Part shown: in pieces, positions 1 to 64,000 of the stretch
Layout: every line of letters begins with the position of its first letter
Position numbering within the stretch: position 1 is the first letter of the stretch
Assembly (NCBI GenBank): GCA_905479265.1
Contig: CAJQLX010000033.1
Coordinates: 1 to 64,000 of the forward strand
Source: an uncultured Alphaproteobacteria bacterium
Lineage (GTDB): Bacteria; Pseudomonadota; Alphaproteobacteria; UBA7985
DNA length: 64,000 bases
Direction of reading: 5' to 3'
The notes under the pieces: model-generated
Told to the model about the DNA's origin: nothing
The model's database searches: none
The model's input: only the letters and a program-made list of their open reading frames with translations
Made by a program: the position numbers and the translations under genes

Positions 1-2
1 CC

Positions 3-980
3 TCGGGCGAGGAATTGGGTTTGGCGGCAGATCGGATTTACCCCGATTTCGCGACCATGGCGGCGGCTGAAGCAGCCCGTGAAGACGGCATCGACGCGGT
101 TTCCATCGTCACTCCAAACCACGTGCACTTCCCCGCCGCAAAAGCTTTCCTCGAAGCCGGTATTCCGGTGATTTGTGACAAGCCGCTGACCGGCAACGGC
201 GCGGACGCCCGCGCGTTGGCAGACGTGGCAAGTCGCACCGGAACAGCCTTTGTTCTCACCCACAATTACACCGGCTATCCCATGGTTCGCCAAGCGCGCG
301 AGATGATCGAGCGCGGCGATTTGGGCGAACTGCGGCTGGTGCACGTGGAATACGTGCAGGATTGGCTGAGCGAAGACGTGGAAAGCGAAGGCGTAAAGCA
401 AGCCGCTTGGCGCACAGATCCGGCCCGGTCGGGCGCAGGCGGGGCCATCGGCGATATTGGCTCGCACGCGTTCAACCTCGTCAGTTTTACCACGCAGAAG
501 CAGGTCGAGCGCCTGTCAGCGCAACTCCATAGTTTCGTCGATGGGCGGCGGTTGGACGACAATGCGCACGTGATGTTGGATTACAGTGGCGGCACCAAAG
601 GCGTGTTGTTGGCGACGCAAGTGGCACCGGGGTACGAGAACGAATTGCGCCTGCGTGTTTCTGGCACCAAGGGCTCGATCGAGTGGAACCAATCGTCGGC
701 CAATATGCTGCGCTTTGCAGCCCTTGGTGAGATGCCACAAATCATCACGCGCGGCGGCGCGGGAGCGGGTGAAATGGCAGCGGCAGCGTCCAGAATTCCA
801 GGTGGGCACCCTGAAGGCTATCTAGAAGCCTTTGCAACGCTCTATAGTGAAGCGGCAACCCTCATTCGCGGCGGTTCTGCGCCCTTGTTACCAACGGTGC
901 AAGACGGTGTGGATGGGGTCCGTTTTATCGAAGCATGCGTGGCATCGTCGAAGGAGGATGGTGCCTGGAGGACGCTATAG
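3..980 (+). CDS. Gfo/Idh/MocA-family sugar oxidoreductase, 5' end outside window
   Basis: This is the C-terminal part of an NAD(P)-dependent sugar or cyclitol dehydrogenase of the Gfo/Idh/MocA family. The reading frame is open to the left edge, and the N-terminal GxGxxG nucleotide-binding motif is missing, so the true start lies upstream; the TTG at 15 is not a convincing start. Visible family marks are a DKP variant of the EKP motif (after VICDKPLT) and GDIGSHAFNL, which lies in the substrate pocket of this family. Its stop codon abuts the xylulokinase start with no gap, so it is the upstream part of the same operon. The substrate cannot be read from sequence; a pentose or hexose derivative from hemicellulose is a reasonable inference. 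Confidence 0.85.
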   Translation, partial: SGEELGLAADRIYPDFATMAAAEAAREDGIDAVSIVTPNHVHFPAAKAFLEAGIPVICDKPLTGNGADARALADVASRTGTAFVLTHNYTGYPMVRQAREMIERGDLGELRLVHVEYVQDWLSEDVESEGVKQAAWRTDPARSGAGGAIGDIGSHAFNLVSFTTQKQVERLSAQLHSFVDGRRLDDNAHVMLDYSGGTKGVLLATQVAPGYENELRLRVSGTKGSIEWNQSSANMLRFAALGEMPQIITRGGAGAGEMAAAASRIPGGHPEGYLEAFATLYSEAATLIRGGSAPLLPTVQDGVDGVRFIEACVASSKEDGAWRTL

Positions 981-2432
981 ATGTACATTGGGTTGGATTT
1001 GGGAAGCTCAGGGCTTCGGGCGCTGCTGATTGACGAGCAGCAGACTGTAAGAGGCTCTGCAGAATCACACTACGAAATGCTGCGCCCGCACCCCGGGTGG
1101 AGCGAACAAAATCCAGCCGATTGGATCGCAGCGACCAAGGCCTGCTTTGCCGCGCTCAACGCGGAATTTCCCAAGGACATGAAAGCGGTGCGCGGCATTG
1201 GCATTTCAGGCCAAATGCATGGGGCGACTGTGCTCGATGCCGCTCGTCGCGTGCTGCGGCCCTGTATTCTGTGGAACGATACGCGCAGCGCGGTCGAGGC
1301 TGCGGCGCTGGATGCTGATCCCCGGTTCCGCGATTTGACAGGTAATATCGTATTCCCCGGATTTACCGCCCCTAAACTCGCATGGATGCGGACTCACGAG
1401 CCGGATTTGTTCGCGCAGGTCGACTTGGTGCTGCTGCCCAAGGACTACTTGCGTCTGTGGCTGACCGGCGAGGAAGTGAGCGATTTTTCCGATGCGGCGG
1501 GTACGTCGTGGTTGGATGGCGGCAGCCGGGAATGGTCGGCGGACCTGCTGGCGGAAACGGGCTTAACACCGGCGAATATGCCGCCTTTGGTTCATGGTTC
1601 CGCGTCCAGTGGCCACGTGCGCGATGCGGTCGCCGGTGAGCTGGGATTGCCCACCGGGGTGACCGTTGCGGGTGGCGGTGCGGACAATGCTGTTGCGGCG
1701 TGCGGCATTGGCGCGGTTCGGGGCGGGCAGGGGTTTGTCTCGCTGGGAACCTCGGGCGTGCTGCTGGCGGCGATCGATCAATGGGCAACCAGCCCGGCGC
1801 AGGCGGTTCACGCCTTTTGCCACGCTGTACCGGATGCCTGGTATCAAATGGGCGTAACGCTCTCGGCCACAGACAGCGCAAACTGGCTTTCAGGCGTTAC
1901 AGGCCAGTCGGTGCCGGAGATGGCGGCTTCGGTCGGTGAGACGGTGCGCGGGCCATCCGAGGTGATGTTCTTGCCCTATCTTTCCGGGGAGCGGACGCCG
2001 CACAACGATGCGAGCATGCGCGGGGCTTTTATCGGCTTGGCGCACCAGTCGGACAGCGCTGCGCTCATGCAAGCAGTGATGGAAGGCGTGGCGTTCTCGA
2101 TGGCGGATTGCATGGATGCGCTGAAAAGCTCCGGCACGGCGATTGACAGCTTGCTCGCCATTGGTGGTGGGTCGCAGTCACGGTTCTGGGTTGAGACGTT
2201 GGCGACAGTTTTGGGGCAGCCGATTGGCTTGCTTGCCGGCGGTGAAAACGGCGCAGCGATGGGCGCGGCGCGGCTGGCGATCATGGCAACAACGGGCGGC
2301 AGCACGGCTGAGATCATGCACACCCCAACGGCTGCGGAAACCATCGACCCGAGGCGCGAACACAGCGCCGCCTACGCCGACGCCTTGGCCCGCTATCGCC
2401 GGCTGTACCCAGCGCTGAAGGCCTCTCTTTAA
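981..2432 (+). CDS. xylB: Xylulokinase (FGGY carbohydrate kinase)
   Basis: Phosphorylates D-xylulose to D-xylulose 5-phosphate for entry to the pentose phosphate pathway, in the cytoplasm. The 483-residue length is normal for XylB. The phosphate-binding start GLDLGSSGLRALLID (residues 4-18), the SGQMHG loop (76-81), WNDTRS (98-103) and the GGGADNAVAACG segment with the probable catalytic Asp235 are all typical of xylulokinases rather than glycerol or ribulose kinases. The ATG follows the previous stop codon directly, implying translational coupling. The downstream GH43 xylosidase and lyxose-isomerase-like gene supply xylose and xylulose, supporting the assignment. No xylose isomerase is present in the window, so that step must be encoded upstream or elsewhere, unless the cupin isomerase provides xylulose from lyxose. 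Confidence 0.93.
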   Translation: MYIGLDLGSSGLRALLIDEQQTVRGSAESHYEMLRPHPGWSEQNPADWIAATKACFAALNAEFPKDMKAVRGIGISGQMHGATVLDAARRVLRPCILWNDTRSAVEAAALDADPRFRDLTGNIVFPGFTAPKLAWMRTHEPDLFAQVDLVLLPKDYLRLWLTGEEVSDFSDAAGTSWLDGGSREWSADLLAETGLTPANMPPLVHGSASSGHVRDAVAGELGLPTGVTVAGGGADNAVAACGIGAVRGGQGFVSLGTSGVLLAAIDQWATSPAQAVHAFCHAVPDAWYQMGVTLSATDSANWLSGVTGQSVPEMAASVGETVRGPSEVMFLPYLSGERTPHNDASMRGAFIGLAHQSDSAALMQAVMEGVAFSMADCMDALKSSGTAIDSLLAIGGGSQSRFWVETLATVLGQPIGLLAGGENGAAMGAARLAIMATTGGSTAEIMHTPTAAETIDPRREHSAAYADALARYRRLYPALKASL

Positions 2433-2444
2433 CCGCAAGCAAGG

Positions 2445-4076
2445 ATGCCAGTCATGGTCGCACGTAATCCTATCCTGCCCGGCTTTAACCCCGATCCGTC
2501 GTTCTGTCGCGTGGGCGAGGATTACTACATCGCAACCTCGACGTTCGAGTGGTATCCGGGCGTTCAAATCCACCACAGCCGCGATCTGGTGAACTGGACG
2601 CTGGTCAGTCGTCCGCTGGAACGGGCGGATCAGTTGGATATGCGCGGCAATCCCGACAGCGGCGGTATTTGGGCGCCGTGCTTGTCCTACGCCGATGGGC
2701 AGTTTTGGCTGATTTACACGGACATCAAGCGGTTGGATGGCAACTACAAAGACGCGCACAACTACCTTGTGACCTGTCCCACCATCGATGGGGAATGGTC
2801 GTCGCGGACGTATATGAACAGCAGCGGTTTTGATCCTTCGCTGTTTCACGACGACGACGGTCGCAAGTGGTTCGTCAACATGGTCTGGGACCATCGCGGC
2901 TATATGGAACAACGGGATCCGCCGCGTGGGATGTTCAACGGGATATTGTTGCAGGAATATGACCACGAAGCAGGGGCGTTGATCGGACCCATCAAACGCA
3001 TTTTCGACGGCTCGCCCCACGGAATGACCGAAGCCCCGCACCTGTTTAAGCGCGATGGGTATTACTATCTCGTCACTGCCGAAGGCGGCACGGGGTATGA
3101 GCACGCCGTCACGCACGCCCGCTCAAAAAGCATCGACGGCCCCTATGAGCTGCACCCCGACTGGCACCCCCTGACCGCGCGCAAATCGCCAGAGGCCTTT
3201 GTGCAGCGCGTGGGGCATGGGCAGTCGGTTGAGACCCCCGAAGGTCGCACGTTTCACACATTTCTGATGGGGCGTCCGCTGCCGGATGTTCAGCGCTGTC
3301 CCATGGGCCGCGAAACCGGCCTGCGGGAGATGGAATGGCGCGAAGATGGGTGGATGTACGTCAAGGGTGACGGCGCTGACCTGCACCGTATCTTCGCCGA
3401 TGATGCTGACGCGCCGGCTGTTTTGGAGCCGGTGGAGGTTCGGCACTATCGCTTTGATGACGCCCGCTTGCCGATGGACTTCCAATGGCCTCGCAGCCCG
3501 GAAAAAGACCGCCTGTTTTCACCCACAGCGCTGGATGAAGGTTTGCGTTTGTTTGGGCGGGAAAGCATGGGGTCTTGGTTCGAACAAGCGTTGGTGGCAC
3601 GGCGTCAAACCGCATGGGACTACAGCGTGGAGGTCACTCTCGATTTCGCGCCAGAGGGCTATCAGCAGATGGCCGGGCTCGCGACCTACTATAACCGCTT
3701 CAAGTTTCACTATCTGGCCGTCACCCTGAATGATGCGGGGGAGCGCGTGCTGGTGATCCAATCCTGTCCGGGCGACTATCCAGAGGGCGCGGTGACCTTT
3801 CCGCTGGACGAGGGGATCGCACTGCCTGACGGGCCGATCCGGTTGGGCGTGGATACGCGTGGCCGCAGCCAGCAGTTCCGCTGGGCCCCGCTGGATGGGC
3901 CGTGGCAGGACGCTGGCCCGGCGTTGGATGCGTCGGTGCTGTCGGACGAAGGTGGTCGCGGAGAACACGCGAGTTTCACCGGCAACTTCGTCGGTATGGC
4001 CGCCAATGATCTCACCGGACGCGCCAAGCCCGCCGATTTTTTCGATTTCCGCTACGCCAATCAGCCGGTGTTGTAA
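2445..4076 (+). CDS. Glycoside hydrolase family 43 beta-xylosidase/arabinofuranosidase
   Basis: An inverting hydrolase releasing xylose (or arabinose) from the non-reducing end of xylo-oligosaccharides. The N-terminal five-bladed propeller carries the GH43 triad: general base Asp17 in FNPDPSF, pKa modulator Asp130 in FDPSLF, and general acid Glu196 in MTEAPHL. The C-terminal part from about residue 330 is the beta-sandwich domain typical of the XynB-type subgroup, and the 543-residue length fits. There is no signal peptide, so it acts in the cytoplasm on imported oligosaccharides. ATG at 2445 and ATG at 2454 are both possible starts. It lies 12 bases after xylB and 27 before the GH2 gene, in one operon. 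Confidence 0.92.
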   Translation: MPVMVARNPILPGFNPDPSFCRVGEDYYIATSTFEWYPGVQIHHSRDLVNWTLVSRPLERADQLDMRGNPDSGGIWAPCLSYADGQFWLIYTDIKRLDGNYKDAHNYLVTCPTIDGEWSSRTYMNSSGFDPSLFHDDDGRKWFVNMVWDHRGYMEQRDPPRGMFNGILLQEYDHEAGALIGPIKRIFDGSPHGMTEAPHLFKRDGYYYLVTAEGGTGYEHAVTHARSKSIDGPYELHPDWHPLTARKSPEAFVQRVGHGQSVETPEGRTFHTFLMGRPLPDVQRCPMGRETGLREMEWREDGWMYVKGDGADLHRIFADDADAPAVLEPVEVRHYRFDDARLPMDFQWPRSPEKDRLFSPTALDEGLRLFGRESMGSWFEQALVARRQTAWDYSVEVTLDFAPEGYQQMAGLATYYNRFKFHYLAVTLNDAGERVLVIQSCPGDYPEGAVTFPLDEGIALPDGPIRLGVDTRGRSQQFRWAPLDGPWQDAGPALDASVLSDEGGRGEHASFTGNFVGMAANDLTGRAKPADFFDFRYANQPVL

Positions 4077-4103
4077 GCTGTATATGCTCGGGAGGGTGAA
4101 GGC

Positions 4104-6545
4104 ATGGTGATGAATCTCAACGGCGCGTGGAAACTGGCTTTTGACGGGGGGGAGGTGTCCTGTGCGCTGCCCGGAGACATTCATTCAGCCCTGATCGCGC
4201 GCGACCTGATTCCCGATCCCTACTTCGCCAGCAACGAAGACGCCGTGCGTTGGGTGATGGAGCGCGAATGGTCATTGACGCGCACGATTGACCTGACAGC
4301 CGAAGACGCGATGCGCTTGGATCAGATCGAGCTGGAGCGCGTCGATACACTGGCAACAGTTCGGATCAATGGCGTCGACATCGGGCGCTGTGACAACGCA
4401 TTCCGGCGTTGGCTGTTCGACGTGGGACAAGGCGTTTTGCAGGCTGGTGAGAACACCATCGAGTTGGCCTTTGACAACCCTGTCGCTGCGGCGAAGGCGC
4501 TGAATGAGGCGCAAGAGTATTACATTCCGTGGCACTGGAACGTGGACCTGCCCCATGCCAACCTCATTCGCATGATCGCCTGCGATTGCGGGTGGGATTG
4601 GAACATCTGTCTGACCCCTTTGGGCGTCTCTGGCGATATTGCATTGCGGCAGAAAACCATCTTGAGTCTGGATTATCTGAACGTGCAGCAGGACCACCGC
4701 GACGGCGCAGTTGACCTGACCTTCACGCTCAGTGGCGCGTTGTACGACCCGGCGAATATCGCGCAGGCACGGGGGATGCTGCACATCGATGGGCAGGAGC
4801 TTTTATTCCGTGTTCAAGCCGCTGACGGCGGTGAGTTTCGCGCCACGGCTCAGTGCACCATCGAAGACCCAAACCTATGGTGGCCCAACGGGATGGGGGA
4901 GCAGCCGCTCTATGCCGTGGCGGTTGCGATGGATGGGCAAAGCCTGACCCGCTCGATCGGCTTGCGCACCATCGATATTGACCAAACCAAGGACAGCGTC
5001 GGCACTGCGATGCGCTTTGTGGTCAATGATCAGCCAATCTTTGCCAAGGGCGCGAACTGGATCCCTGTTGACGCCTTGCCCGCCCGCCGCACGCCGGCAA
5101 ACACGCGCGCGCTGCTCGAAGCGGCGGTTGAGGCGAACATGAACATGCTGCGCGTGTGGGGCGGGGGGCTTTATGAGCCAGACTGGTTCTATGATTTGTG
5201 CGCGGAGATGGGGCTGTTGGTCTGGCAAGACGCCATGTTTAGCTGCCACCTTTACCCCAGTGATGCGGCGTTTCTTGCGAACGTCAGAGCCGAACTCGAC
5301 CACAATATTCGCCGCCTGCAGTCTGCGCCTGCGATTGCGATTTGGTGCGGGGATAACGAAGTCATTGGCGCCCTGACGTGGTATCCGGAAAGCCGTGAGA
5401 ATCGTGACCGCTATTTGGTCGGCTATGATCGGCTGAATCGAACGGTTGAGGCGGCGGTCAGCCAGCACGACCCCAGCCGCGTGTTCTGGCCCTCCAGCCC
5501 GTGCAACGGCTCGCTGGACTTTGGCGATGCTTGGCACGATGACGCCTCCGGCGACATGCACTTTTGGGACGTTTGGCACGAAGCAAAGCCGTTCAGCGAC
5601 TATTACCGCGTTCGCCCGCGGTTCTGCTCGGAGTTCGGGTTTCAGTCCTTTCCTTCATTGGCGACGGTGCGCACTTTTGCCCCTGAAGAGCACTGGAACG
5701 TCTCTTCACCCAGCTTTGACAAGCACCAGCGCAACGAAGGCGGCAATGCTCGGATTATGGAGACGCTGGCCCGCTATTTCCGTTTCCCCAAGGACTTCCC
5801 AAGCACGCTCTACCTGTCGCAACTGGCGCAAGGGTTGGCGTTCAAAACGGCCGTCGAATACTGGCGCGCCAACAGCCCCCATTGCGCCGGCGCGCTGTAT
5901 TGGCAGTTGAACGACTGCTGGCCTGTCACCTCGTGGGCAACGCTGGAATATGGGGGGCGATGGAAGCTCAGTCACAACATGGCCAAGGATTTCTTTGCGC
6001 CCGTGCTGGTGACTGCCATCCCTGATCCCCATCGCAGCAAGCGGTTCGAGGTGCGCGTGGTGTCGGATCTCGAAGACCTCAGCGACGTGCGCGTGCGCTA
6101 TCGCCTGTTTTCGGTGGAAGGCGCGCTGGTGTCGTCGGGGTGGTTTGATGCGACGCTCGACGTGCCGCGCTTGGACGCAACCCGTTTTGGCACCTTTGAT
6201 ATGGCAGCGGTGCAGGGGATGGAAGGCGAACCCACAGGGCATATCGTCGAGCTGCAAGCCTTCAGCGGTGAACGGTCGGTAAGTGCAGCCAACTGGATCG
6301 CAGACGCCCCCGCCAAAGCCTATGATTTCCCTGACCCAAGGCTGAGTTGGACGGTCAGCGGGGACAGCGTTACCGTGCGGGCGGAGAAGCTTGCTTTGTT
6401 CGTACAGCTGGAGAGCGATGCGCGTGGACACTTCCAAGAAGGTGGATTTTTCCTTGTCCCCGGCGAAGAACGCGTTATTCGCTTCACCGGAGAGTCGCAC
6501 TTTGCCGACACGCTAACCGTTCGCTCCTTGCGCGACAGCTACTGA
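4104..6545 (+). CDS. Glycoside hydrolase family 2 beta-mannosidase
   Basis: A retaining exo-glycosidase expected to cleave terminal beta-mannose from manno-oligosaccharides. The 813 residues show the GH2 order: sugar-binding jelly roll, immunoglobulin-like domain, then a TIM barrel from about residue 310. The acid/base is Glu419 in WCGDNEV and the nucleophile is Glu510 in RFCSEFGFQS; the SEFGFQS form and the N-terminal WNWNICL-type loop are characteristic of beta-mannosidases rather than beta-galactosidases. No signal peptide is seen, so it is intracellular. A GH2 beta-mannosidase beside a GH43 xylosidase suggests mixed hemicellulose use; activity on another beta-linked sugar cannot be excluded. 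Confidence 0.9.
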   Translation: MVMNLNGAWKLAFDGGEVSCALPGDIHSALIARDLIPDPYFASNEDAVRWVMEREWSLTRTIDLTAEDAMRLDQIELERVDTLATVRINGVDIGRCDNAFRRWLFDVGQGVLQAGENTIELAFDNPVAAAKALNEAQEYYIPWHWNVDLPHANLIRMIACDCGWDWNICLTPLGVSGDIALRQKTILSLDYLNVQQDHRDGAVDLTFTLSGALYDPANIAQARGMLHIDGQELLFRVQAADGGEFRATAQCTIEDPNLWWPNGMGEQPLYAVAVAMDGQSLTRSIGLRTIDIDQTKDSVGTAMRFVVNDQPIFAKGANWIPVDALPARRTPANTRALLEAAVEANMNMLRVWGGGLYEPDWFYDLCAEMGLLVWQDAMFSCHLYPSDAAFLANVRAELDHNIRRLQSAPAIAIWCGDNEVIGALTWYPESRENRDRYLVGYDRLNRTVEAAVSQHDPSRVFWPSSPCNGSLDFGDAWHDDASGDMHFWDVWHEAKPFSDYYRVRPRFCSEFGFQSFPSLATVRTFAPEEHWNVSSPSFDKHQRNEGGNARIMETLARYFRFPKDFPSTLYLSQLAQGLAFKTAVEYWRANSPHCAGALYWQLNDCWPVTSWATLEYGGRWKLSHNMAKDFFAPVLVTAIPDPHRSKRFEVRVVSDLEDLSDVRVRYRLFSVEGALVSSGWFDATLDVPRLDATRFGTFDMAAVQGMEGEPTGHIVELQAFSGERSVSAANWIADAPAKAYDFPDPRLSWTVSGDSVTVRAEKLALFVQLESDARGHFQEGGFFLVPGEERVIRFTGESHFADTLTVRSLRDSY

Positions 6546-6558
6546 GGACCATCCACTT

Positions 6559-7233
6559 ATGAACCGTTCCACGATCAACGAAATCCTCAAAGAAGGGCAA
6601 GCCTTCATCGAGAGTTTTGGCTATGTCTTGCCGCCGTTTGCCCATTGGACGGTGGACGAGTGGGCCGCGAAGAAGGCGCAGGCGGGGGCGATCATTGACG
6701 CTGGTCTGGGGTGGGACATCACCGATTATGGTCTTGGAACGTTCGAGGAAACGGGGTTGTTTTTGTTCACGGTCCGCAATGGTCTGGAAGCCGATTTGAA
6801 GGCGGGTAAGGGCATGCTCTACGCCGAAAAGATCATGATCTCTCGCCAAGACCAGCTTTCGCCCATGCACTACCATTTGGTCAAAGCCGAAGACATCATC
6901 AACCGGGGCGGCGGCACGTTGGTGATCGAGTTGTACCACCGCGAGGCTGATGGCGAGGGCTTGGACACATCGCGGGAGGTTACGGTCATGTGCGATGGCA
7001 TGCCGCGCACCGTGCAGGCCGGTGGCCGTATTGCCTTGGCACCGGGGGAGAGCGTGACGTTGCTGCCCAAGCAGTATCACGCTTTCTGGGGCGAAGGCGG
7101 CGACGTGCTGATTGGCGAGGTTTCGACGGTCAACGATGACAATACCGACAACTATTTCCTCGACAAGCTTGGCCGCTTCCCGACCATCGTTGAGGATGAG
7201 CCGATCCATCGTTTGTTGGTGAAGGACTACTGA
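6559..7233 (+). CDS. D-lyxose/D-mannose isomerase-like cupin enzyme
   Basis: A 224-residue cupin resembling bacterial D-lyxose ketol-isomerases (YdaE type), which interconvert D-lyxose with D-xylulose and, in several enzymes, D-mannose with D-fructose. The metal-binding set is visible: His104 and His106 in SPMHYHLVKAE, Glu111, and His174 in LLPKQYHAFWGEG. Placed 13 bases after the beta-mannosidase and in the same operon as xylulokinase, it can make xylulose for XylB from lyxose, or fructose from the mannose released by the GH2 enzyme. Which sugar is physiological cannot be decided from sequence. Confidence 0.85.
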   Translation: MNRSTINEILKEGQAFIESFGYVLPPFAHWTVDEWAAKKAQAGAIIDAGLGWDITDYGLGTFEETGLFLFTVRNGLEADLKAGKGMLYAEKIMISRQDQLSPMHYHLVKAEDIINRGGGTLVIELYHREADGEGLDTSREVTVMCDGMPRTVQAGGRIALAPGESVTLLPKQYHAFWGEGGDVLIGEVSTVNDDNTDNYFLDKLGRFPTIVEDEPIHRLLVKDY

Positions 7234-7247
7234 GCCCGACTGACCTT

Positions 7248-7973
7248 GTGCTGATTGTGCTCGCCGTTTCGGTTGCGGGCGGGATCAAGGGGCTGTTCGG
7301 GGTCGGCTTTCCCACGGCGGCGATTACGCTGTGTTCCCTGTTTCTTGACCCCAAGCTGGCGGTGGTGCTCATGTCCATTCCCATCCTTGTGCTCAATCTG
7401 GTGCAGGTGGGATTTGGTGGCAGTCCGTTTCATACCCTGCGCAAATACTGGCCCATATTGGCGCTGGCCATGCCCGTTGGTGGCGTGGTGGGCTACTTCT
7501 CTGCGGGGGTGCCCAAGGATGTGCTTGTTGCGATTTTAGGCGCGCTGGTGGTTTGCTTTGCGCTGCTGAATTTGGGCCAGTGGGTGCCGAAGATTCCGGA
7601 TCGCTACGATCGACCGGCGCAGGTGGTGACGGGGACGTTGTCGGGGTTGGCTGCGGGTCTGACGCTGATCTGGGCGCCGCCGCTGATGGCTTACTTGCTG
7701 GGCCGCGATTCTGGTCGTAAGGAGTGGATTGGGGTCATCGGCTTGCTGCTGGGCATTGGAACCATTCCGGTCGTGCTGGGCTTTATGGCCAACGGCAGTC
7801 TGGGTGGATCGACCCTGCTTTTGAGTGCTTTGATCTCCATTCCCGCGCTGGTGTTTCAGGTCGGCGGCGAGTTGATTGGCCGCCGCATTCAGCCTGATCG
7901 CTTCCGCCTTTATTTGCTGTGGATGTTCCTTGTTTTGGGTTTAAGCCTTTTGGGGCGTGCCATTTTCGCTTAA
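7248..7973 (+). CDS. TauE/SafE (TSUP) family membrane permease
   Basis: A 241-residue integral membrane protein of the sulfite exporter TauE/SafE family. It shows about eight hydrophobic helices and the family-type glycine-rich signature near the N-terminus (GGIKGLFGVGFPTAA), repeated loosely in the second half (GLAAGLTLIWAPPLMAYLLG). Members export sulfite, sulfoacetate or other organic anions; the substrate here is unknown. The start is uncertain: GTG at 7248 is used, but the frame is open back to 7230, where a CTG overlaps the preceding stop. It sits at the end of the sugar operon and overlaps the histidine kinase gene by 17 bases, so it may be co-transcribed with either group. Confidence 0.82.
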   Translation: MLIVLAVSVAGGIKGLFGVGFPTAAITLCSLFLDPKLAVVLMSIPILVLNLVQVGFGGSPFHTLRKYWPILALAMPVGGVVGYFSAGVPKDVLVAILGALVVCFALLNLGQWVPKIPDRYDRPAQVVTGTLSGLAAGLTLIWAPPLMAYLLGRDSGRKEWIGVIGLLLGIGTIPVVLGFMANGSLGGSTLLLSALISIPALVFQVGGELIGRRIQPDRFRLYLLWMFLVLGLSLLGRAIFA

Positions 7974-9669
7974 AGCCGATGGCATGAACGTCGTTCTGAT
8001 GCCCTTTGGATTCTTATTTTCCCTGCTGCTCGGTCTGGTGGTGTTTATCGCCACGGCCAGCATCGACCGCCGCGCGTTGGAACAAGCGCAGCAGGATCGG
8101 CTACAGCTCAGCCTGAAAGTCCAAGTCGCGAGCTTTCGCGGCAACTTGGAAAAACACCGGCAGGGCGCTGTCCTGACGGCGCGGCACCCCGGTGTGATCA
8201 AGCTGGTCAGCGAGCCGACCAATGGCGCGGGTAAGCGTCTGGCAAAACAACTCTATGCCCTGACGGATATCAACGCGCTGATGGTTCTGTCGGCCCAAGG
8301 CGCGCCCATTTTGCTCGAACCGGCGCATGCAGCGGTTGATGTCGATCATGCCGCATGGATACAGGCTGTGGCGTTTGCACAGGCGGGCAGCTTGGGGCGG
8401 GCTCTGATCGGCAGCGATTATCTGTTCGCCGCGCCCGTGTTCAAGAACCGCACGGTGATCGGCGTCGCAGTAAGCCGCTTTGATCTGGGTGAAGCCACGT
8501 CGCCGCTGGACCTCTCCACCGATGAAATCCGCCTTCTCGATCCCCAAGGGCGCGTGCTGTACGCCAATGGTCGCGAGGGCTTTGGCGCCACTTCTCAGAC
8601 GCTGGCACTGCCTGATTTGTCGATGGAGATGGTTGCCCGACCGGGGCGGGCGCTATCGGCACGGGAATGGGCGGGCGGGGCGCTGGGACTGGCGGCTTTA
8701 GCGTTTGCCTTTGCCCTGCTGATTTCCCAGCTCTATGCGCGGCGCTTGGCGCTGCTGCAAACCGCGCGACAGCAGGAAGAGCAAGCCCGTCTGCTGGAGG
8801 TCAAAGTCGCCGAGCGGACCCGTGCGTTGGAAGACGCCCAAGCCTCTGTGGTCCAGGCGGGTAAACTCGCACTGCTGGGGCAGGTCGCGGCAAGCATCAG
8901 TCACGAGATCAACCAGCCTTTGGGGGCCATTCGCAATTATGCCGAGAACGCCGGCGCGTTTATCGAGCGCCAGAAGCCGGAGCGCGCGCAAGAAAATCTC
9001 GACCGTATCGTTGCCCAAACCGACCGCGTCTCCCGCATTGTTGGCAACTTGAGATCCTTTGTGACCGGGCGGTCGCAGGAGGTAAAACCGGTGACCATGG
9101 GCCCGGTGATCGAGGCCGCGTGCGACGGGCTGACATCCCGCTTCCCCGCTGCTGCGCAGGCGCTGGTGGTGCAGGCCGATCCGGACGTGCGCGTGGTCGC
9201 GGGCGCGGTCCGGCTGGAGCAGGTGCTGTATAACCTTTTGGTGAACGCATGGCTTGCTGCCAAGGACCACGACGCCCCCCACATCGTCATCAGCTCACAG
9301 TCGCGCAACACGAATATGGACGGCGCTCATTCAAGCGACACCATAGGGGGCTCAGGCGTGGCCCTGCTGGCGGTGGAGGATAATGGCACCGGCGTCCCGG
9401 AGGAGCTTCGCGAAGGCCTGTTTGATGCCTTTGTCAGCACCCGTTCGGACATCGAGGGCTTGGGGCTGGGCTTGGCCATTTCCCGGCAGTTTATGGAGAC
9501 GATGGGCGGTCGCCTCGATCTGGTGTCGAGCCAGTCGCTTTCTGGCGCGCGGTTCGAGTTGACCTTGCCGCTGGTTCGGCCAGCAGACCCCAAGGCAGAC
9601 CCCGCAGCAGCCCCTAAAGCGGACCAAACTCTGCCCGCCTCAAAGAAGCAAAGAAAGGTGAAGCAATGA
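7957..9669 (+). CDS. dctB: DctB-type sensor histidine kinase
   Basis: Membrane sensor kinase of the C4-dicarboxylate type. It has a first membrane helix (residues 14-34), a periplasmic double-PAS-like sensing region, a second helix (about 240-258), a coiled coil, then the HisKA domain with phosphoacceptor His316 in ASISHEINQPLGAIRNYAE and the HATPase domain ending with GLGLGLAISRQF. The HEINQPL form of the H-box is typical of DctB. It overlaps the DctD-like regulator by 4 bases (ATGA), and a DctPQM transporter follows, so it most likely senses the TRAP substrate. ATG at 7984 is an alternative start. The C-terminus carries a lysine/alanine-rich tail (KADPAAAPKAD). Confidence 0.9.
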   Translation: MPFSLKADGMNVVLMPFGFLFSLLLGLVVFIATASIDRRALEQAQQDRLQLSLKVQVASFRGNLEKHRQGAVLTARHPGVIKLVSEPTNGAGKRLAKQLYALTDINALMVLSAQGAPILLEPAHAAVDVDHAAWIQAVAFAQAGSLGRALIGSDYLFAAPVFKNRTVIGVAVSRFDLGEATSPLDLSTDEIRLLDPQGRVLYANGREGFGATSQTLALPDLSMEMVARPGRALSAREWAGGALGLAALAFAFALLISQLYARRLALLQTARQQEEQARLLEVKVAERTRALEDAQASVVQAGKLALLGQVAASISHEINQPLGAIRNYAENAGAFIERQKPERAQENLDRIVAQTDRVSRIVGNLRSFVTGRSQEVKPVTMGPVIEAACDGLTSRFPAAAQALVVQADPDVRVVAGAVRLEQVLYNLLVNAWLAAKDHDAPHIVISSQSRNTNMDGAHSSDTIGGSGVALLAVEDNGTGVPEELREGLFDAFVSTRSDIEGLGLGLAISRQFMETMGGRLDLVSSQSLSGARFELTLPLVRPADPKADPAAAPKADQTLPASKKQRKVKQ

Positions 9670-10979
9670 GCGGCACGGTCTTTCTGGTCGATGATGACCC
9701 GGTGTTCCGAGAATCGCTGGAGCAGAGCTTCGAATTGGCCGCTTTGGCCGTGCAGGGTTACGCCCAACCGCATTCTGTTCTGGCCAACATTAACGATGAC
9801 ACGCTGGGGGTGATCGTCTCCGACGTGCGCATGCCCAAACTTACAGGCGAGCAGCTGCTGACCCGCGTGGCAGAGATCGATGCCGCCATGCCGGTGATCT
9901 TGCTCACCGGTCATGGCGATGTGCCCATGGCCGTACGCAGTCTGCAGGCCGGGGCTTTTGCCTTTTACGAGAAGCCGGTGGACGCGAAAGCGCTCATCAA
10001 GGACTGTCAGCGGGCGATGGCGCTGCGCGAGGCCGAAGTCGCTCGCCGGCGGTTGGCGCGCCAGCTGCAAGGGCGGGACCGGCTCTTCACGCAGGTGTTG
10101 GGCTCGTCACCCAAGGTGCAGGCTTTGCGCCGGCATTTATCGGCGCTGGGCGGGACAGATACGGACGTGCTGATCAGCGGCGAGACTGGCGCGGGCAAGG
10201 AAGTCGCCGCGCGGGCGCTGCACTCGATTTCTGCGCGCTCGATGCAGCCCTTTGTGCCGGTGAATTGCGCGTCTCTGGATGGGGCTGACATCAACGAACA
10301 GCTGTTTGGCATCGAGGATCAAAGCGGGCTGGGCGCCAGCCTCGTCGGGGTGTTCGAGCGCGCGGATAAAGGCACGCTGTTTCTCGATGAAATCGAAAGC
10401 ATGCCGATGGACACGCAAGGCCGCTTGCTGCGCATCCTTGAAGAGCGCCGGTTCCGGCGTGTGGGTGGTCAGTCTTACGTCGCGGTCAATCTGCGCGTGA
10501 TGGCGGCGGCAAAGACCGACCTGCACGCGGCGATGGAAAGTGGAACCGTGCGCCCGGATCTCTACTACCGGCTTAGCGCCAGTCAGGTCCGGGTGCCGCC
10601 TGTGCGTGAACGCGGCGCGGATCGCGTGGTGCTGTTCGAGCATTTCCTCAGCGAAACCGATGATCCGCCGGGCTTGAGCCCCGAAGATATGACCCGCATC
10701 TTGCGCTACGACTGGCCCGGCAACGTGCGTGAGATCCGCAATGCCGCCGGGCAATTTGCGCTCGGGTTGCCGGTGTTGGAAGGCCAGGGCGAGGGGCAGA
10801 CGGCGGCTCAGGCTTCTGGCCAGGACTTGGCCGGACAGGTCGCTGATTTTGAACGCAGCGTGCTGGAAAAGGAGCTGCATTTGGCTCAGGGCGATCTCAA
10901 GCGGGTGATGGAGCGCCTCGGGTTACCGCGAAAGACGCTGGCCGACAAACTGGCCAAGTACAATCTCCGGCAACGCTAA
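9666..10979 (+). CDS. dctD: DctD-type response regulator with AAA+ domain but no GAFTGA loop
   Basis: NtrC-family regulator of 437 residues: receiver domain with phosphoacceptor Asp53 and the switch Lys in YEKPVD, AAA+ domain with Walker A GETGAGKE (172-179) and Walker B LFLDE (238-242), and a C-terminal Fis-type helix-turn-helix (about 403-434). The loop that contacts sigma-54 (GAFTGA; GAFPGA, as I recall it, in rhizobial DctD) is absent: the segment after QLFG reads IEDQSGLGASLVGVFERA, about two residues shorter. By analogy with GAFTGA-less NtrC of Rhodobacter capsulatus, it may act with the housekeeping sigma factor; this is inference. The partner is DctB upstream and the likely target the dctPQM operon downstream. 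Confidence 0.9.
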   Translation: MSGTVFLVDDDPVFRESLEQSFELAALAVQGYAQPHSVLANINDDTLGVIVSDVRMPKLTGEQLLTRVAEIDAAMPVILLTGHGDVPMAVRSLQAGAFAFYEKPVDAKALIKDCQRAMALREAEVARRRLARQLQGRDRLFTQVLGSSPKVQALRRHLSALGGTDTDVLISGETGAGKEVAARALHSISARSMQPFVPVNCASLDGADINEQLFGIEDQSGLGASLVGVFERADKGTLFLDEIESMPMDTQGRLLRILEERRFRRVGGQSYVAVNLRVMAAAKTDLHAAMESGTVRPDLYYRLSASQVRVPPVRERGADRVVLFEHFLSETDDPPGLSPEDMTRILRYDWPGNVREIRNAAGQFALGLPVLEGQGEGQTAAQASGQDLAGQVADFERSVLEKELHLAQGDLKRVMERLGLPRKTLADKLAKYNLRQR

Positions 10980-11048
10980 GGCGCGCGTGCTTGCACCCAA
11001 CCCGGCCAACCCGGCTGATCACACCTGTTACCGCCTACACGGACCGGT

Positions 11049-11178
11049 CCCCCTGATCCCAGGGGGACAAACGCCTATGGCGTGCAGGGGGTAAGAACGG
11101 AGGCGATAGCCGACCGGCGACAGGGTCGCCGACTCCCCCGCGAGCCCGCAGCGCAGGCCGCGCAGCGGTCAAGCAAAG
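11049..11178 (+). repeat. Dispersed structured intergenic element, copy A
   Basis: About 130 bases shared with copy B at 15818-15949. It contains three successive hairpins: CCCCCT/AGGGGG (11049-11066), ACGCC/GGCGT (11071-11083), and GGCGAC/GTCGCC inside a 36-base core (11098-11133), followed by the shared word CGCAGCGCAGGCCGCG (11147-11162). The same core occurs inverted at 31723-31758. Stem bases change in pairs between copies, so the fold rather than the exact sequence seems conserved. It lies after dctD and may act as a transcript 3' end or an mRNA-stabilising element. Confidence 0.8.
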
Positions 11179-11207
11179 GGGGCGCCACCCATCAATCGTT
11201 GGCCATT

Positions 11208-11254
11208 GGCGGAAATTCGCCACCCACCAACCCTTGTTTCGGCGGAATTCCGCC
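11208..11254. promoter_or_regulatory. Tandem inverted repeats upstream of dctP, probable DctD sites
   Basis: Two near-identical 14-base inverted repeats, GGCGGAAATTCGCC at 11208-11221 and the perfect palindrome GGCGGAATTCCGCC at 11241-11254. Their centres are 33 bases apart, about three helical turns, so they lie on the same DNA face. Paired upstream sites are how DctD-type activators bind. They lie about 136 bases before the dctP start. I found no convincing sigma-54 -24/-12 element between them and the gene. Confidence 0.6.
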
Positions 11255-11389
11255 CAATGCCTAAAAAAAGTCACCAACCGCCAGAGAATAGCGCCCGACG
11301 GGCCTTCCTCTGCGGCCCCTCCGGCGTACTTCCTTCACCACCGCTGGGACGGGAGCCCGGCGTGTCGTGTTTTCGAGGAGGAGAATCCC

Positions 11390-12379
11390 ATGAAAAAGTT
11401 TTTGACCGCTGGCGTCGTTTTGCTGGCAACCGCTGGTACCGCCTACGCTGCTTGTGATAGCGGCGAGCGCGTTGTGCGCTTCAGTCACGTAACCGCGAAC
11501 AGCGGCCACCCCAAAGGCGAAGCCGCCGCTCTGCTTGCTGAGCGCGTAAACGCCGAAATGGATGGCCGTCTGTGCATGGAAGTGTTCCCAAACAGCCAGC
11601 TCTACAACGACAACAAGGTGCTTGAGGCGCTGGTTTTGGGTGACGTTGAGTTGGCCGCACCATCGCTGTCCAAGTTCGAGCAGTTCACTCTGTCTTTCCG
11701 CGTTTTTGATCTGCCGTTCATGTTCGCTGACGTGGCCGCTGTTGATGCGTTCCAAGCGTCCGAGACCGGTCAAACCATGCTCGACAGCATGCAGGACAGT
11801 GGTCTTCAGGGCTTGGCGTTCTGGCACAACGGCATGAAGCAAATGTCGGCCAACAAGGCGCTTGAAATGCCAACAGATGCCGAAGGTCTGACCTTCCGCA
11901 TTCAGACCTCTGACGTGATCGAGGCCTACATCAACCAGATCGGTGGTAACCCGCAAAAGATGGCCTTCTCCGAGGTTTACGGCGCGCTGCAAACCGGTGT
12001 TGTTGATGCCCAGGAAAACACGTGGTCCAACATCTACACCAAGAAGTTCTTCGAGGTTCAGGATGGCGTGACAGAAACCAACCACGGCATCATCGACTAT
12101 CTCGTTGTGACGTCGACTGAGTTTGTTGACAGCCTCGACGCTGCCGATCGTGACCAGCTTATGGGCATCATCGCTGACGTGACCGCTGAGCGGAACGCAA
12201 TGGCTGAGGGCATCAACCTGAGCAACCGTGCCAAAATCCTCGAAGAGGGCGGCACGATCCGCGAGCTTAGCGCAGAACAGCGTGCGGCTTGGGTCAGCGC
12301 TATGGCGCCGGTCTGGGGTCAGTTCGCAGACGGCATCGGCCAGGACATCATCGACGCTGCCGTAGCGGCGAGCAACTAG
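11390..12379 (+). CDS. dctP: TRAP transporter solute-binding protein, DctP family
   Basis: Periplasmic receptor of a tripartite ATP-independent periplasmic transporter. ATG at 11390 is chosen because GAGGAGGAG lies 5-14 bases upstream and it starts a clean signal peptide (MKKFLTAGVVLLATAGTAYA, cleaved near residue 20-21); the open frame extends further upstream but without signal-peptide character. The mature protein starts its first strand with VVRFSHVT and has the family segment FRIQTSDV...GGNPQKMAFSEVYGALQTGVVDAQEN, which includes the conserved arginine that binds a substrate carboxylate. Length is 329 residues, normal for DctP. The exact acid (C4-dicarboxylate or sugar acid) is not readable. 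Alanine and valine codons tend to end in T, as in other abundant binding proteins of this window. Confidence 0.92.
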   Translation: MKKFLTAGVVLLATAGTAYAACDSGERVVRFSHVTANSGHPKGEAAALLAERVNAEMDGRLCMEVFPNSQLYNDNKVLEALVLGDVELAAPSLSKFEQFTLSFRVFDLPFMFADVAAVDAFQASETGQTMLDSMQDSGLQGLAFWHNGMKQMSANKALEMPTDAEGLTFRIQTSDVIEAYINQIGGNPQKMAFSEVYGALQTGVVDAQENTWSNIYTKKFFEVQDGVTETNHGIIDYLVVTSTEFVDSLDAADRDQLMGIIADVTAERNAMAEGINLSNRAKILEEGGTIRELSAEQRAAWVSAMAPVWGQFADGIGQDIIDAAVAASN

Positions 12380-12429
12380 TCCGCTTGACGCGACCGATCT
12401 CGATATAACTAAGGTCGCGTGCAACCACC

Positions 12430-12461
12430 ACGGCAGGGGGCTCACAAGAGTCGCCTGCCGT
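12430..12461 (+). terminator. Attenuator-like hairpin between dctP and dctQ
   Basis: Inverted repeat ACGGCAGG/CCTGCCGT (12430-12437 and 12454-12461) followed by TCCTTTT. It is located between the receptor gene and the membrane genes, where partial termination or 3'-end protection would keep the receptor in excess. Confidence 0.55.
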
Positions 12462-12502
12462 TCCTTTTCGTCTGACGCTCCAGCCGATTTCCGAGGTTTG
12501 AC

Positions 12503-13189
12503 ATGTTCCGTTCAATCAGGCGTGGGATAGTATGGATTGAAGAATCCATCATGGCCTACATGCTGGCCACCATGACCGCCGTCGCTTTTTTTGCTGTCAT
12601 CGTTCGCCGCTTCTTCGGTGGTGAAGTCTTTGGACTCAAGCCCAGCATTTGGGGTTTGGAGCTGACGCTTTACATCTTCTTGTTTTTCATTCTTTTCGGC
12701 ATGAGTTATGTGCTGCGCAAAGGCGTACACATTGGCATCGACGTGTTGGTCAACCTGTTTCCAGCGCCGATCCGCAAGGCTTTTAACATCGTGGCGACGC
12801 TGCTGACGGTGCTTTATGCCCTGCTGCTGAGCCGGGCAGGCTATCAAGCCTTTGAAAAATTCTGGTCGGTTAAAGTGCTGCGCAACAAGGGTTCTGACGA
12901 GCTGGAAATCCCGTTTTTCTTCACCTACGGGTTTCTGTCGCTGGCATTCTTCGTGCTGGCCATGACCGCTGCCTTCGCCATCTGGGAGATCTGGACCGAT
13001 CGGCGCGAAAGTCTGACCGCAGGTCACGAGGCTGAGGAAGAGGTTGACCAGGTCGTCGCATCCGCAAACGCCGCTGCCTCCATGTCGACCTCGACGCCCG
13101 CAGACCAATCCCGAGACCATCAAGACCACCAAGACCACAAAGACGAGCGCGACGCACCGTCTTCCAAGACTTCAGAGGCGCGCCGCTAA
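12503..13189 (+). CDS. dctQ: TRAP transporter small membrane subunit, DctQ family
   Basis: The small permease subunit (228 residues) with four predicted helices (about 20-37, 55-77, 91-113, 141-163). Family features include the charged LRKGVHIGIDVLVN segment after helix 2. It pairs with DctM to form the membrane part of the transporter. After the last helix it carries an unusual hydrophilic tail of about 55 residues (from about 175), first acidic (EAEEEVDQ), then Ala/Ser/Thr-rich, then a run of HQDHQDHKDE, predicted to be disordered on the cytoplasmic side. The dctM start follows its stop codon directly. Confidence 0.9.
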   Translation: MFRSIRRGIVWIEESIMAYMLATMTAVAFFAVIVRRFFGGEVFGLKPSIWGLELTLYIFLFFILFGMSYVLRKGVHIGIDVLVNLFPAPIRKAFNIVATLLTVLYALLLSRAGYQAFEKFWSVKVLRNKGSDELEIPFFFTYGFLSLAFFVLAMTAAFAIWEIWTDRRESLTAGHEAEEEVDQVVASANAAASMSTSTPADQSRDHQDHQDHKDERDAPSSKTSEARR

Positions 13190-14620
13190 ATGTTTGAATT
13201 TCTGGACCCAATCCAAGCCTTTCTGGCCCCGCATTTGGCGTGGGTGCTTCTGTTCGGTGTGTTTGGCCTGCTGGCGATCCGGGCGCCCATTGGTGTTGCG
13301 CTGGGCTTGCCTTCGGTCATGGTCGTGCTGATCAAGTCTGAAAAGGCCACCTCGCTGGCCACCGCAGTGGTGGGGGCGATGAACGAAAAGTTCCTGCTGA
13401 CCGCCATTCCCTTTTTCATCCTTTCGTCCGCTTTTTTGACCTCGGGTGGTGCTGCCAAGCGGATTGTTGATTTCGCTGTTGCTGCCGTGGGGCAGGTGCG
13501 CGGCGGTATGGGCGTTGCGGGGGTATTCTCGTGCATGCTGTTTGCCGCGCTCAGCGGTTCTTCGCCTTCAACCGTTGCAGCCATCGGTCCGATTGCGATC
13601 AAGGGGATGGAGGACAGCAACTACCCCAAAGGCTTTGCGACAGGCTTGATCGCCACAGCCGGGACGCTGGGGATCCTCATCCCGCCTTCGATCGTCATGG
13701 TGGTCTATGCGGCGGCGACCAATGAGTCCGTCGGTCGCCTCTTTCTCGCTGGCGTCGTGCCGGGCATGCTGGCTGGGGCCATGCTGGTGGGCGGTATTTT
13801 GATCGGCATTGGCCGGATGAATATTGAAAAGCCGTTCTGGTTTGGTTTCCGCGATGCGCTGCGCAAAGGTGTGTTCGCTGTCCCGGGGCTGCTGCTGATC
13901 GTGCTGATCATCTGGGGCATTTATGCCGGCTTCTTTACCCCAACCGAAGCCGCAGCCTTTGCCGCTGTCTACGGCTTTGTGACCGCCACCGTGTTCTATC
14001 GCGGCATCGGCTTTCTGAAGAACAGCCCTTGGCGGCGCTCTGGCGAAGCCTTACCCGCCGCCGCTGGCCGTGCCGTGCTTGAGATTGCCTGGAGTCTGCC
14101 CGCGAACGTGCTGCATCGCGAAACCCGCGAGGTGCTGCTCAACGCTGCCAAGATGAGCGTCATGCTCATGTTCATCATCTTCAACGCCCTGATGTTCAGC
14201 CACGTCCTGACTGAACTGCGCATCCCGCAGCAGCTCGCCAGCGCGATTGTATCTGCTGACATGGCGCCTTGGATGTTTCTGATCATCATCAACTTGATCC
14301 TGCTGATCGGTGGCCAGTTTATGGAGCCTTCCGGCCTCCTGCTGATTGTCGCGCCCATTGTTTATCCTTTGGCGATGCAGCTGGGCATCGACCCAATCCA
14401 TTTGGGAATCATCATGGTGGTCAACATGGAAATTGGCATGATCACGCCGCCTGTGGGGCTGAATCTGTTTGTCGCGTCATCGATCACGCGCATGGGGATT
14501 CTCAAGGTGATGCAAGTCAGTCTGCCGTGGGTGGGCGTTCTCTTCCTCTTCCTGATCATCGTGACATACGTCCCGGCGGTGAGTTTGTGGCTGCCTGATT
14601 TGGCCTATGGCGCGCGCTAG
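13190..14620 (+). CDS. dctM: TRAP transporter large membrane subunit, DctM family
   Basis: The large, substrate-translocating subunit of the TRAP transporter, with about twelve hydrophobic helices in 476 residues. The family segments FAALSGSSPSTVAAIGPIAI and GTLGILIPPSIVMVVYA (re-entrant loop and Na-binding region) and FTPTEAAAFAAVYGF are present, as is MEIGMITPPVGLNLFV near the C-terminus. A linker near residues 285-310 is longer than in short DctM proteins. It completes a dctPQM operon under probable DctBD control. Confidence 0.93.
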   Translation: MFEFLDPIQAFLAPHLAWVLLFGVFGLLAIRAPIGVALGLPSVMVVLIKSEKATSLATAVVGAMNEKFLLTAIPFFILSSAFLTSGGAAKRIVDFAVAAVGQVRGGMGVAGVFSCMLFAALSGSSPSTVAAIGPIAIKGMEDSNYPKGFATGLIATAGTLGILIPPSIVMVVYAAATNESVGRLFLAGVVPGMLAGAMLVGGILIGIGRMNIEKPFWFGFRDALRKGVFAVPGLLLIVLIIWGIYAGFFTPTEAAAFAAVYGFVTATVFYRGIGFLKNSPWRRSGEALPAAAGRAVLEIAWSLPANVLHRETREVLLNAAKMSVMLMFIIFNALMFSHVLTELRIPQQLASAIVSADMAPWMFLIIINLILLIGGQFMEPSGLLLIVAPIVYPLAMQLGIDPIHLGIIMVVNMEIGMITPPVGLNLFVASSITRMGILKVMQVSLPWVGVLFLFLIIVTYVPAVSLWLPDLAYGAR

Positions 14621-14777
14621 CGGTATGCCGCTCCGCGCTGGCCACGATGGATGAATCGCTTGAGCGCTGGTCCCTCGCCAGAGCTCGTGTTCAGGCTTGC
14701 GTTGGGGCTTGCGTTGAGGCCCGAAAATGCGTTGTTTGGGCGGCATTACATCAACGCAGCAACCGGGAAGACACGCC

Positions 14778-15791
14778 GTGACCATGATACGACGCACCTT
14801 AGGTCAAGATGGGCCTGAAATAGCAGCCATTGGCTATGGCTCGATGAGCTTCGGCGCGGCCTACGGTCCAACCACGCGAGACCAGTCTGTCGCCATTCTC
14901 GACGCCATGCGAGAGGAGGGGCTCGACCATTTTGACACCGCCTTCCTTTATGCCGGGGGGCAGGCTGAGACCATTTTCGGCGAATACTGCGCGTCCAGTG
15001 CGTCGGCGCGGTCCTTCTTTACCGTTGCCACCAAGGGCGGGATCTATCGCGGTGATCCGGCGGGCAACGATGGCTTCCCCAATAACAACAGCCCGGCGTT
15101 TCTGACCGAGCAGTTGGAGGCAAGTTTGCGCCGCCTGCAGACGGAATGCGTCGATCTTTACTATTTGCACCGTTGGGATCCACGCCTGCCGATTGAGGCG
15201 GTGATGGAGACGTTGGTCGGGTTCAAGCAAGCCGGCAAAATTCGGGCGATTGGGCTGAGTGAAGTGGCACCAAGCACCCTGCGCCGAGCGGCAAGCGTGC
15301 ACCCGATCGCGGCGGTGCAAAGCGAGTACAGCCTGTGGACCCGGCAGCCCGAGCTGGGCATGCTGCAAACCTGCGCCGAGCTTGGCACGGCCTTTGTTGC
15401 CTTTTCCCCCGTGGGTCGCGGGATCCTCACGGATCGCCCGGTGGCGGTGGGCGATGATCTCAGCGGCTGGTTCATCGATGGCAATCCCCGCTTCACCGAA
15501 CCGAACTTGAGCGCGAATTTGGCATGGACAGACCGGTTCCGAGCGCTGGCCGGTGACAAGGGCGTGCCGGCGGCAACACTGGCTTTGGCGTGGGTGTTGG
15601 CCAAGGGGGAGCATACGATCGCCATCCCGGGCACGCGGTCCGTCACGCACCTGCGCGAAGCAGCGCAAGCCGCAGCGCTGCGGCTCACGGCTGAGGAGGT
15701 GGCAGAAATCGAAGCGGTCCTGCCCATCGGTTTTGCCCACGGCGACCGCTACAGTGACCAGCAATGGCGCGGCCAAGAACGCTATTGCTGA
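14778..15791 (+). CDS. Aldo/keto reductase
   Basis: NADPH-dependent oxidoreductase of the aldo/keto reductase superfamily, about 337 residues. The catalytic tetrad is recognisable: Asp and Tyr in HFDTAFLYAGG, Lys in VATKGG and His in YYLHRWD; the C-terminal IAIPGTRSVTHLREAA segment binds the cofactor phosphate. GTG at 14778 is preferred because GGGAAG lies 8 bases before it; ATG at 14784 is the alternative. It is separated by 157 bases from dctM, so it may have its own promoter. The substrate is unknown; the yeast/plant potassium-channel-beta-like subgroup acts on many aldehydes and keto sugars. Confidence 0.88.
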   Translation: MTMIRRTLGQDGPEIAAIGYGSMSFGAAYGPTTRDQSVAILDAMREEGLDHFDTAFLYAGGQAETIFGEYCASSASARSFFTVATKGGIYRGDPAGNDGFPNNNSPAFLTEQLEASLRRLQTECVDLYYLHRWDPRLPIEAVMETLVGFKQAGKIRAIGLSEVAPSTLRRAASVHPIAAVQSEYSLWTRQPELGMLQTCAELGTAFVAFSPVGRGILTDRPVAVGDDLSGWFIDGNPRFTEPNLSANLAWTDRFRALAGDKGVPAATLALAWVLAKGEHTIAIPGTRSVTHLREAAQAAALRLTAEEVAEIEAVLPIGFAHGDRYSDQQWRGQERYC

Positions 15792-15817
15792 GCCAAGCGG
15801 AAATCGCCCGTGCGCAG

Positions 15818-15949
15818 CCCCCTTATCCAAGGGGGCGACGCGCCCGGCGCGGAGGGGGTTAAAACCGGAGGCGGCAGCCGACCGGCGACAGGGTCGCCGA
15901 CCCGGCTTGCGCGGGAACGCAGCGCAGGCCGCGAAGCGGACAAGCGAAG
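15818..15949 (+). repeat. Dispersed structured intergenic element, copy B
   Basis: Same architecture as copy A at 11049-11178: hairpin CCCCCTT/AAGGGGG (15818-15835), hairpin CGCGC/GCGCG (15839-15851), 36-base core with hairpin GGCGAC/GTCGCC (15866-15901), then CGCAGCGCAGGCCGCG (15918-15933). The second hairpin differs from copy A at several stem positions but stays paired. It lies between the convergent aldo/keto reductase and SDR genes, consistent with a transcript-end role. Confidence 0.8.
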
Positions 15950-15999
15950 ATCACGCCACCAACGGACGTCCCCCACCAATCAACAGCAAGCCCAGCGGC

Positions 16000-16734
16000 C
16001 TACCAGGTTTCTTTCCAAGGCCGTAAATCCAATTCGTGCGTCCACGCATCGCGCGGCTGGCGGTGCAACATCACATAGTTTGCGGCGATATGATCGGGGT
16101 TCAGCAGCCTGTCTTCTGTCCGCAATTCATCCACATTGGGCAGGTTTTCACGAATAAAGTTCGAATCAATGGCCCCATCGATGATGGTGTGTGCCACGTG
16201 GATGTTCTTCGGCCCCAATTCGCGCGCCATGGATTGCGCCAGCGCGCGCAGGGCGTGCTTGGCCCCCGCGAAAGCCGCCATGCCTGGCCGTCCCCGCGTG
16301 CTGGCCGTCGCGCCGGTGAAAATGATGGTGCCGCGTTCGCGCTCGATCATGCGCTTGGCGACTTCGCGCCCCATCAGGAACCCGGCAAAGCTCGCCATCT
16401 CCCAGACCTTGCGATAAACCCGCGCCGACATTTCCGTGATCGGAAAGCTGACGTTCGCGCCGATGTTGAACACGGCGACTTCCAACGGCCCAACCTCGGC
16501 TTCGATGCGATCGACCAGTGCGATCACCTCGTCTTCTTCGCGGGCATCACCGGTCATGGCCAGCGCTTCAAAGCCTTCGTCCCGGATGGACTGGGCGAGG
16601 GCTTCCAGCTGCTCTGCATGGCGTTCGCGACGCACCAAGCAAGACACCAGCCCCTCCCGCGCAAACGCTCGACCGATCGCCGCGCCTGTATCGTCGCCTG
16701 CGCCAATCACCAGGCACGCTCCCTTATCCGCCAT
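16000..16734 (-). CDS. Short-chain dehydrogenase/reductase family protein with Phe in place of the catalytic Tyr
   Basis: A Rossmann-fold protein of 244 residues. ATG at 16734 is chosen over the longer frame because GGGAG precedes it and MADKGACLVIGAG begins the first strand. The cofactor motif is GAGDDTG (residues 11-17), a variant of GxxxGxG. The expected YxxxK active site reads F155-AGA-K159 (AAFAGAKHALRAL), so the catalytic tyrosine is replaced by phenylalanine, and NNAG is replaced by NIGAN. I recall other SDR proteins with this FAGAK form, so it may be a family feature and not a mutation. It could be a catalytically altered or binding-only member. It is divergent from the SDR at 16936. 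Confidence 0.82.
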   Translation of the reverse strand: MADKGACLVIGAGDDTGAAIGRAFAREGLVSCLVRRERHAEQLEALAQSIRDEGFEALAMTGDAREEDEVIALVDRIEAEVGPLEVAVFNIGANVSFPITEMSARVYRKVWEMASFAGFLMGREVAKRMIERERGTIIFTGATASTRGRPGMAAFAGAKHALRALAQSMARELGPKNIHVAHTIIDGAIDSNFIRENLPNVDELRTEDRLLNPDHIAANYVMLHRQPRDAWTHELDLRPWKETW

Positions 16735-16854
16735 TGTTTCGCTCCCTGTTCTCCGTGGTGCCAATCGTTCCACGCCCAGCTTTGCCCCGTCCCAAAGGGA
16801 GTTCAAGCGCGGAACGGGCAAAGAGCTTCCCAAGCGGCTCAAAAATCTGATAGG

Positions 16855-16864
16855 TGACATGTCA
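16855..16864. promoter_or_regulatory. Palindrome TGACATGTCA between divergent SDR genes
   Basis: A perfect 10-base palindrome in the 201-base gap between the divergent SDR genes. Its half TGACATGT also occurs twice as a direct repeat upstream of pobA (34458 and 34474). It could be an operator, but 10 bases is short and chance is possible. Confidence 0.3.
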
Positions 16865-16935
16865 ACGACAGGAAAAATGACCAGCTTTGGGTCTAAACTC
16901 AAAACCCAAGGCTGGCACAGGATGAGGGTAGCCAC

Positions 16936-17724
16936 ATGGGCGAAGCGGGCAAACATGCCGTATTGACCGGAGGCGCTTCCGGCATTGGCGCGGAAATTTT
17001 ACAGAAATTGCAGGCGCAGGGCGTGCGGGTCACCGTGTTGGACCGCGCAGACTGTCCCGCCGCTGACCGGGCGCTCGCCGTGGATATGAGCGACTTGGTC
17101 GCCATCGATGCTGCGGTGGCAAAGATCGAAGAGCCGGTCGATATGCTCTTCAACATCGCGGGCATTCCGCCGCGCGCTGACAATGGCGCGCTGGTTCTGG
17201 CGGTGAACCTGTTTGGCCTGCGCCACCTGACCCTCGCGTTGATGCCCCAGCTCGCCGATGCTGCGCCGATTGTGAATATGGCATCCATGGCCGGGGCCGC
17301 GTGGCCGCAAAACATCGATGAAGTCAAAACCCTGCTGTCCATGCCCAACGACTGCGACCCCGCCGCGGCGCTGGCTGCCTTGGGGATCGACGCGACACGG
17401 GCCTACAATTTGACCAAGGAAGCCGTGATCGTCTGGACAATACAACAGACCGCGCTGGGTCTGCCGCGTGGAATTCGGATGAATTCCGTGTGTCCCGCCG
17501 CCGTCTCAACCGGCATTCTCGACGACTTCAAATCGGCCTTTGGCCCCCAAGTCACCGCAGCCATCGAACGCGCAGGCCGGGCCTCAGCGCCCGATGAAGT
17601 CGCGGATTTAGCGCTGTTTTTGGCCTCAGACGCCAGTCGCTGGATCAAAGGTGCAGAGTACAAGATCGACGGCGGCATTGGCGCTTTTCGGGTCGCGGCC
17701 ACCATGGGGTTGATCGAGACATGA
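16936..17724 (+). CDS. SDR-family oxidoreductase (3-alpha-hydroxysteroid/coniferyl-alcohol dehydrogenase-like)
   Basis: Classical NAD(P)-dependent short-chain dehydrogenase, 262 residues, with TGGASGIG (11-18), FNIAG (72-76), Ser117 and the active Tyr157/Lys161 in AYNLTKEAV. The short N-terminal half and the long lid region between Ser117 and Tyr157 resemble the 3-alpha-hydroxysteroid and coniferyl-alcohol dehydrogenase subgroup rather than FabG. It overlaps the alkylsulfatase-like gene by 4 bases (ATGA), so the two are co-translated. An inferred role is oxidation of the alcohol released by the sulfatase. Confidence 0.88.
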   Translation: MGEAGKHAVLTGGASGIGAEILQKLQAQGVRVTVLDRADCPAADRALAVDMSDLVAIDAAVAKIEEPVDMLFNIAGIPPRADNGALVLAVNLFGLRHLTLALMPQLADAAPIVNMASMAGAAWPQNIDEVKTLLSMPNDCDPAAALAALGIDATRAYNLTKEAVIVWTIQQTALGLPRGIRMNSVCPAAVSTGILDDFKSAFGPQVTAAIERAGRASAPDEVADLALFLASDASRWIKGAEYKIDGGIGAFRVAATMGLIET

Positions 17725-19457
17725 GCGACCAGCCTCAAAAAACCACACAACCGCCATTGCCACAGGTTCACCCCGACCTCGCTGCCCACGCAGCGCGCTA
17801 TCAGCGCGCAAAGATCGTTCAGACCGGCGCGCTGACGCACACATTGATCGGCTACAACATCGCCAACGTCTCCATCATAGACGCGCCCGAAGGGCTCATT
17901 TTGGTCGATGCCATGGCGCAGGAAGACGACGCCCGCCGCGCGTTGGCAGACATCAGCGCCCGCTTTCCGGCCAAGCGTATTCGCGCCGTCATCTACACCC
18001 ATTTCCACAACGATCACGTTAACGGGGTCGAAGGTTTTGTCAGCGCCGACGACGTGGCGCAGGGTGAGGTTGAGATCTGGGCGCACGCGGATCTGATGCA
18101 CTTTGTCACCGAAGTCTCTGCCGGAACCGGTCCGATCATGGGCCGCCGGGCCAGTTATACCTTTGGCGCTGCTTTGCCTCGGGGGGAGGAGGGGTTTGTC
18201 CACGCGGGTCTGGGCTTGCCGCACAATCCCGGTCCACGGGGCTTCATTGCCCCCACGCAAACGGTCGCAGAGCGAACAACCGTGACCCTCTGCGGGTTAA
18301 CGCTTGAGCTGATCCCCATTCCCTCAGAAACCGATGACATGCTTGGCGTCTATTTGCCGGCGGAGGAGATTTTCCTCACCGGTGACTGTATTCAGGGCGA
18401 GGCCTACCCCAATCTCTACACCCTGCGCGGCACCCCTTATCGCGACCCCATGCAGTGGGTAAGAACCATTGATTGGATCCGGCATGATTTGCGCCCCAAG
18501 GCTGTTATCCCCCACCACGGCCACCCCCTGACCGACGCCGACGCGATTCATGATGTCCTCACCGCCTACCGCGACGCCATCCAGTTCACCCACGATCAGA
18601 CCGTTCGCTTCATCAATCAGGGGTACAGCCCCCAGGAAATCGCGCTCAAGCTGGAAATGCCGGAACACCTCGCACGCCACCCGTGGTTGGGCGAGTTTTA
18701 CGGCACGTTGCGCCACTGCATTCCGGCGATTTTTGTGGGCAAGATTGGTTGGTTTGCCGGTGATCCGGTGGATCTCGACCCCCTGCCAAAGCCTGAACGC
18801 GCCGCGCGCATGGTGGCGCTCATGGGCGGGGCAGAAGCGGTGTTGGCTGAGGCTGAACGCGCAATGGCGGACGAGGATTACCTGTGGGCGGCCGAAATGT
18901 TTGCTTACGTGGTAACGCTTTCCCCGGAAAACGAGGCGGTGCGCCGCCGTCGGGGGGCCGCTTTACGCGGTTGGTCCTACGCCCAAGCCAACCCCAACTG
19001 GCGGAATTGGGGGCTTTCCTGCGCGATGGAACTGGACCCCCCATCACAGGATGACAGCGCCCGCAAACAATTGGTTATGGCACCGCCAGCGGTGGTGAAC
19101 GCCTTTCCCTCGGCCAATATCCTGCGGACCATGGCGACGCGCTTAAAGGCTGAAGAGGTCGGCGAGCGCCATTTGACCATGGGTTTTCAGATCACGGACC
19201 AAGGCCTCAACCACGCGCTCGAACTGCGCCGCGGCGTCTGCGAGTTTCACGAACAAGCCCCTGCGGTCGTTGATGTTGAACTCAGCTTCGAACGCGGTTT
19301 TCTCTCGCAATTGGTTTCCGGAAAAACCAACTGGATCAAGGGCATCACCGAGGGCGAAGTTAAGCAATCAGCCGGGACACTTGAGGCGGCAAAGCTGTTC
19401 TTTTCCAGCTTCGAACCACCCCACGCCCCGCACACCATCAAGTTGGTCAGCCGGTAA
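17721..19457 (+). CDS. Alkylsulfatase-type metallo-beta-lactamase-fold hydrolase (SdsA-like)
   Basis: Zinc hydrolase expected to cleave alkyl sulfate esters to alcohol and sulfate. The metal motif THFHNDHVNG gives His94, His96, Asp98 and His99; further ligands lie in LTGDCIQGEAYPN and PHHGHPL. The middle region (about 290-430) is the helical dimerisation domain (HDQTVRFINQGYSPQEIAL), and the C-terminal 120 residues form the SCP2-like domain. At 578 residues with no signal peptide it is shorter than secreted SdsA and probably cytoplasmic. Coupled to the upstream SDR dehydrogenase. Secondary alkyl sulfates, steroid sulfates or similar esters are possible substrates. Confidence 0.88.
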   Translation: MSDQPQKTTQPPLPQVHPDLAAHAARYQRAKIVQTGALTHTLIGYNIANVSIIDAPEGLILVDAMAQEDDARRALADISARFPAKRIRAVIYTHFHNDHVNGVEGFVSADDVAQGEVEIWAHADLMHFVTEVSAGTGPIMGRRASYTFGAALPRGEEGFVHAGLGLPHNPGPRGFIAPTQTVAERTTVTLCGLTLELIPIPSETDDMLGVYLPAEEIFLTGDCIQGEAYPNLYTLRGTPYRDPMQWVRTIDWIRHDLRPKAVIPHHGHPLTDADAIHDVLTAYRDAIQFTHDQTVRFINQGYSPQEIALKLEMPEHLARHPWLGEFYGTLRHCIPAIFVGKIGWFAGDPVDLDPLPKPERAARMVALMGGAEAVLAEAERAMADEDYLWAAEMFAYVVTLSPENEAVRRRRGAALRGWSYAQANPNWRNWGLSCAMELDPPSQDDSARKQLVMAPPAVVNAFPSANILRTMATRLKAEEVGERHLTMGFQITDQGLNHALELRRGVCEFHEQAPAVVDVELSFERGFLSQLVSGKTNWIKGITEGEVKQSAGTLEAAKLFFSSFEPPHAPHTIKLVSR

Positions 19458-19520
19458 AGTCCAGCCCCGTAAAACCCAGCCCCAGTAAAGCCCAGCCTAG
19501 TATGGCCAAGTGCGGACGCC

Positions 19521-21014
19521 TCAGTCCAAGGCCATCCAGGCGGTTTTCAGTTTGGTGACTTTTTCCAACGCGTGCATCGATTTGTCGGATCCGTTGCCCG
19601 ACTGCCCATGCCCCGTCAGCGGCACCGTCACGTCTGGCCCGCCATAGGTGTTCACATGCACCACCCCGGCCTTGAGCGCTCGAACCATCCGATGCGCACG
19701 GCTCAGGTTGTCGGTCCAAACGCCCGCTGCCAAGCCGTAAACCGTGGAATTGGCCAGCGCGACCGCTTGGTCTTCGTCATCGAAGGGAATAACGCCAACA
19801 ACCGGGCCGAACACTTCTTCCTGCGCAAGGTCCGAACGCGGATCGACATCGGCGAAAATTGTCGGTGCGATATACGTGCCGCCTGTTTCGCTCAGGATAC
19901 GCCCACCACCGGTCACCATGCGCGCGCCATCGCTTTGCGCGCGGTCAATTTTGGCGAGGATAGACCCGCATTGGGTCTCCGACGCTATGGCACCTGCGGT
20001 GGTGCGCAGGTCTAGCGGATTGCCCACAATCATGGCCTCCGCCTCGGTTTTGAGGGCATCGAGGAAGGGCTCGTAAATCGACCGTTGCACCAGCAATCTT
20101 GACCCCGCCACGCACACTTGCCCACTGTCGCGGAAAATGCCCCCGGCGGAGACTTTTGCCGCTTTGCCCAGGTTGCCGTAATCGTCAAACACCACGCTGG
20201 CTGACTTTCCACCCAATTCGAGGTAGACGCGCTTGAGGTTGGAACGGGCCGAGTATTCCAGCAACCGCCGTCCAACACCGCCTGAGCCCGTGAACAGCAG
20301 AACATCCACATCATTGTGCAGCCCCAACGCTTCACCCACCGCGCGCCCTTCGCCCGTGACGACGTTCAGAACCCCGTCCGGCAAGCCCGCTTCGTGACAC
20401 AGTTCAACCAGCCGCAGCAGCGATAGCGAGGCGACTTCCGCCGGTTTCAGCACCACGGAATTCCCCATGGCCAGCGCAGGGGCCAGTTTCCATGCGCCAA
20501 TCATCAGCGGGAAGTTCCATGGTACAATCGCACCGACAACGCCTACTGATTCTCGGTGCACCAGCCCCAGTGTGCCCGGCGGCGTGGGGGCAATGTCGCC
20601 GTTTACCTTGTCACAGGTCTCGGCGTAGTAGCGGAAGGTTGCGCTGGCGCTGCCCGGTTCGGCTTTGAGCGCCATTGATATTTCCGTGCCGTTGTCCCGA
20701 ACGCCCAACACGGCCAATTCGACCAAGTGCTGTTCGATCAAATCTGCGACCCGGTGCAGGATCTTCTTTCGCGCCGCTGGCGCCATGCCCGACCAGCGGC
20801 CATCTTCATAGGCCGCTCGTGCCGAGGCGACCGCGCGGTCAATGTCTTCGTGGGTGCCACGCGCCAAAGCGCCAAGGGGCTTCCCATCAATGGGGGAGGT
20901 GTTTGCCATCACGTTGCCGTCTGACGCATCAACCTGCTTTCCGCCAATCCAGTGCTTGGCCGCAGGAATGTGAGAGTCTCTTACAGCAGCATCAATATCG
21001 GTTTGTTGCACCAT
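19521..21014 (-). CDS. NAD(P)-dependent aldehyde dehydrogenase (PuuC/betaine-aldehyde type)
   Basis: Oxidises an aldehyde to the acid in the cytoplasm. The 497-residue protein has PWNFPL (165-170), the cofactor loop FTGSGGVG (241-248), catalytic Glu266 in LELGGKS and nucleophile Cys301 in GQVCVAGSR. The sequence is of the amino-aldehyde group that includes gamma-glutamyl-gamma-aminobutyraldehyde dehydrogenase PuuC. It is transcribed divergently from the IclR regulator over a 176-base region with two inverted repeats, suggesting IclR control. In context it would oxidise the aldehyde formed from an amine by the aminotransferase or P450. Confidence 0.9.
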   Translation of the reverse strand: MVQQTDIDAAVRDSHIPAAKHWIGGKQVDASDGNVMANTSPIDGKPLGALARGTHEDIDRAVASARAAYEDGRWSGMAPAARKKILHRVADLIEQHLVELAVLGVRDNGTEISMALKAEPGSASATFRYYAETCDKVNGDIAPTPPGTLGLVHRESVGVVGAIVPWNFPLMIGAWKLAPALAMGNSVVLKPAEVASLSLLRLVELCHEAGLPDGVLNVVTGEGRAVGEALGLHNDVDVLLFTGSGGVGRRLLEYSARSNLKRVYLELGGKSASVVFDDYGNLGKAAKVSAGGIFRDSGQVCVAGSRLLVQRSIYEPFLDALKTEAEAMIVGNPLDLRTTAGAIASETQCGSILAKIDRAQSDGARMVTGGGRILSETGGTYIAPTIFADVDPRSDLAQEEVFGPVVGVIPFDDEDQAVALANSTVYGLAAGVWTDNLSRAHRMVRALKAGVVHVNTYGGPDVTVPLTGHGQSGNGSDKSMHALEKVTKLKTAWMALD

Positions 21015-21062
21015 GACAGCGGTCCTTTCGGTGGCTTGTGCGCCGGGGAGGGTGGAAGGGTT

Positions 21063-21105
21063 GGTGACAATATATCACCAGCGATGCAATAAATGCTTGC
21101 ATCGC
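21063..21105. promoter_or_regulatory. Inverted repeats in the ALDH-IclR divergent promoter region
   Basis: Two adjacent dyads: GGTGA/TCACC (21063-21079) and GCGATGCA/TGCATCGC (21081-21105, 9-base spacer). The second extends outward to CCAGC and GCTGG with a two-base offset. They lie between the divergent starts and are candidate IclR operators controlling both directions. Confidence 0.55.
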
Positions 21106-21190
21106 GCTGGAGCGCTGTCAATGTTTCTCCCTATGAGGAACCGGTAACGTTCCAGGTGAGTGAGTGAATGAGGGAGAGAGAGCGTCACGC

Positions 21191-21982
21191 ATGACAACGG
21201 TCGACAAAGCCCTGTCCTTGCTGGACCATTTCAGCCACGAGCAAACCGAAATCGGTTTGAGCGAGTTCGCGCGCCTGTCTGGTTTTGACAAATCAGCGGC
21301 GCTGCGGATGTTGTCCGCTTTGGTGCGCGCCGGCTTTTTGGAGCAGGACGAGGAAACCCGGCGGTACAGGCTCGGCGGGTCGTTTTTGCGGTTTGCACGC
21401 TTGCGAGAACGCGCTTTTCCCATCACCGATATCGTCCGCCCCGCAGCCCAAACGCTCAATGAGCAGACCCGCGAAACCGTCCACGTCAGCCTCTACGCCG
21501 GTGGTCGCCTTTCCACGATTGTGGTGATTGACAGCCCCCGAACCACCCGCGCGCACGTGGACCAAGGCATGGATTTGCCGTTCAACGCGACAGCCTCAGG
21601 CTTGTGTTGGCTTGCCTTCAGCAATCCCGACCTCGCAGAGCGTCACCTCAGCGTCGATTTTGCGCAATACCAGCGTGGAACGCTGACGGATCGAGAGGCT
21701 ATTGAGGCCACGTTGAGCCGGTTTCGGCGGATGGGCTACGGTGTTGCCGAACGCAGCTTCGACGATGAAGTCTCATCCGTCGCTGCCCCTATTTTTGGCG
21801 CAAACGGTGAGGTTTGGGGCTGCATGTCCTTGGCCTGCGTCGCGTCAAGAATGACCCCTGAATTGATCGCTGAGTATAGTGAATTGGTGATGAGCGCTGC
21901 GCAGACAGTGACGCAGTCCTTGGGCGCTTCGGTCCCCGAAAGCTACCGCAGAACCATGAAATTAGAGGGCCGGGCGGCATGA
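21191..21982 (+). CDS. IclR-family transcriptional regulator
   Basis: A 263-residue IclR protein: N-terminal winged helix-turn-helix (VDKALSLLDHFSHEQTEIGLSEF then SGFDKSAALRMLSALVRAGFLEQ) and a C-terminal effector-binding GAF-like domain (from about residue 75) with HVSLYAGGRLSTIVVIDS. ATG at 21191 is preferred for its match to IclR N-termini; an in-frame GTG at 21164 would add nine residues. It is divergent from the aldehyde dehydrogenase and 81 bases upstream of the aminotransferase, so it probably controls the whole 19.5-31.6 kb amine cluster. Confidence 0.9.
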   Translation: MTTVDKALSLLDHFSHEQTEIGLSEFARLSGFDKSAALRMLSALVRAGFLEQDEETRRYRLGGSFLRFARLRERAFPITDIVRPAAQTLNEQTRETVHVSLYAGGRLSTIVVIDSPRTTRAHVDQGMDLPFNATASGLCWLAFSNPDLAERHLSVDFAQYQRGTLTDREAIEATLSRFRRMGYGVAERSFDDEVSSVAAPIFGANGEVWGCMSLACVASRMTPELIAEYSELVMSAAQTVTQSLGASVPESYRRTMKLEGRAA

Positions 21983-22063
21983 AAAATCCCATCTCGGCCA
22001 TCTCGTGCCGCGCCGCAGCCGCTGTGCGCAGCCAGACAAACAAAGAATCAAAGGACTGATGTA

Positions 22064-23428
22064 ATGGACGGCGAAAGCAATTTTCTCAAAGAGAACAACG
22101 CCAAACACATGTGGCACCCTATGGCGCACCCCGCAGAAATGCGCGCTAACCCGCCAAAAGTCATTCACGGCGCAGAAGGGGTGACGCTGACCGATATTGA
22201 CGGTCACACAACCATCGACGCCGTTGGCGGCCTTTGGAACGTCAACTTGGGCTATTCGATCGACCCGATCAAAAAAGCCATCGCAGACCAGCTTCAGCAA
22301 CTCCCCTACTACAGCGCCTTTCGCGGCACTTCGACCGGCCCCGCGATTGAGCTGTCCTACATGCTGCAAGAATGGTTCGCGCCAGAGGGCATGACACGCT
22401 CGTTTTTTACCAGTGGCGGATCGGACAGCGTCGAAACCGCGCTGCGGTTGGCGCGGCAGTTCCACAAAATCCGGGGCGAGCGCGACCGCTATAAGTTCAT
22501 CAGCCTCAAGAAAGGCTACCACGGCACCCACTTTGGCGGCGCGTCAGTGAACGGAAACGCCAACTTTCGGCGGCAGTACGAACCGCTGCTGCAAGGCTGT
22601 TTTCAGATCGCCTCGCCCTACACCTACCGCAACCCGTTTAACGAGACCGACCCGGCAAAGTTGGCGCAGTTGGTGGCCGCGCAGTTGGAGGATGAAATCG
22701 CCTTCCAAGGCCCAGACACCGTCGCCGCCTTTATCATGGAGCCGGTTTTGGGTGCCGGTGGGGTGATCCCGCCCCATGAAAGCTTCATGCCGATGGTGCG
22801 GGAGATTTGTGACCGTCACGGCGTCTTGCTGATCGCCGATGAAGTCATCACTGCCTTTGGCCGAACGGGCGCGTGGACGGGCTCTCGCCTGACAGGGGTT
22901 CAGCCTGATTTCATGTGCACGGCCAAGGCCATCACCAACGGGTATTACCCCTTTGGCGCGGTGATGATCCATGGATCGGTGGCTGAAGTGTTCGAAAATG
23001 ACGCCTCGGCCATGGGGATGATTGGTCACGGCTACACCTATTCCGCGCACCCGGTTGGGGCTGCAGCGGCGCTGGCCTGTGTGCCACTGATTAAGAAGAT
23101 GGGCGTTGCCGACAACGCGGCGGCTCGGGGTGAGCAACTGCTTGCTGGCGGAAAGGCGCTGGCGGAAAAATACGACGTGGTGGGCGACGTGCGGGGCAAG
23201 GGTTTGATGTTCTGCATGGAAATGGTCTCTGACCGCGCCACCAAAACCCCGCTGGATAAAGAGAGCATCGCCAAGATCTATAACGGTGCTTACGACGCCG
23301 GGGTCATGGTGCGCATTTCCGGCAATAACCTGATTTGCTCCCCGCCGTTGATCATCACCGAAGCAGAAACCCAGACCCTGCTGGACGGCATCGAAGCGGG
23401 TCTGCGCGCCGCCACAGCCAACGGCTAA
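22064..23428 (+). CDS. Class III (omega-amino acid) aminotransferase
   Basis: PLP-dependent aminotransferase of fold type I, 454 residues. The cofactor lysine is Lys288 in TAKAITNGYYP, with Asp259 of the LLIADEVITAFGR motif contacting the pyridine nitrogen, and SGGSDSVETALRLAR binding the phosphate. It belongs with omega-amino acid:pyruvate and related diamine/amine aminotransferases, not ornithine or acetylornithine enzymes. Likely removes the amino group from a primary amine or omega-amino acid to give an aldehyde for the divergent ALDH. It is followed by the PLP decarboxylase after 66 bases of CA-rich DNA. Confidence 0.9.
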   Translation: MDGESNFLKENNAKHMWHPMAHPAEMRANPPKVIHGAEGVTLTDIDGHTTIDAVGGLWNVNLGYSIDPIKKAIADQLQQLPYYSAFRGTSTGPAIELSYMLQEWFAPEGMTRSFFTSGGSDSVETALRLARQFHKIRGERDRYKFISLKKGYHGTHFGGASVNGNANFRRQYEPLLQGCFQIASPYTYRNPFNETDPAKLAQLVAAQLEDEIAFQGPDTVAAFIMEPVLGAGGVIPPHESFMPMVREICDRHGVLLIADEVITAFGRTGAWTGSRLTGVQPDFMCTAKAITNGYYPFGAVMIHGSVAEVFENDASAMGMIGHGYTYSAHPVGAAAALACVPLIKKMGVADNAAARGEQLLAGGKALAEKYDVVGDVRGKGLMFCMEMVSDRATKTPLDKESIAKIYNGAYDAGVMVRISGNNLICSPPLIITEAETQTLLDGIEAGLRAATANG

Positions 23429-23494
23429 ACACAGCTTAACGCACAAACACAGACACACCCTCAGACACAGAGAGACAGGCGAGAACGACGGAAA

Positions 23495-24940
23495 ATGACG
23501 ATGGATTGGGGTAACTTTTCACAATGGGGGCATCGCGCCGCTGATTGGGCCGCTGAGTATCACCGCACGCTGCGCGACCGGCCTGTGCGCCCGGCTTTGG
23601 AGCCGGGAAAGGTGCGCGATGCGATCGCCGATTCCCCGCCAGAGGCAGCGGAAAGCATGGAAGAGATTTTCCGTGATTTCGAAGACATCATTGTTCCCGG
23701 GATGACCCATTGGCAGCATCCCCGCTTTTTCGCCTATTTCCCCGCCAACGCAGCGCCGATTTCGGTGGTTGCGGAGTATCTGGTCTCCTCCATGGCCGCG
23801 CAGTGCATGCTGTGGCAAACCTCGCCGGCGGCGACGGAGCTGGAAGGCAAAGTGCTCGACTGGTTACGGCAGGGTTTGGGACTGCCCGAGGGCTTTTCCG
23901 GCGTGATTCAAGACAGTGCTTCGTCGGCGACGCTGGCGGCGGTGCTGACCATGCGCGAGCGGGCGTTAAATTGGCAGGGTAACAAGCAGGGCTTGAGCGA
24001 CGCGGGTCGCTTGCGGATTTACTGCAGTGCGGAAGTCCATACCTCGATTGACCGTGCGATTTGGGTGTCTGGCATTGGCGAAGAAAACCTTGTTCGTATT
24101 CCTGTCACGGGGCCAAACCGGGGTTTGGACATCGAAGGACTGCAAGCGGCCATCGAATTGGACCGTGCCGAAGGCTTTATTCCTGCGGGTTTTATCGCTT
24201 CGGTTGGCGGTACCAGCGCCGGCGCGTCAGACGATCTCGAAGCCGCACTGGCGGTGGCAAAGGCAGAAGGGCTCTACACCCACGTCGATGCAGCATGGGC
24301 CGGTTCCGCGATGATTTGTCCCGAGTTCCGGCATTATTGGCAGGGTGTGGAGATGGCGGATTCGGTTGTGTTCAACCCCCACAAATGGCTCGGCGCACAA
24401 TTTGACTGTTCCGCTCACTTCGTGGCGGATCCGGAAAGCCTGGTCAAAACGCTCGCCATTCAACCCGAATACCTCAAGACCCAAGGCGCAGATGGGATCA
24501 TCAACTATTCAGAATGGTCGATCCCACTGGGCCGCCGGTTCCGGGCGCTCAAGCTGTGGTTCTTGCTGCGCGGGCATGGGATGGACGGCTTGCGGACCAT
24601 GATCCGCAATCACGTGACATGGGCGGTAAAAGTGCACGACGCGATTGCCGCGATGCCAGCGATGGAAATCGTCACCGCGCCGATGCTGTCGCTGTTCACC
24701 TTCCGTCTTGTCCCGACCAGCATGAAAGGCGATGACGAGGCGGCGCTGGATGCGCTGAACATGCGCCTGATCGAGGCCATCAACAACGATGGCCGGATTT
24801 ACCTGACACAGACCAAAATCGACGGAAAGTTCGTCATTCGGTTCCAAACGGGGACATGGACGATGGAAGAGCAAGACGCCGACATGGCCATTTCTGTGAT
24901 CGCTGAGCTTGCAGACTCACTTTTGCAGGCGGAGGGCTAG
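23495..24940 (+). CDS. Group II PLP decarboxylase, aromatic-L-amino-acid decarboxylase type
   Basis: Expected to decarboxylate an aromatic L-amino acid (tyrosine, tryptophan, phenylalanine or DOPA) to the amine. Lys297 in VVFNPHKWLG binds PLP; His182 in CSAEVHTSID stacks on the ring; Asp265 in HVDAAWAG pairs with the pyridine nitrogen. The N-terminal region (MTHWQHPRFFAYFPAN) matches the eukaryote-like AADC group. Length is 481 residues, as usual. Placed beside an aminotransferase and a gamma-glutamylating ligase, it may supply an aromatic amine to the pathway; related decarboxylation-dependent aldehyde synthases have the same fold, so oxidative chemistry cannot be excluded. Confidence 0.88.
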   Translation: MTMDWGNFSQWGHRAADWAAEYHRTLRDRPVRPALEPGKVRDAIADSPPEAAESMEEIFRDFEDIIVPGMTHWQHPRFFAYFPANAAPISVVAEYLVSSMAAQCMLWQTSPAATELEGKVLDWLRQGLGLPEGFSGVIQDSASSATLAAVLTMRERALNWQGNKQGLSDAGRLRIYCSAEVHTSIDRAIWVSGIGEENLVRIPVTGPNRGLDIEGLQAAIELDRAEGFIPAGFIASVGGTSAGASDDLEAALAVAKAEGLYTHVDAAWAGSAMICPEFRHYWQGVEMADSVVFNPHKWLGAQFDCSAHFVADPESLVKTLAIQPEYLKTQGADGIINYSEWSIPLGRRFRALKLWFLLRGHGMDGLRTMIRNHVTWAVKVHDAIAAMPAMEIVTAPMLSLFTFRLVPTSMKGDDEAALDALNMRLIEAINNDGRIYLTQTKIDGKFVIRFQTGTWTMEEQDADMAISVIAELADSLLQAEG

Positions 24941-24946
24941 GCCAGC

Positions 24947-25654
24947 ATGACCGAGTTCCGCAGCGCCGCCCCTTCACAGACGGATCCCCGTCAGACGTTG
25001 CGCTCCACGCCTGCAAACGTGGCGCTGCGTTCAACCGATCAGGGAACGGGCTTCAAAAGCTTTATTCCCACCGAGCGGCGGTTCAATGTTGCGGACTTGT
25101 TTAATTTCACGCGGCAGCGTGGCGACCTGCTGTTCTCGCTGCTGTTCCTTGGTGCGGCGCTGTTCCTCGCGGTTTCGTTTTTTGGCGAAAGCGGCTGGGC
25201 GGACCGGGATTTGCCGCAGAAGCGATTGGGTAAAGCGCTCAAGCAGCCGTGGGTGGGGCCACTGATCGCGGTCGCAATTTTCCTGCCCGCAGCCCTTGGC
25301 AACTTCGCGCTCAGCTGGCGGCGTGCGCGGCTGGATCGGCGCAAGCACAAGCCGAACAAGACCCGGTTTGAAGTCGTCCAATGGATCCGAGCGATCGAGT
25401 TTATCGCCTACTTCATCATCTACACCCGCAGCATCGAGATCATCGGCTATTTGTTCGCCACCATGATTTTTGCCGCGCTGATGGTCTACCGGCTGGGTTA
25501 TCGCAGCTGGCGGTGGGTTGGGATTGCGCTGGCGACCAGCTTTGTTTCGGTGCTGTTTTTTCGAACCATGTTGCAGATCAAAACCCCGGTGAACATCTGG
25601 CTCTACAATCAACTTCCCGCTGATTTGGCGCGTTTCATGAAGGTGTACTTCTGA
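24947..25654 (+). CDS. tctB: Tripartite tricarboxylate transporter small membrane protein, TctB family
   Basis: Small membrane subunit of a TTT transporter. Four hydrophobic segments lie between about residues 60 and 225. The first 55 residues form a hydrophilic N-terminal extension not needed in minimal TctB proteins. A basic loop (SWRRARLDRRKHKPNKTRFE) separates the two halves. It overlaps tctA by one base (TGATG), the usual TctB-TctA coupling. It follows the decarboxylase by six bases, so transporter and enzymes share one transcript. Confidence 0.85.
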   Translation: MTEFRSAAPSQTDPRQTLRSTPANVALRSTDQGTGFKSFIPTERRFNVADLFNFTRQRGDLLFSLLFLGAALFLAVSFFGESGWADRDLPQKRLGKALKQPWVGPLIAVAIFLPAALGNFALSWRRARLDRRKHKPNKTRFEVVQWIRAIEFIAYFIIYTRSIEIIGYLFATMIFAALMVYRLGYRSWRWVGIALATSFVSVLFFRTMLQIKTPVNIWLYNQLPADLARFMKVYF

Positions 25655-27147
25655 TGGACGCTTTGATGACCGGACTGCAGAACCTGCTGGAGCCACAAGT
25701 TTTGCTGGCGTTGCTGATTGGTTCGCTGGGTGGTTTGGTGATTGGGGCGGTGCCGGGCATTGGGCCGGCGATTGCCATCGCAATCCTGCTGCCGGCAACG
25801 GTGTTTTTGCCAGATTTGGTGTCGCTGGTGCTGCTGTTGGGGATTTACGGCTCATCGATGTACGGCGGGGCCATTCCCGCCATTCTGATCAATACACCCG
25901 GCACGCCGGTAAACGCGCTTACGACCTATGACGGGTATTCGATGACCCGCCGGGGCGAGGGGCCGCGTGCGCTGGCGCTGGCCTACAGCGCGTCGTTCTA
26001 TGGTGGGACGTTCTCGATCCTGACGGCGCTGGCAGCGCTGATGCTGTTTGGGCCGTATTTGCGCGATTTGGGCGCGCTGTTTGGCAGCCGGGATATCTTT
26101 ATGGCGGCTGTGCTGGGGATGGTGCTGCTCATTCTCGCCCATCGTCAGACCATGCTGATCGCGGCGGGGCTGTTTGGTTTTGGCATGCTGATCACCTTGG
26201 TGGGGCGGCAATCCCTGCGCGGGTTCGAGCGCTACACCTATGGCGTGGAGGAGCTGGCATCGGGCTTTAACCTGATCGTCGTTATCGTCGGTATTTTTGC
26301 GCTCAGCCAAGCGCTGTTCCTCATGGTGGGCAAGGACGATCCTGCCAAGGAAATCCGCTTCAAAGGGGGGCTGTTTCGGGGGCTGGCAGAGCTGCGCCGT
26401 TACCCGGCTGTGACTGCGATTTCAGGGGTGTACGGCACGATCATGGGGATCATTCCCGGCGTGGGTGAGTTTGTCGCTCAATTCTTCAGCTACGCCACGG
26501 CCCGCAGCATGTCCAAGAAGCCGGAGCAATTCGGCCACGGCTCGCCCGAAGGTCTGATCGCGTCGGAAACAGCGAACAACGCGGTTCCGGCTGCGGCGAT
26601 GATCCCCTTGCTGGCGCTGGGGGTGCCGGGGGAAGCGCTGACGGCCATGATGATGGTGGTGTTCTTTGACGCTGGCGTAAAGCCGGGGCCGGATATCTTT
26701 GAGAAAAGCCCAGACTTTCTGTTCAGCTTGTTCATTGCCTTGCTGATCATCAATGTTTTGGTCGTGATCGCGCTGTTGTTCAGCACACGCTTGATCGCGC
26801 GGATGATTTTCATCCCGAACCGCTTTCTGGGCGTGTTCATCATGATTTTCGCATTTGTGGGTGTGTTCAGCATCCGCAACAACTTTTTCGACTGTGTGGT
26901 GGCGGCCTTGTTTGGCTTTGTCGGCTACATTTTGCGGCGGTTGGAATGGCCGCTCGTGCCAGTTGTGCTGGGCATGGTGCTCGGGTCAATTATGGTCGAG
27001 CGCCTGACGGCAGGCGCCAGTCGAATCAAGACGTGGACCGATCTTGTCGATCGGCCCGTATCGGGCACGCTGGCGGTGGTGATCCTTGTGGTGATCGCGG
27101 CGGTGATGGTTTCCATGGTTCTGGATCATCGGAAGAAAAACCGATGA
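25654..27147 (+). CDS. tctA: Tripartite tricarboxylate transporter large membrane protein, TctA family
   Basis: The translocating subunit, 497 residues with about eleven to twelve helices. The two internally related glycine/proline loops that define TctA are present: LVIGAVPGIGPAIAIAI near residue 31 and IIPGVGEFVAQFFSYATAR near residue 267, together with ETANNAVPAAAMIPLLALGVPG. Works with the TctC-family receptor downstream and TctB upstream. In this cluster it probably imports the amine-pathway substrate as a carboxylate, for example an amino acid derivative. Confidence 0.92.
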   Translation: MDALMTGLQNLLEPQVLLALLIGSLGGLVIGAVPGIGPAIAIAILLPATVFLPDLVSLVLLLGIYGSSMYGGAIPAILINTPGTPVNALTTYDGYSMTRRGEGPRALALAYSASFYGGTFSILTALAALMLFGPYLRDLGALFGSRDIFMAAVLGMVLLILAHRQTMLIAAGLFGFGMLITLVGRQSLRGFERYTYGVEELASGFNLIVVIVGIFALSQALFLMVGKDDPAKEIRFKGGLFRGLAELRRYPAVTAISGVYGTIMGIIPGVGEFVAQFFSYATARSMSKKPEQFGHGSPEGLIASETANNAVPAAAMIPLLALGVPGEALTAMMMVVFFDAGVKPGPDIFEKSPDFLFSLFIALLIINVLVVIALLFSTRLIARMIFIPNRFLGVFIMIFAFVGVFSIRNNFFDCVVAALFGFVGYILRRLEWPLVPVVLGMVLGSIMVERLTAGASRIKTWTDLVDRPVSGTLAVVILVVIAAVMVSMVLDHRKKNR

Positions 27148-27214
27148 GACAGAAGCGCCCAACCAGAGAGAGAATGACGATATTACCAACAAGCTTAATT
27201 CGGAGGAGGTTCCC

Positions 27215-28156
27215 ATGAAAAAGCTTCTAACCCTCGCAGCGGCAACCGTTGCTAGCCTTGGCCTTGCCGTCAACGCACAGGCTGAATATCCAACCGGTCC
27301 GGTACAGTTCATTGTTCCGTGGCCTCCCGGTGACTTTGAAGACATCCTGACGCGTATGATTGCGGCCAATATGCAAGAAGCGACGGGCATTCCAGCGTCT
27401 GTTGTCAACCGCCCAGGCGGTGGTGATGGCCCGTTCCCGGGTGCGCTGGAAGTTCTCGACGCGCCGGCGGATGGTTCGGTTGTTGGTTCCTTTGTTCTGG
27501 GTGTGCCCATCGTCGGGCCACGCATCGGCATTGGCATCGAAGAAGACAGCTTTGTGCCGGTTGGCATCTTCCTGACCTATCCCTTCGTTTTGGCCTCTGC
27601 GGGTGATTCTGGTTACAGCAACATGGCTGAACTGGCGGCGCATGCGCAGGACAATGACGTCGTTTTGGGGCACTTCGGCGCGGGTTTGACCCCGACCAAG
27701 GCAACCTTTGCAGCCGCGAAGTTGATGGACTTCGAATTCGCTGATGATTCCGCTTTTGATATGCTGGATTGTAACACGCTGTCCGCTGGTGATGCTGACG
27801 TGATCAACACCACACTGGCGCTGATTGAGCCATGCTTGGATACGATCAACGTGCTGGCGAACATTGGTGAGAACCCGATTGGGAAGCTCGATGGCGTTGA
27901 TACGCTGTCGGCGCAGTCTGGCATCAACAATCTGGAGCTTTGGAACGGCCTGTTCGTCACCAAAGGCACCCCACAGGAAGTCATCGACACGCTGGCCGAA
28001 GTTGGCAAAGCGACAATGATGTCCGACGAAGCCCAAGAGCTGATGGCTGCAACTGGCGCGGCTGTTTACTGGCAGGGCATGGAAGAGTCCATGGAGCGTA
28101 TCGCGATTGATACCGCTAAGGATCTGGAGCTCGCTGGCATCATTGCTGGTGAATAA
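27215..28156 (+). CDS. tctC: TctC-family (Bug) periplasmic solute-binding protein
   Basis: Periplasmic receptor for the TTT system, 313 residues. The signal peptide (MKKLLTLAAATVASLGLAVNAQA) is cleaved near residue 23, and GGAGG precedes the ATG by a good distance. The mature N-terminus has YPTGPVQFIVPWPPGDFED, the first ligand-binding loop of Bug proteins, though PPGD replaces the more usual PPGG. Two cysteines (DMLDCNTL and IEPCLDT) could form a periplasmic disulfide. It is last in the transporter group and followed by a terminator at 28179. Confidence 0.88.
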   Translation: MKKLLTLAAATVASLGLAVNAQAEYPTGPVQFIVPWPPGDFEDILTRMIAANMQEATGIPASVVNRPGGGDGPFPGALEVLDAPADGSVVGSFVLGVPIVGPRIGIGIEEDSFVPVGIFLTYPFVLASAGDSGYSNMAELAAHAQDNDVVLGHFGAGLTPTKATFAAAKLMDFEFADDSAFDMLDCNTLSAGDADVINTTLALIEPCLDTINVLANIGENPIGKLDGVDTLSAQSGINNLELWNGLFVTKGTPQEVIDTLAEVGKATMMSDEAQELMAATGAAVYWQGMEESMERIAIDTAKDLELAGIIAGE

Positions 28157-28178
28157 TCAGGGCGCCTGACCAAACGGT

Positions 28179-28207
28179 GCGGGGCTGTTCCAGCCCCGCG
28201 CTCATTT
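28179..28207 (+). terminator. Rho-independent terminator after tctC
   Basis: Stem GCGGGGCTG/CAGCCCCGC (28179-28199) followed by CTCATTTTA. The sequence just after the tctC stop, ATCAGGG then TGACCAAACGG (28167-28177), recurs after the glutamine-synthetase-like gene at 31576-31598. Confidence 0.75.
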
Positions 28208-28256
28208 TATTGAATTATTGGAGACGGACGGTCTCTGTACAGTGGACCCCAAGGCT

Positions 28257-28982
28257 ATGGATCGCATTCGACTGGGCATCTTGCAGGTCAATCACGACAA
28301 AAGCGACACCATCGGCGATCACTTCCCCGATGATGCGCACCGCTTCCGTGATCTGTTCGACGAGCAGGATCAGCGCTTTCGCTATCGGGTTTACATGACC
28401 ATTGCCGGGGAATTGCCGGCGGATATGGGCGAGCAGGATGCTTATCTGATCACGGGGTCGCCGCTGTCTGTGCTGGACGATCACGCTTTTCTGCCGCCCC
28501 TCTATGACTTTATTCGCGCCTGTCACGCGGCGCGCAAACCGCTGATCGGTGCATGTTTTGGCCATCAAGCCATAGCGGTTGCCCTGGGCGGGCGGGTTGA
28601 GCGGGCCGTATCGGGGTGGAATGTGGGCATCGATACGACGCGTTTTGAGGGCAAGCGGGGCTATATGCAGCCCGTGGATGACCTGAATTTCTATGCTTTC
28701 CACGAAGATCAAGTGACGGTGCTGCCGGAAGGCGCGGAGCGGATTGGTGTGTCGGAGAACTGCGAAAACGCCGCGTTTGTGATCGGCGACCACATCCTGA
28801 CCACGCAGATGCACCCAGAATTTAACGCGCCGTTTATGCAAGCGGTGCTGGACGAGTGTACTGATTTATTGGGCGAACAGGTTTTTGGCGCTGCCAAGGA
28901 GTCGCTGGACCGGCCCAACGACGGACCACGGTTCGCGCAGTGGATGACACAATTTTTGACCAAGGGGGTAGGAGCGCCATGA
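28257..28982 (+). CDS. Class I glutamine amidotransferase-like protein (possible gamma-glutamyl hydrolase)
   Basis: A stand-alone triad amidotransferase/hydrolase of about 241 residues: nucleophile Cys100 in GACFGHQ, with His186 and Glu188 in QMHPEFN. ATG at 28257 is chosen for the conserved MDRIRLGILQ start; TTG at 28218 would add 13 residues and has GGAG only inside the reading frame. No synthetase domain is attached. Such proteins include free GMP-synthase-like hydrolases and enzymes that remove gamma-glutamyl groups. Its ATGA overlap with the P450 and nearness to the gamma-glutamylating ligase favour deglutamylation of an amide intermediate; this is inference. Confidence 0.83.
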   Translation: MDRIRLGILQVNHDKSDTIGDHFPDDAHRFRDLFDEQDQRFRYRVYMTIAGELPADMGEQDAYLITGSPLSVLDDHAFLPPLYDFIRACHAARKPLIGACFGHQAIAVALGGRVERAVSGWNVGIDTTRFEGKRGYMQPVDDLNFYAFHEDQVTVLPEGAERIGVSENCENAAFVIGDHILTTQMHPEFNAPFMQAVLDECTDLLGEQVFGAAKESLDRPNDGPRFAQWMTQFLTKGVGAP

Positions 28983-30250
28983 CGGAGGCTCATCAGGCGA
29001 TTGACGCCGCAGCACACGACGATGGTCACCTCGACCTGAGCGACCATGACAGTTTTACCGGCGGTGTACCGCACCGGACCTTTGAACGACTGCGCGCCGA
29101 AGATGCCGTGCACTGGACGCCGGAATGCGACGGGGGACGGGGTTTTTGGTCCGTCACGGGGCACAAGGACATCATGACGGCCAACGGCAACAACGCGGTC
29201 TTCAGCAGTGGGCAGGGCATTCGGATTGAAGACCAGAGCCACGAAGAATATATGGCGCGGCGGACATTTCAGGAAACCGACCCGCCGGAGCACCGCCTGA
29301 CCCGTCGTTTCCTCAACCCCGCATTCTCTCGTCCAGCGATCATGCGCTATGAGGAGCTGGTGCGCGGATTGGCGTCGGAGATCGCAGCAGAAGCCTTTGC
29401 CCGCGACGAGTTTGACGCCGTTGAAGCCCTGGCCAAGAAACTGCCCATGATGATGCTGGGGCGGATTTTGGGTGTGCCGGACGCTGACCTGCCGTTTCTG
29501 GTGGAAAAAGGCGACGCGCTGATCGGCAACACGGACCCAGACTTTACCGATACGATTGTTGATAAGGTCGATACGGAAGCTTATCGGTTCATGCCGTTTC
29601 GCAGCCCGGCGGGTGTCGAGTTGTACGACTATGCCCAAGGGGTCATGGACGGCAAGAAAGACGTAGATCCAGAGGGCATACTGGCCCGCGTGCTGGGCGC
29701 GAATGACGAGCAAGGGGTGATGGAGGCGCAGGATTTCAAAAACTTCTTCTGCCTGCTGGTCGCCGCCGGGAACGACACCACGCGCTACTCGATCGCTATG
29801 GCGCTGTATCAGCTGACACAGAACCCGAACCTGCTGGCGCAGCTGAAAACCGGGACTGTTTGGAATACGGCACCCGATGAGTTCATCCGCTTGGCTTCGC
29901 CCACCATGCATTTTCGCCGGACAGCGACCGAAGAGACAACACTGGGCGGGAAGCGCATTGCCAAGGGTGACAAGGTGATTTTGTGGTTCGTCTCAGGCAA
30001 CCGAGACAAGGCGGTCTTTGACGACCCGCATGGGGTCAATCTGGCGCGCGATCCGAACCCGCATCTGGCCTTTGGTCAGGGGGGCGTGCATCTGTGCCTG
30101 GGGATGTGGTTGGCGCGGCTGGAAGTTCGGGTAATCCTCGAAGAAATCGCGGCGCGTGTCTCTGGCATGGAGGCGCTGGGCCAACCGAGCTGGACGCGGT
30201 CAAACTTCATTTGCGGGGTTAAAAGCCTGCCTGTGCGCATTCGGCGCTGA
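28979..30250 (+). CDS. Cytochrome P450
   Basis: Soluble bacterial cytochrome P450, 423 residues from the ATG at 28979, which overlaps the preceding stop and has GGGGGTAGGAG upstream. I-helix oxygen-binding motif AGNDTT (263-268), ExxR as EFIR (301-304), and haem loop FGQGGVHLCLG with ligand Cys373. The haem loop has the 11-residue form seen in the CYP125/CYP142 and related groups. DPPEHRLTRRFLNPAFS is the usual C-helix region. No ferredoxin or reductase gene is adjacent, so electron partners are encoded elsewhere. Probable role: hydroxylation or dealkylation of a gamma-glutamylated amine. Confidence 0.92.
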   Translation: MTEAHQAIDAAAHDDGHLDLSDHDSFTGGVPHRTFERLRAEDAVHWTPECDGGRGFWSVTGHKDIMTANGNNAVFSSGQGIRIEDQSHEEYMARRTFQETDPPEHRLTRRFLNPAFSRPAIMRYEELVRGLASEIAAEAFARDEFDAVEALAKKLPMMMLGRILGVPDADLPFLVEKGDALIGNTDPDFTDTIVDKVDTEAYRFMPFRSPAGVELYDYAQGVMDGKKDVDPEGILARVLGANDEQGVMEAQDFKNFFCLLVAAGNDTTRYSIAMALYQLTQNPNLLAQLKTGTVWNTAPDEFIRLASPTMHFRRTATEETTLGGKRIAKGDKVILWFVSGNRDKAVFDDPHGVNLARDPNPHLAFGQGGVHLCLGMWLARLEVRVILEEIAARVSGMEALGQPSWTRSNFICGVKSLPVRIRR

Positions 30251-30301
30251 ACCTAGTCTACCTTTATCTAACCTTTAGCCATTCGTGGGACGATCAGAGC
30301 C

Positions 30302-31576
30302 ATGACCATCAATCGAACACGCGCACTCTTCTGTGATCTGCTGAACCTGCCACGGGGTAAATACGTGGCCCCGCATGTTGTTGCCAATGGGGGGCATGTG
30401 GGTTTTGCACGCGCCGCGATGGCGGTGTCCTATGACCGCGACTTGCTGCAAATGCCGGGGACCGGTGTGTTTGAAGGGGTACCGGATATGGATTTGGTGC
30501 CGGATGCGGAGCGTCGCTTGGGTTGGCAAGAGGGGGTGGAGATCGCGCTGGGGGATCTGCATGCGCGCGGTGAGCCCTTTGGCTTGTGCGCGCGCGGGGC
30601 TTTGCGGCGGACGGTGGCGCAATGGCAGGAACGGGGGCTGACGCCCAAGATCGGGATTGAGCTGGAAGCCTATGTGTTCGAGCGCGGCGAAGATGGCACG
30701 TATCGACCCTATGGCACGCCGGGGGCTTTTGTTTACGGCACGGGGCCGCAGAATGATCCGGCGGGTTTGATGGACGCCATTTGGACCCAAGCCTACGCGT
30801 GCGACATTCCGATTGAGTCGATGAACGGTGAATACGACAACGGTCAGTTTGAGCTGACGCTGTGCTTTGGCGATGCGATCAAAGCCTGTGACGACGCGTT
30901 TTTGCTGCGGGTTCTGGCGCGGGAAATCGCAGCGCAAAAGGGTTTGATCCTGACATTCTTGCCTAAGCCGATTCCGGAGCGCGGGGGATCGGGTGTGCAT
31001 GTCAACTTCAGCTTTGCGGACAAAAAAGGGGATAATGCCATTGCGCCAACAGGTGCGCTGTCAGATGTGGCCAAGGGCTGTGTCGCGGGCTTGCTGCACC
31101 ACCATGAGGCGCTGGCCGGCGTGCTGGCGGCGAATGTGAACTCCTATGACCGTCTGACCCCGGCATCGATGGCGGGCTATTGGTGCAACTGGGCGGATGA
31201 TCACCGCATGACCACGGTTCGGACAACGGTGGCTTCCCCGAAATCGGCCCGCTTGGAGCATCGCATGGCGGATGGCTCGGCGAACCCGTATCTGGCGGTG
31301 CACGCGGTCCTGCAGGCGGCGATGTTGGGGGTGGAGCAGGGCTATGAGTGTCCGGCAGAAGAAGACCTCGACTGCATTGAAAACGTGCGGGCAACGCGGC
31401 ATGTACCAACCTCATTGAAAAGGGCGGTGGATGCCTTGGACAAAGACAGCGCGCTGCGCGAGGCTTTGGGGGCGTTGCTGGTCGATGGTTTGGTGTTCCT
31501 AAAGCGGGACGAGGCGAAGCGGCTGGAAAGCTCAAGTGTGGATGAAGTGCGGGACTTTTACTTGCCCTTCGTTTGA
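30302..31576 (+). CDS. Glutamine synthetase-family ligase (gamma-glutamylamide synthetase type)
   Basis: ATP-dependent ligase of the glutamine synthetase superfamily, 424 residues, shorter than GlnA (about 470) and lacking the adenylylation-site tyrosine region. Metal-binding Glu120 and Glu122 are in KIGIELEAYVF; the GEYDNGQFELTL and GGSGVHVNFSF segments give further metal and ATP ligands, and RLEHRMADGSANPYL carries the catalytic arginine. It resembles PuuA-type enzymes that join glutamate to amines, not ammonia. With the P450 and amidotransferase upstream, the gene trio matches a glutamylation, oxidation, deglutamylation route for an amine. Confidence 0.87.
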   Translation: MTINRTRALFCDLLNLPRGKYVAPHVVANGGHVGFARAAMAVSYDRDLLQMPGTGVFEGVPDMDLVPDAERRLGWQEGVEIALGDLHARGEPFGLCARGALRRTVAQWQERGLTPKIGIELEAYVFERGEDGTYRPYGTPGAFVYGTGPQNDPAGLMDAIWTQAYACDIPIESMNGEYDNGQFELTLCFGDAIKACDDAFLLRVLAREIAAQKGLILTFLPKPIPERGGSGVHVNFSFADKKGDNAIAPTGALSDVAKGCVAGLLHHHEALAGVLAANVNSYDRLTPASMAGYWCNWADDHRMTTVRTTVASPKSARLEHRMADGSANPYLAVHAVLQAAMLGVEQGYECPAEEDLDCIENVRATRHVPTSLKRAVDALDKDSALREALGALLVDGLVFLKRDEAKRLESSSVDEVRDFYLPFV

Positions 31577-31896
31577 TCAGGGAGTCTTGACCAAACGGAA
31601 CCTTGTGGGGGCCAAATGCCCCCCACAAGGTGCTCTGTTCCTCGACGCTGCGCGTCGTGCCCCGCTGGCGCGGGGGAACAGCCCGGTTCGTCGTTGTTTG
31701 ATTTTTGGCTTCACGCGGGGAGGACGGCGGCTTTGCCGCCGGTCGGCTGGCGCCTCCGGTCCTGTGGTGGGCGGGGTTTCCATCCGTTGAGGCCGCAGGG
31801 ATAGGTTTTGGGGTTTTTACCGCTGCCAAGTTCAGGCACAACGGGCTTGAGACCACCGACCCCCAGCCTTCAACCACCGACAAAGAGCCTGACCCC
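31577..31896. other. 320-base structured intergenic region without a gene
   Basis: Contains ATCAGGG and TGACCAAACGG after the stop codon, a long hairpin ACCTTGTGGGG/CCCCACAAGGT (31600-31631) without a T-tract, a three-way-junction-like fold (outer stem TGTTC/GAACA 31636-31680 enclosing CGACGC/GCGTCG and CCCCGC/GCGGGG), and the inverted core of the dispersed element (31723-31758). Open frames here translate the repeat and are not credible. A structured 3' untranslated region or small RNA is possible. Confidence 0.55.
31723..31758 (-). repeat. Dispersed intergenic element, core of copy C (inverted)
   Basis: On the minus strand these 36 bases match the cores at 11098-11133 and 15866-15901. The stem reads GGCGGC/GCCGCC with loop AAA in place of GGCGAC/GTCGCC with loop AGG, a paired A-to-G and T-to-C change that keeps the stem. 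The flanks have diverged more than between copies A and B. Confidence 0.75.
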
Positions 31897-32337
31897 ATGT
31901 TGAACGTCTATCTTTCCGGCGAAATCCACACCAATTGGCGCGACGCCATCATCGAGCAGTGCGCCGGCCTTGGCATCGATTTCTCCGGTCCCGTGACCGA
32001 CCACGCGCTGTCCGATGACTGTGGCCCCATGATCACCGGGCCGGAAGCGGACAAGTTCTGGCACGATCAGCGCAGCGCCAAGCTCAACGCCATCCGCATC
32101 CGCAAGGGCATCGAGGATTGTGATGTCATCGTGGTGTGCTTTGGTGAGAAATATCGGCAGTGGAACGCCGCCTTTGACGCCGGCTACGCAGCGGCGCTGG
32201 GCAAGTCGATCATCGTCATGCACGGGGCGGATCACCAGCACGCGCTCAAGGAAGTCGACGCGGCAGCCATGGTCGTCACCGAAACGCCCGAGCAGGTGGC
32301 CAAGGCGTTACGCTATGTCGTCAACGGGGCGCTCTAG
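31897..32337 (+). CDS. YtoQ-family protein
   Basis: A 146-residue conserved protein of the YtoQ family, whose biochemical role is not established. ATG at 31897 begins the conserved MLNVYLSGEIHTNWR. Conserved polar segments DFSGPVTDHALSDDCG, RSAKLNAIRIRKGIEDCDVIVVCFGEKYRQWNAAFDAGYA resemble the nucleoside 2-deoxyribosyltransferase-like fold (SGxI start, aspartate-rich middle, WN..FDAGYA). No signal peptide or membrane segment. It stands alone, convergent with the metallo-hydrolase on the minus strand. Confidence 0.82.
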   Translation: MLNVYLSGEIHTNWRDAIIEQCAGLGIDFSGPVTDHALSDDCGPMITGPEADKFWHDQRSAKLNAIRIRKGIEDCDVIVVCFGEKYRQWNAAFDAGYAAALGKSIIVMHGADHQHALKEVDAAAMVVTETPEQVAKALRYVVNGAL

Positions 32338-32351
32338 CGGTCTGCGAGACT

Positions 32352-33212
32352 CTAGAACGGAATTTCCATCAAGTCGCGGCCAACGGTGATCTTGCCATCA
32401 AAGGTGGTTCCGACCGCTTGTTCGAAGTCCTCGGCCGTGGTGCCTCGATCGCCAATGTCCGGCACGTAGTGATTGAGCACCAGATGCTGGGTCGCGGCTT
32501 GGGTGGCGATCCGGCCAACGTCTTCACAGGCGGTGTGGGAGGCTTCGAAGTGATCCCACAGCGTCGGCTTCACCGGCTTCATGTATTCGCAGATTTTCTT
32601 TGCGCCGGGGACGAACATGGCTTCGTGCACCAGAATGGTGGCGTCCTTGGCAAAGTCGGCCAGTGGCGGGAAGTACGTGGTGTCCGCGCCGAAAACCACC
32701 GTCCCGGCGGCGGTCTCGAACTTGAAGGCGTAGCAGTGGTGCACAGGCGGGTGGATCACGCGGAGACAGGAGACTTTGACGCGTTCGTCTTCGTAAACCG
32801 CGCCTTCGCTGATTTCTTCCCACGTGACGATCTCACGCAAGTCGGTTGCGCCCTCGTCCTTGACCCGAATGTTGATGTCGAAGGACTGACTGAGCAGGAA
32901 GTGCTCCATCAGATTTGCCACGCCCGGCGCGCCGTAAATCTTCATCTCTGACATGGGGCCGGAGGTCCATCCGGTCTGGATAAAGCCGCCCAGTTCGAGG
33001 TTATGGTCAGAATGATTGTGGGTCAGGAAGATCCGGTCGATGTCATAGGGCAAGAAGCCGGCGTTGCATACTTGGCGGGTCACACCCAAGCCGGCGTCGA
33101 TCAGGTAAGGCTTGCCCTCAACCACCAGCAGGTTGGACGTGGGCCACGCCGTGCCTTTGCCGATGCGGGGGCCGCCTTTGGTGCCCAGTAAAATCAAACG
33201 GTTGTCGCTCAT
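32352..33212 (-). CDS. Metallo-beta-lactamase-fold hydrolase
   Basis: A 286-residue zinc hydrolase of the RNase Z/phosphodiesterase-like branch. The metal motif THNHSDH gives His65, His67, Asp69 and His70; GADTTYFPPL supplies the bridging Asp and HTACEDVGRIA the late ligand His region. The start ATG at 33212 (MSDNRLILLG) is preferred over GTG at 33242, with AGGA upstream. Only 35 bases separate it from pobA on the same strand, so the two are probably co-transcribed; a lactone or ester intermediate of aromatic breakdown is a possible substrate, but the chemistry is not readable. Confidence 0.83.
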   Translation of the reverse strand: MSDNRLILLGTKGGPRIGKGTAWPTSNLLVVEGKPYLIDAGLGVTRQVCNAGFLPYDIDRIFLTHNHSDHNLELGGFIQTGWTSGPMSEMKIYGAPGVANLMEHFLLSQSFDINIRVKDEGATDLREIVTWEEISEGAVYEDERVKVSCLRVIHPPVHHCYAFKFETAAGTVVFGADTTYFPPLADFAKDATILVHEAMFVPGAKKICEYMKPVKPTLWDHFEASHTACEDVGRIATQAATQHLVLNHYVPDIGDRGTTAEDFEQAVGTTFDGKITVGRDLMEIPF

Positions 33213-33247
33213 ACTCAAAATTCCTGTCCGTTCTGTTGTCACACGGC

Positions 33248-34429
33248 TTAAAACGGCAAGCCGACGTAGTTTTCAGCAATGGTTGACTGGCCCGCCTCAG
33301 AGCTGCGGATGTAGTCAAACTCCGCCCTTTGCATACGCTTTTCGAAGCCTGAATGCTCGGGAAATTGGTGCATCATTGTGGTGAGATACCAGCTAAACCG
33401 CTCAATTTTCCAAACCCGGGCGAGGGCATCAAGGGAATAGCCCTCAAGCGCTGCATCGCTACCGCTGCTTTTCCAATGCGCGATGGCCCGAGACAGGCGG
33501 CGCACGTCGGCAAAGGCGAGGTTCAACCCCTTGGCACCGGTGGGCGGGACGATGTGCGCGCTGTCCCCGGCGAGGAACAGTCGGCCAAAGCGCATGGGCT
33601 CGGACACGTAGGACCGAAGCGGCGCGATGGATTTCTCAATGGGTTCGCCCGTTTTGACTTGCTGCCCCAACGTGCCAAGGCGGTGGGTAAAGGCCTGCCA
33701 AAACCGTTCGGTGCTCCAGTCGTCCACAGTCTCGCCCGGTGCCGATTGCACGTAGTAGCGGCTGCGCGTTTCCGATCGCATGGAGGCCAGCGCGAAGCCA
33801 TCTTCGTGGTTGGCGTAGATGACGTTGTGCGCGACGGGCGGTTGATCGACCAGAATGCCGAGCCAGCCAAAGGGATAGGTGCGTTCAAACGCTCGGCGTC
33901 GTTCCGCCGGGATCGCCTGTCGGCTGACGCCGTGGAAGCCGTCGCAGCCGCCGATGATCTCAGCGGTTAGGGTCACAGCCTCGCCCGAGGGGGCGGTGAA
34001 GTGGACCTTCGGCGCGTCACTGTCTACGTCGCTGATTGCAGCGTCTGGACAGTCCCAGAAAATCTGCTGACCGCGCGCTTCACAGGCTTCGACCAAGTCC
34101 TTGGTGATTTCGGTTTGGCCATAAACGATGACGTTGTGGCCCGTTATGGCTTTAACGGGAATTTCGAAGGACTCACCGTCGAACGACAGGATGACGCCGT
34201 CATGGGGAATACATTCCGCATGCAGGCGTTCGGCGCAGCCGGCTTCTTCCATGCCCTCAACCGTGCCGCGTTCCAAAATTCCGGCGCGGATCCGCTCCAG
34301 CACGCGTTGTTTCGACGTGCGCTCGACGATGACGCTGGCAATCCCCGACTGGTGCAACAACTGGCTTAGCAAAAGTCCCGCAGGGCCAGCGCCAATGATC
34401 GCAACCGTTGTTTTGAGTTCTCGGGACAT
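33248..34429 (-). CDS. pobA: 4-hydroxybenzoate 3-monooxygenase
   Basis: FAD-dependent class A hydroxylase converting 4-hydroxybenzoate to protocatechuate with NADPH and oxygen. The FAD motif GAGPAG is at 13-18; RAGILERGTVEGMEEAGC and the DG motif GCDGFHGVSR are those of PobA, and GDSAHIVPPTGAKGLNLA binds the flavin diphosphate. The 393-residue length is exact for the family. Two TGACATGTT direct repeats lie upstream and may be regulatory. No protocatechuate ring-cleavage genes are in this window. Confidence 0.95.
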   Translation of the reverse strand: MSRELKTTVAIIGAGPAGLLLSQLLHQSGIASVIVERTSKQRVLERIRAGILERGTVEGMEEAGCAERLHAECIPHDGVILSFDGESFEIPVKAITGHNVIVYGQTEITKDLVEACEARGQQIFWDCPDAAISDVDSDAPKVHFTAPSGEAVTLTAEIIGGCDGFHGVSRQAIPAERRRAFERTYPFGWLGILVDQPPVAHNVIYANHEDGFALASMRSETRSRYYVQSAPGETVDDWSTERFWQAFTHRLGTLGQQVKTGEPIEKSIAPLRSYVSEPMRFGRLFLAGDSAHIVPPTGAKGLNLAFADVRRLSRAIAHWKSSGSDAALEGYSLDALARVWKIERFSWYLTTMMHQFPEHSGFEKRMQRAEFDYIRSSEAGQSTIAENYVGLPF

Positions 34430-34457
34430 AGTCGGCTGCTTTCCAGCTTGAGGTCGG

Positions 34458-34482
34458 TGACATGTTACGCTTGTGACATGTT
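34458..34482. promoter_or_regulatory. Direct repeats TGACATGTT upstream of pobA
   Basis: Two identical 9-base words at 34458-34466 and 34474-34482, 16 bases apart, in the 110-base gap between divergent pobA and the SGNH esterase gene. They are candidate regulator half-sites. The palindrome at 16855 contains the same TGACATGT word. Confidence 0.4.
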
Positions 34483-34539
34483 TGTATGATATTTTCCCCG
34501 TCAGTGTAAGGTAAAAGCACTGAAGAGAAGGTTAGATTA

Positions 34540-35178
34540 GTGCGAATATTGGTATACGGCGACTCAAACTCTTGGGGTTATCTGGACGATGGGCTGGAGC
34601 AACGCTTTGCGGATCGCTGGCCTGTCGTGATGGCGCGTGAAGCGGAGGGCTTGGGGGCTGTCCTGATCGAAGAATGCTTGTCAGGCCGCACCACGAATTT
34701 GCGCGACCCGGAAATGGGAGATCATGTTGATGGGGCCGCGCCGCTGATGGCGATTTTGCGCTCGCACACGCCTTTGGACCTGGTGCTCATCATGCTCGGC
34801 ACCAACGATTTGAAAGCGCAGTTTGACCGTTCGGCGGATGACATTGTGGCGGGCTTGGCGGGGCTGTCTGACGGTGTCAGCGCGAGTGAGCTTTGGGACG
34901 GTCCGGTTGGGGCGCGGCTGGGGTTTATTGCGCCGCCAGCCTTGGGACCACGGGCCGATGATCCAGCGTGGGAATGGGCGGATGAGTGGCGGGGCGGACG
35001 CGCCAAGTCGCTGGCGCTGACGGCCAAGGTGGAAGCCCTATGCCGTACGCGCGGGCACCTGTTCTTTGATGGAAACAAGGGCGCTGTGTCCTCCGACCGG
35101 GATCCGATCCATTGGGATCAGCCGACGCATGTCCGCATGGGATCGGCAGTTGCGGCGTGGCTGGCTACAGTCCTGTGA
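34540..35178 (+). CDS. SGNH/GDSL-family esterase
   Basis: A 212-residue serine hydrolase starting at GTG 34540. Catalytic blocks are clear: GDSNSWG (block I, nucleophile Ser), LSGRTT, GTNDLK (block III, Asn) and DPIHWDQ (block V, Asp and His). No signal peptide, so cytoplasmic. The GDSNSWGY...ECLSGRTT pattern fits the arylesterase/acyl-hydrolase branch. Its 3' end overlaps the convergent alpha/beta hydrolase gene by 14 bases. Confidence 0.87.
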   Translation: MRILVYGDSNSWGYLDDGLEQRFADRWPVVMAREAEGLGAVLIEECLSGRTTNLRDPEMGDHVDGAAPLMAILRSHTPLDLVLIMLGTNDLKAQFDRSADDIVAGLAGLSDGVSASELWDGPVGARLGFIAPPALGPRADDPAWEWADEWRGGRAKSLALTAKVEALCRTRGHLFFDGNKGAVSSDRDPIHWDQPTHVRMGSAVAAWLATVL

Positions 35179-36139
35179 CAAAGTCCAGCAAAGCTGTCGT
35201 CACAGCCTTGGGGCTTTCCTGCTGAATCCAGTGACCTGCGCCGTCGATGACGGTCAGGCCGCGCATGTCGGAGAGCAGCTCGCCTGCGCTCTGGTAAGCG
35301 TCACGGCCGGGCACAAAGCTGCGCACGGGGTCGAGGGAACCGGCGATAAAGGCGGAGGGCTGGGTGATGGCTTGCACCCCGTACTCGGGCAGGGCGTGGT
35401 AATCGGCGTCGATGTTGCGGTATCGGTTAAAGGGGCCGCGGAAGCCTGAACGCGCAAAGTTTTCTGAGAACGTATCCAGTTCAGCCGCGCTCATCCACGC
35501 CGGGAAAGGGTCGGGGACCGGTAGATGGTCGAGCAAGGGCTCGTTGACCCTCAGCGCGGGCCAGACGCCACCCACCTTGGCGGCATCACCGGAAAGGGCG
35601 AAGTAGATCTTGGCCAAGGCCGCGCGAGGGTCAGCGTCGAAAGCGGCTTCTGCCACGCCTTCGGCTTGAAAATACACCTGATAGAAAAACCGGTCTTTGT
35701 CGGTATAGAGCCGATCCCACAGCGCCAGCGGTGGCAGGGCGGCCCGGCGGAAATAGGGGACGCTTAACCCCGCGACGGCGCGGATGCGGTCGGGAAAGGC
35801 CAGCGCCGTGTTCCAGACGATGGGACCGCCCCAGTCGTGGCCAATCAGCACAGCAGATTCTTCGCCGAAATGATCAATCACACCCAACAGATCGGCCATC
35901 ATCTCGGTCATCGCATAGGCGTCAACGGGGGCGGGTCGGTCGCTTTTGCCGTAGCCCCGCACGTCGATGGCACAGACGGTAAATCCTGCCTGCGCCAAGG
36001 GTTCGATTTGATGACGCCAGCTGTAGGATAATTCCGGCCAACCATGGACCAGCAGCAGTAAAGGACCGCTGCCGGCGACGTGCGCATGCAGTGTGATCCC
36101 GTTTGTGGGAATAAACATCGACGTGATGGGCTTGGACAT
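35165..36139 (-). CDS. Alpha/beta hydrolase, epoxide-hydrolase-like
   Basis: A 324-residue alpha/beta hydrolase. HGWPELSYSWRHQ carries the HGxP oxyanion motif; the nucleophile is Asp102 in LIGHDWGG, as in epoxide hydrolases and haloalkane dehalogenases; the histidine is in GAGHWIQQE. The cap region contains paired tyrosines (FFYQVYF and PFNRYRN areas) as in epoxide hydrolases. It is the last gene of the minus-strand operon tctD-tctE-CoA transferase-hydrolase and its start overlaps the stop of the CoA-transferase. The true substrate may be a carboxylic acid derivative taken up by the TTT system. Confidence 0.85.
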   Translation of the reverse strand: MSKPITSMFIPTNGITLHAHVAGSGPLLLLVHGWPELSYSWRHQIEPLAQAGFTVCAIDVRGYGKSDRPAPVDAYAMTEMMADLLGVIDHFGEESAVLIGHDWGGPIVWNTALAFPDRIRAVAGLSVPYFRRAALPPLALWDRLYTDKDRFFYQVYFQAEGVAEAAFDADPRAALAKIYFALSGDAAKVGGVWPALRVNEPLLDHLPVPDPFPAWMSAAELDTFSENFARSGFRGPFNRYRNIDADYHALPEYGVQAITQPSAFIAGSLDPVRSFVPGRDAYQSAGELLSDMRGLTVIDGAGHWIQQESPKAVTTALLDFVTGL

Positions 36140-37332
36140 CAGAGAACTCCGTCTTTCCGCAGCCTATCCAAAGTGGCGGCGTCTAGCCCCAAGCCGCCCC
36201 AGATTTCTGCCTCATCCGCCCCCAAAGCCGGGGGTGGTGTTTCGACTTTGGGTCGCGTTCCGTTAATTTTCAAGCCGGTTGAGACGACACGGATGGCTCG
36301 ATCAACGCCGTCCGGGCTGGGGAAGTCTTCGAGGAAGTCGCGGCTTTGCAGGTGATCGGATTGCAGGACTTGCGGAACGGTCAAAACCGCACCCGAAGGG
36401 ATGCCAAGGGCGTTCAACTCGGCCTCCCACACCAGCGCGGATTTTGTCCGCAGCGTGGTTTCTAGCGCCGTGCGCAAGGCGTGGCGGTTGGCTTTGCGGT
36501 CTTCGCGGGTGCGGTAGTTGGGATGGGCGAGCAAATCTTCGCGGCCCAAATGCTGGCACAGCATCGCCCATTGCTCGTCCTTGTTCGCAGCAATATTCAG
36601 CAACCCCTCGCCGGTTTGAAACGTACCCGACGGCGCTGAGGTGGGGTTTTCGTTGCCGTTTGCGGCGGGTTCTTGTCCGCCAATCAGATGGTTCGACAGC
36701 ACCCAACCCATCGTCGCCAGAACGCTTTCAAGCATAGATACATCGATCATGCAGCCCCGGGGTCGCGCGTTGAGCGCCGCGCTGATCGCCATCGCAGCGG
36801 TCAAGCCGCCAACGGTATCCGCGACCGGCGAGCCAACCCGCAGGGGCGCGGAAGTCGCGTCACCGGTAATGGACATAAGGCCGGAAGCCCCTTGGATGAT
36901 CTGGTCATAGGCTGGTCGACCAACCCACGGACCATCCTGCCCAAAACCCGAAATGGCGCAGTAAATCAGGCTGGGTTTTATGGCTTTCAGCGTTGGATAG
37001 TCCAAGCCTAGGCGGTCCATGACGCCGGGGCGAAAGTTCTCCACCAGCACGTCTGCGGTTTCGACCAACTGGAACAGCAGGTCTTTGCCGCGTGGGTCTT
37101 TTAGGTTCAGGGAGACGGACTTTTTTCCAGCGTTTTGGGCCAGAAACGAAATGCCCATGCCTGCTTCGTTCAAGGCGGGATCAGACCCCAAATTGCGCGC
37201 TAAATCGCCTCGGCCAACGGCTTCAACCTTGATGACCTCTGCCCCCAAATGAACAAGCTGGTGGCAGGCAAAGGGGCCAGCGAGCACGTTGGTTAGATCG
37301 AGCACGCGAATGCCGGCGAGTGGGGTGGTCAT
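36139..37332 (-). CDS. CaiB/BaiF-family (class III) CoA-transferase
   Basis: Transfers CoA between carboxylic acids. The 397-residue protein starts with the conserved PLAGIRVLDLTNVLAGPFACHQLVHLGAEVIKVE and has ENFRPGVMDRLGLDY. The catalytic aspartate is probably Asp172 in GSPVADTVGGL. It overlaps the histidine-kinase gene by 4 bases and the hydrolase gene at its other end, so all four are translated as one unit. It suggests that the substrate sensed by this two-component system is activated as a CoA thioester. Confidence 0.9.
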   Translation of the reverse strand: MTTPLAGIRVLDLTNVLAGPFACHQLVHLGAEVIKVEAVGRGDLARNLGSDPALNEAGMGISFLAQNAGKKSVSLNLKDPRGKDLLFQLVETADVLVENFRPGVMDRLGLDYPTLKAIKPSLIYCAISGFGQDGPWVGRPAYDQIIQGASGLMSITGDATSAPLRVGSPVADTVGGLTAAMAISAALNARPRGCMIDVSMLESVLATMGWVLSNHLIGGQEPAANGNENPTSAPSGTFQTGEGLLNIAANKDEQWAMLCQHLGREDLLAHPNYRTREDRKANRHALRTALETTLRTKSALVWEAELNALGIPSGAVLTVPQVLQSDHLQSRDFLEDFPSPDGVDRAIRVVSTGLKINGTRPKVETPPPALGADEAEIWGGLGLDAATLDRLRKDGVL

Positions 37333-38648
37333 GGGCTGTCCTCGGTCAATGCAGCGGCGGGAAAGATCAGGGTCACTTGCGCATTCTTGCCGGTGTCCTT
37401 TTCGATCCAGCCTTTGTGCAGATCCATGATTTCCTCAACGATGCTCAGGCCAAAGCGCTGCACGCTGGGTTCGCTCGGCCCTTTGGCGCGAAAGCCTGCG
37501 CCGTCGTCGGTAACGATCAGCCGGTCTTGCCGGACTGTGATGGTCGCGGTTGTTGCGCCGCGTGCGTGCTTGATGATGTTGTCGATCAGATTGCCAAGGG
37601 CTTCGAGCAGCAGCGCGGAATGACCCGACACACTCGCGCCAGCCTCGACTTGCAGGCCCAAATCCACCCCTGCGCGATAAGCGCGCAAGGACCAGTCTTC
37701 GACGGCTTTTTGAGCCAGTTCCTCCAGATTAACCGCGCCGAAGGAATCATCGCGGTCGGAGGGCTGCACACCGACACGACTGAGCAGCATCATTTGCTGC
37801 ACCAAATGGGCCAGATGGTCGATGCGCTTGGACAGCCCGCGCAGGTCCGGTTGGGTGCCTTCCATCGACGCAACTTCCAACTCGGTTTTCAGCTCGGCCA
37901 AGGGCGTGCGCAGTTGGTGGGCGGTGTTTGAGACAAAGCGCCGATGCGAGTTCAGCGTCTTTTCCAACCGACCAAAGAGGGCGTTGATCTCGTCCACCAG
38001 CGGCTGACCTTCGGGTGGGACTGGACGGCGGATGGCGCGCAAATCGCGTTCGCTGCGCTGGCTGACGGCATCGGCAAGATTGCGAAGCGGGCGCAGGCCA
38101 AAGTTGACGGCGTAGAGGGTCAGCAGGCTGATCATCAGAACCCCCACCACAAAAGCCAAAATAGCATAGCGCAAATAGAGTTGCAGGACGTTGGTGCGCT
38201 GGCCGAGCGTCTCAGCGATCAGGACCACAAACTCTTGGCTGGCTGAGTAGCTCAAAGCTTCATCGCGGATTGCGATCATCCGCATCGGCTCGCCGCGAAA
38301 ATCAATCTGCCGCAGTATCGTGTTGGATTCACCAAAAACCGGGAGCGGCAGGTTGCGATAGCCGGTGACAACCTCGCCAGAGGGCCACTTTTGCACCGAA
38401 TAGAACACGCGGTCTTCAGCCGAGTTTGTCAGCATCTGCAAGGCCGCATAGGGCAAATCCACCACCAAGGAGCCGTTTTCCAACACCACACGGTCGGCGA
38501 TGGCGAGGGCCGAGCCTTCGAGCACGCGGTCATAGCTCTCGGTCGTGGCGGAACGAATGGCCCAATAGATCATGGCAATCAGAAAGGCGGAAAGCGGAAT
38601 GAGCGGCAGCAACAGGAACATCAGCAATCGCTGGCGCAGGCTCATCAT
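37329..38648 (-). CDS. tctE: TctE-type sensor histidine kinase
   Basis: Membrane sensor kinase of the tricarboxylate type, 439 residues: helix at 10-30, periplasmic domain of about 125 residues, helix at about 160-180, HAMP-like linker, and HisKA domain with phosphoacceptor His244 in FVSNTAHQLRTPLAELKTE. The ATPase domain has NLIDNIIKHA and a degenerate second G-box (FGLSIVEEI). It overlaps tctD by 4 bases. It probably senses the ligand of the divergent TctC-TctB-TctA system, perhaps through the receptor or the orphan binding protein at 39432. Confidence 0.9.
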   Translation of the reverse strand: MMSLRQRLLMFLLLPLIPLSAFLIAMIYWAIRSATTESYDRVLEGSALAIADRVVLENGSLVVDLPYAALQMLTNSAEDRVFYSVQKWPSGEVVTGYRNLPLPVFGESNTILRQIDFRGEPMRMIAIRDEALSYSASQEFVVLIAETLGQRTNVLQLYLRYAILAFVVGVLMISLLTLYAVNFGLRPLRNLADAVSQRSERDLRAIRRPVPPEGQPLVDEINALFGRLEKTLNSHRRFVSNTAHQLRTPLAELKTELEVASMEGTQPDLRGLSKRIDHLAHLVQQMMLLSRVGVQPSDRDDSFGAVNLEELAQKAVEDWSLRAYRAGVDLGLQVEAGASVSGHSALLLEALGNLIDNIIKHARGATTATITVRQDRLIVTDDGAGFRAKGPSEPSVQRFGLSIVEEIMDLHKGWIEKDTGKNAQVTLIFPAAALTEDSP

Positions 38649-39319
38649 AGTGGGTGCGCTTCCAGCAGCATGTAACCGACCCCGCGCACGGTCCGCAGCT
38701 CAATCGCCGGGTGGTTCAGCCGTTTCCGCACGCGGCTGATGATGACTTCGATGGCGTTTGGGGTGGGCGGATCTGCGTTGTCATATAGGGCGCTGATCAG
38801 CGCGTCTTTGGAGACCACGGCGTTGGCATTGGTGGCGAGGATAGACAGGCAGGCAAATTCGCGACGGGGGAGGTCGAGATCGTCGTCGTTGAGCCGAGCA
38901 ATGCGGGCGGCGGTGTCGATCATCAACGGGCCAAGGGTCAGTTTAGCGTCAATGCCGCTCCCTTGTCGCCGGACCAAGGCCCGCGCCCGCGCCATCAACT
39001 CATCAAGCGCAAAGGGCTTGGTCAGATAGTCATCCGCCCCACGATCTAAACCGCTCACCCGGTCCCGAACGGCATCGCGCGCGGTGAGGATCAGCACGGG
39101 CGTCTTATCGTCTCGATCCCGCATCTCACCGAGCAGCGTCATGCCGTCCCCGTCGGGCAACGTTAGATCCAGCAGGACGATGTCCACGCGGAACTCACGC
39201 AGGAACGCGCGCGCAGACGACAAGTCGCTGGCGTGGTCCAACGTTAGTCCCGCAAGGGCAAAGGCGCGTGACACGCCATCGGCCAAGACCGGGTTATCCT
39301 CAACCAATAAGGCTCTCAT
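38645..39319 (-). CDS. tctD: TctD-type response regulator (OmpR family)
   Basis: A 224-residue response regulator with receiver domain (phosphoacceptor Asp51 in VLLDLTLPDGDG, switch Lys in YLTKPF) and an OmpR-type winged helix with VEVIISRVRKRLNHPAIELRTVRGVGYML (VEV variant as IEV). First gene of its operon; the promoter lies in the 112-base gap shared with the divergent binding-protein operon, which contains CTGTC/GACAG at 39340-39357. Confidence 0.92.
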   Translation of the reverse strand: MRALLVEDNPVLADGVSRAFALAGLTLDHASDLSSARAFLREFRVDIVLLDLTLPDGDGMTLLGEMRDRDDKTPVLILTARDAVRDRVSGLDRGADDYLTKPFALDELMARARALVRRQGSGIDAKLTLGPLMIDTAARIARLNDDDLDLPRREFACLSILATNANAVVSKDALISALYDNADPPTPNAIEVIISRVRKRLNHPAIELRTVRGVGYMLLEAHPL

Positions 39320-39339
39320 TAACCAATTTTCGCATGTTT

Positions 39340-39357
39340 CTGTCAGGCTGACGACAG
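39340..39357. promoter_or_regulatory. Inverted repeat in the tctD / binding-protein divergent region
   Basis: CTGTC and GACAG separated by eight bases, between the divergent starts. Candidate TctD binding site; not shared in exact form with the second TctD/TctE promoter region. Confidence 0.3.
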
Positions 39358-39431
39358 CTTACTTTCGTTAGAGTTTGAGTCACCTTGGGCAGTTTGTCTG
39401 TTTGCAGGGTCGCTTCTGGGAGGATAGCGGA

Positions 39432-40499
39432 GTGGGGAAACTGAGGCGCTCGTTCGCCTACCTGACAGCATTGGCTTGCCTGTTCTGTGCGCACTTCGCT
39501 GCTGCCGAACCCATTGTGCTGCCAGGGTCCGAGGATGAACGGCTGAACATTTATTCGACGGCTGATTACCTCGCCGTTGAACCGGTTCTGCGCGCCTATC
39601 AGGCGCTAAATCCGGGCCTGACCATCCACTATCATGAATTGCTCAGTCAGGAGCTGTATCAGCGCGTGCTCGATGAAGAGCAGCAAACGGCTGATTTTGT
39701 TTGGTCCTCCGCGATGGACCTGCAGATGAAGTTGGTCCACGACGGCTATGCCCGTCGTTTCACGCCCACCGCGATCGCCAGTCTGCCGGAGTGGTCTTAT
39801 TGGCGGGACGAGGCTTATGCCGTATCGGTCGAACCGGCGGTGATGGTTTACAACCGTCAAGCCTTCAAAAATATGGACGTTCCAGCGACGCGCGAAGATC
39901 TGTTGGCTTGGTTGCGGCGCGACGATGATCGTGCGTTTCAGATGGTCGGCACGTACGACATCGAACGCTCTGGGCTTGGCCTGTTGCTCGCTGCGCGCGA
40001 TGCGGATCAGAGCCGGGATTTCTGGACACTGGTCCAAGCGCTTGGGGCCAATCAGGTCGAGCTGTTTTCCTCGTCCAGCGGGTTGATCGAGCGTGTCGCG
40101 CGCGGTGACCTTTCGCTCGCTTACAACGTCCTGGGTTCCTATGCCGCCAGTCGCGCAGAAACGGCCTTGGACTTGGGCGTGGTGCTGCCGCGAGACTACA
40201 CGCTGGTCGTGAGCCGGGTGGCCTTTGTGCCTTATGCAGCGGTGAACGCCGATGCCGGTGAAGACTTCTTGGACTTTCTGTTGAGCCGTCGGGGTCAGCG
40301 GATTCTAAACGACGATGTCGGCTTTCCCGCAGTGCATGCGGACGTTGATTGGAACTCTACTCTCTTTCCCGAAAATGGTCTGACCCGTCGGTACTTGGCA
40401 CCGATGGAAGTGGACACACGCTTGCTGGTCTACTTGGACCAAGCGCGTCGGGAGAACGTGATCCGCCAATGGCGGCAAGCTCTGGGGGGGCCGCTATGA
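39432..40499 (+). CDS. Orphan extracellular solute-binding protein (ABC-type fold)
   Basis: A 355-residue periplasmic binding protein of the iron/thiamine-type extracellular family. GTG at 39432 is chosen since GGGAGGA lies about eight bases upstream and it starts the signal peptide (VGKLRRSFAYLTALACLFCAHFAAA). The mature part begins LNIYSTADYLAVEPVLRAYQALNPGLTIHYHE, typical of type II binding proteins. No ABC permease or ATPase is nearby; instead it heads the tctCBA operon and is divergent from tctDE. Binding proteins in this position may present ligand to the TctE kinase rather than to a transporter; this is inference. Confidence 0.83.
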   Translation: MGKLRRSFAYLTALACLFCAHFAAAEPIVLPGSEDERLNIYSTADYLAVEPVLRAYQALNPGLTIHYHELLSQELYQRVLDEEQQTADFVWSSAMDLQMKLVHDGYARRFTPTAIASLPEWSYWRDEAYAVSVEPAVMVYNRQAFKNMDVPATREDLLAWLRRDDDRAFQMVGTYDIERSGLGLLLAARDADQSRDFWTLVQALGANQVELFSSSSGLIERVARGDLSLAYNVLGSYAASRAETALDLGVVLPRDYTLVVSRVAFVPYAAVNADAGEDFLDFLLSRRGQRILNDDVGFPAVHADVDWNSTLFPENGLTRRYLAPMEVDTRLLVYLDQARRENVIRQWRQALGGPL

Positions 40500-40546
40500 T
40501 GGGCGATCTTCAGAAATCTGAAATCAGCATATTGGGAGGATTATCC

Positions 40547-41509
40547 ATGCTGAAGAAACTCGCTGTGGGTGCTGCGGCACTCGTTGCAACCAGCTCGGCC
40601 GCATCTGCGGAACAACTGGTTGATTCAATTCACTTCCTTATTCCAGGCGGCGCAGGCGGCGGCTGGGACGGTACGGCTCGCGGTACCGGTGAAGCTCTGA
40701 CGGGCGCAGGCATTGTTGGCTCTGCATCCTTCGAAAACATGTCCGGCGGTGGCGGCGGTGTTGCGATTGGTCACCTGATCGAGAACGCTGACTCCATGGA
40801 CGGCACACTGATGGTGAACTCTACACCCATCGTGATCCGGTCCTTGCAGGGTGTATTCCCGTACAACTTCTCTGATCTGACCATGATCGCTGGCACCATT
40901 GGTGACTATGGCGCGTTGGTTGTAACCCCGGGTTCGGCAACGACCCTTGGCGATTTGGTTGCGGCCTACACCGCAGACCCAAGCTCCATCGCTATGGGCG
41001 GCGGTTCTGTACCGGGCGGCATGGATCACCTGATCGGTGCGATGGTCATGAACGCTGCGGGTGCGGATGCAACAAAAGTTGCTTACCTGCCGTTTGATGC
41101 TGGTGGTGTGGCTCTGGCTGCGCTTCTCTCCGGTGAGATTGAAGTTCTCTCCACGGGTCTGGGTGAGGCTCTGGCACAGGCAAAAGCTGGCGAAGTTGAT
41201 ATTCTGTGTATCACCAGCGACGCTCGCGTTGCTGACGCTCCAGACGTACCAACCTGTGCCGAAGCAGGCGCTGATGGCGTTTACTTCGTAAACTGGCGTG
41301 GCTTCTTTGGCGCGCCGGGCCTGTCTGACGACAAGGCTGACGCTTACCGCGCTGCGATTGCTGCGATGTACGCGACCCCTGAGTGGGAAGCGGTTCGTGC
41401 GCGGAACGGTTGGGTGGAAATCCACAACCCGGGTGACGACTTCGTTTCCTTCTTGGAGAACCAAGAGCAAATCATCGGTGATCTGATGACCTCTATGGGC
41501 TTCCTCTAA
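40547..41509 (+). CDS. tctC: TctC-family (Bug) periplasmic solute-binding protein
   Basis: Receptor of the second TTT system, 320 residues. The frame is open far upstream, but ATG at 40547 has GGGAGGA just before it and starts a standard signal peptide (MLKKLAVGAAALVATSSAASA). The first ligand loop reads IHFLIPGGAGGGWDGTARGTGEAL, the form seen in TctC receptors for tricarboxylates, followed by ENMSGGGGGVAIGHL. Codons favour GCT/GTT, as in other receptors in the window. A hairpin at 41528 separates it from tctB. Confidence 0.92.
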   Translation: MLKKLAVGAAALVATSSAASAEQLVDSIHFLIPGGAGGGWDGTARGTGEALTGAGIVGSASFENMSGGGGGVAIGHLIENADSMDGTLMVNSTPIVIRSLQGVFPYNFSDLTMIAGTIGDYGALVVTPGSATTLGDLVAAYTADPSSIAMGGGSVPGGMDHLIGAMVMNAAGADATKVAYLPFDAGGVALAALLSGEIEVLSTGLGEALAQAKAGEVDILCITSDARVADAPDVPTCAEAGADGVYFVNWRGFFGAPGLSDDKADAYRAAIAAMYATPEWEAVRARNGWVEIHNPGDDFVSFLENQEQIIGDLMTSMGFL

Positions 41510-41527
41510 GCCCTTTAGAACGGGGGA

Positions 41528-41555
41528 GGGAGCCGCCTTTGGCTCCCTTCTTTCC
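41528..41555 (+). terminator. Attenuator-like hairpin between tctC and tctB
   Basis: GGGAGCC/GGCTCCC (41528-41547, six-base loop) followed by TTCTTTCC. Intercistronic position suggests partial termination or protection of the tctC transcript. Confidence 0.6.
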
Positions 41556-41620
41556 TCGTTCTCATGTCCAAGCTAACATTCTGTTTCTAAACAACTTTGC
41601 TCACCGTTAGGGGAGTGCTT

Positions 41621-42163
41621 ATGTCTCGCCTTTTGTCTGCTGATCGGATCGTCGGGGTTATCCTGCTGATTCTGTGTTGCCTGTTTACGTACTTTGCTTT
41701 TGATCTGGCCAAGACCATTCCGCCCTTCTTTAAAAACCAGCCCATGCGCGTTGACACGCTGCCAAGGATTTTGGGTGTTGCGGGGATCATCGCGTCAGTT
41801 GTCACCATCATTGCGCCAACCACGGGCGCCAAGAGCGCGCCTGAACACAAGCAGCTCAAGGAAAGTCAGGACCGGATGGCGGACTTGAGTTTCGCCAATT
41901 TTGGTCAAGCGAAGTGGGGGCAATTGGTCGCCATGATCGCGCTGATGATCGTTTATTCGACCTATTTGCGCGCGGGTGGGTTCATCCCCTCAACCTTCTT
42001 TCTGCTGCTGTTTGGCAGCATCATTTTGGGCGAACGCCGCTGGGTGGCGATGGTCCTTGTGTCGATCATAGCGCCGCTGGCGATTTGGCTGCTTGTGACC
42101 TACGTCCTCGACCGAACAATTCCGCCCCTGCCACGGGCTTTGATGGATATGATGAGGGGCTAA
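41621..42163 (+). CDS. tctB: TctB-family small membrane protein
   Basis: A 180-residue TTT small subunit with four predicted helices (about 8-28, 47-63, 105-122, 128-160) and a hydrophilic linker (GAKSAPEHKQLKESQDRM) between the pairs. ATG at 41621 is chosen because AGGGGAG precedes it; TTG at 41597 is in frame but lacks a site. It lies four bases upstream of tctA. Confidence 0.86.
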   Translation: MSRLLSADRIVGVILLILCCLFTYFAFDLAKTIPPFFKNQPMRVDTLPRILGVAGIIASVVTIIAPTTGAKSAPEHKQLKESQDRMADLSFANFGQAKWGQLVAMIALMIVYSTYLRAGGFIPSTFFLLLFGSIILGERRWVAMVLVSIIAPLAIWLLVTYVLDRTIPPLPRALMDMMRG

Positions 42164-42167
42164 GCGG

Positions 42168-43712
42168 ATGTTAGACGGTATCTTAACCGGCCTCAGTGCC
42201 GCCTTTACGTTTCAAGCCATTGGCCTTGTGGTTCTTGGCTGTTTGATCGGATCCTTTATCGGCATGGTGCCGGGTTTGGGGCCGATGCAGGTGATTGCGA
42301 TTATGATCCCCGTTGCCGTGGGCATCGGTGATCCTTCGGTGGCGATGATCATGCTCGCTGGGGTCTATTACGGCGCTGTCTTTGGCGGCTCCACATCGTC
42401 CATCCTGATCAACGCGCCGGGGGTCGCGTCCACGGTCGCAACCTCCTTTGATGGCTATCCGATGGCGCGCAAGGGCTTTGCGGGCAAGGCGTTGACCATC
42501 GCAGCAATCTCGTCCTTCGCCGGGGGGACAATCGGCGCGATACTGCTGACGCTGGCGGCCAAGCCGCTGGCTGATGTCGCACTGCTGTTCCAGTCGCCCG
42601 AATACCTCGCCGTGATGATCGTCGGGATGACGGCTGTTGCTGCTTTTGGCGAGCGGGGCCGGGCGTACAAGGCTGTGCTGATGGTGATTTTCGGGATGAT
42701 CCTCGCGTCGATCGGCGAAGGGTCGCAGTTCGCCAACCGGCCGCGCTTCACCTTTGGCTACGTGCCGTTGCAGGACGGGATTTCGTCGATCACGCTGATC
42801 ATGGGCCTGTTCGCTGTACCGGAAGCCTTCTTCCTGATCCTCGACCCCAAGCGTGGACAGTACAAAGGCGATGGTCAAAGCAAAGAAATCAACAACATGC
42901 GCATCAATGCGCAAGAAGCCAAAGAGATGGCCCCGGTCATCGGGCGTCAGTCGATCCTCGGCTTTCTGATCGGCGTCATGCCGGGCGCAGGGGCAACCAT
43001 TGCCTCGCTGATGGGCTATGCCATGGAGCGTAACATTGCGCCCAAGGCAAAGCGCGAAGAATTCGGCAAAGGCTCCCTGCGAGGGCTAACCGCGCCAGAA
43101 ACAGCGAACAACGCGGCCTCAACCGGTTCGTTTGTCCCCATGCTGACGCTCGGAATTCCGGGCTCAGGCACCACGGCGATCCTGCTGGTCGCGCTGATTT
43201 CGCTGGGCGTTCAACCCGGTCCGGCGCTGATCAACGACAACCCGGATATTTTCTGGGGCATCATTATCTCCATGTACTTTGGGAATGTGGTGCTGCTGAT
43301 CCTTAATTACCCGCTGATCCCGTACATCGCTAAACTGCTGGCAGTGCCGCGGACGTTCCTGATCCCGTTCGTGCTGTTCTTCTCGATGGTTGGCGCTTAT
43401 TTGGTGAGCCAGAACCCGACCGAGCTTTACACCATGATCGTGCTGGGCGTTGTGACGACGCTGCTGCGGCTGGCGAAGTTCCCGATTGCGCCGATTGTGA
43501 TTGGCTTCATCCTCGGCATTCGGATGGAAGACAATCTGGGCCGGGCGCTGACCGATCCGGACTACACCGGTTTCAGCTTTATTTGGGAACGTCCGATGAC
43601 GCTGGTGTTCTTGCTGATTGCTGCGGCCATGCTGTTCTATCCGATGATTGAGGGCCGTTTGGCCCGTCGTGATCGGAAAAAGGCACGCGACAGCCAAGTC
43701 AATCAGGATTAA
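42168..43712 (+). CDS. tctA: TctA-family large membrane protein
   Basis: The 514-residue translocating subunit of the second TTT system. It shows the paired loops FIGMVPGLGPMQVIAIMIP (near residue 29) and GVMPGAGATIASLMGYAMER (near 268) and the ETANNAASTGSFVPMLTLGIPGSGTTA segment. About twelve hydrophobic helices, ending in a basic cytoplasmic tail (RRDRKKARD). Immediately upstream of the AtuA-like gene (nine bases), so import and catabolism are in one operon. Confidence 0.94.
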   Translation: MLDGILTGLSAAFTFQAIGLVVLGCLIGSFIGMVPGLGPMQVIAIMIPVAVGIGDPSVAMIMLAGVYYGAVFGGSTSSILINAPGVASTVATSFDGYPMARKGFAGKALTIAAISSFAGGTIGAILLTLAAKPLADVALLFQSPEYLAVMIVGMTAVAAFGERGRAYKAVLMVIFGMILASIGEGSQFANRPRFTFGYVPLQDGISSITLIMGLFAVPEAFFLILDPKRGQYKGDGQSKEINNMRINAQEAKEMAPVIGRQSILGFLIGVMPGAGATIASLMGYAMERNIAPKAKREEFGKGSLRGLTAPETANNAASTGSFVPMLTLGIPGSGTTAILLVALISLGVQPGPALINDNPDIFWGIIISMYFGNVVLLILNYPLIPYIAKLLAVPRTFLIPFVLFFSMVGAYLVSQNPTELYTMIVLGVVTTLLRLAKFPIAPIVIGFILGIRMEDNLGRALTDPDYTGFSFIWERPMTLVFLLIAAAMLFYPMIEGRLARRDRKKARDSQVNQD

Positions 43713-43721
43713 ACCGCCCCT

Positions 43722-45071
43722 ATGGTCAAAGTCCTCATTCCTTCTGGTGCGCTCGGGATCAGCGTTGATCCCGATGCGCTAGAGCGCGGGTTGCAGATGC
43801 AGCCTGACATCATCGCCATTGATGGCGGCTCAACCGACAGCGGTCCGCACTACTTGGGCACCGGAACGTGCAAGTATTCGCGCGCGTCGGTGAAGCGTGA
43901 GTGGCGGCTGTTGATGCTGGCGCGGGCACGGTTGGGGGTGCCTTTGTTGATTGGCACAGCGGGCACCTGTGGCACCGACTCCATGGTGGATTGGCTGCTC
44001 GACATCACCCGCGAAATCGCGGCGGAAGAGGGCCAAAGCCTGCGCGTTGCGGCGCTCTATTGTTCCCAAGATACCGGGGCCGTGGCGCAGTCGTTTGCGG
44101 GTGGAGCGGTCTCAGCCTTGCCCGGCGCCCCCGAAATCTCCGCCAAAACCATCACCGATTGCAGCAATATCGTTGCCTTGGCCGGGGCTGAGCAGATACG
44201 CGCGGCGCTGGCGACTGGCGCTGAAATCGTGATTGCGGGGCGGTCTACGGACACGGCGGTTATCGCCGCTTTACCGCTTGCGCGCGGCTGTCATCCGGGC
44301 GGGGCTTGGCATGGGGCCAAGATCGGTGAGTGCGGGGCTTTGGCGACCAACAACCCGGCGTCGGGGTCCATCTTGATCGAATTCGACGACGAGGGCTTTA
44401 CCGTTCAGCCGACCGGCGAAGGCGTTTTGGCCACGCCAACGACGGTTTTCGCACATATGCTGTACGAAAATACGGACCCCTTTATCCTGTACGAACCCGG
44501 CGGGCATCTGGACGTCACCGAGGCGACCTATCAGCCCGTAAATGGCAACAGCGTGCGGGTGCAGGGCAGTGTCTGGAACCCCGATGCGCGGTACACGGTC
44601 AAGCTCGAAGGCGCGCAGATGGCGGGGTACCAAACCGCTTCGTTGGTGCTGGTTCGGGACCGGCGCTATGTGGGGGCAATCACGCAATGGATCCAGCAAC
44701 TCCAAGCCACGTTCGAGCAGCGCGAGGGCGATAATATCAGCGGTGACTACACGCTCGAATTCCGACTGATTGGCGCAAATGCGACGCTGGGGGGCTTGGA
44801 AACACAGGTCGAAGGCGCGCATGAAATTGGCGTTCTTTCGATCATCACCGCGCCGACCCAGCAAAGCGCCAACGACATTGCCAAGCTGCTGAACCCCTAT
44901 TTGCTGCACTACGCTCTCACCCCCAACGAGCCAATGCCGACCTTTGCCTTTCCGTTTTCGCCGCCAGAAATGGACCGGGGTGCGCTGCACGAATTTGTGC
45001 TCAATCACGTGCTTGAACTCGCCGACCCCATGGACGCGTTCCGGCTTGAAGTGAAGGAGATCGGCGCATGA
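43722..45071 (+). CDS. AtuA/DUF1446-family protein
   Basis: A 449-residue cytoplasmic protein of the acyclic-terpene-utilisation AtuA (DUF1446) family. Its enzyme activity is not established to my knowledge. Conserved features visible are IIAIDGGSTDSGPHYLGTG near the N-terminus, PLLIGTAGTCGTDSMVDW, ITDCSNIVALAGAEQI, VIAGRSTDTAVIAALPL and the basic/acidic EGAQMAGYQTASLVLVRD in the C-terminal half. The glycine-rich N-terminal loop hints at nucleotide, acyl-CoA or polyanion binding. It overlaps the DUF4387 gene by 4 bases (ATGA), suggesting a two-subunit complex. Context points to isomerisation, hydration or lyase chemistry on a tricarboxylate. Confidence 0.85.
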   Translation: MVKVLIPSGALGISVDPDALERGLQMQPDIIAIDGGSTDSGPHYLGTGTCKYSRASVKREWRLLMLARARLGVPLLIGTAGTCGTDSMVDWLLDITREIAAEEGQSLRVAALYCSQDTGAVAQSFAGGAVSALPGAPEISAKTITDCSNIVALAGAEQIRAALATGAEIVIAGRSTDTAVIAALPLARGCHPGGAWHGAKIGECGALATNNPASGSILIEFDDEGFTVQPTGEGVLATPTTVFAHMLYENTDPFILYEPGGHLDVTEATYQPVNGNSVRVQGSVWNPDARYTVKLEGAQMAGYQTASLVLVRDRRYVGAITQWIQQLQATFEQREGDNISGDYTLEFRLIGANATLGGLETQVEGAHEIGVLSIITAPTQQSANDIAKLLNPYLLHYALTPNEPMPTFAFPFSPPEMDRGALHEFVLNHVLELADPMDAFRLEVKEIGA

Positions 45072-45361
45072 GCTTGGTGCAGGATATTCGGTCAAAGAAC
45101 GCGGGGCCGTTCTGGATCACCATTGACGTGTTTTGCGCAGACGCTGCGGCCTTTGCGCGCTTGAACTCCGCGCTGACCACAGCAATGGTGGCACAGGCGC
45201 TGAACGCCGATCTGGCCCGAGTGCAGCGTTTCGACATTGCCGCACTCAACGTCATAAAATTCAGCGCGCCACGCGAAGTCGTCCAAGGCTCGCGCGCGGA
45301 TCGCGACATGCACGGCGCGTCCTATGCGGTGCTGATCAAGGAATTGGTCGACGCCCTCTGA
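45068..45361 (+). CDS. DUF4387-family small protein
   Basis: A 97-residue protein with no signal peptide or helix. Conserved-looking parts are IRSKNAGPFWITIDVFCAD at the N-terminus and FSAPREVVQGSRADRDMHGASYAVLIKEL at the C-terminus, rich in Arg, Asp and His. DUF4387 proteins typically accompany AtuA-like proteins and are probably their small subunit; the 4-base overlap here agrees. Function unknown. Confidence 0.83.
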   Translation: MSLVQDIRSKNAGPFWITIDVFCADAAAFARLNSALTTAMVAQALNADLARVQRFDIAALNVIKFSAPREVVQGSRADRDMHGASYAVLIKELVDAL

Positions 45362-45428
45362 TTGATGCAAGGAAACTGCAAGCCCTCGTGCTTAAAACAG
45401 GGAACAGTATCGAAAGGGAGGTTCGTGC

Positions 45429-46817
45429 GTGCAGGTTGATGTAGCGGTTCTCGGAGGCGGGAACGCGGCTCTTTGCGGGGCGATCAATGCGGCGTTGGCG
45501 GGGTGTTCCGTGTTGCTGCTGGAAAGCGCGCCCAAGCCCTATCGCGGCGGAAACTCCCGACACACACGCAATTTCCGCTGCATGCATCAGGCGCCGATTG
45601 CGCCGCTAACGGATTCTTATCTCGAAGACGAATATTTCGATGACCTGATCAAAGTGACCAAGGGCAACACGGACGAGACTTTGGCGCGCAAGGCCATTCG
45701 CGAGTCCGAAGCTTGCCTGCCTTGGATGCAGCAACAAGGCATTCGTTTTCAACCGTCCTTGAGCGGCACGCTGTCGCTATCCCGCACCAATGCGTTCTTT
45801 CTGGGTGGGGGAAAAGCGCTGGTGAACGCGCTCTATCGCCGGGCCGAAGCGCTGGGGGTTGAGGTGCGCTATGACACGGAAGTGACCCACGTCGATATGC
45901 AGGGCGAGCGGGTGACTGAGGTGGTTTTTACCGATGAACGCGGCGCGGAGCAGCGGGTGCAGCCCAAAGCCGTGATCGCGGCTTCGGGTGGGTTTCAGGG
46001 CGATACAGACTGGCTTGAGCGCGCTTGGGGACCGGGCGCGCAGAACTTTTTGATCCGGGGAACCAAGTACAACCGGGGTGTGGTGCTGCGTGATTTGCTG
46101 GACCAGGGCGCCCAGTCCGTTGGCGACCCGACTCAATGCCACGCCGTTGCGATCGACGGACGCGCGCCGAAGTTCGACGGCGGCATCGCCAGCCGGCTCG
46201 ATTGCGTGCCGTTCTCGGTGGTTTTGAACAAGCAGGGCGAGCGCTTCTACGACGAAGGCGAAGACGTTTGGCCCAAGCGCTACGCCATTTGGGGCCGACT
46301 GGTTGCCGCGCAGCCCGATCAGGTCGGTTTTGTCATCATCGACAGCCGCAGTTTAGAGCTGTTCATGCCCTCACTCTATCCGCCACTGGTCAGCGATACG
46401 CTGGCGGGACTGATTGATCAGATGGGGCTCCCCGCCGAACCAAGCCTCGCCTCAATCAGCACTTTTAACGCCGCCTGCGCCAATGATCTCAGCGGGTTTA
46501 AGCCGATGGAACTCGATGGGTTGAGCACGCGCGGGCTTGAACCGGCCAAGACCAACTGGGCGCGTCCCATCGTCGAGCCCCCGTTTTACGGCTACACCCT
46601 GCGTCCCGGCGTGACCTTTACCTATCTGGGTTTGAAGGTCGATGAGACATCGCGGGTGCAGATGCAGAACGGCCCAGCGGAAAACCTGTGGGCGGCGGGT
46701 GAAATCATGGCGGGCAGCATTTTGGGGCAGGGCTATCTGGCCGGTTTTGGCATGACCATAGGCACTGTTTTTGGCCGACAAGCAGGGCAGGAGGCCGGGG
46801 CTTATGTCCGAGGATAA
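45429..46817 (+). CDS. tcuA: FAD-dependent tricarballylate dehydrogenase-like protein
   Basis: A 462-residue flavoprotein of the fumarate reductase/succinate dehydrogenase family. GTG at 45429 follows AAAGGGAGG. The FAD motif is VAVLGGGNAALCGAINAALAG (5-25); GRGGNSRHTRNFRCMH, the active-site HPE-like segment and C-terminal LWAAGEIMAGSILGQGYLAGFGMTIGTVFGR are characteristic of TcuA, which oxidises tricarballylate to cis-aconitate in Salmonella. It works with the TcuB iron-sulfur/haem-type membrane protein encoded next, overlapping by 14 bases. Confidence 0.92.
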   Translation: MQVDVAVLGGGNAALCGAINAALAGCSVLLLESAPKPYRGGNSRHTRNFRCMHQAPIAPLTDSYLEDEYFDDLIKVTKGNTDETLARKAIRESEACLPWMQQQGIRFQPSLSGTLSLSRTNAFFLGGGKALVNALYRRAEALGVEVRYDTEVTHVDMQGERVTEVVFTDERGAEQRVQPKAVIAASGGFQGDTDWLERAWGPGAQNFLIRGTKYNRGVVLRDLLDQGAQSVGDPTQCHAVAIDGRAPKFDGGIASRLDCVPFSVVLNKQGERFYDEGEDVWPKRYAIWGRLVAAQPDQVGFVIIDSRSLELFMPSLYPPLVSDTLAGLIDQMGLPAEPSLASISTFNAACANDLSGFKPMELDGLSTRGLEPAKTNWARPIVEPPFYGYTLRPGVTFTYLGLKVDETSRVQMQNGPAENLWAAGEIMAGSILGQGYLAGFGMTIGTVFGRQAGQEAGAYVRG

Positions 46818-47949
46818 AGGCGCAGCAACACGCATGGAAAACCCACTCAGCGTCATCGAAGAAGCCGCGCGTCAGGTCAACATCTGCAACGCCTGCCGCT
46901 ATTGCGAAGGCTACTGTGCTGTGTTCCCGGCCATCACCTCAGCGCGCACGTTTGCCGAGGCTGATATCACCCAGTTGGCGAACCTCTGCCACAACTGCCG
47001 AGGCTGTTTCTACGCCTGTCAGTACGCGCCGCCGCACGAGTTTGAATTGAACCTGCCCAAGGCGCTGGCCGAAGTCCGGCAAGAAAGCTGGGAAAACTTC
47101 GCCTTTCCTCGCGCTTTGGGCACACGGTTTCAGCGCAGCGGCGCGGCCATTGCCGTTGTGGCTGTGCTGGCCTTTGCCGTCTTGTTCGCGTTGGCGCGCT
47201 TTGTGGGCGGGATTGGTGACTCACAGGGCGAGGGCTTTTATCGTGTCATGTCGCACACGGTCATGGTGTCGATTTTCATGCCGGCCTTTATCTTACCCAT
47301 GTTGGCCATGGCGGTCGGTTTGGTGCGCTATTGGCGCGCCACGCAGCCCACGGAACAGGCGTCTGGTGGCGGGCGGGGGTGGATGAATCCCCGTGCGTTG
47401 GCGCAGGCGTTTCACGATGCTGCCACCATGAAGAACCTCAGTGGTGGGCATGGCGAGGGCTGTAATTTCGAAGACGAAGACCGCTTCTCAAACCTGCGGC
47501 GCTGGCTGCATCAGGCAACGGCTTACGGCTTCATTTTGTGCTTTTTGGCGACCTCCAGCGGGACGGTTATGCACTATCTGTTGGATTGGCCCGCGCCCTA
47601 TCCGTTTTGGAGCCCGCCTAAGGTGTTCGGGGTGACGGGCGGAATTCTGCTCACCGGTGGAGCTTTCGGTTTGGCGTACCTGAAAACCCGCGCTGATCGC
47701 AATTTGGGCGATGGCCGTGCGTGGGGGGGTGAGATGGGTTTTGTGCTGCTGCTGGGCTCGGTTGGTCTCAGCGGTTTGCTGCTGTACTGGCTTGGCCAGA
47801 CGCCGATGCTCGACGTGCTGCTTGCCACGCACTTGGGCACCGTTTTGGCGCTGTTCCTGTTGCTGCCCTATTCGAAAATGGCGCACGGGTTCTATCGAAT
47901 GGCGGCGCTGGTGCGCGACGCACAGCGGCGGTTTGGCGCAGCTGGATGA
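46804..47949 (+). CDS. tcuB: Tricarballylate utilisation membrane iron-sulfur protein
   Basis: Re-oxidises the TcuA flavin and passes electrons to the membrane quinone pool. The 381-residue protein has two ferredoxin-like cysteine sets, C28-x2-C31-x2-C34-x3-C38 and C62-x2-C65-x2-C68-x3-C72, followed by about six membrane helices from residue 110. ATG at 46804 inside the tcuA end has AGGAGG upstream. The histidines in SHTVMVS, RWLHQATAYG and ATHLGTVLAL lie in helices and could ligate haem. Confidence 0.92.
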   Translation: MSEDKGAATRMENPLSVIEEAARQVNICNACRYCEGYCAVFPAITSARTFAEADITQLANLCHNCRGCFYACQYAPPHEFELNLPKALAEVRQESWENFAFPRALGTRFQRSGAAIAVVAVLAFAVLFALARFVGGIGDSQGEGFYRVMSHTVMVSIFMPAFILPMLAMAVGLVRYWRATQPTEQASGGGRGWMNPRALAQAFHDAATMKNLSGGHGEGCNFEDEDRFSNLRRWLHQATAYGFILCFLATSSGTVMHYLLDWPAPYPFWSPPKVFGVTGGILLTGGAFGLAYLKTRADRNLGDGRAWGGEMGFVLLLGSVGLSGLLLYWLGQTPMLDVLLATHLGTVLALFLLLPYSKMAHGFYRMAALVRDAQRRFGAAG

Positions 47950-49037
47950 CCGCACGCGTTCTTGCCACCGATGTTGCAAAACTGGCCCTAACAGCCCTGT
48001 TCGCGCTGAGCAGCGGATGGGTGTTCAGCCAATTCCGCTTGCCGGTGCCGTATATGCTTGGCTCACTGATTGGCGTTTGGGTGCTGGGCGCGGCGATCAA
48101 GCCTGCGCAACCTTGGCTGGGCGTCCCGCGGTGGTTCCATATTCCGGTGATTTTGGGTCTTGGAGTGATCGTCGGCGGGGCCATTGGGCCGGGCTTCTTT
48201 TCCTCGATCCAAGAATGGTGGTTTACGACGCTGGTGGTGATCGTTGCCACGGTGATCGCCACGACCGTTGGTTTTCTGGTGCTGTGGAAAGGCCGCCGTC
48301 GCCCGTGGCTGCAGGCCTTGCTGGGCGCCATTCCCGGTGGTCAGGCCGAGATTGCCGTGATCTCCCGCGATTATGTGGAAAAGGACTACGCCGTCGTTCT
48401 TTCCCATCTGGTTCGCGTTACCTTTATCTTCCTCTCCACACCGCTCATCCTCGCGCTGGTGGAGGGGCAGGACGCGGTTGAGCAGTCCTATGCGGTGCAA
48501 CAGGACTTGCCCGGTTTGCTCGATCTGCCCCCGCGCAAAATCCTTGAATTCGTGGCGATGGCGTTTGGCAGTTTTGTCATTGCACGCTGGATCCGAATGC
48601 CCATGCCGCACTTGCTGGGCCCCATGCTGGTGTCATTGGTGCTCAATGCCTTGGGTTGGGTGGAGACAGTCCGCCTGAACGAATTTGTGCTTCTGGCTCA
48701 AATCACCATTGGCGGGCAAATCGGTTCGCGGCTGAGCCGGGTGCCGTTTCGCGAAGTGGTCAGTTACCTGATCGACGGCGTGCTGGTGTCCATCGTCACA
48801 CTCAGCATTTACACCAGCTTCGCGATTGGCGTCGCCGCCTTGTTGGGCATGCGGCTGCTGGATGCCTATATCGGTTTTGTGCCGGGGGGCTTGTACGAAG
48901 TTACGGTGCTGTCGGTGCTGTTCGGCCTCGACGTTGCCTTTGTCGCCTTCCACAACACGCTGCGCGTTGTGCTGATCTATATCGGCCTGCCCATCGTTTT
49001 GGCGCGCATGCCGGTCAAATCGAGCAGCCCGTCCTGA
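47946..49037 (+). CDS. AbrB-family membrane protein
   Basis: A 363-residue integral membrane protein of the AbrB/AimC family (unrelated to the Bacillus AbrB regulator). It has about ten helices arranged as two repeats, each with a PxxxLLGPM-type segment (VPYMLGSLIGVWVLG and MPHLLGPMLVSLVLNALG) and PGGQAEIAVISRDY / VPGGLYEVTVLSVLF re-entrant-like loops. Transport function is unproven. Starts with an ATGA overlap after tcuB, so it belongs to the tricarballylate-type operon and may export or import an intermediate. Its stop codon abuts the convergent prpF-like stop with no base between. Confidence 0.85.
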   Translation: MTARVLATDVAKLALTALFALSSGWVFSQFRLPVPYMLGSLIGVWVLGAAIKPAQPWLGVPRWFHIPVILGLGVIVGGAIGPGFFSSIQEWWFTTLVVIVATVIATTVGFLVLWKGRRRPWLQALLGAIPGGQAEIAVISRDYVEKDYAVVLSHLVRVTFIFLSTPLILALVEGQDAVEQSYAVQQDLPGLLDLPPRKILEFVAMAFGSFVIARWIRMPMPHLLGPMLVSLVLNALGWVETVRLNEFVLLAQITIGGQIGSRLSRVPFREVVSYLIDGVLVSIVTLSIYTSFAIGVAALLGMRLLDAYIGFVPGGLYEVTVLSVLFGLDVAFVAFHNTLRVVLIYIGLPIVLARMPVKSSSPS

Positions 49038-50144
49038 TCAGTCCAGCAGAACGGCAGGAACGAAGATTTCGCCGGCCATGATCTTCTTCGCCGTGCGCAT
49101 GATCCCCGCCTTGTCGAACTCAGGCCCGTCCGGACCGTCGCGATAGGCCAACTCAACCTCAATCTGACCCTTTGGATGCTCCAGAACGAAGGTTTGCGAG
49201 GTGAAATCTGCTGCGCTGGAAACCTCTGAAACCACCGTGCCGGGCTGTGTAGCCGCTGTTGCAACGTTGATGGAGCCGGTAACGGCATGGGTCGGGTGAC
49301 AGCTTTGGGGGACGAAGTATCGGCTGGTGACGTGTCCGCCGTTCTTTGGCGGGCTGGCGATGCCCATTTTCGGCACAACTTTGCCCCGCGCATCGCCCAA
49401 GCCCATGCGCTCGGAAGCAACCAGCCGGGCCGCTTCCATCCGCGCCAGCAGCGCCGGATCATCCAGCGCGTCTTTGCTCTCATCCCCGCTGACGCCCAAT
49501 TCAGAGGCGCGGAACCAGATCATGGGCACCGCAACGTCGATCAGGGTGACGGTGAGGCCGTTGATGTCCTCGGACCGCTGACCGGTTGGAAACAACTTCC
49601 CGGTTTTGGAACCGACCACGTCGAGGAAGTTCATCACAACCGGTGACGCAGACCCCGCCACGCCGTCAATCCGCGTGTTGCCCATGTAAGACCATTGGCC
49701 CCCGGGCGTTTCCAAGACAGCTTCCATGAGCGCGTTGGTGTTGGTGTTGCGGATGGAGATGGACGTGATGGGGTCCGATGCCTCCACCAAGCCCATTTCC
49801 AGCGCAGCATGCCCCACGGCTGAGAGGATATTTCCGCAGCTGGGGTTTGTATCGACAAAGGGGCGTTCGAGGTCCACTTGGGCGAACAAATAATCGATGT
49901 CCACGCCCTCAACCGCTGAACGTGACAGCACGGCGGTTTTGGATGTCACGGGCGTTGCCCCGCCGACGCCGCCGAGTTGGGCGCTATCCACCTCGTCCGA
50001 GATGCCGTCGGTTGTCCCCAGTGCCGCGAGCAACACCGCGTCGCGCTTTGCCGGATCCGCTGGCAAGTCTTTGGCGTTCCAATAGGGGCCAGAGCTGGTC
50101 CCGCCCCGCATGAAAAGTGCTGGAATTCCCTTGAGATCTGACAT
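49038..50144 (-). CDS. PrpF-family isomerase (aconitate/oxalomesaconate isomerase type)
   Basis: A 368-residue protein of the PrpF family, with the diaminopimelate-epimerase fold; members isomerise methylaconitate, aconitate or 4-oxalomesaconate double bonds. ATG at 50144 has GGGAGGA upstream. Conserved parts: IPALFMRGGTSSGPYW at the N-terminus, DTNPSCGNILSAVGHAALEMG with the active-site cysteine, SPPKNGGHVTSRYF and SCHPTHAVTGSINVA. In context it would interconvert aconitate isomers made by TcuA or imported by the TTT systems. It is the last gene of the tctC-tctAB-prpF operon. Confidence 0.9.
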   Translation of the reverse strand: MSDLKGIPALFMRGGTSSGPYWNAKDLPADPAKRDAVLLAALGTTDGISDEVDSAQLGGVGGATPVTSKTAVLSRSAVEGVDIDYLFAQVDLERPFVDTNPSCGNILSAVGHAALEMGLVEASDPITSISIRNTNTNALMEAVLETPGGQWSYMGNTRIDGVAGSASPVVMNFLDVVGSKTGKLFPTGQRSEDINGLTVTLIDVAVPMIWFRASELGVSGDESKDALDDPALLARMEAARLVASERMGLGDARGKVVPKMGIASPPKNGGHVTSRYFVPQSCHPTHAVTGSINVATAATQPGTVVSEVSSAADFTSQTFVLEHPKGQIEVELAYRDGPDGPEFDKAGIMRTAKKIMAGEIFVPAVLLD

Positions 50145-50169
50145 GGCAAATCCTCCCAAAACGCGCGCT

Positions 50170-52419
50170 TTATGGCACGCCGAACATTTGTGGTTTCTTG
50201 AGATATTTCAGGACAGGATCGAGCATTTCGACCTCGCCAAACAATCGCTTGATCCCGCCGAGCGTCAGGCTCGGATTAACGAGGTCAGCGAGGAAAATCA
50301 GCAGCGCGACGGCAGCGGCGGCCAGCGCCAGATTCCACCACCATTTCAGCGGGCTGTAGCTCAACAGCAGGGTGACGCAGAACAGCGCGGTTGCGATCAA
50401 ATGACCGACTAAGGCGATGGCAACCACGTAACCGGCGATCCAGCCAAAGGCGAGCAACAGACTGCGCCGGCCCTCGGATTCTGCCAGATTGCGGGTATCG
50501 GCTTCTTCATCCTCCAACAGCTCTTGCTCGTCTTTGTTGAACAGCAGGCGGAACAGCGCGAGCAGGGCCAGTGGGAAGAACACCAGACCCAAGAAGTGCG
50601 GCATCTGTGCGTCGTTGATGTTTGAGCCGAAAAAGTAGAGCTTCTTGCCCCATGTCACCGGCCCAAACAGCATGTAAGCGAAGATCAGGACCACCACGCT
50701 GATAAAGGCGATGTTGGGCAGCTTTTCCCGCCACGTTCGGCTGAGCGTCATGCCGCTTTCGCGGTGCAGGCGGTTTTCGGATCGGTTGACGATGATGCCG
50801 TAGATGATGACCAAAACGATCAGCGCACCGATGATGCTCATCAGAATCCAGTCGATGGGGTCCATGTTGCCGCGTGCGATGCGCTGTGCGGCCCAGTTGA
50901 ACTTGGTTTCCATCGGACCGGCGAGGACAAAGCCGATCAGAAAGGCTGGACGAGACCATTTGAACCGGCGCAGCAAAATCCCCAAGCCGCCCAGCGTGAG
51001 CAGGGTCAGGAAGGAGTAGAACGACGCTGATTTGCTGACTTTGAAGACCGCAAAAAAGATGATGACCAGCAGGAAAGGCGCGAGGGTTGGAAAGGGGATT
51101 TTGGTCAGCCGGGCGATGGGCGCGCTCAGGCCGAAACAGAGCGCGGTTCCCATGACGTTGCCCAACATGAGCGTCCAAGCGATGAAGAACGTCACCACCA
51201 TGCCCGTAACCACGATGGTCGAACCGGGTAGGTTGAACTCGTCCAAAGGCTTGATCATGTCGAACATCGGCGGACCGGCTTCGATTGAGAAGATCGACAG
51301 AATGCCCAAAAAGACGGCCATGGACCCTGAACCGGGTAAGCCCAGCAACAGGGTCGGGACAAGCCCGCCGCCTTCTTTGGCGTTGTTTGCGCTTTCGGGG
51401 CCAATCACGCCGCGAATATCGCCCTTACCAAAGCTGGTGACGTCTTCACCGCGAGCGGCGACGATGGCTTTGGTCTGTCCGTAGGCGATCCAGTCAACCA
51501 CCGAGCCGCCCAAGCCCGGTACAATCCCGACCAGCACGCCGACAAAAGCGTTCCACAGGCTGATGAACTTGTTGTTCCACCAGTCCATGAAGCCTTGTTT
51601 CCAGCCATAGCCAAGCTTGGCGTCACCGGCGATGGAGCGGTTCTGGCGCAACAAATCGACGATTTCCGGCACGGCAAACATCGACAGGCCAATCATGGCC
51701 ACGCCCAAACCGCTGCGGAGGTACTTTTGCCATTCTTCGATGAAACCGTTGGGGTTCTTTGCGGTCAGGGAGTGGGGGAAAAACTGTGCGGTCCAGTCAC
51801 TGAACCCAACCAGCCAGTCGTATTCCTTGCCGGTAAAGCGGACAAAGCCATCCAGCGAGCCAGACCCCATCATGCCGACAAACAGGCCCAAGCCCGCCGC
51901 CAGAAAGCCCTTGAGCAGCGAGCGACCCGACAGAATGCCGATAAGCGCGATGCCAAAGACAGCCAGCATGAATTGCGCCGGCGTTCGAATGTAGGTGATG
52001 ATCGAGGCCGCAAAGGCGAGGATGACGGTCAGCACAACCACACCCAAAATCCCGCCAAACAGCGAGGAGACAAAGGCCGAAGACAGCGCTTGTGCGGCCT
52101 TGCCTTGCTTGGCCAACGGGAAGCCGTCGAGCACGGTTGCTTGAGACGCGCTGGACCCGGGAATGCCGAGAAGCACACTGGCAAAGGTGTCGGAGGTCGG
52201 GACCACGGCGATCATGCCAATGGCCATGGCAATCCCGGCAAGGGGTTCAGCTTGGAACTGTGTCAGAACGACAATGAGGATCGACATGCCGGCAATGCCA
52301 CCCAAACCGGGCAGAATACCAAGCGCGATCCCCATCAATACACCGAAGAAAACATACATGAGCACGCCCGGCTGGAGGATCAGCGCAAAGGCGGAGAAAA
52401 GGCTCTGTAACACGTCCAT
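50170..52419 (-). CDS. Fused TctA-TctB tripartite tricarboxylate transporter membrane protein
   Basis: A 749-residue membrane protein in which residues 1 to about 530 are a full TctA (ILPGLGGIAGMSILIVVLTQF near residue 34, IVPGLGGSVVDWIAYGQTKA near 298, ESANNAKEGGGLVPTLLLGLPGSGSMA), and the last about 180 residues are a TctB-like four-helix domain (from LPNIAFISVVVLIFAYMLFG) with an acidic linker EQELLEDEEADT between its helix pairs. Ordinary TctA and TctB are separate, as in the two other systems here. The fusion fixes subunit stoichiometry at 1:1. It lies between its receptor gene and the prpF-like gene. Confidence 0.9.
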   Translation of the reverse strand: MDVLQSLFSAFALILQPGVLMYVFFGVLMGIALGILPGLGGIAGMSILIVVLTQFQAEPLAGIAMAIGMIAVVPTSDTFASVLLGIPGSSASQATVLDGFPLAKQGKAAQALSSAFVSSLFGGILGVVVLTVILAFAASIITYIRTPAQFMLAVFGIALIGILSGRSLLKGFLAAGLGLFVGMMGSGSLDGFVRFTGKEYDWLVGFSDWTAQFFPHSLTAKNPNGFIEEWQKYLRSGLGVAMIGLSMFAVPEIVDLLRQNRSIAGDAKLGYGWKQGFMDWWNNKFISLWNAFVGVLVGIVPGLGGSVVDWIAYGQTKAIVAARGEDVTSFGKGDIRGVIGPESANNAKEGGGLVPTLLLGLPGSGSMAVFLGILSIFSIEAGPPMFDMIKPLDEFNLPGSTIVVTGMVVTFFIAWTLMLGNVMGTALCFGLSAPIARLTKIPFPTLAPFLLVIIFFAVFKVSKSASFYSFLTLLTLGGLGILLRRFKWSRPAFLIGFVLAGPMETKFNWAAQRIARGNMDPIDWILMSIIGALIVLVIIYGIIVNRSENRLHRESGMTLSRTWREKLPNIAFISVVVLIFAYMLFGPVTWGKKLYFFGSNINDAQMPHFLGLVFFPLALLALFRLLFNKDEQELLEDEEADTRNLAESEGRRSLLLAFGWIAGYVVAIALVGHLIATALFCVTLLLSYSPLKWWWNLALAAAAVALLIFLADLVNPSLTLGGIKRLFGEVEMLDPVLKYLKKPQMFGVP

Positions 52420-52470
52420 AAGGGGTGTTTCCTTGGGTGAATTGATCGAGGAAAACAGCCGATGGAACAG

Positions 52471-52497
52471 AGGGGTTAATGGAGAGAATTAACCCCT
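52471..52497 (-). terminator. Attenuator-like hairpin between tctC and fused tctAB
   Basis: Perfect 10-base inverted repeat AGGGGTTAAT/ATTAACCCCT with a seven-base loop, in the 106-base gap after the receptor gene on the minus strand. No long T-tract follows, so mRNA protection or partial termination is more likely than full termination. Confidence 0.6.
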
Positions 52498-52525
52498 CTA
52501 CCAACAGCACTAGGCCGCTGAGAAA

Positions 52526-53575
52526 TTACAGCTCAACGCCGTAAGCGTCCTTGAGCCAGCTCTTGACGAACATCAGGGATGTATCGTCAACGTCCAGAGC
52601 CTTCTCCAGCAGCACTTTCGCGCCTGCGCCGATGCCCTGTGGGTAGACACCCAAGCGCTTAGCGGAGGCTTCGCCGAAGCCGTCAACCATGGTTGCCGCT
52701 TCGAAAGCAGCGGTAATGGTTGCAACATCGTCAGCGGATGCGTCACCGGGCAGGAAGACCATCTTCTGTGCTGCGAAACCAGCGGTGAAGAATGCTTTCC
52801 AAGCCGCGTAAGCAGGCGTGTCCAGAGCAGCAGGGTTGGTTGCGCTCAGAACTTCGGTGAAGTGTGGCAGGTCAGGGAAGGTTGGGTCACGAACGATATC
52901 GCCATTCCCATCAACAGCACCCCAAGACATCAGAGCAACCGCTTCACCCGCTTCCACAACCGGTGCAATGTTGGAGATGTACGCAGAGGAGGTCTGGTAA
53001 TCGATGGTCGTTTCGCCAGCGAGGAACGCTGCGCGGCCCGCAGAGCGGCCCTTGAGACCAAAGATTGGCTCTACATTGTAGCCCAGCAGCTCAAACGCCA
53101 GCAGGGGAACCAGATCCAAGGACGTCGCGCCCTGTGAGCCATAGCTCAGGGAAGCGTTTTCCATGCCAGCACCAGCGATTTCTGGGGTCGTGTAAACCAC
53201 ACCGCCGGTTGGCGTTGCGATCATGACTTGCCAGTCGCGGTATTCATACTCAACGCGGTCATCGCCCAGCAGGTAAGGGAACTGCGTAGAACCAGATGAG
53301 CCAAAGATGGTACAGCCGTCGCCTTCAACTTCGTTTTGGAAGTGGTTGGCACCGAGTGTCGAGCCTGCGCCCGGCATGTACTCGACAATCACGTTCTGGC
53401 CGAGTTGCTCGGACACCAGCGGTGCCCAAAAACGTGCCCACTTGCCGGAACCACCGCCTTCGGAGAAAGGAATGATCCACGTGATGTCGTCGCCATCACA
53501 AGGAGCAGCATAAGCGGTGCTGGACACAGCACCAAAGGATACGACTGCTGCTGCAGCCATCAGAATTTTTTTCAT
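52526..53575 (-). CDS. TctC-like periplasmic solute-binding protein
   Basis: A divergent TctC/Bug-family receptor, 349 residues. ATG at 53575 has GGGAGGAA upstream and starts the signal peptide MKKILMAAAAVVSFGAVSSTAYA. The first loop is IPFSEGGGSGKWARFWAPLVSEQLG, where the usual PPGG is replaced by SEGGGSGKW; VEYMPGAGSTLGANHF follows. This motif change, with the fused TctA-TctB partner, marks a distinct TTT subclass with its own ligand class. Two cysteines (PCDGDD, GDGCTIFG) may form a disulfide. First gene of the minus-strand operon; divergent from tctD/tctE number two. Confidence 0.87.
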   Translation of the reverse strand: MKKILMAAAAVVSFGAVSSTAYAAPCDGDDITWIIPFSEGGGSGKWARFWAPLVSEQLGQNVIVEYMPGAGSTLGANHFQNEVEGDGCTIFGSSGSTQFPYLLGDDRVEYEYRDWQVMIATPTGGVVYTTPEIAGAGMENASLSYGSQGATSLDLVPLLAFELLGYNVEPIFGLKGRSAGRAAFLAGETTIDYQTSSAYISNIAPVVEAGEAVALMSWGAVDGNGDIVRDPTFPDLPHFTEVLSATNPAALDTPAYAAWKAFFTAGFAAQKMVFLPGDASADDVATITAAFEAATMVDGFGEASAKRLGVYPQGIGAGAKVLLEKALDVDDTSLMFVKSWLKDAYGVEL

Positions 53576-53651
53576 GAGTTCCTCCCAGAACCAAAATTTT
53601 AGCGGCCTTCGCCCTCTCCCACAGAGGACTTGCATCGAGCCGATAGTTCTG

Positions 53652-53678
53652 GGTTAACTGCCCAACCTTTCATTAACC
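53652..53678. promoter_or_regulatory. Inverted repeat GGTTAA/TTAACC in the second tctD promoter region
   Basis: Six-base arms at 53652-53657 and 53673-53678 with a 15-base spacer, between the divergent receptor and response-regulator genes. A weak candidate for regulator or polymerase binding. Confidence 0.3.
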
Positions 53679-53701
53679 TTGCAGAGCGGGAAAAGGTGGT
53701 C

Positions 53702-54391
53702 GTGCGAATACTGTTGGTTGAAGACGCCGCCGAAGTCAGCGCCGCCATGGTCGACTTGCTCGCCACGCGCGATCACAGCGCCGATGTTGTCACCAACGTC
53801 GAAGACGCAATCGCCATGCTCAGCTCTGATGGCTTTGACTTGGTTGTGCTGGATCTGAATTTGCCAGGCGGGTCGGGTCGGGGGCTGCTGACCTTCTGCA
53901 AATCCAATGCGATTGACGTCCCCATTTTTGTCGTCAGCGCGCGGGCTGACTTGGAAGATCGGGTTGCTCTGCTGGAAAGCGGGGCTGACGACTATTTGGT
54001 CAAACCCTTTGATCCCCCTGAATTTTTAGCCCGTGTCGGCGCGTTGCTGCGCCGCCCAAAGGAGAAGGCGCCCGCCCGAACGTCGCTGGGGCTGCTGACG
54101 TTTGATCACGATGAAAGAAGGGCGTTCCAGCACCGGGATGGAACTGATATTCACCTGACCCCCCGCGAGCGATCCGTCCTCGCGGCGCTCATGCTCAAGC
54201 CGGGTGTCGGGGTGCGTAAAGAGGTGCTGACGAACCTGCTTTTTTCGCTTGAAACCGATGTTCAGGTTAGTGTGGTCGAGGTCTATGTCAGCCGATTGCG
54301 CAGCAAGCTCGATCGGGCGAATGTGGCCGTTAACATCCGCGCCATTCGCGGTTTTGGCTACCGATTAGAAGTGGCGGAAACCGGTTCATGA
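53702..54391 (+). CDS. TctD-type response regulator (second system)
   Basis: A 229-residue OmpR-family response regulator. GTG at 53702 matches the conserved start VRILLVEDA; GTG at 53696 and a far-upstream ATG at 53630 are less likely. Phosphoacceptor Asp51 in VVLDLNLPGG, switch Lys in YLVKPFDPP, and a winged-helix domain ending VEVYVSRLRSKLDRANVAVNIRAIRGFGYRL. Overlaps its kinase by 4 bases. Divergent from the TctC-fused TctAB-PrpF operon, its probable target. Confidence 0.9.
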   Translation: MRILLVEDAAEVSAAMVDLLATRDHSADVVTNVEDAIAMLSSDGFDLVVLDLNLPGGSGRGLLTFCKSNAIDVPIFVVSARADLEDRVALLESGADDYLVKPFDPPEFLARVGALLRRPKEKAPARTSLGLLTFDHDERRAFQHRDGTDIHLTPRERSVLAALMLKPGVGVRKEVLTNLLFSLETDVQVSVVEVYVSRLRSKLDRANVAVNIRAIRGFGYRLEVAETGS

Positions 54392-55713
54392 TGGCGAGTC
54401 TCCGCCTGCGAATCCTGTCCGTTGTGGCGGTTGGGCTGGTGCTTGCGTCGCTGATCGGCGGGGTACAAGCGCGCCGAAGTGCGCAGGGTTTGGCGCAGAA
54501 TCTTCAGGACCAAAACCTCCGCGCCATGGCCTTTGGCTTTTTTTCCAGTGTGACAGCATCGCAGGGATCCTGGGTCACGCCCGAAGAGTTGTCTGACTTT
54601 ATCCCCTCGGACGTGGATCAGTATTTCTATCGATTGATCGGACCCAAGGGGTCGTACATCTCTGGCTACAATTTCGTGCAAGTCCCGGTCCCCGATGAGG
54701 TTGAAACCGGCTTCGCATACTTTGCAACATGGACCGACGGAAGCGGTTCGACCTTTCGGGGTGTTTCGATCTCCGCCTATGTTGACCAGTTCGTTGCGCC
54801 GGGTTGGGTGACGTTGCAAGTCGCGCAGTCCACGCGCGGGGCGCAACGGTTGGTGAGCGAGCAGATGCGGTCGTATTTCATCACAGCGTCCATGATCAGC
54901 CTTGGCGTCTTGATCAGCGCCGTGATTATTCTCTCCACCATTTTCCAGCCGCTGAGCCGCCTGACGCTCTCCGTCGCGCGGCGCAGTGCGGAAGACCTCT
55001 CACCGATCCAGCAACCGGTTCCTGTTGAGGTTCGACCGCTAAAAGAGCGGCTCAATGTCTTGTTCCAGACTGTGCGGACAGAGCAAGAAGCCAAAAACCG
55101 GCTGATCTCCAACGTTGCGCATCAGTTGAGGACGCCGTTGACGACCATCCGGCTGCGGGCGGATCTGGCCAAAAATGCTGCGGACCCGGCCCCGCACTTG
55201 CAAGCCTTGGATCGCGAGGCCAAGCGCGCCGGGGGATTGGCCGCGCAGTTGATGCAGTTGGAAAACGATGACGCAGCGACGGAGCTGGTCGAACTGGACC
55301 TTGGTTTGCTGGTCCGCTCGTTGATGGAAGACCACCACCTGCAATTCGAGCAAGCGGGCGTCGCGCTGGACTATCACGAAGCGGCTGAGGGGGCTGTGGT
55401 CGTTGGGGCGCATGTTCTGATCGAGGAAATCTTGTCTAACCTGCTGGACAACTGCTTGCAGCACGCTGAGCCGAAGACTGTTTCAGTGACCATTGATGGG
55501 TCTGTCTTAACGGTAAAAGACGACGGCAAGGGCGTTGCCCCCAAGAGCATCGATTGGCTGTTCGAGCGCTTCTTTAAGGCGAATGCGGAGCAGGGGGGAG
55601 GCTATGGTTTAGGCTTGAGCATCGTCCGAGAATTCGCAACCCGTATGGGCGCAAAAGTCCGGGTAGAGGACGATAATGGTTTGTCTGTCACGGTGGCTTT
55701 TCGAGCCATTTGA
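54388..55713 (+). CDS. TctE-type sensor histidine kinase (second system)
   Basis: A 441-residue sensor kinase: helix at 8-27, periplasmic domain of about 135 residues, helix at 163-186, HAMP-like linker, HisKA with phosphoacceptor His245 in ISNVAHQLRTPLTTIRLRADLA, and ATPase motifs NLLDNCLQHA, DDGKGVAPKSI and GGGYGLGLSIVREFA (complete G-boxes, unlike the first TctE). Probably senses the acid bound by the divergent TctC-like receptor. Confidence 0.9.
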   Translation: MMASLRLRILSVVAVGLVLASLIGGVQARRSAQGLAQNLQDQNLRAMAFGFFSSVTASQGSWVTPEELSDFIPSDVDQYFYRLIGPKGSYISGYNFVQVPVPDEVETGFAYFATWTDGSGSTFRGVSISAYVDQFVAPGWVTLQVAQSTRGAQRLVSEQMRSYFITASMISLGVLISAVIILSTIFQPLSRLTLSVARRSAEDLSPIQQPVPVEVRPLKERLNVLFQTVRTEQEAKNRLISNVAHQLRTPLTTIRLRADLAKNAADPAPHLQALDREAKRAGGLAAQLMQLENDDAATELVELDLGLLVRSLMEDHHLQFEQAGVALDYHEAAEGAVVVGAHVLIEEILSNLLDNCLQHAEPKTVSVTIDGSVLTVKDDGKGVAPKSIDWLFERFFKANAEQGGGYGLGLSIVREFATRMGAKVRVEDDNGLSVTVAFRAI

Positions 55714-55854
55714 CGCGCCTGATTCAAGGCTGCACCAAGGCCGGCAAAAAGGCGCCAAGGCTTTCTAATCACGCTTAAAAATGAACGCTGGGCGGGCCGT
55801 TTGTTGCCTGAATTCAGCACCACTGTGATCTTCAAAAATTTGAATGTTCTAGGA

Positions 55855-55892
55855 CCGAAATCGTTTTCGGTTGACTCCGAAAACGTTTTCGG
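55855..55892. promoter_or_regulatory. Two tandem LacI-type operators
   Basis: Site 1, CCGAAATCGTTTTCGG (55855-55870), has one mismatch to perfect symmetry; site 2, CCGAAAACGTTTTCGG (55877-55892), is a perfect 16-base palindrome with the central CG typical of LacI-family operators. Centres are 22 bases apart, about two turns. They lie 34-71 bases before the LacI gene, so autoregulation of the whole operon is likely. Confidence 0.85.
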
Positions 55893-55925
55893 TCAGCAAT
55901 TAGGGCAGGGACGAGGAGACATGTG

Positions 55926-56987
55926 ATGAGTGGCAAGGCCGCTGACACACACAGAGGGAAGGTTAAGCGCGCCACCTTGGCTGAGGTTGCGAACGCTGTT
56001 GGCTTGGCCAAAACAACCGTCTCTCGTGCCCTCAACGACTACCCGGATATTTCCGAAGAAACCAAGCGTCGGGTCCGTGAAACAGCCGGGTCATTGGGCT
56101 ACGTCGCATCCTCTCGTGCGCGGCAGTTGCAGAAGGGTTCGACCGACGCAATCGGGTTGGTAATCAGCGCAGCAGCAGTCGGATTGCAGTCTGCGTATCA
56201 GAGCGAATTTACCGCAGCGCTCGCCGCTGCTTTGGATGGCCACGGCCTCGATCTTTTGCTGCATTCGGTGACGGACCCGGTTTCCGAGATCGATACCTAC
56301 AACCGCTTGTTTCAGCAGGGCAAAGTGGATGGTTTTGTCCTGATGCGGACGCGTTGCGATGACGAGCGTATCCGCTTTCTCACAGAGCGCGGCGTGCCTT
56401 TTGTTACCCAAGGCCGTACGGACCAGAGCGCCGATCACGCGTGGATCGATATTGATTCGCAGCAGGCGTTTTCGGACGCGGTTGAGTTCTTGGCGGGCAA
56501 GGGCCATCGGCGGATTGCGATGATCGCGGGTGATGAGACCATCTATTCCTCGACATTGCGTGAGGCGGGTTATCGGCAAGGGCTGGAAAAGGCCGGAATC
56601 GCCGTTGACCCTGATTTGATTTTCCCCGGCGATTTCTCCGCCGCTTCGGGCCGTGTGGGTGTGAAGCGCGTGATTGATTCGGCGGCGGGTGTAACGGCCA
56701 TTCTCTGCGCCAATGATGCGACCGCCATGGGCGCAATCAGTCAGGCCGTAGAGTTGGGGATCGAAGTCCCCTCACAACTCAGCGTCATGGGATACGACGG
56801 TGTCCGAATGGCCGAAATGTTTAGCCCTCCGCTCACAACCCTTTCGCACTCAGCGGCGGAATGTGGTGAGCGGATCGCTTCCATGATTGTTGGTTTGGTG
56901 GGTGGCGATGCCCTCACCGACCACCAAGTTTTGCTGCCTGCGCAGATCATCGAACGGCGTTCGACTGGGATGGCAGCAAATGTCTGA
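55926..56987 (+). CDS. LacI-family transcriptional regulator
   Basis: A 353-residue repressor: N-terminal helix-turn-helix and hinge helix (ATLAEVANAVGLAKTTVSRALNDYPDISEETKRRV and the GYVASSRARQL hinge), then a sugar-binding-protein-like domain from about residue 70 ending IERRSTG. ATG at 55926 has GAGGAG upstream; GTG at 55923 is an alternative. It is first in the operon with the ABC transporter and GH63 enzyme, 27 bases before the receptor gene, and preceded by two palindromic operators. The inducer is probably the transported glycoside. Confidence 0.92.
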   Translation: MSGKAADTHRGKVKRATLAEVANAVGLAKTTVSRALNDYPDISEETKRRVRETAGSLGYVASSRARQLQKGSTDAIGLVISAAAVGLQSAYQSEFTAALAAALDGHGLDLLLHSVTDPVSEIDTYNRLFQQGKVDGFVLMRTRCDDERIRFLTERGVPFVTQGRTDQSADHAWIDIDSQQAFSDAVEFLAGKGHRRIAMIAGDETIYSSTLREAGYRQGLEKAGIAVDPDLIFPGDFSAASGRVGVKRVIDSAAGVTAILCANDATAMGAISQAVELGIEVPSQLSVMGYDGVRMAEMFSPPLTTLSHSAAECGERIASMIVGLVGGDALTDHQVLLPAQIIERRSTGMAANV

Positions 56988-57014
56988 CAAGGTAATTCAA
57001 CGGAGGAGACTAAC

Positions 57015-58370
57015 ATGACCTTGTTCAAAAAGATGTCGCTTAAAGCGGCTCTGGGTGCAGCGGCTGCTGTCGTTACCCTGGGCGCTGCTCAGGCAGAAAC
57101 CATCCAGTTCTGGACAACCGAAGAGCAGCCAGACCGTCTGGCGAAACAAGAAGCAATGGCCGCTGACTTTACGGCTGCTTCTGGTATCGACGTTGAGGTG
57201 ATTCCGATTTCTGAATCAGAAATGGGCACCCGCGCAACGGCTGCATTTGCTTCTGGCGAGCTGCCAGACGTGATTTACTACCCGCTTCAGTACGCTTTGC
57301 CGTGGGCCGAAGCCGGCGTGATCGATATTGACGCCACCACCGAAGCGCTCGAAAACCTCGGCGTGGATACCTTCCAGGCTGGTGCGTTGAACATGGCTGC
57401 GTTTGACGGTTCTTACGCCGGTGTGCCAGTTGACGGTTGGACCCAGTTGGTCGTTTACCGTGCTGACCTGTTCGAAGCCGCTGGCCTCGCAGCACCTGAT
57501 TCCTACGCGGACATCGTTGCAGCTGTTGAAGCGCTGCACAATCCACCAGAAATGTTTGGTTTCGTTGCCCCAACCAAGGTTGACGAAGGCTTTATGTCTC
57601 AGGTGCTTGAGCACGTGATGCTGTCTAACGGTGTTTCTCCCGTAAACAACGACGGTTTGGCTCAGCTCGACGAGCAGGCAACGACCGAAGTTCTGGAATT
57701 CTACAAGACCATCGTTGATGCGTCTCCAGAAGGTGAGCTGTACTGGAAGCAGTCTCGTGAACTGTACTTCGCGGGTCAGGCTGCGATGATCATTTGGTCC
57801 CCGTTCATTCTCGATGAACTTGCTGGCCTGCGTGATTCCGCTCCACCAACCATCAACGATGACCCACAGTCACGTGAGTTGGCATCCAAGACGGCTGTCA
57901 TCACCACACTGGCTGGTCCGTCTAATCCAGACGGCGCAGCTTGGGCTGACGTTCGCTACTTCGGTGTAAGCTCTGATGCTGACGCTGATTCTGCGATTGC
58001 GTTCATCGAGTACAGCATGTCCGAAGGTTACGAGCAGACTCTGTCTATCGCACCTGAGGGTAAGTTCCCTGTGCGCCAGTCTGATGGCTCCAACCCAACC
58101 GCTTACCTCGACGCTTGGGCGAAGTTGCCAGTTGGTGTGGACCGCAAGGCTCCTTTGGGTGACATCTACCCCGCTGACGTTATCTCATCCATCGCTTCGG
58201 GTCTTTCGACGGCGAACCGTTGGGGTGTGAAGGAAGGTCAGCTTTCTCTCGCGTCTAAGATCAACAACTCCCGCGTGCTTAACACGCTGGTGCGCGAGTA
58301 CGTTGACGGCGTTCGTGGTGCTTCCGAAACGGTTGCCATGATGAACGACGAACTGGGCAAAATCGAGTAG
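57015..58370 (+). CDS. ABC transporter sugar-binding protein (family 1 extracellular receptor)
   Basis: A 451-residue periplasmic receptor with signal peptide MTLFKKMSLKAALGAAAAVVTLGAAQA (cleaved near 27) and CGGAGGAG before the ATG. The mature start TIQFWTTEEQPDRLAKQEAMAADFTAASGIDVEV and ASGELPDVIYYPLQYALPWAEAG are typical of MalE/UgpB-type receptors. Codons end strongly in T for Ala, Val and Ser, unlike its neighbours, which suggests high expression rather than foreign origin. Partner of the permeases at 58511 and 59819. The ligand, from the GH63 gene, is probably glucosylglycerate or mannosylglycerate. Confidence 0.92.
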   Translation: MTLFKKMSLKAALGAAAAVVTLGAAQAETIQFWTTEEQPDRLAKQEAMAADFTAASGIDVEVIPISESEMGTRATAAFASGELPDVIYYPLQYALPWAEAGVIDIDATTEALENLGVDTFQAGALNMAAFDGSYAGVPVDGWTQLVVYRADLFEAAGLAAPDSYADIVAAVEALHNPPEMFGFVAPTKVDEGFMSQVLEHVMLSNGVSPVNNDGLAQLDEQATTEVLEFYKTIVDASPEGELYWKQSRELYFAGQAAMIIWSPFILDELAGLRDSAPPTINDDPQSRELASKTAVITTLAGPSNPDGAAWADVRYFGVSSDADADSAIAFIEYSMSEGYEQTLSIAPEGKFPVRQSDGSNPTAYLDAWAKLPVGVDRKAPLGDIYPADVISSIASGLSTANRWGVKEGQLSLASKINNSRVLNTLVREYVDGVRGASETVAMMNDELGKIE

Positions 58371-58391
58371 TCGAACCCACTCTCCCAGAGG

Positions 58392-58461
58392 CGGCCCATC
58401 TTAGGCGGGCCGTCCTCGCTTTTCTCCGGTGGGAAAAGACTTGTTTAAGCTCTTTTCCCAC
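58392..58461 (+). terminator. Two consecutive hairpins between receptor and permease genes
   Basis: Hairpin 1: CGGCCC/GGGCCG (58392-58412) followed by TCCTCGCTTTT. Hairpin 2: GTGGGAAAAGA/TCTTTTCCCAC (58429-58461), an 11-base perfect stem whose loop can extend pairing by CTT/AAG with one bulge. The first looks like an attenuator; the second lacks a T-tract and may protect mRNA or gate downstream expression. Confidence 0.65.
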
Positions 58462-58510
58462 TCGGATATCCTTACCTTATTCTTTCTGATTTTTCGGGGA
58501 TGCTTCGTCG

Positions 58511-59818
58511 ATGACTGTTGCGCAACCATCGGCCGGTGATACGCCTTTGGTCCACAAACCAGGGCGCTTGAGCCGTCGGGAAAGCCGTTTGGCCTTTGGC
58601 ATGACGCTTCCGTCGGTGTTCATGGTTATGGCAATTGTGCTGTTTCCGCTGCTGGCCACGTTCTGGATCTCGGTGAAGCCGATCGAGCTGGCCGACTTGC
58701 GTGCGCCTGAGGTCCGGGCGCGGGAGCAAGTGCGCGGTGACGCGACGGCGGCGGGTGACGAGATCATCTTGCGCTATAAACTCCGCAATTCCAGCCGCGA
58801 TAAAGAGGTGCTGAGCGTTCGCTTGTCCGACGTGGTGCCTGCGGGTTTGACGCCGTCGGGTCTGGATGCGCGCTGCCAGTTGGCGGTTGATCGCGTGCTG
58901 AGCTGTGACCTGGGCGACTTTGAGCCGGGGCAGAGCGAGACGCTGGATATTCCTGTGCAGGCTTCGCAAGGCTTTATCGACAATCCGGTCAATGCCAAAG
59001 ACAGCGACGTGTCCGTGAGCGGCAGCAGCGTGAACCCTTTGCTGACCACAGAGCTGACGCTCGATAATTTCCGCCGGGTGTTTGCGGTGCGGGAGTTCGG
59101 CACCGTTTTGTGGACCACGTTTGTCTATACAATTGGCGGGACCGCTGGTGCGCTGATTTTGGGGCTGTTTGCGGCCTTGTTGCTCAATCAAAGCTTTGCG
59201 GGCCGCGCGGTGTTTCGCGGGTTCTTGCTTTATCCCTTTGTGGCGCCGGTGATCGCGGCGGCCTTTACGTGGGTGGTGCTGCTTGATCCATTTTCCGGCT
59301 CATTGAACGCCTTGCTGATGCAGATGGGGGCGGTTGATGCGCCGATAAACTTCTTTGGCGTGCGGTCGGTCGATGTGCAGATTTTCGGGCTGACGGTGCC
59401 GGTGCCCATGGCGTTGAGCGTGGTGATCGCGTTTGAGGCTTGGCGGTACTTTCCGCTGTCGTTCCTGTTCATTCTTGCGCGGATGCAATCGATCCCACAG
59501 GACATGTACGAGGCCGCTGACATGGACGGCGCTTCCCCGTTCCAGAAATTCTGGGCGCTGAGCCTGCCACAGCTGGTCGGAATTATGGCCGTGTTGTTCC
59601 TGCTGCGGTTCATTTGGACGTTTAACAAGTTTGACGACATTTTCCTGCTCACGGGCGGTAACGCAGGCACGCGCACCTTGACCGTACAGGTTTACGAACA
59701 AGCCTTTGCGCTGAGTAACCTCGGGGCTGGGGCGGCGGTGGCCGTGCTGGTCTTTGTGCTGCTGGCGGTTTTTGCGACGATTTACTTCCGCGCCATGCCC
59801 GAAGAGGAGGGGTTGTAG
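58511..59818 (+). CDS. MalF-type ABC sugar permease with an inserted extracytoplasmic domain
   Basis: Membrane permease, 435 residues. TM1 (30-50) is followed by an unusual periplasmic insertion of about 115 residues (63-178), then five further helices and the EAA loop EAADMDGASPFQKFWALSLP for ATPase contact. The insert reads like a DUF11/CARDB-type beta-sandwich: LRYKLRNSS, VRLSDVVPAGLTPSG, a cysteine pair (122 and 132), then CDLGDFEPGQSETLDIPV. MalF of E. coli also has a large periplasmic loop that contacts its receptor, but in a different position (after TM3), so this is an independent insertion. Confidence 0.9.
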   Translation: MTVAQPSAGDTPLVHKPGRLSRRESRLAFGMTLPSVFMVMAIVLFPLLATFWISVKPIELADLRAPEVRAREQVRGDATAAGDEIILRYKLRNSSRDKEVLSVRLSDVVPAGLTPSGLDARCQLAVDRVLSCDLGDFEPGQSETLDIPVQASQGFIDNPVNAKDSDVSVSGSSVNPLLTTELTLDNFRRVFAVREFGTVLWTTFVYTIGGTAGALILGLFAALLLNQSFAGRAVFRGFLLYPFVAPVIAAAFTWVVLLDPFSGSLNALLMQMGAVDAPINFFGVRSVDVQIFGLTVPVPMALSVVIAFEAWRYFPLSFLFILARMQSIPQDMYEAADMDGASPFQKFWALSLPQLVGIMAVLFLLRFIWTFNKFDDIFLLTGGNAGTRTLTVQVYEQAFALSNLGAGAAVAVLVFVLLAVFATIYFRAMPEEEGL

Positions 59819-61075
59819 ATGAATACGCCTTCGATTTTTGACACGCGGATCGCCACATTGGCGTTAGCAGGGCTAAACGGTGCGGTTTGGGGGCTGGTGG
59901 TCTCCATACTGGTAGGGTCCGGTTTAGCCTTGCTGACAGGGTTGGAGCTGCGGCCACTGCTGGGCCCATCCATGGTTGCGGGTATCGGTTGCGGGGTGGT
60001 GCACGCGGGTTTGCGGCGCGACGATTTCGGCTGGCGCACGGTGCCGTCGCTAGCGTCTGCCGGGGTGTTTGTGGTGTTGGTTCTGGCGCTATCGCTGGGA
60101 CGTCCCTATGCGGTGATGATGGGGGACGGCCTGCTGATTTGGTTGATTGCGCTTGGTTTGGCGACGCTGTGTACGCAGTGGGCGATTATGGCCAGCCAGC
60201 ATCCAATCCGTTTTGGGGCCATGAACCGGTTCCGGCGTGAACGCGCGATGATGCTGTCTCTGCGGGCCTTTGGCTTTGTGTTCTTTGGCGCGATTGTGGT
60301 CTTGCCGCTCTATGTCATGGTGATGACCAGCTTGAAGACGCAGCAAGCGCTGCTGGCGAACCCGCTGAATCTGTTTCCTTCGTTCGAAGACGGTTTGCTG
60401 GAGCCGTTTCGGTCGTATATCGAGCTGTTTCAAGTCTACGATTTTGGCCGCTACATCTGGAATTCTGCGCTGATCTCTGTGGCGACGGTGGTGATTACGC
60501 TGTTGTTTGCTGTACCGGGATCCTACGCCGTCAGTCGTCTGAACTTTCCGGGGCGGTCGACGCTGTCGCGGTCGATCTTGATGATCTATCTGGTGCCCGC
60601 GATTGTGCTGGTGATTCCGCTCTACGCCATATTCGCGAAGTTGGGTCTGCGCGATAGCTTGTGGGGGCTGTTGGTGGTGTATCCGGCGACGACGCTGCCG
60701 GTCGCGCTGTATATGCTGCAGGGCTATTTTCGCGGGGTTCCGGCGGAGCTGGAAGAGGCGGGATTGATGGACGGTTGTTCGCGACTGCGGGTGATTTGGT
60801 CGATCACATTGCCGCTGTCGGTTCCGGCTTTGGCCAGCGTTTCACTCTACGTGTTTATGATCGCGTGGAACGAATTTCTCTTCGCCTTCATGTTCCTCGA
60901 CGACCCCAAAATGTTCACGCTGTCGCGTGGGGTGGTGTCGCTGGATAGTTCGGAGGTGCCGAGGCAGCATTTGATGGCCGGTGCCGTGGTTTCGACGGTG
61001 CCGATTGTCGTAATTTTCTTATGGGCTGAACGCTTCATGGTTCAGGGTCTGACTAGTGGTGGGGTAAAGGGTTAA
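59819..61075 (+). CDS. MalG-type ABC sugar permease with N-terminal membrane extension
   Basis: Second permease, 418 residues. The conserved MalG-like core starts near residue 145 (MLSLRAFGFVFFGAIVVLPLYVMVMTSLK) and includes the EAA loop EEAGLMDGCSRLRVIWSITLP. Typical MalG proteins have about 280 residues, so the first 140 residues, with about four extra hydrophobic helices, are an addition. It directly follows the MalF-type gene and overlaps the GH63 gene by one base (TAATG). Confidence 0.9.
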   Translation: MNTPSIFDTRIATLALAGLNGAVWGLVVSILVGSGLALLTGLELRPLLGPSMVAGIGCGVVHAGLRRDDFGWRTVPSLASAGVFVVLVLALSLGRPYAVMMGDGLLIWLIALGLATLCTQWAIMASQHPIRFGAMNRFRRERAMMLSLRAFGFVFFGAIVVLPLYVMVMTSLKTQQALLANPLNLFPSFEDGLLEPFRSYIELFQVYDFGRYIWNSALISVATVVITLLFAVPGSYAVSRLNFPGRSTLSRSILMIYLVPAIVLVIPLYAIFAKLGLRDSLWGLLVVYPATTLPVALYMLQGYFRGVPAELEEAGLMDGCSRLRVIWSITLPLSVPALASVSLYVFMIAWNEFLFAFMFLDDPKMFTLSRGVVSLDSSEVPRQHLMAGAVVSTVPIVVIFLWAERFMVQGLTSGGVKG

Positions 61076-62340
61076 TGACGATCATTCAGGATGCAGTGGA
61101 TATTCTAAAATCCAACGATCGAGGCGAGTTCTCGGTCCCAACGCACGGGCTTTACCCCGTCCAGTTCAACTGGGATTCGGCCTTTGCTGCGCTGGGATAT
61201 CGTCAGTTTGCGCCGCAACGGGCTGTGCGCGAAGTCGAGTTACTGCTCGAAGCGCAGTGGGCCGATGGCATGGTGCCGCACATCATTTTTCGGGGGGATC
61301 ACGACGGCTATTTCCCCGGTCCGGACGTGTGGTCAACAGGCCAGCCCACACCAACCAGCGGCATCACTCAGCCTCCGGTCGCAGGCTCAATACTGCGGCG
61401 TTTGATCGAAAGCGGCGTCGAGGTCGAAAAGGACCGCTTGGCGGCGATGGTGCGTCGCCTGGACGGTTGGTACGACTGGTTTACCCGCGCCCGCCAGTGC
61501 GAAGACAGCGGTGCCATTCTGGTGATTCACCCGTGGGAATCGGGCCGGGACAATCTCAGTGATTGGGATCCAGCGATGGCAGCGGTGGTGCCGGATACCG
61601 GGCTTGGCGATTACCGCCGCCGCGATCTGGAACACGTGGACGCCAGCCAGCGTCCAACCAAGGAAGAATACGACCGTTACCTGACCATTGTGCGGTTTGG
61701 CCGCGATTGCGGCTGGGATCAGGCGCACTTGGGCAAGCACAGCCCGTTCCGCATGATTGACCCCGGGATGACGGCGATGTTGCTGCGCTCGGAGCGGGAT
61801 TTGGTTTGGTTGCAGGCGCAAACGGGTCAGGACATCAGCGCCACCAAAGCGCGGATCAAGCGCCTGGAAGACGGCTGGCGATCGCTGTGGAATCCGCGGG
61901 TCAAAGGCTTTACCAGCCGCAATCTGACCGACGGCGCACAGACCGACGCGGTTTCGGCTGCGTCCTTCCTCGGCCCCTATGCGGGCATGCTGGATCATCT
62001 GGGCGAGACGCTTGACCATTTCGATCGGATTGCCAGTCAGGTCGAGTATATGATTCCGAGCTTTGATCCCAATTCTGAGGGCTTTGACCCGCAGCGGTAT
62101 TGGCGCGGTCCGGTTTGGCACGTGATCAACAACCGGATTGGGCTGGGCTTGCAGGAAATCGGCGAGTTGGACCGGTCTGAGCGGGTGCGACGAGACACGG
62201 CGCGGCTGACGGAAAAATCCGGTTTCAGCGAATATTTCGACCCCCTGACGGGCGAAGGTCTGGGCGGCAAGTCGTTTACGTGGACGGCGTCGGTTTATCT
62301 GGACTGGGCCTGCGATCAATCCGCCGTGCCAACGGCCTAA
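61075..62340 (+). CDS. GH63-type glycosidase, probable glucosylglycerate/mannosylglycerate hydrolase
   Basis: A 421-residue cytoplasmic (alpha/alpha)6-barrel glycosidase. Features shared with bacterial GH63 glucosylglycerate/mannosylglycerate hydrolases are FNWDSAFAALG (Asp34), MVPHIIF, HPWESGRDN with the probable general acid Asp159, RYWRGPVWHVINN and the C-terminal SEYFDPLTGEGLGGKSFTWTAS with the probable base Glu386. It would release glucose or mannose plus glycerate from the imported compatible solute. It sits between permease and ATPase genes, so import and hydrolysis are co-expressed under LacI control. Trehalase-like activity on another alpha-glucoside is the main alternative. Confidence 0.85.
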   Translation: MTIIQDAVDILKSNDRGEFSVPTHGLYPVQFNWDSAFAALGYRQFAPQRAVREVELLLEAQWADGMVPHIIFRGDHDGYFPGPDVWSTGQPTPTSGITQPPVAGSILRRLIESGVEVEKDRLAAMVRRLDGWYDWFTRARQCEDSGAILVIHPWESGRDNLSDWDPAMAAVVPDTGLGDYRRRDLEHVDASQRPTKEEYDRYLTIVRFGRDCGWDQAHLGKHSPFRMIDPGMTAMLLRSERDLVWLQAQTGQDISATKARIKRLEDGWRSLWNPRVKGFTSRNLTDGAQTDAVSAASFLGPYAGMLDHLGETLDHFDRIASQVEYMIPSFDPNSEGFDPQRYWRGPVWHVINNRIGLGLQEIGELDRSERVRRDTARLTEKSGFSEYFDPLTGEGLGGKSFTWTASVYLDWACDQSAVPTA

Positions 62341-62365
62341 GCGAGCGGATAGGAGAGCTTTTCCC

Positions 62366-63430
62366 ATGTCAGCGATCACCATTGAAGGGCTGTATAAGTC
62401 CTTTGGCTCCGTTCCCGTTATCAAGGGCGTGGATCTGGAAATTCAGGATAAGGAATTCGTCGTTTTTGTCGGCCCTTCGGGCTGCGGAAAATCCACCATG
62501 TTGCGATTGATTGCGGGGCTGGAAGAAGCCACCGCGGGGTCGCTGCACCTGGGCGAGACCGACGTCACCAGCTTGACCGCACCAGAGCGTGGGTTGGCGA
62601 TGGTGTTTCAGTCCTACGCGCTGTATCCGCACAAAACGGTGGGCGAAAACATGGCCTTTCCGCTGAAGGTTGCGGGGGTTCCGGCAGCAGAGGTGCGGGA
62701 CAAAGTCCAGAAGGCGGCAGAAATTCTGCAGCTTGAAGCGTTGCTGGACCGAAAGCCAAAGGAGCTCTCTGGCGGACAACGGCAGCGGGTGGCGATTGGG
62801 CGCTGTATTGTGCGCGACCCCAAGGCGTTCTTGTTCGATGAGCCTTTGTCGAACCTCGATGCTGCGTTGCGTGTGGAAATGCGGGTTCAGATCGCTCGCT
62901 TGCACAAGCAATTGGCGGCGACGATGATTTATGTCACCCATGACCAGATCGAAGCGATGACGCTGGCGGACCGGATTGTGGTGTTCTCAGCCGGGCGGAT
63001 TGAGCAGATTGGCGCGCCGCTGGATTTGTATGAAAACCCCGCAAACCTGTTTGTTGCGACCTTTATCGGGTCACCCAAAATGAACATTTTGGGCGCTGGA
63101 GCCCTGTCTGAGGTCGGGATTACCTTGTCGAGCACGCGGGTTCCGGATGTGAGCGCACAGGCCGCCCATTTTGGTATCCGTCCCGAGCACATCACGCTGA
63201 GCGCAGGCGCGGAGCCGGGTGATAATCGGTTGGTGGGCGAGGTTGGAATCTTTGAGAAGCTCGGCGGCGATAGTTTCTATCACGTTGATGTTGCGGGCCT
63301 TGGCACGCTGGTGGCGCGAACACCGCCCACGGCGCAATACCGTGAAGGCGAAACGGTGACATTGGCGCTTGACCCCAGCCAGCTGCATGCGTTTGGCCCT
63401 GATGAGAAGAGCCTTGCAGGGGTGGGTTAG
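62366..63430 (+). CDS. ABC transporter ATP-binding protein, MalK/UgpC type
   Basis: The 354-residue ATPase for the sugar importer: Walker A GPSGCGKST (36-44), Q-loop FQSYALYPH, signature LSGGQ (134-138), Walker B FLFDEP (155-160) and switch His in THDQIEAMTLADR. A regulatory OB-fold (TOBE) domain follows from about residue 240. It closes the operon; a bidirectional terminator lies downstream. Confidence 0.95.
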   Translation: MSAITIEGLYKSFGSVPVIKGVDLEIQDKEFVVFVGPSGCGKSTMLRLIAGLEEATAGSLHLGETDVTSLTAPERGLAMVFQSYALYPHKTVGENMAFPLKVAGVPAAEVRDKVQKAAEILQLEALLDRKPKELSGGQRQRVAIGRCIVRDPKAFLFDEPLSNLDAALRVEMRVQIARLHKQLAATMIYVTHDQIEAMTLADRIVVFSAGRIEQIGAPLDLYENPANLFVATFIGSPKMNILGAGALSEVGITLSSTRVPDVSAQAAHFGIRPEHITLSAGAEPGDNRLVGEVGIFEKLGGDSFYHVDVAGLGTLVARTPPTAQYREGETVTLALDPSQLHAFGPDEKSLAGVG

Positions 63431-63476
63431 ACCCGGTTCGGGTTGAATCAGACCCAAGGGGGTTTTGACCAAAATG

Positions 63477-63512
63477 AAAAAAGGGGTCTTCCGTGCCGGA
63501 AGCCCCCTTTTT
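63477..63512. terminator. Bidirectional Rho-independent terminator
   Basis: A-tract, then stem GGGG-T-CTTCCG / CGGAAG-C-CCCC with loop TGC, then a T-tract, symmetric for both strands, between the convergent ATPase and AbrB-family genes. The word TGACCAAA precedes it at 63466, as at two other terminators. Confidence 0.85.
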
Positions 63513-63548
63513 GCGCTTTGCTTGAAGCCCAGCCCACGGGGCGGGACC

Positions 63549-64000
63549 TTAGGGCTTTGGTGGATTTCCCAGCGGCATAAGCCCCAGCACAAAGCCCATG
63601 CGAAACAAGTGATGCATGGTCACGAAAGCGACCTCATAGCCCATAGCAACAGCCAACAACGACAGCTCTGACGCGCCCCCGGCGGAGACAGAAAAGAACG
63701 TGCGGGCAAAGGGTTGGTCGCTGACCAACGTCAGCAGAAAGGCTGAGCCCGATGCCAGACCGATCATCCACAGGGCGATGATGTAGGCGTCGGGGACATG
63801 GCGACCCAACGCGCGAAAGCTGACCTGTGCCATGCGCGCGCCAATGGACGAACCGAGGATGACTTGCAGCAGGGCGACGCCTTCGAACGGACGATCAAAC
63901 GGCAACAGGCCAAACCCGCCCCAAATCGCCGACAGCAGCATCGGCCCCAGCAACCATATCATCGGCAACCGCAACAGGCGCGCGGCTAAAACCCCCAGCG
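63549..64000 (-). CDS. AbrB-family membrane protein, 5' end outside window
   Basis: The C-terminal part of a second AbrB/AimC-family membrane protein; the frame is open through the right edge (reading leftward), so the TTG at 63974 is not the true start. Visible are the LPMIWLLGPMLLSAIWG segment that opens the second repeat, VILGSSIGARM, and the re-entrant-like VSAGGASELSLLAVAMGYEVAFVTMHHLFR ending near residue 140 of the visible part. It resembles the AbrB-family protein at 47946. Its own operon lies beyond the window. Confidence 0.82.
   Translation of the reverse strand, partial: LGVLAARLLRLPMIWLLGPMLLSAIWGGFGLLPFDRPFEGVALLQVILGSSIGARMAQVSFRALGRHVPDAYIIALWMIGLASGSAFLLTLVSDQPFARTFFSVSAGGASELSLLAVAMGYEVAFVTMHHLFRMGFVLGLMPLGNPPKP

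Follow-up and report, generated by a model that had tools for sequence, protein, structure and literature searches.

A probable two-subunit C-C lyase of the CmlAB kind, with its own TTT importer and sensor, beside the tcuAB genes of an uncultured alphaproteobacterium

The window analysed was the whole 64,000 nucleotide stretch of a contig from an uncultured alphaproteobacterium. It contains an AtuA/DUF1446-family gene followed by a DUF4387 gene. The gene order on the plus strand is TctC, TctB, TctA, AtuA, DUF4387, TcuA, TcuB and an AbrB-like gene (Table 1). Both the AtuA-like and the DUF4387 ORFs scored above the Pfam cut-offs in a profile search (gathering cut-off for PF07287 AtuA: 22.8 bits). 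The first-pass annotation, made from the sequence alone, had placed the two genes between tctA and tcuA with an overlap of four bases. The same coordinates were found and the overlap was ATGA at 45068-45071. It had also placed tcuB and an AbrB-family gene after tcuA on the same strand, as was confirmed by profile matches (TIGR02484 and PF05145). Promoter and terminator scans gave no signal exceeding chance. DUF4387 was found beside AtuA in all 80 of the nearest AtuA homologue loci and, because the two are kept as a pair throughout, the pair is not a chance reading.

Table 1. Genes of the pair, of its importer and sensor module and of the adjacent tcuAB module.
Feature	Position	Strand	Basis
Sensor histidine kinase, module of the pair	37329..38648	-	Conserved neighbour of the pair
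Response regulator, module of the pair	38645..39319	-	Conserved neighbour of the pair
SBP_bac_6 periplasmic binding protein, likely of a three-component sensor	39375..40499	+	PF13343
TctC, periplasmic binding protein, TTT importer of the pair	40529..41509	+	PF03401, 64.8 bits
TctB, small membrane subunit, TTT importer of the pair	41597..42163	+	Sited between tctC and tctA; homologue in loci L002, L003 and L005
TctA, large membrane subunit, TTT importer of the pair	42168..43712	+	tblastn survey
AtuA/DUF1446-family large (catalytic) subunit, putative CmlA-like lyase subunit	43722..45071	+	449 aa; PF07287, 73.7 bits
DUF4387 small subunit, CmlB-like	45068..45361	+	97 aa; PF14330, 78.8 bits
TcuA, tricarballylate dehydrogenase flavoprotein, second module	45429..46817	+	TIGR02485, 577 bits; PRK08274/NF006130, 640 bits; both above cut-off
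TcuB, second module, putative start codon	46804..47949	+	TIGR02484, 361 bits (cut-off 247)
AbrB-family membrane protein, second module	47946..49037	+	PF05145, 208 bits
PrpF/4-oxalomesaconate-tautomerase-like isomerase, second module	49038..50159	-	PF04303, 313 bits; NF033377, 422 bits (below cut-off of 440)
TctA-family permease, second TTT importer, 749 aa with C-terminal extension	50170..52419	-	PF01970, 287 bits
TctC-like binding protein, second TTT importer	52526..53635	-	PF03401, 35 bits

A PDB sequence search gave one match per subunit, to the chains of entries 9ERQ and 9EVF only. These entries hold a two-chain complex deposited as 'citramalate lyase'. Chain A is 456 aa ('Citramalate lyase, subunit A (cmlA)') and chain B is 105 aa ('subunit B (cmlB)'). 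Entry 9EVF, released on 2025-10-08, is titled 'Citramalate lyase - ADP - pyruvate complex'. Residues 3-438 of the window AtuA aligned with residues 6-441 of 9erq_A, full length (E = 3.3e-82), and the window DUF4387 matched 9erq_B (E = 1.6e-8). AlphaFold models of the two window proteins had pLDDT values of 92.7 (AtuA) and 96.1 (DUF4387). Their significant PDB fold matches were 9evf_A (TM 0.94, E = 1.6e-53) and 9evf_B (TM 0.82, E = 1.3e-7) only. CmlAB and the window pair each consist of two subunits, which belong to the same families and are of similar length. They are also alike in predicted fold, in carrying every invariant residue and in the 4-base gene overlap, which on the CmlAB side is that of Escherichia coli O157:H7. 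By sequence and predicted fold the pair joins this recently characterised kind of enzyme. The earlier view that AtuA/DUF1446 and DUF4387 are without a firmly assigned reaction is outdated, a homologous two-chain complex having been deposited as citramalate lyase.

Over the stretches compared, the E. coli O157:H7 proteins ECs_0760 and ECs_0759 shared 92% and 88% identity with the two 9ERQ/9EVF chains, respectively. The genes for these two proteins overlap by four bases. Around them are glmS/L/E, mal and fumD, with the methylaspartase/glutamate mutase genes on one side and fumD on the other. The glutamate-fermentation genes of E. coli O157:H7 lead to citramalate, fumD encoding a mesaconase that makes (S)-citramalate, and the DUF1446 gene of this cluster was recorded as unknown (PMC4682846). 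A single run of glmS-glmL-glmE-mal-AtuA-DUF4387-fumarase was found in Prevotella nigrescens. For the enterobacterial relative, then, the reaction is named in the PDB and the gene context agrees. No publication behind 9ERQ/9EVF, DUF4387 or cmlAB was found in a literature search, so the reaction assignment of CmlAB rests on the deposited names and the gene context.

A two-subunit enzyme formed by both genes had been proposed in the first-pass annotation. This is supported by the solved homologous heterocomplex, by the universal pairing and by a natural AtuA-DUF4387 fusion, a 693-aa chain in one other alphaproteobacterium (locus L162). In hhalign comparisons DUF4387 aligned over 86 columns with the 'AtuA_ferredoxin' domain at the C-terminus of long AtuA proteins (probability 93.6%, E = 2.1e-7). 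Short and long AtuA proteins also aligned in their main domains (E = 8.3e-22), the motifs GR-D, EC and YE-x-x-DP being retained. On these alignments DUF4387 is the C-terminal domain of AtuA split off as a protein of its own, and the family is explained as a detached domain. Long AtuA proteins resemble the window pair in their homologous main domain, in a C-terminal domain homologous to DUF4387 and in the acetate-releasing chemistry proposed for them. They differ in being a single fused chain of about 600 aa, in acting on a CoA-thioester substrate and in being very distant in sequence. The same type of bond is broken in citramalate cleavage and in the long-AtuA step, with acetate released from a 3-hydroxy acid. 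The long-AtuA step has been given to liuE instead by another review (PMC4097962). Of the extended open frames that surround DUF4387 in several genomes and were tested as fusions, L162 alone was real.

The window AtuA is 34% identical to CmlA. This divergence could mean that the pair has lost lyase activity and has another role on the same fold, such as regulation or a hydratase function. Such a loss is very improbable, as all 19 invariant columns of a 43-member AtuA alignment are present in the window AtuA, among them D34, S37, D39, R174, D177, K200, E203, C204, H245, E249, E296 and E368. All seven invariant DUF4387 residues, including S9, K10, D20, K64, R69 and D80, are present in the window DUF4387. 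The invariant residues of both proteins are candidates for nucleotide and substrate binding.

The neighbourhood of the pair was surveyed by tblastn in the 80 nearest loci. Of the 68 loci that could be scored upstream (at least 3.5 kb of upstream sequence), 66 had TctA or TctC, and the co-occurrence with TTT genes that had been singled out for checking therefore holds. Two transporter types occur beside the pair, about 63% and 38% identical to the window TctA; the TTT link is therefore not mere inherited order. An SBP_bac_6 homologue, beside a histidine kinase and a response regulator, was found near the pair in 53 of the 80 loci. No other catabolic gene was conserved near the pair among the 80 nearest loci, and an importer, a sensor and the pair without another catabolic enzyme fit a one-step cleavage to central metabolites. 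The CmlAB cluster differs in having genes for glutamate mutase, methylaspartase and mesaconase in place of the importer and sensor. As a three-gene set (37329-40499), the histidine kinase, response regulator and SBP_bac_6 genes are conserved near the pair in most Rhodobacterales. The set likely senses a ligand by means of a separate binding protein.

The downstream neighbours bear on a different proposal, namely that the pair is an isomerase, hydratase or lyase acting on tricarballylate or aconitate directly before or after TcuA, and so an undescribed step of the tricarballylate route. The gene order fits this in the window, in L002, in L003/L241 and in genome G565. There is also a weak association at the genome level. 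DUF4387 was present in 27 of 289 alphaproteobacterial genomes, TcuA over the cut-off in 20 and both in 5, against 1.9 expected (p = 0.03; p = 0.08 minus the window genome). However, the four other alphaproteobacteria with both families (G015, G087, G122 and G213) have them on different contigs or 370 kb apart. The co-occurrence survey, named beforehand as the refuting test, found tcuA largely absent elsewhere: it was seen in 1 of the 69 nearest loci that could be scored downstream (at least 4 kb of downstream sequence; 80 loci in all), and also in L002, where the contig ends early. Linkage of the pair to tcuA is confined to the genus of the window, where the two lie side by side in G563 and G565. 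Even there tcuA is missing from two of the five genomes carrying the pair, G564 (79% complete) and G567 (94% complete), with no tcuA over the cut-off anywhere in either genome. The pair in turn is absent from tcuAB loci elsewhere (L214, L217, L222, L224 and L226), which have AbrB, PrpF and TctA2/TctC2 homologues. Cis-aconitate, the product of TcuA, feeds the TCA cycle already, and no such enzyme is required. A step next to TcuA is quite unlikely on this evidence, and the neighbourhoods do not support the undescribed step. Of the enzyme types suggested, lyase stands through the CmlAB match; the role on the tricarballylate route does not.

On the evidence of these neighbourhoods, the window brings together two modules that each have a TTT importer of their own. 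The pair probably takes no part in TcuAB tricarballylate oxidation, and tcuAB is a separately importing module placed alongside it in this genus. The window TcuA and TcuB pass the NCBIfam cut-offs for these two enzymes; their module is separate from the pair and neither requires nor usually accompanies it. The genes for the PrpF-like isomerase and the second TTT importer (49038-53635) are convergent to the tcuAB-AbrB genes. Elsewhere, in L222 and L226, tcuAB has an AbrB-family gene nearby and no pair, and PrpF occurs with tcuAB in L214, L222 and L226. The PrpF-like neighbour was considered as part of the pathway of the pair and was rejected, as it accompanies the tcuAB module.

Several further features of the second module and of the rest of the genome were observed. 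A PrpF-like isomerase and/or TctA2-TctC2 beside tcuAB recurs in other alphaproteobacteria (all five tcuAB loci above). This points to a joint module for trans-aconitate and tricarballylate, with PrpF as a possible aconitate isomerase. In the second TctA the TctA profile spans only residues 20-494 of the 749, so this protein is probably a TctA-TctB fusion. A second PrpF-family gene is present in the same genome (G000:C24:34680-35717; L242), with no tcu or TTT homologues within the 14 kb examined. A further TctA-type permease at 25654-27147 represents a third TTT system inside the 64 kb.

The reading that we favour, with reasonable though not full confidence, is that the pair is a two-subunit C-C lyase of the CmlAB kind with its own TTT importer and sensor, performing a one-step cleavage outside TcuAB oxidation. 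The homology and fold match to the solved complex, the subunit pairing and the module structure were computed in this analysis. An acetate-releasing retro-aldol lyase for a TTT-imported 2-hydroxy diacid is the best reading of the reaction, the class of which is fairly secure. ATP activation is probable. It is hard to cleave free acetate from a hydroxy acid without activation of the carboxylate, and citrate lyases use a thioester. ADP and pyruvate are known as ligands from the database title of 9EVF only, for the enterobacterial relative, and the ADP suggests that ATP forms an acyl phosphate before retro-aldol cleavage.

We infer the substrate, the one-step pathway and the acyl-phosphate chemistry as follows. 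The TTT importer, under the sensor of SBP, histidine kinase and response regulator, would take up a 2-hydroxy-2-substituted dicarboxylate. ATP would turn the leaving carboxymethyl group into an acyl phosphate and the 2-hydroxy acid would then split by retro-aldol, the R-S-K-N-A-G loop of DUF4387 completing the active site. The products would be acetate (or acetyl phosphate) and a 2-oxo acid, which would be pyruvate if the substrate is citramalate. With an importer, a sensor and one enzyme only, the products would have to enter central metabolism directly, and this suits pyruvate and acetate. The overall reaction, hydroxy acid to acetate and 2-oxo acid, would be that of clostridial citramalate lyase and citrate lyase (CitDEF type). 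In contrast, the proteins of those enzymes are unrelated to the pair and have an acetyl-thioester prosthetic group. CitDEF-type lyases use an acyl carrier.

The substrate itself is possibly not citramalate, because residues beside the invariant motifs differ from those of the CmlA clade. The window AtuA was nested, with good support, in a TTT-linked clade apart from the E. coli/Prevotella/Klebsiella (CmlA) clade. About 40 positions are fixed differently between the two, several next to invariant motifs (T176/T178 in the window clade versus Y179/P181 in the CmlA clade, S40 versus P43 and T82 versus G85). Other window residues that differ between the clades are W196, G202, G205 and P406-T407-F408. 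Members of the CmlA clade adjoin class I fumarases, which as mesaconases produce (S)-citramalate. Two deeper relatives on the side of the window (L160 and L163) have a second, paralogous LeuCD isomerase/hydratase beside the pair, which plausibly supplies citramalate from citraconate and could supply 2-isopropylmalate instead. Clade, residues and neighbours are all in keeping with an enzyme of the same class that acts in the TTT clade on another substrate: (R)-citramalate, 2-isopropylmalate, another 2-alkylmalate, or citrate cleaved without CoA. The LeuCD cases number just two, however; such a shift is a substantial possibility, somewhat short of an even one. Citramalate of either hand has a roughly even chance of being the substrate, which would otherwise be another 2-hydroxy diacid.

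A wider proposal has two parts. One is that the lyase of the window clade needs ATP, does without CoA and acts not on (S)-citramalate but on another acid, for example (R)-citramalate or another 2-alkylmalate. The other is that the AtuA superfamily as a whole, whether split (with DUF4387) or fused, forms one class of retro-aldol lyases that release acetate. We regard the two together as tenable and rather less probable than their denial. If the clade is such a lyase, marine Alphaproteobacteria have a route in which branched hydroxy acids are imported and then cleaved by a single enzyme. The known CoA-dependent route, in a study of itaconate-type acids, accepted (S)-citramalate but neither (R)-citramalate nor citraconate (PMC9875883). 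A lyase acting on the latter two would thus fill a gap.

The pair is common in Rhodobacterales and is listed as of unknown function in family libraries, and it gains a testable reaction. On this reading, marine bacteria may need no more than an importer and a single enzyme to bring in branched hydroxy acids and cleave them.

Other neighbours of the pair were seen in the more distant relatives. A 2-hydroxyacid dehydrogenase also lies beside the pair in L160 and L163, and L163 adds a CitMHS symporter and an MmgE/PrpD protein. A citraconate or 3-methylmalate catabolic operon is possible there. In L170 and L172, on Variovorax and Cupriavidus plasmids, the pair adjoins hydantoinase A/B and a 2-hydroxyacid dehydrogenase.
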